Shown here: positions 1 through 46,713 of the stretch, piece by piece
Layout of the letters: every line of letters starts with the position of its first letter
How positions within the stretch are numbered: position 1 is the stretch's first letter
Assembly (NCBI GenBank): GCA_021736525.1
Contig: JAIPFR010000003.1
Span: 1-46,713, forward strand
DNA from: Spirochaetia bacterium
GTDB taxonomy: Bacteria; Spirochaetota; Spirochaetia; JABMQR01
DNA length: 46,713 nucleotides
Direction of reading: 5' to 3'
The notes under the pieces: generated by a model
What the model saw: the letters and a program-made list of their open reading frames with translations, nothing else
Database searches by the model: none
What the model was told of the DNA's origin: nothing
Program-made: the position numbers and the translations under genes

Positions 1-286
1 CCAGGGCCTTGCGGACATAGTCGAACTTCTGATAACCGCTGACAATAATAACCGGCAAATCGGGATAGAGCGTATTCAGCCGGGAAACCAGCTCAAGTCC
101 GTCCATCAACAGCATCTTGACATCGGTAATAACCAGATCAGGCACCTGTTCAGCAATCATATCCAGCGCGGCAGCACCATCACCGGCTGTTCGCGTAACG
201 GAAAAATCTGGAGCTGTCTCACTGATAAGCCGTGTCAGATAGCGGGCTGCAGCCGGCTCATCCTCCGCCAGCAGAATACTGAACAT
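1..286 (-). CDS. Response regulator, YesN-like, partial (N-terminal receiver only)
   Basis: The gene runs off the left edge, so only the first ~95 residues are visible. They read as a CheY-like receiver: an acidic pair after the first strand (LLAEDEP), the phospho-acceptor segment DLVITDVKM and a following GYQKFDYVRKAL that matches the YesN/AraC receiver pattern (SGYxxFxYxxxA). I chose the ATG at 286 because GGGGAGG lies six bases upstream; an in-frame ATG at 292 abuts that ribosome site. It overlaps the end of the upstream kinase gene by 29 bp, so the two are almost certainly co-translated. By family, an AraC DNA-binding domain is expected beyond the edge, but it cannot be seen here. Confidence 0.88.
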   Translation of the reverse strand, partial: MFSILLAEDEPAAARYLTRLISETAPDFSVTRTAGDGAAALDMIAEQVPDLVITDVKMLLMDGLELVSRLNTLYPDLPVIIVSGYQKFDYVRKAL

Positions 287-2177
287 AATCATCCTCCCCG
301 TCGTCACGCCTGCCGCTGCTCTTCATGGGATCGCTGCTCTTCATGGGATCGCTGCTCTTCATGGGATCGCTGCTGCTCAGGGGCCCGCCGATTCTCACAA
401 ACGCCCCTCCTGACGCTCTGTTGCCCATCTCCCAGTCCACATCACCATGGTAAAAAAGATAGAGCCGCGCATAGGTGCCGATAAGACCGAGACCGCCTAT
501 ATCGAGACCACGCTTCAGGATGCCAGGATCGGAGGATGTCTGCAGCGACCCGATCTGTGTTCGGAGCTTCTCTATACTCGCAGCACTGAAACCGTTCCCG
601 TTGTCCTGCAGTTCAAACACCCAGCGATCACCGTTGAGACGACCTGCAGCCTCAATCCGGATAGCACGCCTGTCCACAGCATACCCGTGGGCAAAAGAGT
701 TCTCAACAATCGGCTGCAGCACAATGCGTGGAAGCTGCACAGCAAGCACCTCCGAATCCATTGATATAGCATATTCCAGCTGATCCTCAAATCGCTGCTT
801 CATCAGAAACAGATATGTCCTCAGGTGGGCAAGCTCATCACCGAGAGTCGCCGGCCCCTCCGAAGTCGACGTGGAATACCGCAGCATCGTTGCCACACCG
901 TCGCAGATCTCCCCTATCAGACGATCCCCAAGCTCAAGACCTCTGCCGGCAATGACTGTGAGAATATTGTTGATAAAATGGGGATCCACCTGGGCCTGCA
1001 GGGAGTCAAATCTGGCTTTCAGCCAGAGCGTACGGGAATCCAGCTCCCGGTGAATGGACTGATCCAGCCGCTCCCTCAGGCTGATAAAGGCATGATCCAG
1101 AGCAGCAACTTCGTCATTGTCATGATTCAGCGGTTCACTGCTGCCGAGATTGGAAAGCTCCGTCTCTTCCATGCGGGCAGTTATCAGCCTGAGCGGCCGG
1201 GTGAGAAGACGCGATGAGATGACATTGTACACGAACGAAACCAGAAGCAGCAGCAGGCCGATACCGACTGTCAGATTGCGGGAAAAGGTCAGCGGGGCAA
1301 GAAGGATCTGCCGGTCAAGGATCAGCATAACCGATATCCCGGTTGATGGAGACGAGCTTACCAGCAGTGCCTCCTGACGGCCGCTCCTCTCGTTCAGAAA
1401 AAAATCCACCGGGGGATCTGAGACGAGATCCCTATAGTAAGCCTCCATAGCCGGTTCCCTTTCGCCGCTGCGGTAGAGAGTCTCCCCGGAATCGAGAAAG
1501 GCCAGGATGCGAACATAGTCCTGATCGGGAATGGTGAATACCGAGTCCAGTTTTTCAACTCTGTTCAGGACAAGCAGGTAGGACTGCTTAGTTGAGTTCA
1601 GCTCCTGAACCGCCCGTCCTCGACCGAATACCATCGATCCCCCCCCATCAGCCTGGGAATCGGAATCCCAGGGATCGGGAAAGGGAGCGAGGGTGACAAC
1701 CTTGCCGGCTGCGGCTTCAGCGTAAGACACCCAGGGGAGATCCTGCCACGCCGTACCTGCCTCGGCCGTCGTCAGATGCTCAATAAAATTACTGGAGAAA
1801 AAATCCTGCTCCCGGTTCAGAACAACCGCTGCGTAGAAATTTTTCATAATCGAGTAGGTTACCAGCCGGTTGCGCACCGTCCGCTGAGCCTCAGCAATAA
1901 ATTCGGTATTCACCGGATCACCCCGGTTAATCATATTCAGCGTGGCCAGGCTTGATTTGAATTCGGCATCGGAAATAAGGTTGGCGGTAATAAAATCCAT
2001 CGGCTGCAGCAGGCTGTCAAGCTGACTGCTGAGGTTGCGCGAAAGCAGCTGATGGGTATCCAGCGCATTGCGGGCAAAAAGATCGCTGCTGTAGTGATAA
2101 AACAGCAATGCCAGAACCATTACCAGCAGCAGAATCAGCATTGAATAGGTGATCAACAGTCTTCTCTGGAACTTCAT
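258..2177 (-). CDS. YesM-type membrane sensor histidine kinase
   Basis: 639 residues. An N-terminal membrane helix (about 8-28) is followed by a large extracellular domain, a second helix near 300-320, a HAMP-like linker and the His_kinase/HATPase pair of the YesM (LytS-like) family. The H-box reads QAQVDPHFINNIL, the N-box VENSFAHGY, the G1 box LQDNGNGF and the G2 box GGLGLIGTYARL. Such kinases sense extracellular sugars, often with a periplasmic binding protein, and phosphorylate a YesN-type regulator, here the overlapping downstream gene. The last ~30 residues are odd: SSDPMK is repeated three times, encoded by an 18-bp tandem repeat. The gene is visibly GC-richer than those inside the island. 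The ligand cannot be inferred. Confidence 0.93.
   Translation of the reverse strand: MKFQRRLLITYSMLILLLVMVLALLFYHYSSDLFARNALDTHQLLSRNLSSQLDSLLQPMDFITANLISDAEFKSSLATLNMINRGDPVNTEFIAEAQRTVRNRLVTYSIMKNFYAAVVLNREQDFFSSNFIEHLTTAEAGTAWQDLPWVSYAEAAAGKVVTLAPFPDPWDSDSQADGGGSMVFGRGRAVQELNSTKQSYLLVLNRVEKLDSVFTIPDQDYVRILAFLDSGETLYRSGEREPAMEAYYRDLVSDPPVDFFLNERSGRQEALLVSSSPSTGISVMLILDRQILLAPLTFSRNLTVGIGLLLLLVSFVYNVISSRLLTRPLRLITARMEETELSNLGSSEPLNHDNDEVAALDHAFISLRERLDQSIHRELDSRTLWLKARFDSLQAQVDPHFINNILTVIAGRGLELGDRLIGEICDGVATMLRYSTSTSEGPATLGDELAHLRTYLFLMKQRFEDQLEYAISMDSEVLAVQLPRIVLQPIVENSFAHGYAVDRRAIRIEAAGRLNGDRWVFELQDNGNGFSAASIEKLRTQIGSLQTSSDPGILKRGLDIGGLGLIGTYARLYLFYHGDVDWEMGNRASGGAFVRIGGPLSSSDPMKSSDPMKSSDPMKSSGRRDDGEDDYVQYSAGGG
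315..368. repeat. 18-bp tandem repeat, three copies, inside the kinase gene
   Basis: Three perfect copies of GCTGCTCTTCATGGGATC run head to tail at 315-332, 333-350 and 351-368, with a partial fourth start after them. Read on the minus strand in frame they encode DPMKSS repeats near the kinase C-terminus. As the unit is a multiple of three, copy-number change would lengthen or shorten the tail without a frameshift. Confidence 0.95.
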
Positions 2178-2320
2178 AAAACGCAGTATTCCTGTAGCAT
2201 GAAAATCTCATCCCTTTGCAAGGCCGGTGCCGCTGTAAAATGCCGCTGCAGATGCAATGTCACCGCAGAGGGGTGCCGGTGCCGCCATAATAGAGAGTTA
2301 TTATACATCCTGCTCCCGGG

Positions 2321-2398
2321 ATAAAGAAGGTGTCTGACACCGTTTTCCGAACAAATTGCGATTTTCGCAATCCAGCACGGATTTTTTGTGAGGGATCC
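2321..2398. repeat. Palindromic intergenic repeat, copy 1 (GGTGTCTGACACC family)
   Basis: The sequence ATAAAGAAGGTGTCTGACAC continues into CGTTTTCCG and, about 35 bp later, TTTTTTGTGAGGGATCC. The same blocks in the same order and orientation recur at 46113-46200. The core GGTGTC-T-GACACC is a perfect hyphenated palindrome. I recall similar short palindromes as scattered REP/MITE-like elements mobilised by Y1 (REP-associated) transposases, but no transposase is present here. Confidence 0.7.
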
Positions 2399-2555
2399 TT
2401 CAAGGAAGGTATGATTCCAATGCCCTATAATTCCACTTAGAAGCGGTCTTACATATTATGCTGAATCGTGATATAACCAACGTGGTCCACCGCTGTTATA
2501 GTATATTTGTTTCCATTGCGGCCGATTCAGTACCGTTGCAGGAGAGGATTCATGA

Positions 2556-2605
2556 TACAATATGCTATTCTTCCCGCATCAGGAATCATCAGGTATCATA
2601 TTGTA
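2556..2605. other. Inverted repeat upstream of the orphan binding-protein gene
   Basis: TACAATATG (2556-2564) is perfectly complementary to CATATTGTA (2597-2605), a 9-bp stem with a 32-nt spacer. It could be a regulator site or an mRNA structure; no -35/-10 pair was clear beside it. Confidence 0.4.
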
Positions 2606-2639
2606 CTACATAACAAGGTGAGCATGGTGGGTAGTGGGA

Positions 2640-2711
2640 AAGGCAGCGGAAACCGTACTATCAGCTGAGGAACGTCACAATCTGACCATAGTGACAAACG
2701 ATCTGACTTTA
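2640..2711 (+). pseudogene. DeoR-family regulator relic
   Basis: In one forward frame, codons at 2670-2708 spell ERHNLTIVTNDLT, identical over these 13 residues to the effector-domain motif of the intact DeoR protein encoded at 22528-23319. The DNA differs at several third positions, so this comes from a different DeoR gene and not from a recent copy of that one. The frame is not open for a whole gene; a stop follows shortly and no helix-turn-helix is seen. Only this motif is supported; the rest of the ancestral gene is too decayed to align by eye. Confidence 0.55.
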
Positions 2712-2865
2712 CAGGTATTTTTGAGATTTAGGAGAACTGCTAAGCCAGGGTTTTTTTAGAGGTCTGATGGCAGCTGATCGGATCAAGGCAGACTGACGAC
2801 ATGCATATGAGTGTATGGATATTGTGGTGTTGGTCTGAATGGTTATTGAGTATTGAGGATGGTAA

Positions 2866-3906
2866 ATGTTGGCTTTGATTCATCGTCATTCATTGTCAAA
2901 TGCAGGAGTTTTCAGGAAACGATTGGCTGCCATACTGCTATTATGCCTTTTGCTTATCGCTGAACTCCGCGCTGGAGGGATACATGAAAACCCGGTCACC
3001 ACCATTAATGTATCATTCTCTTTCGGCGCAGAGTGGCTTGAGATATACCAGACAATGGAAATATTGGCATTACGCGCCAGTGAGAAATCAGGGAGCAATA
3101 TTGAGTTTAAATTCTGGTATGCCGATGGGAATCTGGAAAAAGAATCTCTGAATATTGAGAGAGCAATAAACTCCAAACCGGATGTCTTGGTTCTGATGCC
3201 AATAAGCGCGGAACATATCCTGCAGCAAATTGAACATGCGTATGTAATGAAGATCCCCGTAATTGTGTACAACCGCATGCAGAAAAGCCATACCTTTATT
3301 CAACCCGATGTATTTATTGGCCTTGATACCTATAATCAAGCCTATACAACAGCAATAGGACTGTTCAAGTTGATGCAGCAGGATGGTATTGCACCGATGC
3401 CAGTGCTTTTACTCGGGGATTTGCGTGATAACAACTCAATTAATCGAAGGCTGGGATTTATAAAGGCTGCAAATGACTTTGGGGTAGAAATACTGAAGGA
3501 AATTGAGACTGACTGGAATGCTAAAAAAGCTGCAGAAGGATTGGATACGGCTCTGAAAGAGTTTCCCAATCTGAATGCTATCCTGCTAAGCTCAGATTTT
3601 ATGATTACCGAGATAAAAAAAGTGTTGAGTAATCATCAGCGCTGGGCTCCTTACGGTGAGATGAATCATGTTTATTTAGGAGCGCAGGATGTATTCAAGG
3701 ATGCTATACCGCTGATAAGAAGCGGTTATATAGATATCGATACCGCTTTCGATATCTGGTCAATGTCCACTACCCTCATTCAGGTAATAAGCACCTTGGC
3801 TTCGGGAGAAAAACCATCCCAGAAGGTCTTTCTTGTCCCGGGAAAAGTTATCACGCAGAAAAATATAGATTCAATCAAAGATCTTTGGTCGCTTGAAATT
3901 GAATGA
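2866..3906 (+). CDS. Orphan sugar-binding protein (RbsB-like), possibly membrane-anchored sensor
   Basis: 346 residues of the periplasmic type I sugar-binding fold (Peripla_BP_4). A basic N-terminus (residues 6-19) precedes one hydrophobic segment (about 20-34) that may be a signal peptide or an uncleaved anchor; there is no clear lipobox. The C-terminal half, from LLGDLRDNNS through SGYIDIDTA to LVPGKV, matches the importer-1 binding protein encoded at 9533-10561. GAGG seven bases before the ATG supports the start. No transporter genes follow it; instead it converges, 10 bp apart, on a membrane AraC regulator. By analogy with binding proteins that present sugar to sensors (XylFII-LytS), it may be a sensory partner; that is inference. 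Confidence 0.85.
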   Translation: MLALIHRHSLSNAGVFRKRLAAILLLCLLLIAELRAGGIHENPVTTINVSFSFGAEWLEIYQTMEILALRASEKSGSNIEFKFWYADGNLEKESLNIERAINSKPDVLVLMPISAEHILQQIEHAYVMKIPVIVYNRMQKSHTFIQPDVFIGLDTYNQAYTTAIGLFKLMQQDGIAPMPVLLLGDLRDNNSINRRLGFIKAANDFGVEILKEIETDWNAKKAAEGLDTALKEFPNLNAILLSSDFMITEIKKVLSNHQRWAPYGEMNHVYLGAQDVFKDAIPLIRSGYIDIDTAFDIWSMSTTLIQVISTLASGEKPSQKVFLVPGKVITQKNIDSIKDLWSLEIE

Positions 3907-3916
3907 GTGACAGCTG

Positions 3917-5827
3917 TTATATGGAGTGTTTCTGCTTATACTCTTTAGGTGTGGAGCCATAGCGTTTCTTGAATAACGTATAGAAATGCATATCATTTAA
4001 TATTCCAACAGATTTACATATCTCCGAGATGGTTGAATTCTCCTTGAGTAGCAAATCCCGGGCAGTTTCCAAACGTTTGTTATTAACAGTCTCCAGGATT
4101 GATGCTCCAGTTTGATGTTTGAAAATTCTATTCAGATATGCTCCGGAAAGTTTCAGCTGTTCAGAAATAAAGTCCGTCGACAAATTGGGATTGGAAAAAT
4201 CTTTCTGAATTATTTCATTTATCTGACTTATCTGACTGTTCTTATAATTCTCTTGTTTCTGAGAAAGTTCCAGCGCTACATGATCGATCAGGCTGAATAT
4301 TGATTCATTTATTTCGCTGAGGGTTTCCATCGAATAAATCCTGCGTGTGAAATCGATCATATCTAAATCGTTACTGATATTGTTATATTTTTCAAGAGTA
4401 TCAAGTGCCGAAGTGATGGCAACAACTACGCGATTGATTCCATTCCTGATTATCGAATAATTTGATTGGGTGAGAACGGTCATGATTTCCGTATACACTT
4501 CTTTGGCTTTATCAATATTTCCCTGTTTTAACTGCTCAACAAGCGGTTTCTCGAGCTGCATGGGATAGCTGACTACAATCTTCTGCCTCATTTCAATCTC
4601 ATCGGTTGAAATGATTTTTTCATTTCCGTACAGGATCTTATAGTACGAGGCTTCGTATACTTTTTTGAAAGATTTCTGGGTCTCTTCAGGAAATAGATGC
4701 TCTTGACCATATGTGAAAGAGAAAGAAAAATTAGTTTTCTGATTTATTAATTCTTTAATGCAGTTTATCAGTTTAACGGTACGCTCCTGATTGGTCTCAG
4801 ATAATAGAATTCCAGACAAGAAGTGGAAAACAGCGATGCCTTCTTCAAAAGGGATCAGCAGACAATTGAGTGAATGGTTTTTCAGCTCATTCTCAACATA
4901 CCTCGATAAAGAGGAGAGTCTCCAGCTGATCTCGGTCGGGCCGATCTCATTTTCATGAATTGCGTAGTTGCTGAATTTCATAAGCACGGGTATAGTCTTC
5001 TTCCCATATTCAATATCTGTGATTAATGGGCATATATTATCCCAGCTTTCCAGTCCTTTCATGAATCTTTTCAGGGCATTGTTTCTAGCGCTGCGTTTGT
5101 ATTCATCTATCTGTTTTTTCGATATTATCTGCTGCCGGAATGAAAAGAAAACAAGCAGTATGGCTAGGATGAACATGAAAAGCATAATCCATGATAGGAC
5201 CATCAGAATTGCTGACGATGTCTTTTGCTCCTGACGGACCGCATTTGTATAGCTGTTCATAAGGCGATAGAATTCTTTGGATGATATGTCGAGAAATGCA
5301 AACTGATTCAAAAGATTCATGAGATTAACGTTGTCGTTGAAGTCGATTTTGTCCGTCATCCGGTAGGTAAAGTAATTACTTATCAATTCCGGGAAGAGCA
5401 GATCATCCAGACCGGATTTTTCCAACTCCTTTAGCAGCTCATGAATTTCCATCAACTTGTTCTGCGTTGAATCCCATATAAATGAAAGAAACTGGAGATT
5501 GACCCTGGAGAAATCGGTAATGGTAATTTTCTCGGCATTCCGGATTAACTGTGAGAATATTCTCTGGAAGTCGTATATCTGGTTTTCCCAGTTTGAAACA
5601 TTCTCCTTGTAATCAAACGCACCAAGAACAGTCACATTCGACCGATTGACAAGAAAGTCATTCTTTATCCTCTCAAGATTGTTCCAACTGTCCATGACAG
5701 TCTGAGCCTCAGTAATGAGCCGGTTATATTTCTTACTCCTGTCCCCGGTACTGATGATTGCCGCAGAGAGAATGATTATTATCAGTGAGATTGCAATAAT
5801 ATATCGATTATTTATGCTTTTTAACAT
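3917..5827 (-). CDS. Membrane-bound AraC-family transcriptional regulator
   Basis: 636 residues. A helix at about 9-27 and a second at about 206-228 enclose a ~180-residue, probably extracellular, helical domain. A cytoplasmic linker follows and then a complete AraC double helix-turn-helix in the last 100 residues (INEIIQKDFSNPNLS onward; second helix ending at KKRYGSTPKEYKQ). There is no receiver or kinase domain, so sensing and DNA binding would be in a single polypeptide at the membrane, as in the large membrane AraC proteins of Firmicutes and spirochaetes. GGGGGTG precedes the ATG. It is divergent from importer 1 and tail-to-tail with an orphan sugar-binding protein, which suggests it controls importer 1 in response to the bound sugar. 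Confidence 0.88.
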   Translation of the reverse strand: MLKSINNRYIIAISLIIIILSAAIISTGDRSKKYNRLITEAQTVMDSWNNLERIKNDFLVNRSNVTVLGAFDYKENVSNWENQIYDFQRIFSQLIRNAEKITITDFSRVNLQFLSFIWDSTQNKLMEIHELLKELEKSGLDDLLFPELISNYFTYRMTDKIDFNDNVNLMNLLNQFAFLDISSKEFYRLMNSYTNAVRQEQKTSSAILMVLSWIMLFMFILAILLVFFSFRQQIISKKQIDEYKRSARNNALKRFMKGLESWDNICPLITDIEYGKKTIPVLMKFSNYAIHENEIGPTEISWRLSSLSRYVENELKNHSLNCLLIPFEEGIAVFHFLSGILLSETNQERTVKLINCIKELINQKTNFSFSFTYGQEHLFPEETQKSFKKVYEASYYKILYGNEKIISTDEIEMRQKIVVSYPMQLEKPLVEQLKQGNIDKAKEVYTEIMTVLTQSNYSIIRNGINRVVVAITSALDTLEKYNNISNDLDMIDFTRRIYSMETLSEINESIFSLIDHVALELSQKQENYKNSQISQINEIIQKDFSNPNLSTDFISEQLKLSGAYLNRIFKHQTGASILETVNNKRLETARDLLLKENSTISEICKSVGILNDMHFYTLFKKRYGSTPKEYKQKHSI

Positions 5828-5857
5828 ATTTCACCCCCATTCTACGGCCGGTTATCT

Positions 5858-5926
5858 ATGTTCGCAACAGGAAAATGTTCGAAATGTGAATAAATAACAG
5901 GTTTTTAAATACTGGCATGTTCTTAA
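5858..5926. promoter_or_regulatory. Three ATGTTC direct repeats between divergent genes
   Basis: ATGTTCGCAA (5858), ATGTTCGAAA (5875) and ATGTTCTTAA (5917) share orientation. The first two are 17 bp apart and the third is 42 bp further on. AraC proteins usually bind direct repeats, and this is the intergenic region between the membrane AraC gene and importer 1. Candidate operator only. Confidence 0.4.
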
Positions 5927-6010
5927 AACCAAGAAATCAAACAATTACACAGTTTTCAGGTTTCTGGTTCAGTCGTAAGGTACAGAAAAATACTTTTCAG
6001 GAAGGTGCTA

Positions 6011-7012
6011 ATGAGTAATAAGCCGAATGACGATGGATTGTTTCCAGCAGTGGATCAACAACTTTTGAGTCTTAGATTGAAGCGCTTAGTCCAAAGAGCA
6101 TTTCCCTTACTGGTGGTTGTTTTGGTGCTACTGTTTATCAGTCTTCTGGTACCCAGGTTTTTTCACCCGCGGAATCTGAAAAATATTCTTGTGCAGTCAT
6201 CGACATTAGGTTTGATGGCTATCGGGATGACCCTTGTCTATCTTATTGGAGGAATGGATTTATCTATCCCATCAGTGATGGCTGTGAGCGGCATCATGGG
6301 TGCAATGATCATGAAAAGCGGCGGTTCACCGGTGCTTGGTGTGATCATCACAATAGCAGCCGGAGCCGTGGTGGGAGCTGTGAATGGACTTTCAGTTTCT
6401 TTTCTGAAGATGATTCCGTTTGTGGTCACACTTGCTATGATGCAGGTCATGTCGGGCATATCAACATGGGTTACAAATTCAGTCAGCATTGCAGTTCCTC
6501 TGGATTATATAGATATTATTCTGTTTAAAATCGGAGAACTGCCCTTACCAGTTTATTTATTTGTGACTCTAACAATTGTTTCAACCTATTTCTGCAAATC
6601 TACGATCTATGGACGATGGCTGTATGCAATTGGAACCAATCTTGAGTCATCTAAAGTGTGCATGATCCCCGTCCGGAAGACAATTTTCCTTACCTATACA
6701 GTCTCAGGCATGTTTGCAGGGCTGACTGGTGTTCTGCTTACTGCGCGGTTAGGGGCCGCAGGTCCGCTAATGGGATCTTCAAATGTAATCCTGGATGTGA
6801 TGAGTGCCTCCGTAGTAGGTGGAGTAAGTATATATGGGGGAGTGGGCAGCCCTTTGGGAGCTGCTGTTGGGGCGGTGGTCATCACAGTTCTCAACAATGT
6901 CCTGAATCTGCTCAGAGTTGATTTTTTTCCAGCTCAGGTAATTAAAGGGGTAATAGTGATTGTATTTGTAGCATTTGATTCATTCGGCAGAAGTCACAGG
7001 AGACAGGGATGA
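6011..7012 (+). CDS. Importer 1 sugar permease A (RbsC family)
   Basis: 333 residues with 8-10 hydrophobic segments and the RbsC hallmark GGMDLSIPSV near residue 80 (usually GGIDLSVGS). I chose the ATG at 6011 because AGGAAGG lies five bases upstream; a GTG at 6005 is in frame but overlaps that site. It is the first gene of the importer-1 operon and overlaps the ATPase gene by ATGA. Its partner permease, encoded at 8526-9509, is a different protein, so the membrane pore is probably a heterodimer. The sugar is not determined by sequence; the downstream isomerase and epimerase genes suggest a ketose, deoxysugar or rare hexose. Confidence 0.93.
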   Translation: MSNKPNDDGLFPAVDQQLLSLRLKRLVQRAFPLLVVVLVLLFISLLVPRFFHPRNLKNILVQSSTLGLMAIGMTLVYLIGGMDLSIPSVMAVSGIMGAMIMKSGGSPVLGVIITIAAGAVVGAVNGLSVSFLKMIPFVVTLAMMQVMSGISTWVTNSVSIAVPLDYIDIILFKIGELPLPVYLFVTLTIVSTYFCKSTIYGRWLYAIGTNLESSKVCMIPVRKTIFLTYTVSGMFAGLTGVLLTARLGAAGPLMGSSNVILDVMSASVVGGVSIYGGVGSPLGAAVGAVVITVLNNVLNLLRVDFFPAQVIKGVIVIVFVAFDSFGRSHRRQG

Positions 7013-8529
7013 GTTCAACAGTATTGAAGATGATCGGTATTGGAAAAAGCTTTCCTGGTGTCAGGGCTCTTCATAATGTGACATTCACGGCTTACGCTGG
7101 AGAGGCAATTGCCCTGCTTGGTGCTAACGGTGCCGGTAAAAGTACGCTTATGAATGTGCTGGGAGGGGTAATCCGGCATGATGATGGTAAACTTGAGATT
7201 CAAGGAAAGAGTGTGGAGTTTAAAAACCCTAAAGACGCACAGGCTGAAGGAATAGCCTTTGTCCATCAAGAAATGGCACTGCTTCCGACCATGACAGTGA
7301 TGGACAATATGTTCATTGCCGACTTTCCAAAGCGATGGGGCGCAATAATCAACCGGACTGAAATGCGAAATCAATGCACAGAGGTCCTTGAACGTCTTGG
7401 GTGCAGGATTTCGCCGGATAATTATATCAAGAACCTTGGTACCGGCGACAGGCAAATGGTTGAAATAGGGCGAGCTTTACTGGGAAATAACAGGATCTTC
7501 ATCTTTGACGAACCAACTTCATCGCTTACGAAAGGAGAGAAAGATAATCTCATCAAAGTGATAGAGCGGCTGAAGCGTGAGGGGATGGCTATCATCTACA
7601 TAACCCACTTCCTCAGTGAGGTTTATGATATATGTGACAGGGTATGTGTATTGCGGGGAGGAGAAGTAGCCGGCGGTGGGCTAATATCCGAAGTCAGTAT
7701 GAATAAGCTAGTTCGTATGATGGTTGGAGATGTGAAAATTGGTGATCGGGGAAGTGAACGGAATACTGCTGCGCGAAAACCGATCTTTCAAGTGGATGAA
7801 CTGAACCGCAGAGGAGTACTCGAAAATATCAACTTTACCCTGAACAAGGGAGAGATACTTGGTTTCTGGGGCCTTCTTGGGTCAGGCAGGACGGAAACAG
7901 CCCGGGCTATTATGGGGCTGGATACGGTGGATTCGCTGAAAATTTCGACTTGGAAGGATGATAGATTGACCGAAGTCTCAACCGAATTTGTTCAGCATAA
8001 CATAGGACTTATTACGGAAGAGCGCCGTGTTGACGGGCTGTTTTTGCCAATGTCGGTGAGCAGAAACATGTCAATGGCCAACCTGAGAAATATCCGGAAA
8101 AAGCATAGTGCAGTTATTGACCGGAAAAGAGAGGCGGAACTTAGCAGAGAGTTCACCGATCGGCTGAATATAAAAATCACCAGCATTGAACAGAAAGTAG
8201 AGACACTCAGCGGCGGGAATCAGCAGAAGGTAATTCTTGGACGCTGGCTGGAAGTTAATCCGGACATTCTGATTATGGATGAGCCAACACGCGGACTTGA
8301 CGTTTCAGCCAAGGCTGAGATTGCGAGGATTATTGTCAGACTGGCAAAGGAGGGAACTTCGATCATTTTGATCAGCTCCGAAATCGAGGAGATGATGTCA
8401 CTGTGTGATCGATTTCTCGTTTTTAACAAGGGCCGGATAATTTCGAATCTAGAATACGGAGTATCTCAGGAAGAGCTGGTGGGCCTTGCGGCAGGAACTG
8501 CGGATGCTTCAAAGAGAGTTATGGCATGA
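7009..8529 (+). CDS. Importer 1 tandem ATPase (RbsA family)
   Basis: 506 residues with two nucleotide-binding domains. The first has Walker A GANGAGKST, Walker B IFIFDEP and H-loop ITHF, but its signature is NLGTGDRQMVE instead of the usual LSxGQQQMVE. The second has the degenerate P-loop GLLGSGRTE normal for RbsA and an intact LSGGNQQK signature with LIMDEPTRGLD. It powers uptake through the two flanking permeases at the inner face of the membrane. Start and stop overlap its neighbours by ATGA, showing tight translational coupling. Confidence 0.96.
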   Translation: MSSTVLKMIGIGKSFPGVRALHNVTFTAYAGEAIALLGANGAGKSTLMNVLGGVIRHDDGKLEIQGKSVEFKNPKDAQAEGIAFVHQEMALLPTMTVMDNMFIADFPKRWGAIINRTEMRNQCTEVLERLGCRISPDNYIKNLGTGDRQMVEIGRALLGNNRIFIFDEPTSSLTKGEKDNLIKVIERLKREGMAIIYITHFLSEVYDICDRVCVLRGGEVAGGGLISEVSMNKLVRMMVGDVKIGDRGSERNTAARKPIFQVDELNRRGVLENINFTLNKGEILGFWGLLGSGRTETARAIMGLDTVDSLKISTWKDDRLTEVSTEFVQHNIGLITEERRVDGLFLPMSVSRNMSMANLRNIRKKHSAVIDRKREAELSREFTDRLNIKITSIEQKVETLSGGNQQKVILGRWLEVNPDILIMDEPTRGLDVSAKAEIARIIVRLAKEGTSIILISSEIEEMMSLCDRFLVFNKGRIISNLEYGVSQEELVGLAAGTADASKRVMA

Positions 8530-9509
8530 AACTGAAACAATTATCAATCAAAGATTCACTTTTCAAATACGGATTCTATGTAATTTTATTCGGTGTTATT
8601 CTCTTTTTCACCTTCTCAGCCGAATACTTTCTGACATTCGCAAATATTAACAGTCTTGTTCATGCAGCAGCTCCGATGCTGATTATCGCTGCAGGAATGG
8701 CGTTTGTGGTCTTCACCGGCAAACTGGATATATCACTTGGTTCCATTGCCTATCTCTCCACCTGTATCGGTGCTGTACTAATGAAAAACCTGGGATTCCC
8801 TCCCGCGGCAGCTTTTATCATCGTACTGCTTTCAGGGATCGTCCTTGGCGGCATAAACGGTTTTATTATCGTGATACTGAAGGTTAATCCTCTTATCACC
8901 ACCCTCGGAACATTAACAGCTTTTCGTGGACTTGGTCTGATCTTAACCCAGTCGTTTGAGATCAGGATGCCGGAAGCTGTGCGGGCGTTTGGTACTTCCA
9001 GAATACTCGGCGTTTTCAGTGATGTATGGCTGGCACTACTTCTTCTAATTCTACTGCATTTCATTCACCAGAAAGCTGTCTTTGGAAAGCAGGTTACGGC
9101 TCTTGGCAATGGTGAGGAGGTTTGCCTGAGATTGGGAATCAGAGTTGACCGGACCATTTTTTTGACATTCATGCTGGCTGGATTTCTGGCTAGCATCGGA
9201 GGAATAGTCAGTATGGCGCAGATCGGTCAGTCCACAACGTTTCTTGGCAAAGGTATGGAATTTACCGCCGTTGCGGCGATAGTGCTGGGAGGAATCAGTC
9301 TGTTTGGTGGGGAGGGCAAGATTATTCCCGGTGTTCTGATCGGTGTACTGACATTGGAGCTGATCAGAAATGGTCTTAATCATCTGGGCGCCAATCCATA
9401 CCTGTATGAGTTTGTCAATGGAGGAATTATTTTCACAGCAATGTCTGCGGACGCATTGAAAGCCCGCTTGAGAGGTCAAGTAATACTCGTCTCGGACGAG
9501 AATACTTAA
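8526..9509 (+). CDS. Importer 1 sugar permease B (RbsC family)
   Basis: 327 residues, multi-spanning, with the family motif TGKLDISLGS near residue 66 and the C-terminal AIVLGGISLFGGEG segment. It overlaps the ATPase gene by ATGA and is followed, after 23 bp with a strong AGGAGG, by the binding-protein gene. It differs clearly from permease A, so importer 1 uses two distinct membrane subunits. Confidence 0.94.
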   Translation: MKLKQLSIKDSLFKYGFYVILFGVILFFTFSAEYFLTFANINSLVHAAAPMLIIAAGMAFVVFTGKLDISLGSIAYLSTCIGAVLMKNLGFPPAAAFIIVLLSGIVLGGINGFIIVILKVNPLITTLGTLTAFRGLGLILTQSFEIRMPEAVRAFGTSRILGVFSDVWLALLLLILLHFIHQKAVFGKQVTALGNGEEVCLRLGIRVDRTIFLTFMLAGFLASIGGIVSMAQIGQSTTFLGKGMEFTAVAAIVLGGISLFGGEGKIIPGVLIGVLTLELIRNGLNHLGANPYLYEFVNGGIIFTAMSADALKARLRGQVILVSDENT

Positions 9510-9532
9510 TAAACATTTATTAGGAGGAACTA

Positions 9533-10561
9533 ATGAAAAAATTAGTTGGTGTGGCATTTGTGATGTTTCTTTTTCTGGCAGCAGGCGTTTTGTCCGCTGG
9601 GGCACAGCAGGAGGTGGATGACGGTAAGTATGTAGTCGGAGTTTCCTGGGATGAAAAATCCATTCCGCTCATTCAGGCTTGGGAAGACTATATGATTGCT
9701 GAAGCTGAAAAAACAGGCTCTGCAATTGGTCTTGATTATGAGTTTATTATCAATGTTGCCGATCTTGATCCCACCCGACAGGCTTCAAACATCGAGGATC
9801 TGATTCAGCAGGATGTTGATGTTATTCTGGCTCGAGCAAAAGACGGTGCAGCTATAGGCTCTTCCATCAGAGCAGCTCATGATGCTGATATTCCATTTGT
9901 TGTATTCGACAGGAAATCACTTACGGCAGAGCAGGGTGATGCATATGTCGGTGGTGACAGCTACAGACAAGGTCGCAGCACTGCAGAGGCTCTTGCAGAT
10001 CTTCTGCAGAAGCAGGGCATCCAAGGAAAATGTATCGAAGTCATGGGAGATCTGAAAGACAACAATGCGGTCCTCAGATCAGTAGCACTGAATGAAGTTG
10101 CAGTCGAGACTGGAGCTTTGCAGGTGGTAACGCAGGTCCCGACCGAATGGGATCCGCAGAAATTCCTCTCAGGCATTACCAATGCCCTTCAGGCCTATCC
10201 TGATGCTAACTGTATTTTTCTTGCAAGTGATTTTGCCTGGTCGGCAGTACAGGCTGCGCTTGAGACACATGACAGATATAAGAAAATTGGTGAAGCTGGT
10301 CATATATTGACAGCAACCTGTGATCTGTTTCCCGATGCGCTGATTGCCATGGAAAATGGGTATATAGATGTATCCACGACATGGGATGCTTATCTACATG
10401 CAAAAGCGCTCGTGGAAGTTCTGAATAAAATAGGAACCAATGCACCGCTCACTTATGGGGAGGAAGGGTTTCTGGTTCCTGGACGTGTTGTCTATCCGGA
10501 AACTCTTGCCGAAATGGAAAATGTCTGGTCACGCGATTACGCCGACTGGACGGCTCAGTAA
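9533..10561 (+). CDS. Importer 1 sugar-binding protein (RbsB-like)
   Basis: 342 residues. A signal peptide (about 1-24, ending SAGAQQ) is followed by the acidic EVDDGK stretch typical of spirochaete binding proteins and a type I periplasmic fold. LIQQDVDVILARA and VFDRKS form the sugar-cleft strands. AGGAGG lies just upstream of the ATG. As last gene of the transport block it is followed by a strong hairpin. Its C-terminal half resembles the orphan binding protein encoded at 2866-3906, which may present the same or a related sugar to the membrane AraC regulator. Confidence 0.94.
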   Translation: MKKLVGVAFVMFLFLAAGVLSAGAQQEVDDGKYVVGVSWDEKSIPLIQAWEDYMIAEAEKTGSAIGLDYEFIINVADLDPTRQASNIEDLIQQDVDVILARAKDGAAIGSSIRAAHDADIPFVVFDRKSLTAEQGDAYVGGDSYRQGRSTAEALADLLQKQGIQGKCIEVMGDLKDNNAVLRSVALNEVAVETGALQVVTQVPTEWDPQKFLSGITNALQAYPDANCIFLASDFAWSAVQAALETHDRYKKIGEAGHILTATCDLFPDALIAMENGYIDVSTTWDAYLHAKALVEVLNKIGTNAPLTYGEEGFLVPGRVVYPETLAEMENVWSRDYADWTAQ

Positions 10562-10573
10562 ATAGCTTTAATC

Positions 10574-10603
10574 CGCAGCAGGCGGAGTATTCCGCCTGCT
10601 GCG
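10574..10603 (+). other. Perfect 13-bp intercistronic hairpin
   Basis: CGCAGCAGGCGGA and its exact complement enclose a GTAT loop, between the binding-protein gene and the isomerase gene. No T-run follows, so it is not a standard terminator. A GC-rich hairpin after a binding-protein gene usually protects the upstream mRNA and raises binding-protein yield. Confidence 0.8.
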
Positions 10604-10626
10604 ATCTAACAACGTCAGGAGAAGAT

Positions 10627-12066
10627 ATGGAAAAGATTAAAGTCGGAATTCTCACCTTTTCAGATGAGCGGAAATACATACACGATGCTATGCTTGACAT
10701 TAATTTGCAATATCAGACGGCACTCGCTAACGAATTGGTAAAGACCGGCAAGGTTGATGTTGTACAGGGCAGGAGCATAATCGGTAATCGAGAAACTGCC
10801 AGACTGGAGGGTCGGTTTCTTGCGGAATCCGGAGTACATCTGACTATTTGTAATTATGCTATCTGGTGTTATCCACACCTTACTGCAATAGCCACAAACT
10901 TTGCACCGGGACCCTATCTTATGTTCAGTAACCTGCATCCTTCGAAATGCGGTATGGTGGGGATGATGGCAGCGGCTGGAGCTATGGATCAACTTGGAAG
11001 AACGTATCAAAAGTTGTGGGGCGATGTTGGAAATCCTGAAGTGCTGCAGAAAATAATGAAATTCATAACTGCGGCGGCAGCATTGTCCCGCCTCAAAGGG
11101 CAGACAATGGGAGTTTTCGGCGGCAGACCACTTGGGATGTACACAGCTGTATCAAATCTTGAACAATGGCAGAAAATTTTTGGAATCGACGTTGAACATT
11201 GTGAACAGTATGAGATCATGCGACGTGCAGAGCTTGTTCCTCAGCAGGATGTGACCAGAGCTCGTGAGTATCTTGAGAAGCATGCCCTCGTTCTGTATAA
11301 CGATTCGAACCTGACCCAGGAGATATTCGAGCGGCAAATAAGAACATATTATGCTCTGAAAGAGATAATCAGAGAGAAAAAGTTTGATTTTATTGGCATT
11401 AAGAGTATAGGTGATTTGACCGATTACTGGTGTACAGTTGACTTGGCTGAAGCGTTCCTGAATGATCCCTATGACTGGGATGGTGCCAAAGAACCTGTTG
11501 TAGCTGCAACAGAAGCGGATATGGACGGAGCACTCACCATGCAAATTTTCAAGCATTTGACGGAAGGAGAAACGGCGGTACTTTTTGCTGATGTCAGGCA
11601 TTATGACTGGGATCGTAAAGTCTGGTTCTTTTCAAATTCAGGTACACATGCCACGTTTTTTGCCGGGGCATCGAAATTGCCTGCTGACAATTTGAAACAT
11701 GTTACGTTTAAACCAGAGTGCTCCGATTATCCAGCCGGGGGCGCTTCAGTGCATCATTTTGCCGCTCCCGGTCAAGTAACGCTTGCCAGGCTGGCGCGGG
11801 TTGACGGAGAATATAAAATGACTATTGTTCCGGGGGAGTTCGTCAATTTCACCCGAGAAGAAATGGCAGCATTAGGAGATCATGTGACTCCAGAATGGCC
11901 TATTGCTTTTACGCGAACAGCAGCAAGTCCGGAAGAGTTTCTCTCTAAATTCCCCTGCAATCATATTCACGGAGTATATGGGGATTATGTAGATGAACTG
12001 ACATCATTCTGTCGGATTTCAGGAATTACATATACCATACTTGACGGGGGTCTTAAGCATGATTAA
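10627..12066 (+). CDS. L-fucose/L-arabinose isomerase family protein
   Basis: 479 residues of the FucI/AraA-like fold. The C-terminal core carries ATEADMDGALTMQ, LFADVRHYD and SVHHFAAPG, which supply the Glu, Asp and His that ligand the catalytic metal in L-fucose isomerase. Members interconvert aldoses and ketoses, but many are of unknown substrate. AGGAG five bases before the ATG fixes the start. It is coupled (8-bp overlap) to a ketose 3-epimerase-family gene and follows importer 1, so it probably isomerises the imported sugar or its epimer. Which sugar cannot be read from the sequence. Confidence 0.85.
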   Translation: MEKIKVGILTFSDERKYIHDAMLDINLQYQTALANELVKTGKVDVVQGRSIIGNRETARLEGRFLAESGVHLTICNYAIWCYPHLTAIATNFAPGPYLMFSNLHPSKCGMVGMMAAAGAMDQLGRTYQKLWGDVGNPEVLQKIMKFITAAAALSRLKGQTMGVFGGRPLGMYTAVSNLEQWQKIFGIDVEHCEQYEIMRRAELVPQQDVTRAREYLEKHALVLYNDSNLTQEIFERQIRTYYALKEIIREKKFDFIGIKSIGDLTDYWCTVDLAEAFLNDPYDWDGAKEPVVAATEADMDGALTMQIFKHLTEGETAVLFADVRHYDWDRKVWFFSNSGTHATFFAGASKLPADNLKHVTFKPECSDYPAGGASVHHFAAPGQVTLARLARVDGEYKMTIVPGEFVNFTREEMAALGDHVTPEWPIAFTRTAASPEEFLSKFPCNHIHGVYGDYVDELTSFCRISGITYTILDGGLKHD

Positions 12067-12958
12067 AACGGGTATTTACTATGCATATTGGGTATCAGAC
12101 TGGGACACTGGTTTTATCCCATTTATCGAGAAAGCCGGAACACTGGGTTTTGAAGTACTGGAGGTCAATGCCGGAACAATCAGTAAAATGAGCAGAAAAG
12201 AGAGAACCGAAATACGAAATGCAGCTGAATACGCTGGTATCAGTTTAAGTGCATGCATCGGTCTTCATCCATCATCGGATATTGCATCCGAAGATATTTC
12301 TGTCCGGACAAGGGGAATACAGCATCTACATTCCATAGGTGATGCTATGAAAGATTGCGGCATTGACAGGCTCAGCGGAATAATATATTCCAGCTGGCCA
12401 GGCAAGCTGGAGGGTCGAAGTATATCCAAGCAGCAAGCTCTAGCTTACAGTATTGCTTCAATGAAAGAAGCTGTTAAAACAGCTGAAGACAATGATCTTG
12501 TCTATAATATAGAGGTAGTTAATCGGTTTGAACAGTTTTTACTGAACACTGCTGCGGAGGCTGTGGAATATGTGAGGACGGTTGATAGTCCGAACCTGAA
12601 AATTCTGCTGGATACATTTCATATGAATATTGAAGAGAATTCCATGTATGATGCCATAACTACCGCAGGGCCCCATCTAGGCCATTTCCATCTCGGAGAA
12701 AATAACCGACGACCGCCGGGGGGACTTGTTGGCTTTTCCTGGAAGGATATTTTTTCATCGTTGCATGCAATTCACTACGATGGCTGGGCAGTAATGGAAC
12801 CATTTCTAAATCCCGGCGGGGAAGTCGGTCGGGATATCAGTGTTTTCAGAGAAATTATGCCGGCAGCAGACTTGGATGAAGAGGCTAAGAAGTCGTGTGA
12901 ATTCATTAAAGGTATAATTCGGTCGTTTACTGATGAATCAGCCCCAGCATTGATCTAA
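12059..12958 (+). CDS. D-tagatose/D-allulose (psicose) 3-epimerase family protein
   Basis: 299 residues from the ATG at 12059 (GGGGG eight bases upstream); a TTG start 18 bp earlier is less likely. The opening IKTGIYYAYWVSDW closely resembles the clostridial D-psicose 3-epimerase start, and the internal blocks EVVNRFEQFLLNTA, LLDTFHMNIEE and HFHLGENNRR match the family. The expected metal ligands are present at E152, D185, H211 and E247, almost the numbering I recall for the Agrobacterium enzyme. It epimerises C3 of free ketohexoses; substrate preference is unknown. With the upstream isomerase it could convert an imported rare hexose into a common one. Confidence 0.88.
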   Translation: MIKTGIYYAYWVSDWDTGFIPFIEKAGTLGFEVLEVNAGTISKMSRKERTEIRNAAEYAGISLSACIGLHPSSDIASEDISVRTRGIQHLHSIGDAMKDCGIDRLSGIIYSSWPGKLEGRSISKQQALAYSIASMKEAVKTAEDNDLVYNIEVVNRFEQFLLNTAAEAVEYVRTVDSPNLKILLDTFHMNIEENSMYDAITTAGPHLGHFHLGENNRRPPGGLVGFSWKDIFSSLHAIHYDGWAVMEPFLNPGGEVGRDISVFREIMPAADLDEEAKKSCEFIKGIIRSFTDESAPALI

Positions 12959-13033
12959 TACTGATTATTGCTAGCTGAGGATCAGAACCCCGAAAACTGA
13001 AAGTTTCAAATTAAGTGTTTGTAATTAACCACC

Positions 13034-13197
13034 GATGCCACGTACAGGTTTTGATTAAACCCTGAGCAGCAGTCTCTTCACTCTTGATTGAAAAAGTGAG
13101 ATGGCTTTGGGCAGTGGCATCTTCACGGATTATTGGAAATAAGATATCATGCAAAGAGGTCCGCAAAGAGCTAGCTTCACGGACCTGCAGCCACTGC
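13034..13197. other. Structured convergent intergenic region with competing inverted repeats
   Basis: GATGCCAC (13034-13041) can pair with GTGGCATC (13114-13121), while the overlapping GCAGTGGC (13111-13118) can pair with GCCACTGC (13190-13197); the two pairings exclude each other. A third element, AGGTCCG...CGGACCT (13157-13186), forms its own hairpin around AGCTAGCT. The region lies between the converging ends of importer-1 and importer-2 operons. None of the stems is followed by a good T-run. Confidence 0.4.
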
Positions 13198-13238
13198 TAT
13201 TCTTATCTACTTACTGTGTGCATGAGAAATTGCTGTAA

Positions 13239-14192
13239 TTAGAATGCCGGTTTGGCAGTGGCTGCATTTGTACTGTCAATTCTTGTTGAAGGGGCTATCA
13301 CCCTTGGAGGAACTGCTTCACCATTAAGAATCTTTACTGCAAGCTCCAACCCTTCTTTACCCGAAGGATTAAAAGTCCATGTAGCAGTCATTTCTCCAGC
13401 TCTAATTGCATCAATCTCGCCTTGCATCCCGTCAAGTCCAGTAATCATCATTTCATCCAATCTTCCTACTTCCTTCACTGCCTGACTGGCGCCCAGGGCC
13501 ATGTCCGCATTTGCAGCCATAATTACATCAATAGTGCCGGGACCATTAGCCTGAAGAATGTTCTGCATAACATTGTATGCTTGAGGACGACGATAATCTG
13601 CCGGCTGTTGAGCAATTACAACGATATCCTGATATTTATCAATTACCTGACGGAAACCGCCGACCCTTTCAACAGAAGTCTGATCACCTGGAATACCCTC
13701 TAAAATAACTACATTGCCCTTCGGAGTACCATTTTTCTCAGTAAGCTTCTCAACAATGTACTCGCCAATTTCATTTCCGATACTTCGGTCATCTACAGAG
13801 ACCAGGGTTGTAGCCTCAGTTCCAAGTATAGCCTTGCCAACAAACATGAATGGAATACCTGCTTCATGCACTTTAGTAAGTTGCTGACGAAGTCCTTCTG
13901 CCTTTGCTGCCTGAACCATAAGCAGATCCATTCCTCGTGCCATCATATCCTCAATACCTGCAACCTGAGTTACTACAGAGCCCTGACCATCAGTAGCAAT
14001 AACCTCAACATTCGGATATTTTGAGGCAGCATCAACTATTTGCTGTCTCTGAGCAATCATCATGGGATGATCAAGACTCTCCTGCGATAATCCGATCACA
14101 TACTTCCCATCGTCAGCTTCTTCTTCTCCTGTCGCCCAGACGAGACTTCCAACAATCAAGAAAATCAAACAAACCACTGCGATCCTTTTCAT
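13239..14192 (-). CDS. Importer 2 sugar-binding protein (RbsB-like)
   Basis: 317 residues. A signal peptide ends around VWATG, followed by EEEADDGKYVIGLS. The fold matches ribose/galactose-type binding proteins, with AGIEDMMARGMDLLMVQ and a hinge segment ending in NGEAVPPRVI. AGGAGG stands upstream of the ATG. It is the last gene of the minus-strand DJ-1/dehydrogenase/ATPase/permease/binding-protein operon, an order with the binding protein at the promoter-distal end. It differs from the other three binding proteins in the window, so importer 2 probably takes a different sugar. Confidence 0.94.
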   Translation of the reverse strand: MKRIAVVCLIFLIVGSLVWATGEEEADDGKYVIGLSQESLDHPMMIAQRQQIVDAASKYPNVEVIATDGQGSVVTQVAGIEDMMARGMDLLMVQAAKAEGLRQQLTKVHEAGIPFMFVGKAILGTEATTLVSVDDRSIGNEIGEYIVEKLTEKNGTPKGNVVILEGIPGDQTSVERVGGFRQVIDKYQDIVVIAQQPADYRRPQAYNVMQNILQANGPGTIDVIMAANADMALGASQAVKEVGRLDEMMITGLDGMQGEIDAIRAGEMTATWTFNPSGKEGLELAVKILNGEAVPPRVIAPSTRIDSTNAATAKPAF

Positions 14193-14236
14193 GGATACAC
14201 CTCCTCAAATTTTTTCACATTTACTAATGTGTTTTT

Positions 14237-15211
14237 TTATTTTTTTCTGTTTTCCTGGACACTTTGAAGCAATACTGCAGCAATTATTATCACTCCCTTT
14301 ACAATTTTCTGCGTATACCCGGGAACATTTATAAGATTCAGCAGATTATTCAATACACCTATTATTAATACACCTATTACCGTTCCTGCAGCACCACCGG
14401 AACCTCCTCCCAGAGTTGTACCCCCAACAGCAACTGCTGCTATAGCATCAAGCTCCATCCCCGAGCCAATGTTTGCCTCCCCAAAGTTCATGTGGTTAGC
14501 TGTTATTACTCCAGCAAATCCTGCCAGAAAAGAACTGACTACATAAACAGTAATCTTAACGTTATCCACTGATATACCGGACAATCGGGATCCTTCTTCA
14601 TTTCCACCTACCGCATAAACGTGTCTTCCAAGCCGGGTTCTGTTTAGAATTATATGAGCTGCTGCTGCAGTTATTATGAACAAAATCGATTGAAACGGAA
14701 CGATTCCAAACAGAGTTCCCTGCCCAATGAATTTCAACCCCTCAGGTGCACCTAATATCGGCTGTCCCCGTGAAAAGGTAAGTCCAAATCCGACAACTCC
14801 TGTCATAAGACCCAACGTTGCAATAAATGGCTGCAGCCGTCCCTTGGTAACTAATATACCGGCTAGAAGCCCCCAGACCATGCTGATGACAAGAGCAATA
14901 ACAGCAGCCGGGACAGCTCCCAGATGTTTCAACCCAGTTATTACCAGTGTTGCAAATGCATAAACAGATCCCACAGATAAATCTATTCCACCGGTCAGAA
15001 TAACAAAAGTCATTCCAATACTGATAATGCCTATGACTGACACCTGTCGTGTAATATTAAAAAGATTTGAAGGCCGTAAAAAAACTGAAGATATAAGGGA
15101 ACAGGCCAGAAACAGTACTCCTAATACTACCAGCATTCCATACTTCTCAAAAAAACTCGAAAACTCTATTCGATTGTGGTATCGTGAATTTGTCAACGTT
15201 TTTTCTTTCAC
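14237..15211 (-). CDS. Importer 2 sugar permease (RbsC family)
   Basis: 324 residues, multi-spanning, with the classic RbsC motif ILTGGIDLSVGS near residue 72 and VGGTTLGGGSGG near the C-terminus. Translation starts at GTG 15211, whose G is also the last base of the ATPase stop TAG; AGGAGG nine bases upstream supports this. It is the only permease in this operon, so the importer is presumably a homodimer in the membrane, unlike importers 1 and 3. Confidence 0.94.
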   Translation of the reverse strand: MKEKTLTNSRYHNRIEFSSFFEKYGMLVVLGVLFLACSLISSVFLRPSNLFNITRQVSVIGIISIGMTFVILTGGIDLSVGSVYAFATLVITGLKHLGAVPAAVIALVISMVWGLLAGILVTKGRLQPFIATLGLMTGVVGFGLTFSRGQPILGAPEGLKFIGQGTLFGIVPFQSILFIITAAAAHIILNRTRLGRHVYAVGGNEEGSRLSGISVDNVKITVYVVSSFLAGFAGVITANHMNFGEANIGSGMELDAIAAVAVGGTTLGGGSGGAAGTVIGVLIIGVLNNLLNLINVPGYTQKIVKGVIIIAAVLLQSVQENRKK

Positions 15212-16707
15212 TATTCAACTCCTCCTATCGCAAATTTCATTACAGCCTCTTCTGTAGCATTCTCTGCCGACAACTCACCCGTGAAACGTCCCTGATTCAT
15301 AACAATAATACGATCACTTATCCCTATGACCTCAAGCAATTCTGATGAGATCATGACAATTGCTTTTCCTTTTTTTGTAAGCTCTCTCATAAGATTATAG
15401 ATCTCCGTTTTAGCACCAACATCAATACCTCGGGTAGGCTCATCAAGAATCAGCACTTTGCTATCGTGTGCAAGCCATTTAGCTAGCACAACTTTCTGCT
15501 GATTCCCTCCACTTAGAGTTCTTACAAGCACATCCTGATCCTTTGCAGCTATTTTCAGTGTTTTTATAAAGTAATTGACAAGTGCCTTTTCCTTTTTCAT
15601 CTGCAGTAGAAAATATTTCCGTATGTGTTCGAGCACAGTTAATGTTATATTCTTTTTCACTGATAATCCAAGGACCAAACCCTGCTGCTTGCGGTCCTCG
15701 GTAGCAAAACCGATACTGTTCCTGATTGCATTTATTGGCTTACGAATTTTCAAGGGCTTTCCATACATAAGAATCTCACCGGAGTCAAATGGATCTGCTC
15801 CGAAAACCGCCCTGACTACTTCCGTACGACCGGCACCAACCAAACCTGAAAGTCCAAGAATTTCACCTTCATACACATCAAAAGAAATATTTTTAAAAAC
15901 ACCTTTTCTAGTAAGATTTTTTACTTCAAGAACTTTATCTCCTCTTTTTGCTTTGTTGACCGGAAAATAATCTGACAACGTACGTCCAACCATCATGTGG
16001 ATGAGAATTTCTTTATCAATATCTGAAACATCCTTTGAGCCTATATATTTCCCATCCTTAAGCACAGAGACCCGATCACATACTCTAAAAATCTCTTCAA
16101 GACGGTGAGATATATAAATTATGGTCTTTCCCTGCTGTTTTAATCGTAAAATTGTGCTGAACAGAAACTCAATTTCGTGATCTGACAAGGTTGCAGTTGG
16201 TTCATCCATAACTATCAGTTCTGCATTCAAAGAGAGTGTCTTTGCAATCTCTATCATCTGCTGTTCCGCAACACTAAGCTTGTGAGCCGATGTGCGTACA
16301 TTGAGATTTAATCCTAATCCTTTAAGAATTTCTTCTGCTGCAGAATCCATTTTCTTGCGATCGACCAAGCCTGCTTTTGTAACAGGTTCGTTTCCGAGAA
16401 AAATGTTTTCAGCAATTGAAAGATAGGGAACTAAATTGAATTCCTGGTAAATAACACCAATTCCAGCCTGCTGAGCTGATATTGGATTTTGATGAGCAAA
16501 CAGTTTTCCCTTAAAGTAAATCTCCCCGGAATCCGGCTGGAAGGCAGCGCTCAACACTTTTATTAAGGTTGACTTCCCTGCACCATTCTCACCAAGCAGA
16601 GCATGTATTTCCCCATATCTGCAAGCAAAGGAAACATCACTGAGAGCCTTTACCCCAGGGAATGTTTTGGTAATTTTTTTCATGTCCAGAATATATTCAT
16701 CGTTCAT
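15211..16707 (-). CDS. Importer 2 tandem ATPase (RbsA family)
   Basis: 498 residues, two nucleotide-binding domains. The first carries GENGAGKST, the signature LSVAEQQMIE and Walker B LIVMDEPTATL; the second the RbsA-type degenerate P-loop GLVGAGRTE with LSGGNQQK and LILDEPTRGID. All residues needed for an active RbsA appear present. This matters because a second, diverged copy of an RbsA-like first domain is fused to the histidine kinase encoded at 19351-21213, and this protein is the natural comparison for it. Confidence 0.96.
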   Translation of the reverse strand: MNDEYILDMKKITKTFPGVKALSDVSFACRYGEIHALLGENGAGKSTLIKVLSAAFQPDSGEIYFKGKLFAHQNPISAQQAGIGVIYQEFNLVPYLSIAENIFLGNEPVTKAGLVDRKKMDSAAEEILKGLGLNLNVRTSAHKLSVAEQQMIEIAKTLSLNAELIVMDEPTATLSDHEIEFLFSTILRLKQQGKTIIYISHRLEEIFRVCDRVSVLKDGKYIGSKDVSDIDKEILIHMMVGRTLSDYFPVNKAKRGDKVLEVKNLTRKGVFKNISFDVYEGEILGLSGLVGAGRTEVVRAVFGADPFDSGEILMYGKPLKIRKPINAIRNSIGFATEDRKQQGLVLGLSVKKNITLTVLEHIRKYFLLQMKKEKALVNYFIKTLKIAAKDQDVLVRTLSGGNQQKVVLAKWLAHDSKVLILDEPTRGIDVGAKTEIYNLMRELTKKGKAIVMISSELLEVIGISDRIIVMNQGRFTGELSAENATEEAVMKFAIGGVE

Positions 16708-16731
16708 AATTTATTACCTATCTCTACACAA

Positions 16732-17793
16732 TTACTGGTTCAGGTCTACCAGTACCTTCAAGGTTTCAGAACCCGGTCTCCCCATTTTCAGTTCCACTTC
16801 CACATCAGACAATGAAACAACTTCTGAAATAAAGGGATCAAGATTGAGACGATTTGATTGGATTAATGTTATTGCGTCCGAGACATCAGAACCAACACCG
16901 GCCACTGCTGATACAATCTTTTTTTCATTAAGAACCAACTCAACTGGATCAAATCGAATTTCACTGCCAGCTTCAGGAAACCCGGCAGCAAGAAGCATTC
17001 CACCCGGACCCGTTAGCATTACCCCCATATCAAAGGTTGAGACTCGAGATGATGTTTGAACCACTACATCAAAATATCCAAGATATTGATGCAGCTTTTC
17101 TGACCCTGCAGTCCACTCATCTATCACAACCACCGTATCCGCACCCATTTGCTTACCAAATTTCCCAATTACCGTGTTTGTCGCTATTAGTACGATGGGA
17201 ACCGCCCCCTGCACTCGGGCAACTTGAAGGTGAAAGAGCGCCATAGCATCATCCCCGATAACTGCGGTACGCTTTGCAAGAAGTGATCCTGTTCTTTTTT
17301 GAGCCCTGACTACATTTGATATTGGTTCGACCAATGCATATTTGATCAGGTCTTTTCCACTGATTACACCTGTACCTATGGGAAATACATTTTTTTCTGA
17401 AACTGCCGCATACTCTGCAAATCCACCGTCCCTGTGAATTCCAATCTGCTGTATTTCTGTACACTTCAACGGTTCACCATTCCTGCAGTTCCTGCATACT
17501 CCGCAACTGATGTTTATATCGACCGCAACCGCGGAGCCAATTGATATCCGCGTCACGCGACTGCCGACTGCAGCAACTGTCCCGACAAATTCATGACCTG
17601 GAATAAATGGTATGTGCTCCACGCTGACCAGACCATCAAATATCATCTTGTCTGTAGAGCAAATCCCACAGAAAGCAACTTTTATCAGCACTTCATCATA
17701 TGCGATTGACGGCACAGGCACGTCCTGAAGCGTAAAGCTCCCCGGAGCGGTTAAGACAGCTGCCTTCATTGTTGTTTGATTCTTTTCCGTCAT
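16732..17793 (-). CDS. Zinc-dependent medium-chain dehydrogenase (sorbitol/threonine DH type)
   Basis: 353 residues. The catalytic zinc site appears as CGICSTDK and GHEFVG, the structural zinc loop as four cysteines in CGVCRNCRNGEPLKC, and the Rossmann domain follows. The family oxidises a sugar or polyol hydroxyl with NAD(P). GAGGG about nine bases before the ATG supports the start. It lies between the DJ-1 and ATPase genes under the sigma-54 promoter, so its substrate is probably the sugar or polyol carried by importer 2, or a product of it. Confidence 0.9.
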   Translation of the reverse strand: MTEKNQTTMKAAVLTAPGSFTLQDVPVPSIAYDEVLIKVAFCGICSTDKMIFDGLVSVEHIPFIPGHEFVGTVAAVGSRVTRISIGSAVAVDINISCGVCRNCRNGEPLKCTEIQQIGIHRDGGFAEYAAVSEKNVFPIGTGVISGKDLIKYALVEPISNVVRAQKRTGSLLAKRTAVIGDDAMALFHLQVARVQGAVPIVLIATNTVIGKFGKQMGADTVVVIDEWTAGSEKLHQYLGYFDVVVQTSSRVSTFDMGVMLTGPGGMLLAAGFPEAGSEIRFDPVELVLNEKKIVSAVAGVGSDVSDAITLIQSNRLNLDPFISEVVSLSDVEVELKMGRPGSETLKVLVDLNQ

Positions 17794-17805
17794 CTCATGT
17801 ATCCC

Positions 17806-19125
17806 TCAATCGGGTATGTTCCCATTCGTAAGTAAACCTATAGACATTGCATCAATGAACTCCGGTAATTCCGGTGTTGTTCTTCCAGATACCATATTGC
17901 CGTCAATAACTGCCGCCCATTCGGTCTGGAAATCCCCCCCCATAGAATTGAAGGCGGGTAGACACGATAACCATCCAGTTGATTTCTTGTTCTCAGCAAG
18001 GCCGGCAGCGGCAACTGCTATAGGTCCATGGCACATAAAAGCAATCATATTGCCTGATTCATCGGCTCCCTGCAGAAAGGTCAGGGGATAACCAGCTTCA
18101 ATCATATTCCATGGACAGAAAGAACCGGGAATCATCAATCCATCATATTCTTCGTGTGATATATCCCTTAAATCCTTAATTTGATACAGATCGTCATTGA
18201 TTTCCTGAAGCGGAACTGACATCCCGAAATTACCTTGTACAACATTAACACCAAGCAGGGGGGGTCTGGATCGTTTACACCCGGTAAAAGTACCAATGAT
18301 GAGTTCTGACCCGCGATGCAGAAACTCAAGTGCTGGAACTGCAATTTCAAAATCCTCGAAATCCCACCCTGCAATAAGCAGCATTCGTTTTCCCTTCAAC
18401 ATGTCTTTACGATTGTCCACATAATCATTATCGAAAAAACTGCATAGCTCAGAAACAAATTCCGGGGTATCCACTGTATCCTGAGCTGTCAGAATCCTTT
18501 CATCCAGAACGCAACGATCATTACTGTAATCACACTTCCTTTTGAGCATAAAGTCCACTTGTTCGTTTCCCGTGCATTTTTTACCGTCGGTAAGACCAAC
18601 TGTAATTAGCGGTATAATCCCACCGCCAATTCCTCCTAATACAGCCCCGTTATTATAAGCTCTCAACAGCAGGTCCTGTACCGGCTTCTCAGTTGACATA
18701 ATATCACCTGATGGTCCGCCTAGTATTATCAGTGCATCATACTCTTCGGCTACCGCTAGAGTCACTTTCACAGCAGTATCAGCTTTCTCGCCTCCTCCCA
18801 CTGGAATCGGGTCAACACTTAACCCCCATAAGCCCTGGACACCTTTTTGCCTGTTGTTGGGTCTTGTCCAATGCCAAGAAACATCATCCACAAGGATAAA
18901 ATCCAGAGCTCCACCAAACTCTCCAATATAAGCAGCTATGTAATAAGCTTGGAAATCGCTGAATTCGCTCGTAATAAGGCATCCTATTTTCTTCCCGACT
19001 AAGGGTCCATACGTTTTTACTGATCCTGGTTTATCTCCGGTCCACAAAAGAGCCCCATCTTTTCTTTGCAGCTCAATACCTTTCGCCTCTATACTTAGCA
19101 AGTATTCATTTACTCTTTTTTTCAT
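17806..19125 (-). CDS. Tandem DJ-1/PfpI-domain protein, one domain lacking the cysteine
   Basis: 439 residues from the ATG at 19125, chosen because GGGGAG lies five bases upstream; an ATG 33 bp earlier lacks a site. Two DJ-1/PfpI domains lie in tandem (about 45-235 and 245-430). The second has the nucleophile elbow C365-H366-G367-P368 and the supporting acid in WDFEDFE (E257). In the first the elbow reads GGIGGGI with no cysteine, so it is probably a structural or regulatory half. Family members include glyoxalase/hydratase, amidase and protease-like enzymes, so no reaction is assigned. It is the first gene after the sigma-54 promoter, ahead of a dehydrogenase and a sugar importer, which suggests a role in processing that substrate. 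Confidence 0.85.
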   Translation of the reverse strand: MKKRVNEYLLSIEAKGIELQRKDGALLWTGDKPGSVKTYGPLVGKKIGCLITSEFSDFQAYYIAAYIGEFGGALDFILVDDVSWHWTRPNNRQKGVQGLWGLSVDPIPVGGGEKADTAVKVTLAVAEEYDALIILGGPSGDIMSTEKPVQDLLLRAYNNGAVLGGIGGGIIPLITVGLTDGKKCTGNEQVDFMLKRKCDYSNDRCVLDERILTAQDTVDTPEFVSELCSFFDNDYVDNRKDMLKGKRMLLIAGWDFEDFEIAVPALEFLHRGSELIIGTFTGCKRSRPPLLGVNVVQGNFGMSVPLQEINDDLYQIKDLRDISHEEYDGLMIPGSFCPWNMIEAGYPLTFLQGADESGNMIAFMCHGPIAVAAAGLAENKKSTGWLSCLPAFNSMGGDFQTEWAAVIDGNMVSGRTTPELPEFIDAMSIGLLTNGNIPD

Positions 19126-19179
19126 TGGTGCTCCCCTGTTTATAAAAGCCGATATCATAAAGTTTTCTTCTTTTACCTT

Positions 19180-19198
19180 AAAGCAGGATCCGTACCAA
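19180..19198 (-). promoter_or_regulatory. Sigma-54 (-24/-12) promoter for the DJ-1/importer-2 operon
   Basis: The minus strand reads TTGGTACGGATCCTGCTTT. GG (19196-19195) and GC (19184-19183) are separated by exactly 10 bp, as RpoN requires, and the match to TGGCACG-N4-TTGCW is 6/7 and 4/5. The predicted start near 19171 leaves a ~46-nt leader to the ATG at 19125. The next genes upstream encode an NtrC-type activator and its kinase. Confidence 0.8.
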
Positions 19199-19278
19199 AA
19201 AAAATTTTTATTTTTCTGCTATTTTCCAGCATCTAAAGCGGAATACTATTCGCTATACGACAGGAAAGTTTTTTTTAG

Positions 19279-19347
19279 TGTTTACTATCTATACAGATAT
19301 TGTAATCACTGTATCGGAAGTAAACAGTGCTTCAGGAAAGTAAACAC
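19279..19347. promoter_or_regulatory. 48-bp dyad plus third half-site: candidate activator-binding sequence
   Basis: TGTTTACT (19279-19286), 4 bp, ATACAG (19291-19296), 12 bp, CTGTAT (19309-19314), 4 bp, AGTAAACA (19319-19326): every block is mirrored around 19302.5. A further AGTAAACAC at 19339 lies 20 bp from the last block. The dyad centre is about 130 bp upstream of the sigma-54 start, a normal distance for an enhancer bound by an NtrC-type protein. It fits the gap just after the kinase gene's stop. Confidence 0.75.
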
Positions 19348-19350
19348 CAG

Positions 19351-21213
19351 CTATAATGAAGAAATGACAGGCAGCTCAATAATAAACCTGCAACCTTTTG
19401 GTTGAGTATTCTCTATATATATAGAACCGCCAATTCTATCAATTATTGAATAACATAACGACAAACCAAGTCCGATGTTTTTGGAGTTTTTCTTTTTGGT
19501 TGAATAAAACGGAAGGAAAATCGATTCCATATCCTTTGCAGGAATTCCCGGTCCGGTATCCTTTATGACCAATCGAGCAATACAGCCAGTATCCGTTTCC
19601 AGAACTTGCGTGCTAATGGTTATTTCTCCACCTTCTGGCATTTCTTCCCGACTGTTTTTCACAATGTTTGTGAGCAACTCCCTGAATTCATTGGAATTCA
19701 AATCAGTAAGAACAGGTTTTTCGGAAAGCTGCAGAGAAAAATATATATTCTCATATTCTTTATTATTTTTAATCAAATTGATAAAGCCAGAAATCAATAC
19801 ATTAAGGTCGGTACGTTCCGTCTTTATAACATGAGCATCTGAAAAATCCACAAGTTTTGATACGATTTGCTTTATAATAAGCAATTCCTCTCGAAGTTCA
19901 GACATAGGATCTTCTAATTGCGCTGATGTTGCCTTTTGTTTGATAAATCGTAGATAGTTAAAGGCTATTTCCAGAGAGTTGTTAATTTCATGGCCAACTC
20001 CAGCCGCAAGCAGACCTATAGAAGCCATGTGATCAGAAAACATTATTTCTTTCTGAAAATTGAAGTAGTCCGTCACATCTTCAATAACGAGAATTTGACC
20101 AACCGTGGATACTCCATCATGAATCGGCAGGATTTTCAATGTATTAATTGTTTGTCTGCCGTTGGTCACTATCGGCACATTGAATAAGATTTTCAATTTT
20201 CTTGATTCAATAGAATCTTTCAAAGCGGCAATCAACCTCTCACTTTGCCATTTAAGCATTGATGATATTGGTTGATGCAGGTAGAACTCCTGTTCAATCT
20301 CAAAGGAATTTTCAAAATACTTATTAGCCATTACTATGTAGTTATTCACGTCAAGAACAAGCAGATTCACCGGCAAGTTTTCAAGAATTGCCTGGTTAAA
20401 ACGTAAAAACGTATAAAATTCTTCCTCTTCAGTCCGTGATTTTTGCTTACGGATATTTTCGGTATAGGTAAGTCTGATTAAATTTATCTTATCTATTGAA
20501 TTTGTCAGTCCTGAGTAAATTGTTTTCCCATTCCTGATAATTGAAACACGATCTGCATAATCATACAGGAGTTCAAAATTATGTGTAATAAAAAGAACTG
20601 CAGTTCCGGCTTTTTTGAGCTGAAACAAAATATTTGAAAAAATTGAAATATGCATATAGGGAAGTTGCGATATAACTTCATCAATAATAAGTACATCAGG
20701 ATTCTGCTCTGCAAGCCGTATCAGTTCTAGAATAACATAATCAGGTTCTTTCAACTGCTCAATCTTGTCTAGAACATGCAGTACAAGTCCATATTTACCG
20801 ATTATTTCTTCAGCTAGTGAAATCAACCGTCCTTTCGGTACCAGTATTCCTGTAAAGCTTGTTGGAGTTGTATAAAGGAGATGTTCCCAAACGGTGAATT
20901 TGGGATTTGCTGTCCTTGATTGATGTATCATTACAATGTGGGGTTTCTTTGTCTGTTTTCTACCAGTTTCTTTGGGAGGCTGAACTTTTGCTAGAATAAC
21001 TTTTCCTGAGTCAGGTTTTACTATTCCGCATATGACTCTTCCCAGTGTGGATTTACCACTCCCCTTTTCCCCAATTAACGCATGGATTTCTCCAGTTTTC
21101 ATAGAAAGACTGACATTATCAAGTATGTTATTAAAACGGTTTTTCAGGGATATATTCTCAAGTGAGACTATCGTTTTCTCAGGCTGTTCCGTTTTCGGCC
21201 TCTCTGATTCCAT
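19351..21213 (-). CDS. ABC-ATPase domain / PAS / histidine kinase fusion
   Basis: 620 residues, no membrane segment. Residues ~15-250 are an ABC nucleotide-binding domain most like the first half of RbsA: Walker A GEKGSGKST (48-56), Q-loop Q98, Walker B DVLIIDE (173-179) and H-loop H211. The signature LSxGQ is lost (QLKEPDY at 153-159) and the Pro after DE is Val. Residues ~265-380 look like a PAS domain. Residues 393-620 are an NtrB-like kinase with H408 in GVGHEINNS, N-box LLTNIVKNS, G1 KDTGPGIP and G2 IGLGLSLCYS. It overlaps the NtrC-type gene by 35 bp and is surely its kinase. The ATPase half probably binds ATP and may dock on a sugar permease or sense nucleotide; both are inference. I know of no characterised protein of this architecture. 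Confidence 0.93.
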   Translation of the reverse strand: MESERPKTEQPEKTIVSLENISLKNRFNNILDNVSLSMKTGEIHALIGEKGSGKSTLGRVICGIVKPDSGKVILAKVQPPKETGRKQTKKPHIVMIHQSRTANPKFTVWEHLLYTTPTSFTGILVPKGRLISLAEEIIGKYGLVLHVLDKIEQLKEPDYVILELIRLAEQNPDVLIIDEVISQLPYMHISIFSNILFQLKKAGTAVLFITHNFELLYDYADRVSIIRNGKTIYSGLTNSIDKINLIRLTYTENIRKQKSRTEEEEFYTFLRFNQAILENLPVNLLVLDVNNYIVMANKYFENSFEIEQEFYLHQPISSMLKWQSERLIAALKDSIESRKLKILFNVPIVTNGRQTINTLKILPIHDGVSTVGQILVIEDVTDYFNFQKEIMFSDHMASIGLLAAGVGHEINNSLEIAFNYLRFIKQKATSAQLEDPMSELREELLIIKQIVSKLVDFSDAHVIKTERTDLNVLISGFINLIKNNKEYENIYFSLQLSEKPVLTDLNSNEFRELLTNIVKNSREEMPEGGEITISTQVLETDTGCIARLVIKDTGPGIPAKDMESIFLPFYSTKKKNSKNIGLGLSLCYSIIDRIGGSIYIENTQPKGCRFIIELPVISSL

Positions 21214-22522
21214 ACTTTTCTATCTTTTTGTATAAGGTTTTTCTGGTCATATTTAATTCTGCTGCAGCTCTTGACTTGTTGAACCCATGCCTGAAAAGAA
21301 CAGTCATTATTATTTCTTTTTCAGCCTGCTCGACAGTACTAAAAGAATGAATCCCGCTCTCTTGAATATTCTTTCTTATATTCACCGGTAAATCTTCTGG
21401 ATAAATACAATCGCTTGACGAGATGGCAAGCGAGTACTGAACAGCATTCTTTAACTCCCTGATATTCCCCGGCCAGGTGTAGTGCATAAAAATATCGAGC
21501 ACCTCCTCAGAAAACTTTTTGCACGAATTGGCAAGATCAGCCCCCCCCGCCACAAAAACATTTACTAATCCTGGAATATCACATAAACGATCACGCAACG
21601 GCGGTAAATTAAGAACCACAGTACTAAGTCTGTAGTAAAGGTCTTCTCTGAATTCTTTTTCACCAATCATGTGCTTTATGTTTTTATTGGTAGCTGCAAT
21701 AAAACGAACATCAACAGTAATTACTTTATTACCGCCAATTCTACGTATTTCATTGTTCTGAAGAGTCCTGAGTATTTTTGACTGAATAGATAAAGACATG
21801 TCGCCAATTTCATCAAGAAACAATGTATGCCCGTTCGCCAATTCAAATATTCCCTTGTACTCCTCTTCTGCACCTGTATAGGCTCCTTTGTTATGTCCAA
21901 ACAACTCATTGTCGAGAATACTTTCCTGAAATGCAGCACAATTGATTTTATGAAGCTCTTTATCTTTTCGCAGTGAATTTTGATGAATAAATTCTGCAAG
22001 CAACTCTTTTCCAGTTCCATTCTCTCCAAGAATTAGAATTGGAAGATCCGTTGAAGCCAGCTTAGCCGCTTTTTCCATCACTTCCGACATAACCGGAGAT
22101 TCAGTTTTAAAAAATCCTTGTTTTTTCACAGCACGGGTATGATTACTGTACCTTGAATCAACAGAAGATAACGCCTTCTCAACTACTTCCAGCAGTTCAT
22201 CAAAATCAATGGGTTTCTGGACATAATCAAAAGCTCCTCTTTTTATTGAATCTACGGCGGAATCGATCGAGGCATATCCTGTAATCATAATTACCGGGGG
22301 GGGATTGCGCCGCGATATAAATATATCAAGAAGGTTCCTGCTATCTTCAGTTCCCAGCATTAAATCCTGTATTATCAGGTCAAACTGCTGCTTCTCAATC
22401 AACTCGAGGGCTGACTTGGAATCAGGAGCATATGCGGCAATATACCCTAAAGGCTGAAAATTTATTTGCAGGCTTCTATACGTGCGAACATTATCATCAA
22501 CTATAAGGATTGACCTTTTCAT
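21179..22522 (-). CDS. NtrC-family sigma-54-dependent response regulator
   Basis: 447 residues from ATG 22522 (a GTG at 22531, overlapping the DeoR stop as GTGA, is the alternative). Domains in order: receiver with D9-D10 and phospho-acceptor D53 in LIIQDLML; AAA+ domain with Walker A GENGTGKE, sigma-54 contact loop GAYTGA (usual GAFTGA; Tyr is a conservative change) and Walker B TLFLDEIGDM; C-terminal Fis-type helix-turn-helix (FNKSRAAAELNMTRKTLYKK). It would activate RpoN promoters after phosphorylation by the overlapping fusion kinase. The dyad and -24/-12 site at 19180-19347 are the obvious target. rpoN itself lies outside the window. Confidence 0.96.
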   Translation of the reverse strand: MKRSILIVDDNVRTYRSLQINFQPLGYIAAYAPDSKSALELIEKQQFDLIIQDLMLGTEDSRNLLDIFISRRNPPPVIMITGYASIDSAVDSIKRGAFDYVQKPIDFDELLEVVEKALSSVDSRYSNHTRAVKKQGFFKTESPVMSEVMEKAAKLASTDLPILILGENGTGKELLAEFIHQNSLRKDKELHKINCAAFQESILDNELFGHNKGAYTGAEEEYKGIFELANGHTLFLDEIGDMSLSIQSKILRTLQNNEIRRIGGNKVITVDVRFIAATNKNIKHMIGEKEFREDLYYRLSTVVLNLPPLRDRLCDIPGLVNVFVAGGADLANSCKKFSEEVLDIFMHYTWPGNIRELKNAVQYSLAISSSDCIYPEDLPVNIRKNIQESGIHSFSTVEQAEKEIIMTVLFRHGFNKSRAAAELNMTRKTLYKKIEKYGIREAENGTA

Positions 22523-22527
22523 AGCTT

Positions 22528-23319
22528 TCACAATTCGGAGAAAACAGTAATATCCAGATCCTCATATCCCCTTTTCAATTCCGGATCAATTGAATCAGTT
22601 ATGAGAATGTCTATATTTTCTGGAGATGCAAAATTCATGAAAGAATCCCTTTCCAGCTTGGTATGATCACATAAAAGTATAACTTGGGAAGCAATCTGTA
22701 TCATTTCCCTTTTTATTTCAGCATGTGCAATATCTGGAGTACTGGCTCCCCTCTTTGCAGAAAAAGAATTGGCTCCCATAAATGCTTTATCGACAGAAAT
22801 AGATTTGAGTATAGAGTTTTCTCTGCTTCCAAGAGTACAATGAAAACCCTTTCTGAGCATACCGCCTACAAGCAATATTTCGCAGTTCTCGTTATTTTCC
22901 AGAATCCCGGCTATGGTCAGGTCATTTGTTACAATTGTCAAATTGTGACGCTCATAAAGGATTTTTGCAAGCTCATAGAGCGTTGTACCAGAGTCAAGAA
23001 GGATAGTATCTCCGTCTTCTACGAGAGAAAGCGCCAGTCGAGAAACTGTACGTTTTTCTTCCAGATTATCAGAAAGACGGCGTTCAATTTTTGTTTCAAA
23101 CCTGGTCTGAGATTTGCTTACCGCTCCTCCGTGCGTACGAGAAATAAACCCTTTCTCGCCTAGTTCTCTAAGATCATTCCGTATCGTTGCACTTGAGACT
23201 GAAAATGCCTCACAAAGTTCCTGACTGGTCACTCTATGTTTTTCATTGATATATTCAACAAGTCGATTTCTTCTTTCTTCAGCAAAAAGTATTTTCTCTA
23301 CAGACTTTTCCTTACCCAT
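22528..23319 (-). CDS. DeoR-family transcriptional regulator
   Basis: 263 residues. The N-terminal winged helix carries the family pattern VTSQELCEAFSVSSATIRNDL; the C-terminal sugar-phosphate sensor domain has DSGTTLYELA, TIVTNDL, LVGGMLR and LCDHTKLERD. DeoR proteins usually repress catabolic operons until a phosphorylated sugar binds. It sits inside the operon it probably controls, between the UlaG-like and NtrC-type genes, so both local and two-component control come from one transcript. AAGGTGATC before the ATG supports the start. The ligand may be the product of the FGGY kinase. Confidence 0.94.
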   Translation of the reverse strand: MGKEKSVEKILFAEERRNRLVEYINEKHRVTSQELCEAFSVSSATIRNDLRELGEKGFISRTHGGAVSKSQTRFETKIERRLSDNLEEKRTVSRLALSLVEDGDTILLDSGTTLYELAKILYERHNLTIVTNDLTIAGILENNENCEILLVGGMLRKGFHCTLGSRENSILKSISVDKAFMGANSFSAKRGASTPDIAHAEIKREMIQIASQVILLCDHTKLERDSFMNFASPENIDILITDSIDPELKRGYEDLDITVFSEL

Positions 23320-23338
23320 CTGATCACCTTATACTAGT

Positions 23339-24235
23339 TTAATGATCTGTAACTGCATATTTTATCCCAATCCTTGCTGGAAAGACATGATCCTGTTTTC
23401 CTGCTTTCTCAATTTTTTCCTGAAGCAGGTTAACATCAGCAGTATTGAAAGCAAACATCCCGAAGTGATGAAGAACCATATACTTTATATCATGTTTTTC
23501 CATAACTTGTAAGGCTTCTTCAATCGTAAAATTTCCAGCAATCCCGCTGTCAGTCAATATACGGCTCCTCCCGTTTACAGGAAGCAGCTGTATATCAATA
23601 GTATAATCATTTAGCCAGGTATCCATTTCTTCAAACGGCACGCAGTCCCCGGAATGGTAAACCGTAACGGATCCGAACTGAAGAACATACCCCAGAAACA
23701 AATGCCTTCCAGAATCATTAACCCTCAGTATCTCGTGCGCTGCAGGTACAGAAAAAACGGTAACACCTTCACCGAAAAACACGTCCCCAAAAGACAGTGT
23801 ATCACCTGCGTCCATACCGATTATTCTGCTATCCGGTACTCCTCGGGATATTCCTACATTCCGTGCTGCTTCAGGCATAATAAATACGCATTCAGGATTA
23901 TTAGCTGCAATAACCGAAAGCAAGCCAGGATCCATGTGATCGGAGTGACTATGAGTACACAGTACTGCGTCAATATTGACAAGGTCTTCCGGTAACAGGG
24001 GCGGATCCATCATGCGAACATGCGGGAACTGCTTTCCCCTATACTTATCTGCCAAGACATCAGATAAATATGCATCTATTATCAGGTTTTTACCATTACC
24101 GCGTAAAAGAAAACCGGCTTGTCCAAGCCACCAAAAGCTGATGCCAAGTTCAACCTCGTTATTGAGATAGGTATCCACCGGCATCAGGTTCATCGTGAGA
24201 ACTGCCGATCTGCTTTTTTTATTCTCTGTATTCAT
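23339..24235 (-). CDS. Metallo-beta-lactamase-fold hydrolase, UlaG-like
   Basis: 298 residues. FWWLGQAGFLL near residue 34 resembles the opening of UlaG (L-ascorbate-6-phosphate lactonase), and the metal site reads THSHSDH with H95, H97, D99 and H100; later ligands include the H in YHSGD and in LHHFG. UlaG-type enzymes open sugar-phosphate lactones. The gene begins one base after the FGGY kinase stop with no clear ribosome site, suggesting coupled translation. Beside a dehydrogenase, a kinase and KDPG aldolase, a sugar-lactone (phosphate) hydrolase fits, but the substrate is inferred. Confidence 0.82.
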   Translation of the reverse strand: MNTENKKSRSAVLTMNLMPVDTYLNNEVELGISFWWLGQAGFLLRGNGKNLIIDAYLSDVLADKYRGKQFPHVRMMDPPLLPEDLVNIDAVLCTHSHSDHMDPGLLSVIAANNPECVFIMPEAARNVGISRGVPDSRIIGMDAGDTLSFGDVFFGEGVTVFSVPAAHEILRVNDSGRHLFLGYVLQFGSVTVYHSGDCVPFEEMDTWLNDYTIDIQLLPVNGRSRILTDSGIAGNFTIEEALQVMEKHDIKYMVLHHFGMFAFNTADVNLLQEKIEKAGKQDHVFPARIGIKYAVTDH

Positions 24236-24236
24236 A

Positions 24237-25754
24237 TCAAACGAATTCCGAGTAAAATTTATCCATAGAGCTTAAGAGCTTTTCATACATGTCAAGCCGC
24301 CGTTGATAGTGCTCAATCAGCTTGGCATTAATTGGAAATGCATCATTTACATGAACCCAGGCTTTCGCACCAGCTTCAGTTGATGGAAATATATTAACCG
24401 CACATGCAGCAACCATTGCTGCCCCCATAGGAGCTCCGTAGTCTTCGGCAATACTGGCGACCGGAACCTGAAGGACAGCAGACTTAATCATCTTCCAGAT
24501 TCTGCTTCGTGCTCCACCGCCTGTTATCCGCATTTCCTGGAGTTGCGTATCAGGCAATATATGCATGAGAGCTTTCCGATAGATACCATATTCAAGAGCG
24601 ACACTTTCAATGACAGCCATAAACAAATCTTTATCATTGTGCTTCCAGTTCAAACCAGCAAAGGTCCCCCGCAAGTGCGGTTGACTTGGGCTTACCCTTC
24701 CTCCCATATGAGGTAAAAACAGCGGATCTGTCATTTTTGGACTCAATTCAGCAGGAAGCAGCGAATCAAACCGGGAGTCATTGTTTTTATCCTTCTTCAG
24801 AATCTCTGCAGCAAACCATTCCAGATTCATTCCGCCGCCGTTAATATACGCATACGGATGCCACAGCCCGGGAGTAACAGAAGCTCCGCACCCAAGAATT
24901 TTCATCTCAATGTCAGGACAAAAAGCATCAGTAGTTGCGGCGAAAACACTTGCAGTACCTGCAACATCGACGCACACTCCGGATTGAACTGCACCGCAGG
25001 ATAAAAATGATGCCGCGGTATCCCCGCACCCGGCTGCAACAGGAACGGATTTCTCCAAGCCGCAGCGTTCGGCCATCTCTTTCGTCAACCCTCCAACGAT
25101 GGTAAAAGGAGAGACAATTTCCGGCATTTTAGCGTTATCCATAGAAAAAATCGCCAGCAGTTCAGCATCCCACTCACTGGCAGGATTATTTGCATACCCG
25201 GAAAAATGCAGATAGGTTGTATCAATAAAACTTTGCCGAGCAGAAAGTCCACACAGCTGCATGGCAGCATACCCGGCAGGCTGAACAAAAGATGCAATCT
25301 CGGCATAGACGTCTGGTCTTTCGTTCTTCCACCAAAGTATTTTCGGACCATGGTTCAGGCTTGGGGGATTACCCGTTTTCAAGGTAACAGCTTCTTCAGC
25401 TTTTTCCCGCATTACTTCAATATAAGGAGTACAGCGTGTATCCAGCCAGGAATCATACGGCGTTACGGCCTTTCCATCACTCCCAACCCCCAATATTCCA
25501 GCCATCTGGCCGTCTATTGCAATACAGGCTATATCAGCTTTCTTAATTTTCCCTGCCTTGAATACACACTCCTGAATAGCACTGCAAACGGAATAAACTT
25601 GAAAATCCGGATCTTCTTCAACAACACCAGTTTTTGGCTGCTGCAGCTTTGAAGGAACAAAAGACGATGAAAGCGCTTCCCCATCTTCAGAAAAAAGTAC
25701 TGCCTTCACACCTTGCGTACCGATATCAACACCAATTACAAATCTGCGTGCCAT
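24237..25754 (-). CDS. FGGY-family carbohydrate kinase (xylulokinase-like)
   Basis: 505 residues. IGVDIGTQGVKAVLF is the phosphate-1 motif, AIDGQMAGIL the substrate-side motif of xylulokinase-like members, and DVAGTASVFA plus ITGGGARSRIWKMI the phosphate-2 and adenosine motifs. It phosphorylates a ketose, polyol or sugar acid with ATP in the cytoplasm. GGGAG seven bases before the ATG supports the start. The operon also encodes two dehydrogenases and KDPG aldolase, so a keto-sugar or sugar acid is a likely substrate; the exact one is not deducible. Confidence 0.92.
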   Translation of the reverse strand: MARRFVIGVDIGTQGVKAVLFSEDGEALSSSFVPSKLQQPKTGVVEEDPDFQVYSVCSAIQECVFKAGKIKKADIACIAIDGQMAGILGVGSDGKAVTPYDSWLDTRCTPYIEVMREKAEEAVTLKTGNPPSLNHGPKILWWKNERPDVYAEIASFVQPAGYAAMQLCGLSARQSFIDTTYLHFSGYANNPASEWDAELLAIFSMDNAKMPEIVSPFTIVGGLTKEMAERCGLEKSVPVAAGCGDTAASFLSCGAVQSGVCVDVAGTASVFAATTDAFCPDIEMKILGCGASVTPGLWHPYAYINGGGMNLEWFAAEILKKDKNNDSRFDSLLPAELSPKMTDPLFLPHMGGRVSPSQPHLRGTFAGLNWKHNDKDLFMAVIESVALEYGIYRKALMHILPDTQLQEMRITGGGARSRIWKMIKSAVLQVPVASIAEDYGAPMGAAMVAACAVNIFPSTEAGAKAWVHVNDAFPINAKLIEHYQRRLDMYEKLLSSMDKFYSEFV

Positions 25755-25795
25755 ACAAATACTCCCTTTATAGTTACATTGATTTTTTCATTCTT

Positions 25796-26833
25796 TCAGA
25801 ATTGTATTGCACTTTTCAAACCCCTACCTTCGGCAACATCGCTAATTATAGTATTTACTTCATCAAGAGGTGCTGCCGAAGTCACCAGATCGGATACTTT
25901 CAGCTTGTTACTTTCAACGAGTCTCAAACATTCCCTATACTGCCGTAAATTCTGCCTGGTTGTTCCTGCAACAGTAAGCTGCTTATAATGTATCTCATTC
26001 GTATCCAAGTTTACCACAGAATTCCCCTTGGGTAGCCCCCCAAAGAACATTACCCGCCCATTCATTCCAGCTAGTAAAAATGCCTGTTCCTGAATAACTT
26101 TTGCTGAGGCAGCAGTAATCACCACATCAGCCAGTCTGCCGTTGGTCAAAGCCTGTATGGAATCACGAACGCTTCCTGAGTCTATAGGGATTATCTCAGG
26201 TATCAATTTTCGTGCCAGCTCCATACGCTCAAAACTTATGTCAGTAATATACACTGAAGCAGCACCGGCAAGAAGTGCAACACGAGTATGCATAAGTCCA
26301 ATTGGGCCGGCTCCAATAATCAGGACATGATCACCTGGGTATATACCAATTTTCTCATATGCATTAAACACACAAGACAATGGTTCTGCCAGTGCTGCTT
26401 CTTCAAACGATATTGAATCACTCAAGTGAGCAACATTCCCCTGCCTTACGGCCGCAGCAGGAATTCGCATATATTCTGCAAAGGCTCCATCCATGGTAAC
26501 TCCCAGTGCTTCTGAGCGGGTGCATAGCTGAGAATTCCCACTTGTACAAAGATCACACACTCCGCATCCATAGTTAGGAGCAACTCCAACACGTTGTCCT
26601 TCCTTATAGGATTCAACACCCTTGCCTGCTTTTTCTATAATTCCTGAAACTTCATGTCCGATAATAAGGGGCTTGTCCTTCTGTCCTGGATTCCCATTTT
26701 TATAGAACCGTACATCAGTTCCGCAGACAAAAGCTGCCTTTACTTTGAGAAGCAGTTCACCTTCTCCGATCTCCGGAATGGGAACTTCTTCTACACGTAT
26801 AGTTTCTTTACCATACAATCTAGCTGCTTTCAA
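25796..26833 (-). CDS. Zinc-dependent sorbitol-dehydrogenase-like enzyme
   Basis: 345 residues, starting at a TTG (26833) supported by AAAGGAG seven bases upstream. Catalytic zinc residues are in CGTDVRF and GHEVSG, structural zinc cysteines in CGVCDLCTSGNSQLC, and the NAD fold in LIIGAGPIGLMH. It would oxidise a polyol or sugar hydroxyl. It is a different branch from the dehydrogenase encoded at 16732-17793. Position between the Gfo/Idh and kinase genes suggests it acts before phosphorylation. Confidence 0.92.
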   Translation of the reverse strand: MKAARLYGKETIRVEEVPIPEIGEGELLLKVKAAFVCGTDVRFYKNGNPGQKDKPLIIGHEVSGIIEKAGKGVESYKEGQRVGVAPNYGCGVCDLCTSGNSQLCTRSEALGVTMDGAFAEYMRIPAAAVRQGNVAHLSDSISFEEAALAEPLSCVFNAYEKIGIYPGDHVLIIGAGPIGLMHTRVALLAGAASVYITDISFERMELARKLIPEIIPIDSGSVRDSIQALTNGRLADVVITAASAKVIQEQAFLLAGMNGRVMFFGGLPKGNSVVNLDTNEIHYKQLTVAGTTRQNLRQYRECLRLVESNKLKVSDLVTSAAPLDEVNTIISDVAEGRGLKSAIQF

Positions 26834-26858
26834 AGTATTTCTCCTTTCGTTTCTTGTT

Positions 26859-27881
26859 TTACTCTTCGCTAAGAGTTACCGGCCTTCTTTCACGAATAGA
26901 AATATTACCGGCATTTACTACTTTCACGGCTTCAAGCCCGTCTGCACCGGTTACTTTCGGCTGACTATCCTTCATGATACATTCAATGAAGTGTTCATCC
27001 TCTTTTCGATATGCTTCAATAAACAGATTTTGCCAACTTTTTACAAATGGAGTACTTATTCCGTTTGGAGAGACCTCAACAACATTATAGTTGTTCTGTT
27101 TACCGACATGAATAATCCCTTTTGTTCCTAGTATCTCTACCCTTGAATCATAACCGTAGCGCACACCCTGTGCGCCGTCTACCAATCCCTGTACTCCATT
27201 CCTGAAGCGACAGGTCATAAGAATGTTGTCATAAAAATCGGGAAAATCATTCAGAGCCTCAGGGGAACGATAATTGCCGGCAACGGCATACACTTCATGA
27301 ATATAGCTGCCTCCGTACCAGTGCAGGGCATCAATATCATGGCTGCTTACTTCAGCCAGAGGACCATTGCTTTTACTGATATCATACATCCAGGCTTTTG
27401 GAGTACTTGGTCCATGAGTCAGAGACTTAACACAGACGACATCGCCAATTTCACCAGAGTCAATTCTCTCTTTGGCAAACATGAAGCTTTCATCAAAACG
27501 TCTCATAAATGCAAGCTGGAGCTTAACATTGGCATTTTCAGCTGCCGCAGTCATTTCCCTGCATTCCTGTTCATTCATTGCCATTGGCTTTTCACATAAA
27601 ACATGTTTTCCGGCTTTTGACGCTGCAACAACAATGTCTCTGTGGTATACCGTTGGTGTAACAACTACAACAGCATCAATATCACGATTCTCCAGTGCTT
27701 CCTTATAATCAAGATAGCGAGTCGGTATTCCCAGTTTTGCACATGCCTCAGCAGCAGTCTCTTCAACCGGATCAGATATAGCGATCAATCGGGCATTTTG
27801 TATGGAATATCGGAAATTAGCCGCATGAATCATTCCTGCTCTTCCCGCGCCAATAACACAAACATTAATCTTACTTTGCAT
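26859..27881 (-). CDS. Gfo/Idh/MocA-family NAD(P)-dependent oxidoreductase
   Basis: 340 residues. The N-terminal Rossmann motif is VCVIGAGRAGMIHA and the catalytic lysine motif is HVLCEKPMAMN near residue 96. The C-terminal domain has HDIDALHWYGG, which matches the usual D-x3-H active-site pair of inositol dehydrogenase-like members. AGGAG precedes the ATG by six bases. It oxidises a sugar, inositol or sugar acid; the substrate is not specified by sequence. It is the second gene of the catabolic operon. Confidence 0.92.
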   Translation of the reverse strand: MQSKINVCVIGAGRAGMIHAANFRYSIQNARLIAISDPVEETAAEACAKLGIPTRYLDYKEALENRDIDAVVVVTPTVYHRDIVVAASKAGKHVLCEKPMAMNEQECREMTAAAENANVKLQLAFMRRFDESFMFAKERIDSGEIGDVVCVKSLTHGPSTPKAWMYDISKSNGPLAEVSSHDIDALHWYGGSYIHEVYAVAGNYRSPEALNDFPDFYDNILMTCRFRNGVQGLVDGAQGVRYGYDSRVEILGTKGIIHVGKQNNYNVVEVSPNGISTPFVKSWQNLFIEAYRKEDEHFIECIMKDSQPKVTGADGLEAVKVVNAGNISIRERRPVTLSEE

Positions 27882-27923
27882 CTCGTTCTCCTGTATGCCA
27901 GGTCTCTATTTACCCAGGCATTT

Positions 27924-28574
27924 TCATAAAATCTGCAATTCTGCAGCTATGGACGATTTTATTTCCGCTGACAACTTCTGTATAAGATTAAAATTACCTT
28001 GCCTGATCATTTCATCCTTTACCATCCAGCTGCCGCCGCAGGCAGCAACATTCATCAACTTCAAATAACTGATGACGTTTTTGGCATGGAGCCCCCCAGT
28101 TGGTATGAAGTCTACAGAGTAAACCGAACCGAAGGCCTTTAGCATCTCAATACCACCCGACAGCTCGGCTGGAAAAAACTTCAGCACCCCCAACCCCATC
28201 TGTATGGCTGCCTCTATATGTGAAGGATTGTTCACTCCCGGAACAATGGGAATCCCTCTACTGATACAAGCCTGTACTATTACAGGGTTAAAACCGGGAC
28301 TCATGATAAACCCGGCCCCTGAGCTAACCGCGGCCTCGAGCTGATCCAGAGTCAGAACCGTACCTGCTCCTATCAGCATATCGGGTCTTTCCCTCCTGAG
28401 CAGCCGAATCGATTCCGCTGCTGTACGGGTTCTGAATGTTATTTCAGCAATACCAATACTGCCGGCTGCTAGTGCATCTGCCAAGGGAACAGCATCCTCA
28501 GGCCTTTCCAGTTTTATAACCGGAACAATCTTTTCTTCCTCAATTCTTGCTAGTACTTCTGTTAATACTTCCAT
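27924..28574 (-). CDS. eda: 2-keto-3-deoxy-6-phosphogluconate (KDPG) aldolase
   Basis: 216 residues from ATG 28574, where GAGG lies six bases upstream; upstream in-frame ATGs lack a site and give an over-long start. The Schiff-base lysine is K132 in LKFFPAELSGG and the general acid/base is E44 in IAEITFRT, one off the E. coli Eda numbering. GAGTVLT and PTGGLHAKN complete the phosphate site. It splits KDPG, or a related 2-keto-3-deoxy sugar-acid phosphate, to pyruvate and a triose phosphate. As promoter-proximal gene of the eight-gene operon it shows that the pathway ends in an Entner-Doudoroff-type cleavage. Confidence 0.93.
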   Translation of the reverse strand: MEVLTEVLARIEEEKIVPVIKLERPEDAVPLADALAAGSIGIAEITFRTRTAAESIRLLRRERPDMLIGAGTVLTLDQLEAAVSSGAGFIMSPGFNPVIVQACISRGIPIVPGVNNPSHIEAAIQMGLGVLKFFPAELSGGIEMLKAFGSVYSVDFIPTGGLHAKNVISYLKLMNVAACGGSWMVKDEMIRQGNFNLIQKLSAEIKSSIAAELQIL

Positions 28575-28620
28575 TTCCATCCTCTTTTCTTCATATAATA
28601 AAGCCATAGGAACGATTGGA

Positions 28621-28650
28621 AGAATACAACTATACGCTAGCTATTGTCAA
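28621..28650 (-). promoter_or_regulatory. Sigma-70-type promoter of the eda operon
   Basis: Minus strand: perfect TTGACA (28650-28645), 18 bp, TATTCT (28626-28621). It points to the KDPG aldolase gene, with a start near 28614. ATTGTCAAT, overlapping the -35, and ATTGTGCAAT just beyond it are short dyads that could serve DeoR; that is unproven. Confidence 0.6.
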
Positions 28651-28685
28651 TCATATATTATCGTATTGTGCAATTATTTTTATCA

Positions 28686-28714
28686 TTTACTATTGTTTGA
28701 TATTGAAATATAAT
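28686..28714 (+). promoter_or_regulatory. Sigma-70-type promoter of the AroE-like/cupin/PGDH operon
   Basis: TTTACT (28686-28691), 17 bp, perfect TATAAT (28709-28714), predicted start about 28721, 43 nt before the ATG at 28764. It is divergent from the eda promoter with only 35 bp between the two -35 boxes, so one regulator could control both. Confidence 0.6.
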
Positions 28715-28763
28715 TATTTTTAGCATATTGTGTATGCATTAACTATAAAAAGGAGAATCGGCA

Positions 28764-29717
28764 ATGAATGAATACATTCCAGCTGTGCATCGCACAATGT
28801 ATTTTATTGGAGTTACTACAAAAAAATCCTCTATAATGAAAGTCTTCCCGCTATGGGCTGATCATCTGAACCTGGATGCTGAAATAAAGGGATTTGATTT
28901 TGAGCCCCATGCAAACCCGGAGCTCTACAGGGAAGCGGTTCAATTCATTAAGAACGATCCCCTCTCGCTAGGAGCTTTGGTTACTACCCACAAAATTGAT
29001 CTGCTGAAGGCATCGAGAGATATGTTCACCAACCTTGGACAGTATGCCGAACTCTTAGGTGAAATAAGCTCAATCTCCAAGCAGGGCGATAATCTTTGGG
29101 GACATGCTAAAGATCCGATAACCAGCGGGTTGTCACTTGAGGCTATTGTCGATGGGGGATACTGGCAGAACACCCATGCAGATCTCTATCTTCTTGGAGC
29201 GGGAGGATCATCTCTGGCTTTGACCCTGTACCTCATTAACAAACGAAAAACTAATGGGGATACCCCTGATAAAATTCTTATCTCCAATCGGAGTGAAGCG
29301 AGACTGACAGAAATGAAAAAAATACACGCAGCGGTCGGAACCGGAGGAATCAATTTCGAATACTACTTGTGCCCGACGCCGGAGGAAAATGATCTCCTTG
29401 TGACAAAACTTAAACCTGGTTCCATGATAGTCAATGCCACAGGGTTGGGAAAAGACCGGCCTGGTTCACCACTGACAGATAAGGTGATTTTCCCAGAAAA
29501 TGGCATCATCTGGGATTTTAATTACCGCGGAAACCTGGTTTTTCTGGAGCAGGCAAGAAATCAGGCTGACGGACGCTCCCTCAAAGTTGAAGACGGCTGG
29601 GTCTACTTCATCCACGGCTGGACACGGGTAGTTGCTGAAGTATTCCACATTGATATACCAACCAGCGGGCAGGATTTTGATATTCTGTCAAATTTAGCTT
29701 CCTCCACCCGATTGTAA
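28764..29717 (+). CDS. Shikimate dehydrogenase-like (AroE superfamily) protein
   Basis: 317 residues. The substrate-domain motif is ALVTTHKIDL, with the catalytic-type lysine after H, the nucleotide motif LLGAGGSSLALT, and the later family block VNATGLGKDRPGSP. AGGAG stands eight bases before the ATG. It is longer than typical AroE (~270) and lies with sugar genes and not aromatic biosynthesis genes, so a paralogue acting on a sugar-derived polyol or keto-acid is more likely than true shikimate synthesis. The reaction is not assigned. Confidence 0.82.
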   Translation: MNEYIPAVHRTMYFIGVTTKKSSIMKVFPLWADHLNLDAEIKGFDFEPHANPELYREAVQFIKNDPLSLGALVTTHKIDLLKASRDMFTNLGQYAELLGEISSISKQGDNLWGHAKDPITSGLSLEAIVDGGYWQNTHADLYLLGAGGSSLALTLYLINKRKTNGDTPDKILISNRSEARLTEMKKIHAAVGTGGINFEYYLCPTPEENDLLVTKLKPGSMIVNATGLGKDRPGSPLTDKVIFPENGIIWDFNYRGNLVFLEQARNQADGRSLKVEDGWVYFIHGWTRVVAEVFHIDIPTSGQDFDILSNLASSTRL

Positions 29718-29751
29718 TCGAGTGTGACCCAACAAAAGGAAAGGTAACTCT

Positions 29752-30336
29752 ATGAAACATCCATTCTATATTGAAAAACCCATATTTTTTGATCCGGCAA
29801 CAGGTTTAGCAGAATGCGAAGCCCCCCCACTCGAAAGACGCTACTCAAATATGAAGAACATGTATCTTGATGAAACCGCCAGATTACGGCTGGAACAGAC
29901 CGGCAATGATGTTATATACCGCTTCTACGAGCTGGGAGTACCTGAAAAAGAAAGTGATCTGGCATACGGTACCAGTATCGTATATCCTGGGAAGGTGGGA
30001 AATGAATACCACATGACAAACGGACATTTCCATACAATTCTCGATACAGCTGAAATTTACTACTGCCTTGCCGGCTATGGAATGATGATGATGGAGAATC
30101 CGGAGGGCGATATCCAATACAAGGAAATGCACCCTGGTGAAGCAGTATATGTACCTGGTCGTTATGCCCACAGAAGCATCAACTTATCAAATACCGAAAC
30201 ATTGATCACTTTTTATGTGTTCCGTGGTGATGCCGGCCATGATTACGGATCTATCAAGGAAAAAGGCTTCAGGAAGATTGTTGTTGAGAAAGAAGGCAGA
30301 TGGACCGTAGAAGACAACCCGAGGTGGCAATCATGA
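29752..30336 (+). CDS. Cupin-type glucose-6-phosphate isomerase family protein
   Basis: 194 residues of the archaeal-type PGI cupin family (PF06560). YGTSIVYPGKVGNEYHMTNG leads into the metal motif GHFHTILDTAEIYYCL (H-x-H and E), and VPGRYAHRSIN gives the fourth ligand. Members interconvert glucose-6-phosphate and fructose-6-phosphate with Fe, Mn or Ni, though bacterial copies in sugar clusters may act on other hexose phosphates. It shares an ATGA overlap with the next gene. It sits with an AroE-like and a 2-hydroxyacid dehydrogenase, an unusual trio. Confidence 0.88.
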   Translation: MKHPFYIEKPIFFDPATGLAECEAPPLERRYSNMKNMYLDETARLRLEQTGNDVIYRFYELGVPEKESDLAYGTSIVYPGKVGNEYHMTNGHFHTILDTAEIYYCLAGYGMMMMENPEGDIQYKEMHPGEAVYVPGRYAHRSINLSNTETLITFYVFRGDAGHDYGSIKEKGFRKIVVEKEGRWTVEDNPRWQS

Positions 30337-31283
30337 AAAGCAGAGGTAAAATTCTGGTAACTCCGCGTTCTCTTTCACAGAATGGTCACGAACTGTTGAG
30401 CCTGCTCACTGAAGCCGGGTATAAGGTAATAACCCCGTTTCCTGGCAGGCAGCCATCAGCCGAGGAACTGCAGAAGGTTCTTCCTGAATGTATCGGATAT
30501 CTTGCCGGTGTTGAAAAAATCTCTGGTACCATTCTTGAGCAGTGTCCTGGGCTGAAAGTAATCAGCAGAAACGGCGTAGGATTTGAGAATATCGATACAC
30601 AAGCGGCAGAAAGGCTTGGGATCGCAATAAAGATCACCCGCGGCGCAAATGCTCGCGGGGTAGCGGAACTGACTCTCGGTTTACTGTTCTCATTGATCCG
30701 AAAGATTCCTGCCATACACAACTCCGTTAAGCGAGGCGGCTGGGACCGAAGCATCGGCTTGGAAATTTATGGAAAAACGCTTGGGGTTGTGGGCACCGGT
30801 AAAATTGGAGAGCTTACAGCCCGCATGGCAGCAGCTTTGGGAATGAATATTTTGGCATACGATCTGTATCCGAACAAAGCGTTGCAGCATTCGATTCCGG
30901 CACTGAAGTATACGAACATCCGTATGCTTTTTACAGAAAGTGACATGGTGACCTTTCATTGCCCTGCGGGTGAACACCCCCTGATCAATAGGGAACTTAT
31001 TCAAGTCATGAAAAAGGGGAGCTTCATTATCAATACGTCAAGAGCGGCATTGGTGGACCAGGATGCACTGCTGGATGCCCTTGAAAGAGGTCATATTGCC
31101 GGATATGCGGTGGACGCCTTTGAAAGTGAACCTCCCTTGCTGTCGCCCCTCCTCCTTCATCCAAACACAATACTGACCGCTCACATTGGTGGTTTTACAA
31201 AGGAAAGTGTTTACCGGGCAACTCAGGAAGCAATTACAAACATTCTAGAAGTACTCCAGAACGGGGCTGGAACCGACGTCTAG
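30333..31283 (+). CDS. D-isomer 2-hydroxyacid dehydrogenase (phosphoglycerate dehydrogenase-like)
   Basis: 316 residues from ATG 30333, where GAGGTGG lies five bases upstream. NAD motif GVVGTGKIGE; catalytic Arg in INTSRAALVD, Glu in ESEPP and His in AHIGGFT. The N-terminal RNGVGFENID block is typical of SerA-like members, but the ACT domain is absent. It would reduce or oxidise a 2-keto/2-hydroxy acid, possibly a sugar acid. It is the last gene of a three-gene operon that converges on the Old Yellow Enzyme homologue. Confidence 0.9.
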   Translation: MKSRGKILVTPRSLSQNGHELLSLLTEAGYKVITPFPGRQPSAEELQKVLPECIGYLAGVEKISGTILEQCPGLKVISRNGVGFENIDTQAAERLGIAIKITRGANARGVAELTLGLLFSLIRKIPAIHNSVKRGGWDRSIGLEIYGKTLGVVGTGKIGELTARMAAALGMNILAYDLYPNKALQHSIPALKYTNIRMLFTESDMVTFHCPAGEHPLINRELIQVMKKGSFIINTSRAALVDQDALLDALERGHIAGYAVDAFESEPPLLSPLLLHPNTILTAHIGGFTKESVYRATQEAITNILEVLQNGAGTDV

Positions 31284-31364
31284 CAGAGCAGCGAAGCTCT
31301 TGCACTGGCTTCAATTAAAGTGTTTTCTTAACAATATTGAAATACAGACCTTGATCCGCTTTTT

Positions 31365-32585
31365 TCAACCTTCGCTTCTGTCAGAATTCAATTTCGCCAG
31401 TATTTCCCGGTATTTCGGATCATATATCGTGCAGCCAATAGGCTTGTTGCTACCCAACAGCATTCCGCAGCCGCCGCAGGCAGTACACCAGTTAACCTCA
31501 CTTTCACGTTTATCCAGAACTTTCTTTGCAAAAAGGGGATCGGCTATGGCCTGCCTTCCGATACCAATCAGATCCACATATCCATGGGAAATATTATATT
31601 CGGCAAATGCTAGTAGGCTTTTCTTTTTCGGCTCACTTATAAAGAGATTATTCTGCCCATCCCTCAAATACGAATAGCCTGATCCGATAACCGGAATCGA
31701 TACCGCCTGTTTAATTGCCTTGGTCCAACTGAACAGGCGGGGCACACCTTCTGGATAGCGTGCTGTAGGAAGCAACAATTCAAGATTTGCAGCGGCATAC
31801 CCTGCAGAAACATTTATAAAATCTATCCCCTCACGCTCCATCAACTTGGCAAAAGCAGTAATTTCTGAAAGGTCCTCAAGTATTTCATCCGGTCCGGCAG
31901 TTCCGCAACCGCCTGGAATACCCTCAAATGGGGATATTCGAGAACCAATAATAAAGTTGGCGTCAGGAATTCGCCTCCGCATTTCATGGTATGTCTCACG
32001 AAAGAATCTTGTCCTGTTTTTGAAACTTCCCCCATACTGATCAGAACGGTTGTTTGCCGGGTGCAGAAAGTCATCTGCAAGAAATCCATGCGCCTGCTTA
32101 AAATCGACACCATCTGCTCCCGCCTTCCATGAGAGAACTGCACACGCGACAAAATCCTCTCTTGCCTGCTCCACCTCAAACGTAGAAAGGACATGGATAT
32201 CTGGAACATCAGATCTAGCATACACAGCTGCCGGAGCCTTGAAAGCAGGGTCGCTCAATCTTCCGGCATGGCTCAACTGAAAAATTATCAAAGACTGTCC
32301 GTTAACAGCACGAATCCTGCGAACCAGCTCGCTGAACCCGGACAGGTTTCCTTCATTCAGCACCATGCGATTCGATCGAACCTGGGTTTCATTGGTAACA
32401 TCAATGGACTCAATATGAATAATACCCGGAAATCCAGCCGCCAATGCCTCATACCGGTTAAAGGTTATTTCTGTGGGACATCCCTGCGGTGTACAGTTAT
32501 TAGATTCTGTCGGTTGATATACAATTCTTGAGGGAACAACCCTGCCCCCCATGGACATGCTCTTAGAAATTGAATGCAGCAGCAT
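31365..32585 (-). CDS. Old Yellow Enzyme-family flavin oxidoreductase with C-terminal Fe-S cysteine motif
   Basis: 406 residues. It is a TIM-barrel FMN enzyme of the 2,4-dienoyl-CoA reductase/NADH:flavin branch: FQLSHAGR, DGVDFKQAHGFLADDFL, NRSDQYGGSFKNRTRF and VDLIGIGRQAIADP. After the barrel comes WCTACGGCGMLLGSNKPIGC, a C-x2-C-x2-C-x11-C pattern like the 4Fe-4S site of trimethylamine dehydrogenase-type enzymes. The FAD/NAD-binding domains those enzymes carry are missing, so electrons must come from another protein. AGGAG upstream of ATG 32585 fixes the start. The substrate is unknown; it lies 120 bp downstream of an orphan sugar-binding protein. Confidence 0.87.
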   Translation of the reverse strand: MLLHSISKSMSMGGRVVPSRIVYQPTESNNCTPQGCPTEITFNRYEALAAGFPGIIHIESIDVTNETQVRSNRMVLNEGNLSGFSELVRRIRAVNGQSLIIFQLSHAGRLSDPAFKAPAAVYARSDVPDIHVLSTFEVEQAREDFVACAVLSWKAGADGVDFKQAHGFLADDFLHPANNRSDQYGGSFKNRTRFFRETYHEMRRRIPDANFIIGSRISPFEGIPGGCGTAGPDEILEDLSEITAFAKLMEREGIDFINVSAGYAAANLELLLPTARYPEGVPRLFSWTKAIKQAVSIPVIGSGYSYLRDGQNNLFISEPKKKSLLAFAEYNISHGYVDLIGIGRQAIADPLFAKKVLDKRESEVNWCTACGGCGMLLGSNKPIGCTIYDPKYREILAKLNSDRSEG

Positions 32586-32619
32586 ATGACACTCCTTAAT
32601 AAAATTCTTGGGAAAGCTG

Positions 32620-32658
32620 CAAAAAACACTGCTGCCCCTTAGATAGACAGGACAGCAG
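32620..32658 (-). terminator. Rho-independent terminator after the orphan binding-protein gene
   Basis: On the minus strand CTGCTGTCC pairs with GGGCAGCAG (9 bp including one G-U) around an ~12-nt loop and is followed by TGTTTTTT. It ends or attenuates the transcript between the binding-protein gene and the Old Yellow Enzyme gene. Confidence 0.6.
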
Positions 32659-32705
32659 CAACGGATATGCCGGACAGCCAGTGACTATACAATACAGAAG
32701 GTCTG

Positions 32706-33716
32706 CTACAGGTCGGGAAGAAACTCCTCTGGAATCTGATCATCACCTATCCACCACCAGTCGGAAAGTTCCGGCCGGACAAAAACCTTTATTTCATCCG
32801 GACCCATACCGCTGACATTAATATAGTGAATTTTATCCACAACCTCACCCTGCATTGCTTTCAGAAGTATGCGTACAGATTCTGCCGACAGTTTTGTTGT
32901 CATGGGATAAACATATCCCGGGATATTGTTCTCAACCAAGAACTTTGCATATCCGTTAAGCTGATCGCCAGTAGAAGGTACAAGTTTCCTGCCGGCTTCC
33001 TCCATAGATTCAAGTGCTGGCCAGGACATCAGCCCTGAATCCGCCCAGATACCATCGATCTGAGGAAAAGCATTCATCACAGCCTCCATAATGCTTTTCG
33101 TTTTTGTTGCTGACCAATCACAATACTGGTGATCTAGAATCTCTATACCGGGGTTGGCTGAAAACACCTCTCTCGCTCCGGTAAGACGTTCCTCCGCTGT
33201 AGTATTTCCGGCAATACCGCTCAGCATCATCACCTTGCCCTTTCCTCCCAGTTGTTCAACCAGCCACTGAGCTTGAGAACGGCCAAAGTCAAGAAGATCC
33301 TGTGTTACCAGAGAAGTATATTTGTCTGTGGCGATGCTGCCGCCGAAAACAACTACGGGAATCCCGGCTTCATAAGCTCGTTCAATCGCCGGAGCTATAA
33401 CCTCGCCAACTGTTGGATACACAATAAGCCCGTCAATACCTTTTGATATGAGATCATCGATATCTGCAATTTGTTTTTCCGGCCGCTCATCGGCATTGGT
33501 TATGTAGAATTTACTTATTTCCGGATGAACTGCCGCCTCAGCAAGAAAATTGCTTTGAAGAAATTGACGCCAGGAATCGCCCATTCCGGCATTACTCCAT
33601 CCAATAGTAAAAGTCCCATCAGCATCACTACTCTCCGCATCTCCTGCAGCAGCGAGGGGCAGCCCTGCAGCCATCAGCATAAAGAACAATAGAATTCCCA
33701 TCATTTTCAGCTTCAT
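32706..33716 (-). CDS. Orphan sugar-binding protein, paralogue of the importer 3 binding protein
   Basis: 336 residues with a signal peptide (about 1-24, ending AAAGDAESSD). It shares with the importer-3 binding protein the block NADERPEKQIADIDDL, MLSGIAG, QIDGIWADSGLMS and the C-terminus LSDWWW(I/L)GDDQIPEEFLP; roughly half of positions match by eye. AGGAG lies six bases before the ATG. There is no permease or ATPase gene beside it. It is divergent from a YesM/YesN pair, so it may be a dedicated sensor protein, or a second receptor for importer 3. Confidence 0.92.
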   Translation of the reverse strand: MKLKMMGILLFFMLMAAGLPLAAAGDAESSDADGTFTIGWSNAGMGDSWRQFLQSNFLAEAAVHPEISKFYITNADERPEKQIADIDDLISKGIDGLIVYPTVGEVIAPAIERAYEAGIPVVVFGGSIATDKYTSLVTQDLLDFGRSQAQWLVEQLGGKGKVMMLSGIAGNTTAEERLTGAREVFSANPGIEILDHQYCDWSATKTKSIMEAVMNAFPQIDGIWADSGLMSWPALESMEEAGRKLVPSTGDQLNGYAKFLVENNIPGYVYPMTTKLSAESVRILLKAMQGEVVDKIHYINVSGMGPDEIKVFVRPELSDWWWIGDDQIPEEFLPDL

Positions 33717-33731
33717 CGTATACTCCTTTTT

Positions 33732-33799
33732 AATAGCGTTTACTGTCGATTATTATCGTATAATCATTTTTTTATAGTAATATTCAATAACGCTTCTGT
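33732..33799. promoter_or_regulatory. Imperfect direct repeats in the divergent binding-protein/kinase region
   Basis: AATAGCGTTTACTGT (33732-33746) and AATAACGCTTCTGT (33786-33799) match at 12 of 14 aligned bases with one gap. They lie just upstream of the binding-protein gene start and are candidate sites for the YesN-type regulator encoded on the other side. Confidence 0.35.
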
Positions 33800-33855
33800 A
33801 TATGGAGAAAAATGACCAATCTTTGGGACATTTCTTTCTATAGAGGATATTGAGT

Positions 33856-33884
33856 TTGCGATATATCATCCAATGGTTTACTAT
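33856..33884 (+). promoter_or_regulatory. Putative promoter of the YesM/YesN operon
   Basis: TTGCGA (33856-33861), 17 bp, TACTAT (33879-33884); each box matches four of six consensus bases. The predicted start is about 30 nt before the ATG at 33922. Moderate match only. Confidence 0.4.
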
Positions 33885-33921
33885 ACACGTATGATCTTTA
33901 GCCTGTAACAGTCATCATAAT

Positions 33922-35802
33922 ATGAAGATGCAAAAAAGCCTTCCACGGACACGGAGTATACAGAACCTGCTCTCTATCAACAACTTTATAACACTGCTGT
34001 TCACGGTATTGATTTTTTCACTATCTTTTTTCTTCTATACCTCCAATATCCTTATGGAGCGTGGCAGAATATCGTTATTTCAGCTCAGCACTCAGATTTC
34101 GGACAATCTTGGTGCTGAGCTTAAAAAAATGAGCACCCTGGCTTTGAATATAACCTATTCAAAACAACTTAAAACTACTATTAAATCTCACTTGAGTATT
34201 GTGGAACAACACGAAGAAACTGAATCACACAAGCAGCATCTTTACCGAAATACGGTCGGTATAATCAATATTGTCGAAGAGATTACCGGACCGTATAAGA
34301 CCGTTCCTCAGGTCAATATTATATTACCAGATTTGTACAGCATCGGAAGTGGTTTATACTCAATGATCCAGCCCATTCAAAAAAATACAGCCATCATACT
34401 CTCTTCGTACAATACAACTGCAGGCGCCCTCTTTTATTCCAATCTTCATGGGGATATGCATGCAAACCAGCAGCTGAAGTCATCCGAATACCCCCTGTAC
34501 ATTTCACTTTTTAAAACAATATTCGATGAATATCACAAGCCGCTTGGAATCCTCGAAGTAATGCAGTACGCAGATACATTGTTTTCTGACTTAAGTATGA
34601 TTGAGGAACGGATTATGGTTTTCGACAAAACCGGGGTACAGATCTATCCAACCACCGTTCCCATGGGAAGTGTTTATGTCGATATAGCAGACAGGAAACA
34701 CCGTAATACTATTATAAATTTTACTAATCCCATATCCGGAAAACATGAGATGGTGGCTGTAACCGAAATTATTGAACCTGGCTGGGTTGTGCTGACTATT
34801 ACCGAACGAAGCCGATATTTATTACCTTTATACAAATTCATAATGATAATTGTGATAATCAGCCTTATCATTTTAGGCATCGGTTTCTTGATTTCAGCTA
34901 TGCTGTCTCGCAAAATAACAATGCCGCTAAAGGATCTCAATCATAAAATCAGCCGCCTTGACTGGACCGAAACCAAGAGCAGTGCCGACCTGGATAACAA
35001 AACCCCTTCATTATCCCTCAAAGAGGTAGATGAGCTGCACATTACTTTTCAAGCCATGAACAAGAAGCTTGACTCCACACTATCACATATAGTTGCTGAG
35101 AAGACCCTTGAAACCCAATCCCGCTTGCTGGCACTTCAGGCTCAAATGGATCCGCATTTTATTTATAACATGCTTGCAACGCTGAGTATTATGGCTGAAG
35201 ATGGTGAAACAAAGGAAATTGTGGAAACAATAAACCATATGACCAGCATGCTTCGATATATTGCGGACGGATCAAACACACTCTCAACTCTGCGGAAAGA
35301 ATTGGAAATCACTGAGCACTACATTTCCTGCACGAAAATTCGATTCGGAACCAGGCTGCAGTATACTGCTGAGGTAAGCAAAGAGGCAGAGACTATTCCA
35401 ATACCCCGTCATGTTATTCTGCCCATTGTGGAAAATGCTGTAAAATATGGTATGGATGACAATCCGCCATGGATAATAACCCTGAACGCGGAATTCATAA
35501 AGGACCATACCTGCGATGATGGGGTATCAATCAATGCAAGACGACAATGGAGGATTACTATCAGAGACAATGGACCGGGATTTAAACAGAAACCATTGAA
35601 TAAACTACTCTCTAGTATGGAGTTATGCCGTACTGACAAGAGAAGGCAGCTTGATTTCCATATTAACGGAATGGGACTGATCAATCTCTATTCCCGCCTC
35701 CTGATCCATTACGGCGAATCACTGCTGTTTGAAGTTAACAACCTTCCTGGTGGTGCGGGTACTGAAATTCGCATAGGAGGATTCATTGGACAACTTGATT
35801 AA
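33922..35802 (+). CDS. YesM-type membrane sensor histidine kinase
   Basis: 626 residues. First membrane helix about 17-37, an extracellular domain to about 295, second helix about 297-325, HAMP-like segment, then the kinase: H-box QAQMDPHFIYNML, N-box VENAVKYGM, G1 IRDNGPGF, G2 GMGLINLYSRL. No clear ribosome site precedes the ATG. It overlaps the YesN-like gene by 17 bp. With the divergent sugar-binding-protein gene it forms a likely sugar-sensing set. It is a distinct protein from the kinase encoded at 258-2177 and has no C-terminal repeat. Confidence 0.93.
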   Translation: MKMQKSLPRTRSIQNLLSINNFITLLFTVLIFSLSFFFYTSNILMERGRISLFQLSTQISDNLGAELKKMSTLALNITYSKQLKTTIKSHLSIVEQHEETESHKQHLYRNTVGIINIVEEITGPYKTVPQVNIILPDLYSIGSGLYSMIQPIQKNTAIILSSYNTTAGALFYSNLHGDMHANQQLKSSEYPLYISLFKTIFDEYHKPLGILEVMQYADTLFSDLSMIEERIMVFDKTGVQIYPTTVPMGSVYVDIADRKHRNTIINFTNPISGKHEMVAVTEIIEPGWVVLTITERSRYLLPLYKFIMIIVIISLIILGIGFLISAMLSRKITMPLKDLNHKISRLDWTETKSSADLDNKTPSLSLKEVDELHITFQAMNKKLDSTLSHIVAEKTLETQSRLLALQAQMDPHFIYNMLATLSIMAEDGETKEIVETINHMTSMLRYIADGSNTLSTLRKELEITEHYISCTKIRFGTRLQYTAEVSKEAETIPIPRHVILPIVENAVKYGMDDNPPWIITLNAEFIKDHTCDDGVSINARRQWRITIRDNGPGFKQKPLNKLLSSMELCRTDKRRQLDFHINGMGLINLYSRLLIHYGESLLFEVNNLPGGAGTEIRIGGFIGQLD

Positions 35803-36556
35803 ATACACATACATCATCGCTGAAGATGAAGAGCGTATCAGGAAAAACCTGATTAAAAAGATTAATGCTCATGATGAACGTTTTATGCTTCTCGATGAAG
35901 CATTCAACGGTGAACAGGCTCTGGCAGGCATTCATCGTAAACAGCCTGATATTCTTTTCACAGATATAAGAATGCCAGGTATGGACGGTCTGAAGCTTAT
36001 CGAGAATATCTACTACCAGTATCCTGATATTTGCATTGTGATCATTTCCGGATATGAGGATTTTTCCTATGCTCAGAGAGCTATCCAGTTCGGCGTCTTT
36101 GATTACCTGCTCAAACCGGTCAAAATCGGTGAACTGGCCGGAACCCTGGTAAAACTTGCTGTGCATATAGCAAAAAAACATTCCGAGATGAAGGACAATG
36201 CAGCAGTCTACTCCTCCAACCTTTCCGGGAAGGCACTCGCCCAGGGGGTTATGGAGTATCTGCGCAGCCACTATACCGAGGATATTTCCATTCAATCACT
36301 AGCCGGGCAATTCTATGTGAACCCAACATATATGACCAGAATAGTAAAAGAATACAGCGGCAAGACACCAACCCGATTCATTACGGATCTACGCATACAG
36401 CAAGCCAAGCACCTGATAATCAGCGCTGAGAAACTGGAAATCAAAGAGATTGCCTATGCATCAGGATACAGCGATCAAGGATATTTCACCCGAGTTTTTA
36501 AAAAGGCGACCGGTAAAAGTCCAAGCGATTACCGTGCGGATTACAAAAACAGATGA
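35786..36556 (+). CDS. YesN-type response regulator (receiver + AraC)
   Basis: 256 residues, starting at TTG 35786 with AGGAGG five bases upstream, inside the end of the kinase gene. Receiver: acidic AEDEE, phospho-acceptor in DILFTDIRM, and SGYEDFSYAQRAIQFG. The C-terminal ~100 residues are a complete AraC helix-turn-helix pair (ISIQSLAGQFYVNPTYMTRI to GYFTRVFKKATGKSPSDYR). It is shorter than most YesN proteins because the middle domain is nearly absent. Likely targets are the divergent binding-protein gene and perhaps importer 3. Confidence 0.93.
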   Translation: MDNLIKYTYIIAEDEERIRKNLIKKINAHDERFMLLDEAFNGEQALAGIHRKQPDILFTDIRMPGMDGLKLIENIYYQYPDICIVIISGYEDFSYAQRAIQFGVFDYLLKPVKIGELAGTLVKLAVHIAKKHSEMKDNAAVYSSNLSGKALAQGVMEYLRSHYTEDISIQSLAGQFYVNPTYMTRIVKEYSGKTPTRFITDLRIQQAKHLIISAEKLEIKEIAYASGYSDQGYFTRVFKKATGKSPSDYRADYKNR

Positions 36557-36624
36557 GCAGTCTTTTCCCTCGTCTCAATCTTATTCGGCTAATACCTTAA
36601 TTGCATGCAAGGAACCTGGACAGT

Positions 36625-37947
36625 CTAAAACTCCTCTGCCTCCAGCTTCATAATATTTGCAAGTACTTTCAACTCATTAGAAAAATCCCCTTCCATCAGA
36701 AGAATATGATGTGAATACACCCGCTCCATAAAGGTCTTCCCATCCTGAACTTCAACAACTCCGCCGTTACGACAATCGGAAATTGAATCATACTGCACGT
36801 ATCCCTTTAAAAGCGCTTTCACAGACATGAGCTTTTCCATAGCAGCATCAAGCTTTGATATAGTTACCGGACCGATTTTCATCCTTGCATCAAATACATG
36901 TGCATTTTCATTCACAATCTCAAGAACCGGCTTTCTTATCTGCCATTCTGAGCTGAGAGACCTGGGAAGCAGACCAAAGTATCCGCAGTGGGCAAGGAGT
37001 ATGTGATCTTCCGGATTCTCTACAATCTCAGGAAAGCTTGGAATCTTCTCATGTTTTAAAGCCGACATCCCCATCAGAAATGGGTAAATGTTCGTCATCA
37101 TGATTGGTTTCTGAAAGGTCTTATACAGCAGATGCATGGTAGTAAGCGTCACTGTGTCACCTTCACAAGCCCACATCATGTTACGTTCTTCAAAAAGCCT
37201 GTCCCAAGCCAGGCAGGGAGTGGACTGACAAGAGGCCGACTCATTCAGACAATTGGTCCCCATGCCAATAATATTGTCAGAATCAATAGCTTCATCAAGA
37301 GCAAGATACAATTTGACCGCATTGAGGGCCATCTGCTCTGTGAAGCCGCTGCCAACTGCATAATCCCACTTTTTCCACACTGCCCTTGCATCAGTATCGC
37401 TGAATCGACTAGCTCGTTCGCCCAGCACTTTCAGACTTCTCCGTTCAATAGAAGTTCCGAATTTTTCCTTGATATTTCTCGTAGCCTCATCTTCCCACCA
37501 GAAAAAAGATTTGAAAATATCAGGCTGAAACCCTTCACCTGGATTGTCCTGAAATATGAGAAACTTGGACTCTTTCATCTCGCGCTTTACTGCAACCATA
37601 CGGCAATAAAGAAGGGTCTGATCCAGATTATAGGGGGCTAAAGTCACAACCCCTTTTGCTTTAAGATAATTGGCAATCTCCCAATCCCACATCGACACAG
37701 TACCAAACTCCGAAGTGATAAGAAAAATTGGTACAGTTATTGCTCTAAAAGCCTCAATACTGCGGTAGGCTTCGCCGAGGATCTCAGGAAAAACAACGGC
37801 ATCACATTCCGGTATATAATCACCAAGGGCAACGGGATTCAGGAAATCAGATGACTCAGCCAGCAGGGTACGTAAAAGACGCAGCTGTATATCGAATTTT
37901 TCAGTCCGGTTCTCCCGGAAGTAGAGTGGTACCAGTTTTGCTTTCAT
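36625..37947 (-). CDS. FucI/AraA-fold protein (L-fucose isomerase-like)
   Basis: 440 residues from ATG 37947 (AGGAG ten bases upstream); a longer start at 38016 would reach into the end of the permease gene. The C-terminal half has MGTNCLNESASC, WACEGDTVTLTTMHLL and LLAHCGYFGLLP, the layout of the L-fucose isomerase-like family (COG2407 type). The catalytic Glu/Asp are plausible in CEGD; the remaining metal ligands are less clear. It is the last gene of the importer-3 operon. It is only distantly similar to the FucI-like protein encoded at 10627-12066, so an enzymatic isomerase role is likely but the sugar is unknown. Confidence 0.72.
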   Translation of the reverse strand: MKAKLVPLYFRENRTEKFDIQLRLLRTLLAESSDFLNPVALGDYIPECDAVVFPEILGEAYRSIEAFRAITVPIFLITSEFGTVSMWDWEIANYLKAKGVVTLAPYNLDQTLLYCRMVAVKREMKESKFLIFQDNPGEGFQPDIFKSFFWWEDEATRNIKEKFGTSIERRSLKVLGERASRFSDTDARAVWKKWDYAVGSGFTEQMALNAVKLYLALDEAIDSDNIIGMGTNCLNESASCQSTPCLAWDRLFEERNMMWACEGDTVTLTTMHLLYKTFQKPIMMTNIYPFLMGMSALKHEKIPSFPEIVENPEDHILLAHCGYFGLLPRSLSSEWQIRKPVLEIVNENAHVFDARMKIGPVTISKLDAAMEKLMSVKALLKGYVQYDSISDCRNGGVVEVQDGKTFMERVYSHHILLMEGDFSNELKVLANIMKLEAEEF

Positions 37948-38012
37948 TTTCCAATTTCTCCTTTTACTGCATTTCACTCCATACGAACTGTCGGTGTTAT
38001 CAACCTTGTGCA

Positions 38013-38969
38013 TCAACGTTTTTTCACTTTATTGAATGCAACAGCCAGTATAAGAATTGATCCTTTCAAAAACATTTGGATATACGGATTAATATCCAGC
38101 AGATTCATGATATTCGAGAAGATAGTGAGAGTCAGAACACCACCGACTATACCAAGAGGACTGCCCACACCACCTGCCAGAGAAATTCCTCCGATTACCG
38201 ATGCTGTAATCGTATCAAGTTCATAATTACTCCCCGCTGTCGGTCCTCCCCCACCCATTCTTGCGGCGAGAAAGACAGCAGCAAGCCCGACAAGCACCCC
38301 CCCGAATACATAGGTCATAAAACGAACCTTTGTTACTGCTATTCCTGATATCCTTGAAATATGCTGGTCACTACCCACTGCATAGACCAGTTTACCGCTT
38401 TTATGCCTCTTTAAAAGCATATAGACAATACCGAATATCACCAGGAAAAAAAGAAAACTGAAGGGAATGGCCAGCAGTTTTCCCTCTGCAATGTAACGGA
38501 AAGATCGCGGGATGCCGCCAATAGGTTTTTTTGTGAAAAAATAGATCAGCCCCTGCAGAATCATGCTGGTAGCCAGAGTTCCCATGAATGCCGGTATCCG
38601 CAAGATCACAACAAAAAAACCGTTCAGAGAGCCGATCAGCATAGCGGTAACCAAAACTGCAATAAGAACAGTTATCGGGGTCATGTCCGGAAACATCTTG
38701 AATAAAATCGCCGCCATCGTCGTAAGCAGAGAAACAGCAGCGCCAATCGACATATCAATCCCTCCGGAAAGCATGATCAAAGCCTGAGCAAGGGAAGCTA
38801 TACCTAAACCCACTGGCTGAATCAACAATACATTTCGCATATTTCTTCCGGTAAGAAATATGGGACTGCTGATTGCACTGAACACCAGCAAACCGAACAG
38901 GATAAACCAGACGAAGTTACTTGAAGAAATGTTAAGCCTTAATTTGCGATTATTTACTGACATAATCAT
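38013..38969 (-). CDS. Importer 3 sugar permease A (RbsC family)
   Basis: 318 residues, multi-spanning, with the RbsC signature MLSGGIDMSIGAAV near residue 68 and VIGGISLAGGVGSPLG near the C-terminus. It follows the ATPase gene by 12 bp. A second, distinct permease gene (41749-42702) lies upstream in the same operon, so a heterodimeric pore is likely. Confidence 0.94.
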   Translation of the reverse strand: MIMSVNNRKLRLNISSSNFVWFILFGLLVFSAISSPIFLTGRNMRNVLLIQPVGLGIASLAQALIMLSGGIDMSIGAAVSLLTTMAAILFKMFPDMTPITVLIAVLVTAMLIGSLNGFFVVILRIPAFMGTLATSMILQGLIYFFTKKPIGGIPRSFRYIAEGKLLAIPFSFLFFLVIFGIVYMLLKRHKSGKLVYAVGSDQHISRISGIAVTKVRFMTYVFGGVLVGLAAVFLAARMGGGGPTAGSNYELDTITASVIGGISLAGGVGSPLGIVGGVLTLTIFSNIMNLLDINPYIQMFLKGSILILAVAFNKVKKR

Positions 38970-38981
38970 ATTGTGCCTGCC

Positions 38982-40514
38982 TTATGAGCTGAGTGAGTAA
39001 GTATGACCCACCGCAAGCGATAACAGTTCCTCCTCCGAAGAGAGCTTTTCATGCTGGTCGAGAATACCTGCAACTCTCCCGCGGTTGAGCACCATAATGC
39101 GATCCGACATTCCCAGCACTTCGGGAAGTTCTGAAGATACCATCAGTATGGCCTTACCGCTTTCAGTAAGTTCCCTGACCAGCTTGTAGATTTCATACTT
39201 TGCTCCGACATCAATTCCTCGAGTAGGTTCGACTATAACGAAAATTTCGGGATCAGTTAGCAATGCTCGTGCTATGAGTACTTTCTGCTGGTTCCCTCCG
39301 CTCAAATTCTCAATTTGCGTAAATAATGATGCAGTTTTAATCTGCATCGCAGCTATTTGTTTTTCTGCTGCAATGCGCTCCTTCTTTCTGTCAATGATTC
39401 CGCTTCTCATAAACTTCTTCAAACTTGTGATGGTAGTATTCTGAACAATATCCATAGAGGTGATAATCCCCTCCAATTTACGATCGGAGGGGATATAGCA
39501 GAAACCTTCAGTTATAGCACCTATAATACTGATGTTATCAATTACTTTACCATTTACTGTGATGGTTCCGGAATCACGCCTGACAGCTCCGACAATAGCC
39601 TGTACCAACCGTGTTCTACCGGAGCCTACCATTCCAGCAAGCCCAAGCACTTCTCCCTTCCTCAGCGAAAAGGTTATGCCTTCGAGTTCACCTTTGCAGC
39701 TTAGATCTTCCACCTTCATAATAGTATCGCCGATCTGCTTTCCGTAATCAGGATAAATATCCTGAATCTCTCTTCCTACCATATAACCTACCAGATTATC
39801 TTTGGTCAGTTTTTCCACCGGGAATGTACCCATCACCTTGCCGTCTTTGATAACAGTTACCCGATCAGCAATCTCAAATACTTCTTCAAGCATGTGGGAA
39901 ATGTAAATGACTGTAACCCCTCGGGATTTTAGCGATCTTATGATACTGAATAGTTTCTTCAGTTCTTTGTCAGTAAGAGGTGCAGAAGGCTCATCCATTA
40001 TCAAGATACGAGCATCTACGGAAAGCGCCTTCATTATTTCTACAAGCTGCTGTTGAACCACAGAAAGATCCATAACTTTAGCATCCGGGTCAAGGTTAAT
40101 ATCCAGCAGTGCCATCAGCTCCCGTACTCTTTCCCGTGCTTTACCGAACCTGAGGAACCCGGCTCTGGAAACAGGCTCCCTGTTGAGGAACACATTCTCA
40201 GTAACCGACATATGCTTAATGAGACTGAATTCCTGAAAGATAATGGATATCCCATCCATTTGAGCCTGATGGGGATTCTTTATAACTACTTCTTCACCGT
40301 TGTAGATTATGCTGCCCGAATCCGGTTTAAATACACCAGAAAGAATTTTCATCAGTGTCGACTTTCCAGCCCCGTTCTCCCCCACCAAAGCATGAACTTC
40401 ACCGTAAGAAAAATCCATATCAACTGAATCAAGTGCTTTGACGCCCGGAAAGGTTTTTGTGATATCTTTGAATTTCAGCAATGATCCAGTAACAGCAGTA
40501 CCCATAGTACTCAT
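38982..40514 (-). CDS. Importer 3 tandem ATPase (RbsA family) with altered second Walker B
   Basis: 510 residues from ATG 40514, where AAGGTG lies six bases upstream (a TTG at 40523 is the alternative). NBD1 is intact: GENGAGKST, LSVVQQQLVE, LIMDEPSAPL. NBD2 has the usual degenerate P-loop GMVGSGRT and an intact LSGGNQQK, but Walker B reads FVIVEPTRGID: the invariant Asp is Val (residue 428, codon 39233-39231), a one-base change from GAC/GAT. The adjacent catalytic Glu is kept. This may weaken Mg2+ binding at one site, or be a sequence error. Confidence 0.94.
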   Translation of the reverse strand: MSTMGTAVTGSLLKFKDITKTFPGVKALDSVDMDFSYGEVHALVGENGAGKSTLMKILSGVFKPDSGSIIYNGEEVVIKNPHQAQMDGISIIFQEFSLIKHMSVTENVFLNREPVSRAGFLRFGKARERVRELMALLDINLDPDAKVMDLSVVQQQLVEIMKALSVDARILIMDEPSAPLTDKELKKLFSIIRSLKSRGVTVIYISHMLEEVFEIADRVTVIKDGKVMGTFPVEKLTKDNLVGYMVGREIQDIYPDYGKQIGDTIMKVEDLSCKGELEGITFSLRKGEVLGLAGMVGSGRTRLVQAIVGAVRRDSGTITVNGKVIDNISIIGAITEGFCYIPSDRKLEGIITSMDIVQNTTITSLKKFMRSGIIDRKKERIAAEKQIAAMQIKTASLFTQIENLSGGNQQKVLIARALLTDPEIFVIVEPTRGIDVGAKYEIYKLVRELTESGKAILMVSSELPEVLGMSDRIMVLNRGRVAGILDQHEKLSSEEELLSLAVGHTYSLSS

Positions 40515-40585
40515 ATACAACACCTTGTTATTGAAGTGCCCGCCGCATCAGATCAGTTACGACAGGCACTCATGCAAATTGCTTG

Positions 40586-41617
40586 TTAATCAATCTGCGG
40601 TAGAAATTCTTCAGGAATTTGATCGTCCCCGAGCCACCACCAATCAGAAAGATCCATATTTACAATTTCCTTAATTCTTTCGAAAGGATACTGTTCAGGC
40701 TGGTGATAAATCACCTTGTCCAGCTCCGCACCTTTTACCGCTTTCAGCCCTTCCTCAAGCGCCCATGCAGCCTGCTGGGTTGAATATGGCTCAATATACC
40801 CAGGTACATTATTGGCAACCAGGAATTTGGCATATCCGTTCAGGTTGTCACCAGAGGACGGCACCAACGCCCGACCGGCTTCCTTCATGGTTTCAAGAGC
40901 TGGAAACGACATCAACCCGGAGTCAGCCCAGATCCCATCAATCTGGGGATAGGTCTGTAAAAATGACTCCATGACCTCTTTGGCTTTTGGAATTGACCAA
41001 CCGGTATACTGCGTATCCAGAATTTGAATATCCGGATACTTTGCGAAAACCTCACGGGCACCTTCAAGCCGCAACTCAACAGACATCTGTCCTGCTATTC
41101 CGCTCAGCATGATAATGTTTCCTTCGGTCCCCATCATGTTAATCAGTGCTTCAGCATAGTGCGCACCAAGCTGCTTCATATCCTGACCCACATAAGCAGT
41201 ATGCTGATCTGTCGGGACGGTTCCGTCAAAAATAATTACCGGAATACCGACGTTATACGCGCGCTCCACCGCAGGAACAATGGCTTCTCCAAGAGAGGGC
41301 TGGATAATCAGCAAGTCTACTCCTTTTGAAAGAAGATCATCGATATCAGCAATCTGCTTTTCCGGCCTTTCATCAGCATTAGTAAAGTAGACCTTGGAAA
41401 TCTCAGGATGCTCAGCCACCTTTGCATCAAAATTGGCTTTCAGAAACATTCTCCAGGAATTTCCCATTCCCGCACAACTGAAACCAACCGTGATGTTGTC
41501 TTCTTTGGGAGCAGCTTTTCCGCCATCACTTTCATCCTGCCCACCTGCAGCGGCCAATCCGCCGACAAACAGGAACATCGCAATTAGAACCAGAATCCAA
41601 TTAGTTTTCCTTCTCAT
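40586..41617 (-). CDS. Importer 3 sugar-binding protein (RbsB-like)
   Basis: 343 residues from ATG 41617, where AGGAG lies seven bases upstream; the ATG two codons earlier is too close to it. A signal peptide (about 1-24) ends in LAAAGGQ and is followed by an acidic stretch. The mature protein shares long blocks with the orphan binding protein encoded at 32706-33716, pointing to duplication within the island. It lies between the ATPase gene and one permease gene. Confidence 0.94.
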   Translation of the reverse strand: MRRKTNWILVLIAMFLFVGGLAAAGGQDESDGGKAAPKEDNITVGFSCAGMGNSWRMFLKANFDAKVAEHPEISKVYFTNADERPEKQIADIDDLLSKGVDLLIIQPSLGEAIVPAVERAYNVGIPVIIFDGTVPTDQHTAYVGQDMKQLGAHYAEALINMMGTEGNIIMLSGIAGQMSVELRLEGAREVFAKYPDIQILDTQYTGWSIPKAKEVMESFLQTYPQIDGIWADSGLMSFPALETMKEAGRALVPSSGDNLNGYAKFLVANNVPGYIEPYSTQQAAWALEEGLKAVKGAELDKVIYHQPEQYPFERIKEIVNMDLSDWWWLGDDQIPEEFLPQID

Positions 41618-41748
41618 ACACATACTCCTTTAATAAAATTCAATCTAATTTGTAAGATTGTTTATTGCTCTTTTCTCCTTCTCTGATGATGTTAACCCAT
41701 ACCCCCCACTCTCTTACATCCCTTGGAAATTGCCGGATCCAAGTCTTT

Positions 41749-42702
41749 TTATCGTTTTCGAGCTGTAATACCCAATGCAGTCACAATAATCAGTCCCTTG
41801 ATTACCAGCTGACTCTCCAACGGGAGACTTGCCAGAAGGGCCAGATTGGTGATCATCAACAAGATAAAGCCCCCAAGAATCGTCCCCTGAATGGATCCAG
41901 CCCCACCCCCGATTACAGCACCTCCCAGAACAGCAAATGCTACCGAATCAAGATCATAGCCTTTACCTGCCCAATTATCGGCTATGCCGGTATATCCGCC
42001 AATCAGTATACCGACAAATGCTGCTGAAACCGCTGATATAATATATGCGGTAATAATTATTCGGTCCTTCCGTACACCACTCAGAATAGCTACACGCGGG
42101 TTATTTCCAACCACATACAATCTTCTGCCATATCCGGTACGAGCGAGAAGAAACCAGTACCAAATGGCAATAAACACGAACATCATAAAGAGATTGGGTA
42201 TCATATTTAAAAAATTGGATGTGCAGACATTTTTCAGCCCATCGGGTATTGCTCCGCGCGGCATCCCGTTGGTCCAGATCATACGGAGACCATTGATGAC
42301 AATTGATGTTCCCAACGTTCCGATAAATGGTGGAACATTCCTTTTTGTCACCAGATACCCATTAAACATACCGACCAGTGCAGCCAGAGCAAGGCACAAC
42401 AGCAGTACCGGGAAAATCAACCCGTTGCTTGTCATATAGGTTGCCGCAACGACATTGGAGGAAGCCATTACTGCACTGACTGATAAATCAAGTCCACCGG
42501 AAATGATGACGAAAGTCTGTCCCATAGCAGCAATCGCAATCATTGAGTAGTTTCTGACCACATTGAGCAAGTTGTTCAAGCTGAAAAAATTGACACCTTT
42601 AACTATATTTACGGCTATTGCCATAAGAATAATCACCAAAAAGGTCACAATCAGCCCGATAGAAATACCACTTCTCTGAAGTTTTTCCTGTATTTTCCGC
42701 AT
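41749..42702 (-). CDS. Importer 3 sugar permease B (RbsC family)
   Basis: 317 residues, multi-spanning, with VIISGGLDLSVSAVMAS near residue 65 and FAVLGGAVIGGGAGS near the C-terminus. It precedes the binding-protein gene by 131 bp and follows the Gfo/Idh gene. Together with permease A it would form the membrane core of importer 3. Confidence 0.94.
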   Translation of the reverse strand: MRKIQEKLQRSGISIGLIVTFLVIILMAIAVNIVKGVNFFSLNNLLNVVRNYSMIAIAAMGQTFVIISGGLDLSVSAVMASSNVVAATYMTSNGLIFPVLLLCLALAALVGMFNGYLVTKRNVPPFIGTLGTSIVINGLRMIWTNGMPRGAIPDGLKNVCTSNFLNMIPNLFMMFVFIAIWYWFLLARTGYGRRLYVVGNNPRVAILSGVRKDRIIITAYIISAVSAAFVGILIGGYTGIADNWAGKGYDLDSVAFAVLGGAVIGGGAGSIQGTILGGFILLMITNLALLASLPLESQLVIKGLIIVTALGITARKR

Positions 42703-42789
42703 AGAACACCCACCCGGTTTATTTTCCGTTCTTGAAGGAGATAACTTGTTTATGCATTAAGACTATCGCACCCTACTGAGTGCAGAGAT

Positions 42790-43950
42790 TCACTGCTGGA
42801 GAGTTATGGTTTTACCTTCTGCTGCGGATTGCAAAGCAGCATCAAGGATCTCCATCTCTTTTACACCATCTTCAAAGTTGGGGGAAATCGATGTACCATT
42901 TTTCACCGCTGTAATAAAATCTACGACTGCATGGGTAAATTCATGTTCATATCCGATTATATGCCCCGGAGGCCACCAGTTAGCTATGTAATCATGTTCA
43001 GGTTCAGTAGCCAGAATAGTGCGAAATCCCTGAGAATCAATCGGATCTTCTTTAGAAAAGAACTGCAGTTCGTTCATACGTTCTAAGTTGAAAATTATTG
43101 ATCCGTTGCTGCCGTATATTTCAAAGTAATTATAGTTCTTTCGCCCTGTAGCAAAGCGAGAAGCTTCAAACGATCCAAGAGCCCCATTCTTGAACATGAC
43201 AGTCAAAAAAGATGCATCTTCCACAGTCACTTTTCCCATACCGGTTCCGCTTGTCCCACCTTTGAACGTTGCTGCGTGCTCATTCGGAAGGGGACGTTCT
43301 TCAATAAAGCGTGTTGTCATTGCTGATACTTTATCAATTTCTCCGACAAGATAGCGGGCGAGATCAATACTATGTGAATTAAGATCGCCGTGCGGTCCAG
43401 ATCCTGCTTTTTCCTTCTGCAAGTGCCAAGTCAGCGGAAAATTCGGATCAGTAATCCAGTCCTGTAAATACGTTCCTCGCCAGTGGTAGATTGTGCCTAT
43501 TTTTCCGTCGTCAATCAGTTTTTTTGCCAGACGGACTGCAGGACACCGACGGTAGTTATGATTCAAATAATGAACAACCCCAGCCGTATTAGCTGCTTCG
43601 GCCATTTTGCGAGCCTGTTCCAAACCCATAGCCATAGGTTTCTCAAGAAAGACATGTTTCCCGGCCTTTACTGCTTCAACAGCAATTTCATAATGTAAAT
43701 GTTGGGGCACAGCAATATCAACAACATCAATATCTTCCCTTGCTATCAATTTCCGCCAGTCAGTTTCAATCTCCTCCCAGCCCCAATTATCAGCAAATGC
43801 TTTAAGCGGCTCCTCGCTTCTACCGCAAGCTGCTTTAAGAACCGGTTTCACTCCCCCCAAATCAAAAAAGTGCGGGGCCTGAAGCCAGGCATTGCTGTGA
43901 GCTTTTCCCATAAACTGATATCCGATAATCCCTATATTCAATGTTTTCAT
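42790..43950 (-). CDS. Gfo/Idh/MocA-family oxidoreductase
   Basis: 386 residues from ATG 43950 (AGGTGG eight bases upstream; a GTG at 43962 is the alternative). NAD motif IGIIGYQFMGKAHS, catalytic lysine motif HVFLEKPMAMG, and HSIDLARYLVG carrying the D-x3-type active-site residues. It is directly downstream of, and 12 bp from, an AP-endonuclease-fold isomerase gene. That pair is common in inositol and 3-keto-glycoside pathways, where the dehydrogenase makes a keto sugar and the isomerase-fold enzyme processes it. The substrate is inferred to be the cargo of importer 3. Confidence 0.92.
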   Translation of the reverse strand: MKTLNIGIIGYQFMGKAHSNAWLQAPHFFDLGGVKPVLKAACGRSEEPLKAFADNWGWEEIETDWRKLIAREDIDVVDIAVPQHLHYEIAVEAVKAGKHVFLEKPMAMGLEQARKMAEAANTAGVVHYLNHNYRRCPAVRLAKKLIDDGKIGTIYHWRGTYLQDWITDPNFPLTWHLQKEKAGSGPHGDLNSHSIDLARYLVGEIDKVSAMTTRFIEERPLPNEHAATFKGGTSGTGMGKVTVEDASFLTVMFKNGALGSFEASRFATGRKNYNYFEIYGSNGSIIFNLERMNELQFFSKEDPIDSQGFRTILATEPEHDYIANWWPPGHIIGYEHEFTHAVVDFITAVKNGTSISPNFEDGVKEMEILDAALQSAAEGKTITLQQ

Positions 43951-43962
43951 AGTCATAACCAC

Positions 43963-44832
43963 CTATTGTACACTACTCGCTATCCGATCAAGAACTTTAA
44001 TGCTTTTTGCAACAGCATCATCCTCATCATCCTGATAATCGGGATGAAGATAATCAATTTCCACTGCCAGAAATCCATCAAATCCATTGTCATAAAGAAT
44101 CTGTGCCAGACGCTGGTTGTCGACGAGGCCATCCCCAACAGGGGTACAGGCAAAAAAATGCCAATTACGTACATCCTGTCCTCGTTCTGGTTTTAAATCC
44201 TTAACATGGGTGGCAAATACATGTTTTGCTAGTTTTTCAGCACCGCTAACTGGATCGTCTAATAACCGCATGAAATTTCCTGTATCAAAATTGATTCCAA
44301 AATTCGGGTGATTGACATTTTCAATCAAGGTCAGCATTTCATCAGATGTGAAATCTATATGGTTCTCATCGGCCAGTTTCAGCCCGTATCGATCAGCAAC
44401 TTTCATTGCATCCTTAAACATCTCGGTCAGACGTTCAATCTGTACGGTATGATTCTCAAAACGAAACATAAGGCTGCTGCCGACGACTCTCATCACCTTT
44501 GCACCGATTGCTTGAGCATACTCCATCATTTCAAGCATTTCATCATAAGCTCTAGCGTTTTTACCGCCTTCCAGGCCATCAGGATGCCCCCAGGCAAACA
44601 CACGGTCTAAATTGTAATTGTCCAGTTTCTTTTTAAGACCTGACAGGTAATCTTTATCAAAACTCGGGAAAAAACACGATTCAAGTGAGACACCATCTAC
44701 ACCAAGTTCATGGGCGCGATCAAGATAATCATCCATTGTCATAGTCTTCTCGGGTTTCTTCTGCTCAGGGTATACTTCCCCCATAAATCGATGGTAACAG
44801 TAATTGTCAATACCAATTTTCATTTTTCTCAT
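43963..44832 (-). CDS. Sugar phosphate isomerase/epimerase-like (AP endonuclease 2 fold)
   Basis: 289 residues of the TIM-barrel xylose-isomerase-like family (IolE/IolI, hydroxypyruvate isomerase). Likely metal ligands occur in LADENHIDF, INFDTGNFM, THVKD and AVEIDYL. AGGAGG seven bases before ATG 44832 is a strong ribosome site. As first gene of the LacI-controlled operon it lies immediately downstream of two palindromic operators. Activity on a free or phosphorylated sugar, as isomerase, epimerase or keto-sugar lyase/hydrolase, cannot be chosen from sequence. Confidence 0.88.
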   Translation of the reverse strand: MRKMKIGIDNYCYHRFMGEVYPEQKKPEKTMTMDDYLDRAHELGVDGVSLESCFFPSFDKDYLSGLKKKLDNYNLDRVFAWGHPDGLEGGKNARAYDEMLEMMEYAQAIGAKVMRVVGSSLMFRFENHTVQIERLTEMFKDAMKVADRYGLKLADENHIDFTSDEMLTLIENVNHPNFGINFDTGNFMRLLDDPVSGAEKLAKHVFATHVKDLKPERGQDVRNWHFFACTPVGDGLVDNQRLAQILYDNGFDGFLAVEIDYLHPDYQDDEDDAVAKSIKVLDRIASSVQ

Positions 44833-44846
44833 TATGGTCCTCCTAA

Positions 44847-44880
44847 CTAAAACGTTTTATCTTTTTCTAAAACGTTTTAG
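44847..44880. promoter_or_regulatory. Twin LacI-type operators
   Basis: TAAAACGTTTTA occurs at 44848-44859 and again inside the perfect palindrome CTAAAACGTTTTAG at 44867-44880, centres 20 bp apart (two helical turns). Both lie between the promoter and the ribosome site of the importer-3 operon. A central CG in an AT-rich palindrome is typical of LacI-family sites, and a LacI gene is adjacent. Confidence 0.85.
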
Positions 44881-44896
44881 CTCTGTATAATATACT

Positions 44897-44924
44897 AGTC
44901 TATCACACTTCTTTTTAATGTCAA
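44897..44924 (-). promoter_or_regulatory. Promoter of the importer 3 operon
   Basis: Minus strand: perfect TTGACA (44924-44919), 16 bp, TAGACT (44902-44897). The start near 44890 puts the two operators at about +11 to +43, where a bound repressor would block transcription. Confidence 0.65.
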
Positions 44925-44954
44925 GTATTATTTGATGACATTTGCTAATACTTG

Positions 44955-45965
44955 CTAACCATATGGTCTTGAACTTTCGCGTATCACCAACTTTGGTTTA
45001 ATAACAGGAAATTGAGCAACTGAAATTGAATTACTGTTCAGAAGAGAAAAAAGAAGATATCCCAGGCCTTTGCCGATCTCCCGAAGCTGCCCATCTACTG
45101 TAGAAAGCCTCGGGTAAAGAGAACTGGAAAGAGAAGTATTGTCATATCCAATAATGCTTACATCACCAGGGATTTCCAGTAAATGGGTATAAAGGTAACG
45201 CATCACACCAGATGCCATAAAATCATTCCCGCAAAAAAGGGCATCTACCTTTCTTTGTGATAATATTCTTCCGGCAGCTTCATAACCGCTGCGTGCTGAC
45301 CAATCTCCAAAGGCTTCAATAATATTATGTGAAGTACCTAGAACGTCGAAAAAACCCCTCTTCCTTTCAGAAGCATCATAATGTTCCTCGGGTCCGTTTA
45401 TGAAACCAATCTTCCGAAAGCCGCAACGCTGAAAATACTGTGCAACTAATCTGCCACCCCAGTAATTATCAACGTACAATGAGCTAATACGCTCTCCCTT
45501 GAGGTATGAATTAAGAAAAACAACAGGAAAGTCCCCGAGCACTTCAAGAAACGAATAAGGCCTCATAAACTGAGGAATGATTATTATTCCGTCTATACCT
45601 TTTCCCTGTATTTTCCGGTGAAAGTATTCATCTAAATCATCATCTTCCCAGTTTTTTACATCAAATGTGAGGCTGTATCCATGCTCTGTGGCAATCTCCA
45701 AAAGCCCTTCAATGTAGTTATAGAAGAATGTTGTATCGGCAACTAAATTTGTATATTTGACTGAATTCAAGATGACTAATAGAATTGTACTGCTTTTGCC
45801 TGTGATAAGAGTCCTTCCGCTTCGATTGGGTACATAGTTGAGCTTCTTTGCACAGGATTTAACCAATCGCCGAGTTGCTTCATTTACTGGTTTTCCATTC
45901 AATGCAAGAGAAACTGTCGCTGTTGATACTCCCGCCAATCGTGCAACATCTTTTATAGTACTCAT
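44955..45965 (-). CDS. LacI-family transcriptional repressor
   Basis: 336 residues. Helix-turn-helix TIKDVARLAGVSTATVSLAL at the N-terminus, hinge NRSGRTLITGKSS, then a type I periplasmic-like ligand domain with DGIIIIPQF, INGPEEHYDA, DALFCGNDFMASGV and IIGYDNTSLSS. It lies directly upstream of, and in the same direction as, the importer-3 operon, whose promoter carries two LacI-type palindromes, so it is very likely that operon's repressor, released by the imported sugar or a metabolite. Confidence 0.95.
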   Translation of the reverse strand: MSTIKDVARLAGVSTATVSLALNGKPVNEATRRLVKSCAKKLNYVPNRSGRTLITGKSSTILLVILNSVKYTNLVADTTFFYNYIEGLLEIATEHGYSLTFDVKNWEDDDLDEYFHRKIQGKGIDGIIIIPQFMRPYSFLEVLGDFPVVFLNSYLKGERISSLYVDNYWGGRLVAQYFQRCGFRKIGFINGPEEHYDASERKRGFFDVLGTSHNIIEAFGDWSARSGYEAAGRILSQRKVDALFCGNDFMASGVMRYLYTHLLEIPGDVSIIGYDNTSLSSSLYPRLSTVDGQLREIGKGLGYLLFSLLNSNSISVAQFPVIKPKLVIRESSRPYG

Positions 45966-46004
45966 CTATTACCAGTTAATTTTAACTTTTAACCTCTTTT
46001 TGTT

Positions 46005-46033
46005 ACGATAAAACAGATTTTCTGCTTTGACAA
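46005..46033 (-). promoter_or_regulatory. Putative promoter of the LacI gene
   Basis: Minus strand: TTGTCA (46033-46028), 17 bp, TATCGT (46010-46005), start near 45998, leaving a ~33-nt leader to ATG 45965. No TAAAACGTTTTA copy is present here, so autoregulation is not evident. Confidence 0.5.
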
Positions 46034-46112
46034 ACAAAATACTATAGAAATGGAAAAAGAAAAACAAGATTTACGGGATATATGCTCTAAAAAAAGTTGC
46101 CACGATAAAAAT

Positions 46113-46200
46113 ATAAAGAAGGTGTCTTATAAAGAAGGTGTCTGACACCGTTTTCCGCAATCTGGCAAAGCTTTTTTGAGGGATCCGGTGTCAGACACTT
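46113..46200. repeat. Palindromic intergenic repeat, copy 2 (GGTGTCTGACACC family)
   Basis: ATAAAGAAGGTGTCT occurs twice in tandem (46113-46127 and 46129-46143). The second copy continues into GACACCGTTTTCCG and ends with TTTTTTGAGGGATCC and GGTGTCAGACAC, an inverted match to the left end. This makes a ~70-bp element with inverted ends, like a REP/MITE unit. Copy 1 at 2321-2398 has the same order and orientation but lacks the right-hand inverted end. The 327 bp between the LacI gene and the next gene otherwise hold only the LacI promoter. Confidence 0.7.
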
Positions 46201-46292
46201 TTTCCCTCTTTCCCACATTGACGTTTAACATCCGATACTGCACAATACAGAGAGGGAATTTAGAGCGATAGGAACATAAAAGGAATGCAGCC

Positions 46293-46688
46293 ATGGGCGA
46301 TTATGCTGATTTCGGAATCGATTTAGATAGAGTACGTTCCCGGCTCCAAAAAAAGGAGGAGGAACGTACCGAAAGACTCCGCGCCAGATGGTTGGAAGCC
46401 CGCAGGGATTTTGAAAAAATAACCGCCAGAATAATCCTGACCTGCTCTCCCCGTAGAATATATCAGTGGGGATCTCTGCTCGATTTTTCTCGCTTCAGTG
46501 AAATATCGGATATTGATATAGCCCTCGAAGGCCTTTCAGGACCGGAAGAATATTTCAGGATCCTCGGATTATCGATGGAAATGACCTCTTTTCCTGTCGA
46601 TCTGATAGAGATCGATAAGATTGACAGCGAAACAGCCCGGCAGATTAAGACATATGGGAAAATGGTATATGAACACAAAGATACTTGA
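46293..46688 (+). CDS. Minimal nucleotidyltransferase (MNT type)
   Basis: 131 residues. The nucleotidyltransferase motif appears as G60-S61, then SDIDIA with D73 and D75, and the third acid in FPVDLIEI (D103). The N-terminal ~45 residues are charged and probably helical. Small proteins of this class usually pair with a HEPN-domain protein as MntA/HepT-like toxin-antitoxin modules in which the nucleotidyltransferase is the antitoxin. The spacing between GS and SDID is 11 residues and the second glycine of the usual GSxARG loop is missing (GSLLDFS), so the loop is atypical. AGGA precedes the ATG by eight bases. An overlapping gene follows. Confidence 0.85.
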   Translation: MGDYADFGIDLDRVRSRLQKKEEERTERLRARWLEARRDFEKITARIILTCSPRRIYQWGSLLDFSRFSEISDIDIALEGLSGPEEYFRILGLSMEMTSFPVDLIEIDKIDSETARQIKTYGKMVYEHKDT

Positions 46689-46713
46689 ACTCATCAGCCT
46701 GCTGAACAAGAAC
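46669..46713 (+). CDS. Start of a downstream gene, possibly the HEPN partner (partial)
   Basis: An ATG at 46669, overlapping the nucleotidyltransferase gene by 20 bp, opens a frame of 15 codons (MNTKILELISLLNKN) that runs off the right edge. Position and overlap are what an MNT/HEPN pair would show; too little protein is visible to confirm the domain. Confidence 0.4.
   Translation, partial: MNTKILELISLLNKN

Follow-up and report, generated by a model that had tools for sequence, protein, structure and literature searches.

A sigma-54 promoter is located in the 192-bp gap between a sensor-kinase gene and a DJ-1/dehydrogenase/sugar-importer operon, in the 46.7-kb stretch of Spirochaetia DNA analysed here (the window, meaning that stretch at its whole length). 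Combining the promoter, the upstream sites, the linkage of the genes and the pattern of their domains, all of which can be read in the sequence, we infer a chain of phosphotransfer, binding and transcription. The adjacent ABC-domain kinase would phosphorylate an NtrC/AtoC-type regulator (21179 to 22531), the phosphorylated regulator would bind two TGTnTAA-N3-TTAnACA palindromes about 116 and about 147 bp upstream of the transcription start, and the bound regulator would drive the sigma-54 polymerase through an operon that is predicted to run from 19171 to about 13239. We give this overall explanation a probability of about 0.82. The arrangement is probably a conserved spirochaete control module, in which a soluble kinase with an ABC domain and its activator would switch on a neighbouring sugar importer via sigma-54. 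The initial annotation had pointed to the promoter; it did not extend to the upstream sites, to the ABC ATPase domain in the kinase or to how widely the module occurs.

The promoter and the operon

On the minus strand, positions 19198 to 19180 read TTTGGTACGGATCCTGCTT, with an exact GG-N10-GC spacing, as claimed earlier for this strand. The -24/-12 promoter within this segment, TGGTACGGATCCTGCT (TGGTACG-GATC-CTGCT, 19182 to 19197), has no mismatch to TGGYACRN4YTGC and scores 15.3 of 19.1 on a sigma-54 matrix, the best value in the window. The number of sites expected by chance at this score or above is 0.22 for the whole window, and shuffling the 192-bp intergenic sequence 2000 times never gave so high a value. 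The matrix is built from the textbook consensus and not from a curated collection, and both the matrix and the gene calling are simple. Sequences at 37729, 37927, 45441 and 26202 of the window also score high as sigma-54-like sites, but they were discarded because they lie inside open reading frames.

The -12 element at 19183 predicts a transcription start at 19171, the same position that had been expected from the initial annotation; this agreement is computed only, with no 5' end mapped. The first gene of the putatively controlled operon, all of it on the minus strand, encodes a tandem DJ-1/PfpI protein (17806 to 19125). Its longest open reading frame begins at 19158, but the ATG at 19125 is the likelier start because an AGGGGAG ribosome site and the N-termini of the orthologues agree with it; this start leaves a leader of 46 nt and fits the distance of 46-55 bp previously given between promoter and gene. 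Downstream follow a Zn-dependent dehydrogenase of the polyol/sugar type (16732 to 17793) and a complete CUT2 (ribose/arabinose-type) importer: an ATPase of the RbsA/AraG type with two ABC domains (15211 to 16707), a permease of the RbsC/AraH type (14237 to 15211) and a substrate-binding protein of the RbsB type (13239 to 14192). Upstream of the promoter, on the same strand, are the genes for a DeoR-family regulator (22528 to 23319), the NtrC/AtoC-type activator, which overlaps the DeoR gene by 4 bases, and the soluble sensor kinase (19351 to 21213). The window contains other CUT2 importers (7009 to 10561 and 38013 to 42702) that lack an intergenic sigma-54 site of this kind; the one at 38013 to 42702 is flanked by an AraC-type two-component pair and a LacI-type regulator.

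Conservation of the arrangement

Full-length homologues of the kinase occur in about 18 families of Spirochaetia and also in other classes of Spirochaetota, and 40 homologous loci of the class Spirochaetia form our main comparison set. The activator gene directly precedes the kinase gene in nearly all of the loci not truncated at the edge of a contig, and most of the 40 adjoin CUT2 genes, which are transcribed divergently from the activator or follow the kinase. With a score threshold of 13 in the upstream regions, sigma-54 sites are found before the divergent gene in 24 of 30 cases and before the downstream gene in 9 of 24, while the activator gene itself has none (0/35) and other, control genes have 12 in 396, several of these 12 being binding-protein genes from the same loci. 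Among adjacent genes that are recognisable as encoding an importer component, DJ-1 or ADH, 26 of 29 carry a -24/-12 site, against the 12/396 of the control genes and the 0/35 of the activator genes (Fisher p ~4e-29). A second set of 25 loci outside all training gives 9/29 versus 4/186 (p ~2e-6), and one of its members from another class (L093) combines the promoter with the paired sites upstream. These p values treat the loci as more independent than they are, since shared descent connects them.

The three closest orthologous loci (L065, TGGCATGATTCTTGCA; L066, TGGCATGAAAATTGCA; L067, TGGCACGCTTCTTGCA) share the gene order activator, kinase, DJ-1 with the window and have the site in the same gap, between kinase and DJ-1. 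At 15.3 against 17.5-19.1, the window promoter scores lowest among these four loci. Upstream of the activator, these three loci have a second sigma-54 site that points toward a divergent dehydrogenase operon, and one activator may drive two operons there. The retention of the site in these loci, and before adjacent importers class-wide, supports the claim of a sigma-54 promoter at this location, and we regard the promoter as confirmed as far as comparison of sequences can do so. The initial annotation had also called sigma-54 control of a sugar importer unusual: this stands against textbook sugar importers but not within the phylum, where the arrangement recurs.

In the three nearest genomes the module was not found at full length. 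The closest copies to the window module are in another family, with the kinase about 46% and DJ-1 up to 69% identical. Together, these two observations suggest transfer or loss.

Putative upstream activator sites

A palindromic motif search with random starts was applied to the 200 bases upstream of the sigma-54 sites. The best starts converged on a paired 17-bp palindrome, TGTnTAA-N3-TTAnACA, with a score of 145.7, versus 22-33 in shuffled sets. The palindrome passes 12 bits in 25 of 33 target regions and in 7 of 327 control regions; the first figure is partly in-sample because the motif was learned from those regions, and out-of-sample examples are found at L093 and L112. The two members of a pair are spaced by 31-34 bp, or about three helical turns, in 15 of 16 cases.

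In the window, putative site 1 (TGTATAGATAGTAAACA, 19279 to 19295, minus strand) is the top match to this motif found de novo, with its centre at about -116 from the predicted start. Putative site 2 (TGTTTACTTCCGATACA, 19310 to 19326, minus strand) lies 31 bp from site 1 and is poor, at 6.7 bits, and an additional half-site of uncertain role (GTGTTTACTT) is located at 19338 to 19347 on the same strand. Paired palindromic sites upstream of the promoter, for which a distance of 80-160 bp is typical, are what one would expect of an NtrC-type activator and lend support to the proposal that such a regulator acts here, although there are no binding data. The motif was not found in the most diverged kinase clade (L059 to L064). 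Five of its loci (L059, L060 and L062 to L064) have sigma-54 sites, but with other strong palindromes upstream, and the activators of this clade differ around the HTH.

The activator, the kinase and its ABC ATPase domain

The presumed activator contains all of the parts of its family: a receiver with an invariant D56, a sigma-54 AAA+ ATPase and a Fis-type HTH. Its loop reads GAYTGA, which is the family majority (GAFTGA-type). The domains of the window kinase follow each other, according to Pfam, as ABC ATPase (about 1-250), PAS (about 280-379), DHp with H408 and the catalytic domain to residue 616. HATPase_c and ABC_tran are matched in 37/37 aligned kinases, and H408, N516, N520, G554, G556, G581 and G583 are invariant in these 37 members. 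The predicted structure of the kinase, which consists of the ABC, PAS and kinase domains only, has a mean pLDDT of 81.5 and a pTM of 0.43, so that the domains are reliable while their mutual arrangement is not. No solved structure spanning both the ABC and the kinase halves is among the PDB matches listed. In the window kinase the most hydrophobic stretch of 19 residues has a mean of 1.35, which is below membrane grade; a mean above 1.6 is seen in 7 of 39 family members.

Residues of about 13-260 of the kinase match the first ATPase domain of RbsA, YtfR and AraG, but the kinase is without the signature and the D-loop, and the PAS-kinase part takes the place of the second ATPase domain. When 37 kinases are compared with 35 importer ATPases, the kinase ABC domain keeps Walker A K54, Q-loop Q98 and Walker B D178 (100% each), as well as Walker B E179 (94%) and the H-loop switch H211 (91%). 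The signature-region Gln, kept by 5%, and the Pro-Thr of the D-loop, kept by 0% of the 37 kinases, are lost. This pattern indicates that the ATP-binding parts and the parts expected to face the permease are kept, and that the parts of the ATPase dimer are lost. We found no precedent for an ABC ATPase sensor domain in a kinase in the open-access literature (the chromosomes of other phyla were not searched with a profile), and no record in the plasmid collection covers 80% of the kinase.

In the last, speculative step of our explanation, the kinase ABC domain would dock on the importer permease or read the state of the importer ATPase, and the kinase would in this manner sense sugar uptake from the cytoplasm. 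The sensing is inferred, and we rate this step at somewhat below even odds. A different explanation keeps the promoter as described and departs from ours only here: the ABC domain senses the nucleotide level or only dimerises, without any contact with the importer, and the signal comes from PAS or from another protein. This would agree with the ATP-binding residues being kept throughout the family and with the presence of PAS, and data on interaction are lacking; we give it close to an even chance. It does not sit easily, however, with the CUT2 importer that adjoins most loci, with the resemblance of the ABC domain to the first ATPase domain of importers in the CUT2 family, or with the loss of the dimer-interface motifs. 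The co-variation, seen with the permease only, also goes against it, if weakly. The permease distances correlate with those of the kinase ABC domain (partial r 0.17, p 0.03, with kinase and activator distances removed; 0.20, p 0.01, with PAS removed too) but not with those of the kinase PAS or the kinase core, and a mirror-tree comparison with the importer's own ATPase gives no signal. Several tests were made and the co-evolution signal is weak; the distance correlation is weak support for a contact between the kinase ABC domain and the permease.

Evidence on rpoN and on the use of the promoter

The assembly of the window has 1.19 Mb and is 74% complete. Its class is taken to be Spirochaetia because one family of this class includes a contig that matches a Borrelia anserina plasmid with full identity over 8 kb. 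In a check that was set beforehand, rpoN was not found in this partial assembly, and neither was its usual neighbour LptB, while rpoN is present in 59 of 60 relatives and in all 47 of those of good quality. The lptB-rpoN DNA of the only congener compared (G001) has no match in the window's assembly, and the best match to LptB is only 33% identical, so the assembly seems to lack this region. The rpoN of G001 (locus L089, 2139 to 3560) has many single-base indels and stops, with intact flanking genes; pseudogene decay and assembly error cannot be distinguished here.

One could read these observations, together with a window promoter slightly off consensus, as the signs of a genus that has lost or is losing sigma-54: the absent rpoN and the many indels in the congener's gene, next to open neighbours, would then mean that the site and the activator are relics and that the operon is read from another promoter. 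We consider this improbable, since the LptB/rpoN region seems simply to be missing, the window's assembly retains three intact sigma-54 activators of full length, most activators are intact in G001, and the promoter and the upstream sites both survive. That the GG-N10-GC match arose by chance, with the operon under sigma-70 and the DeoR regulator, is hardly credible: the DeoR gene is co-located and most sugar operons are so controlled, but the site is conserved and enriched across loci and no sigma-70-like promoter was found in the 192-bp gap.

Relation to known systems

The proposed sigma-54 module resembles AtoS-AtoC and NtrB-NtrC in the architecture of the activator, the core of the kinase and a sigma-54 promoter with paired upstream palindromes. 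The best curated models for the activator and the kinase are indeed AtoC and AtoS, with scores well below the curated cut-offs. The difference is that the sensor input of the module is an ABC ATPase domain without a membrane segment and that its target is a CUT2 importer. Sensing linked to a transporter has been described for DctB-DctD, where a two-component system likewise controls a neighbouring transporter through sigma-54; DctB, however, is a membrane sensor of dicarboxylate, whereas the module pairs a soluble, ABC-domain kinase with a transporter that is an ABC importer. For BceS-BceAB, the signal has been proposed to derive from the state of the ABC transporter. BceS is a membrane kinase that touches a separate transporter, while the kinase in the module has the ATPase domain fused in. 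AtcR/AtcS of Treponema denticola was dropped as a counterpart, its architecture being a different one.

Sigma-54 control of sugar uptake is shared with LevR, ManR and CelR, activators that are single proteins phosphorylated by the PTS and not two-component systems. According to the available passages of a survey of sigma-54 (PMC12316311), such control of sugar PTS operons by LevR/ManR/CelR is enriched in Bacillota; the same passages contain no mention of CUT2 importers or of the Spirochaetia module.

Beyond the sigma-54 module itself, we tentatively raise the possibility, which remains doubtful, that Spirochaetota have a new class of two-component system coupled to transport. At the N-terminus of a soluble kinase, a captured and catalytically altered importer ATPase domain would plug into the CUT2 permease or compete with the true ATPase. 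The kinase would in this way read the flux of sugar directly and signal it to a sigma-54 activator that induces the same importer. The targets of sigma-54 in this phylum are little known, and the present analysis gives a predicted sigma-54 regulon for sugar import with the sequence and the spacing of its operator. The kinase family would make the reading of transporter activity by two-component systems testable with a soluble protein.
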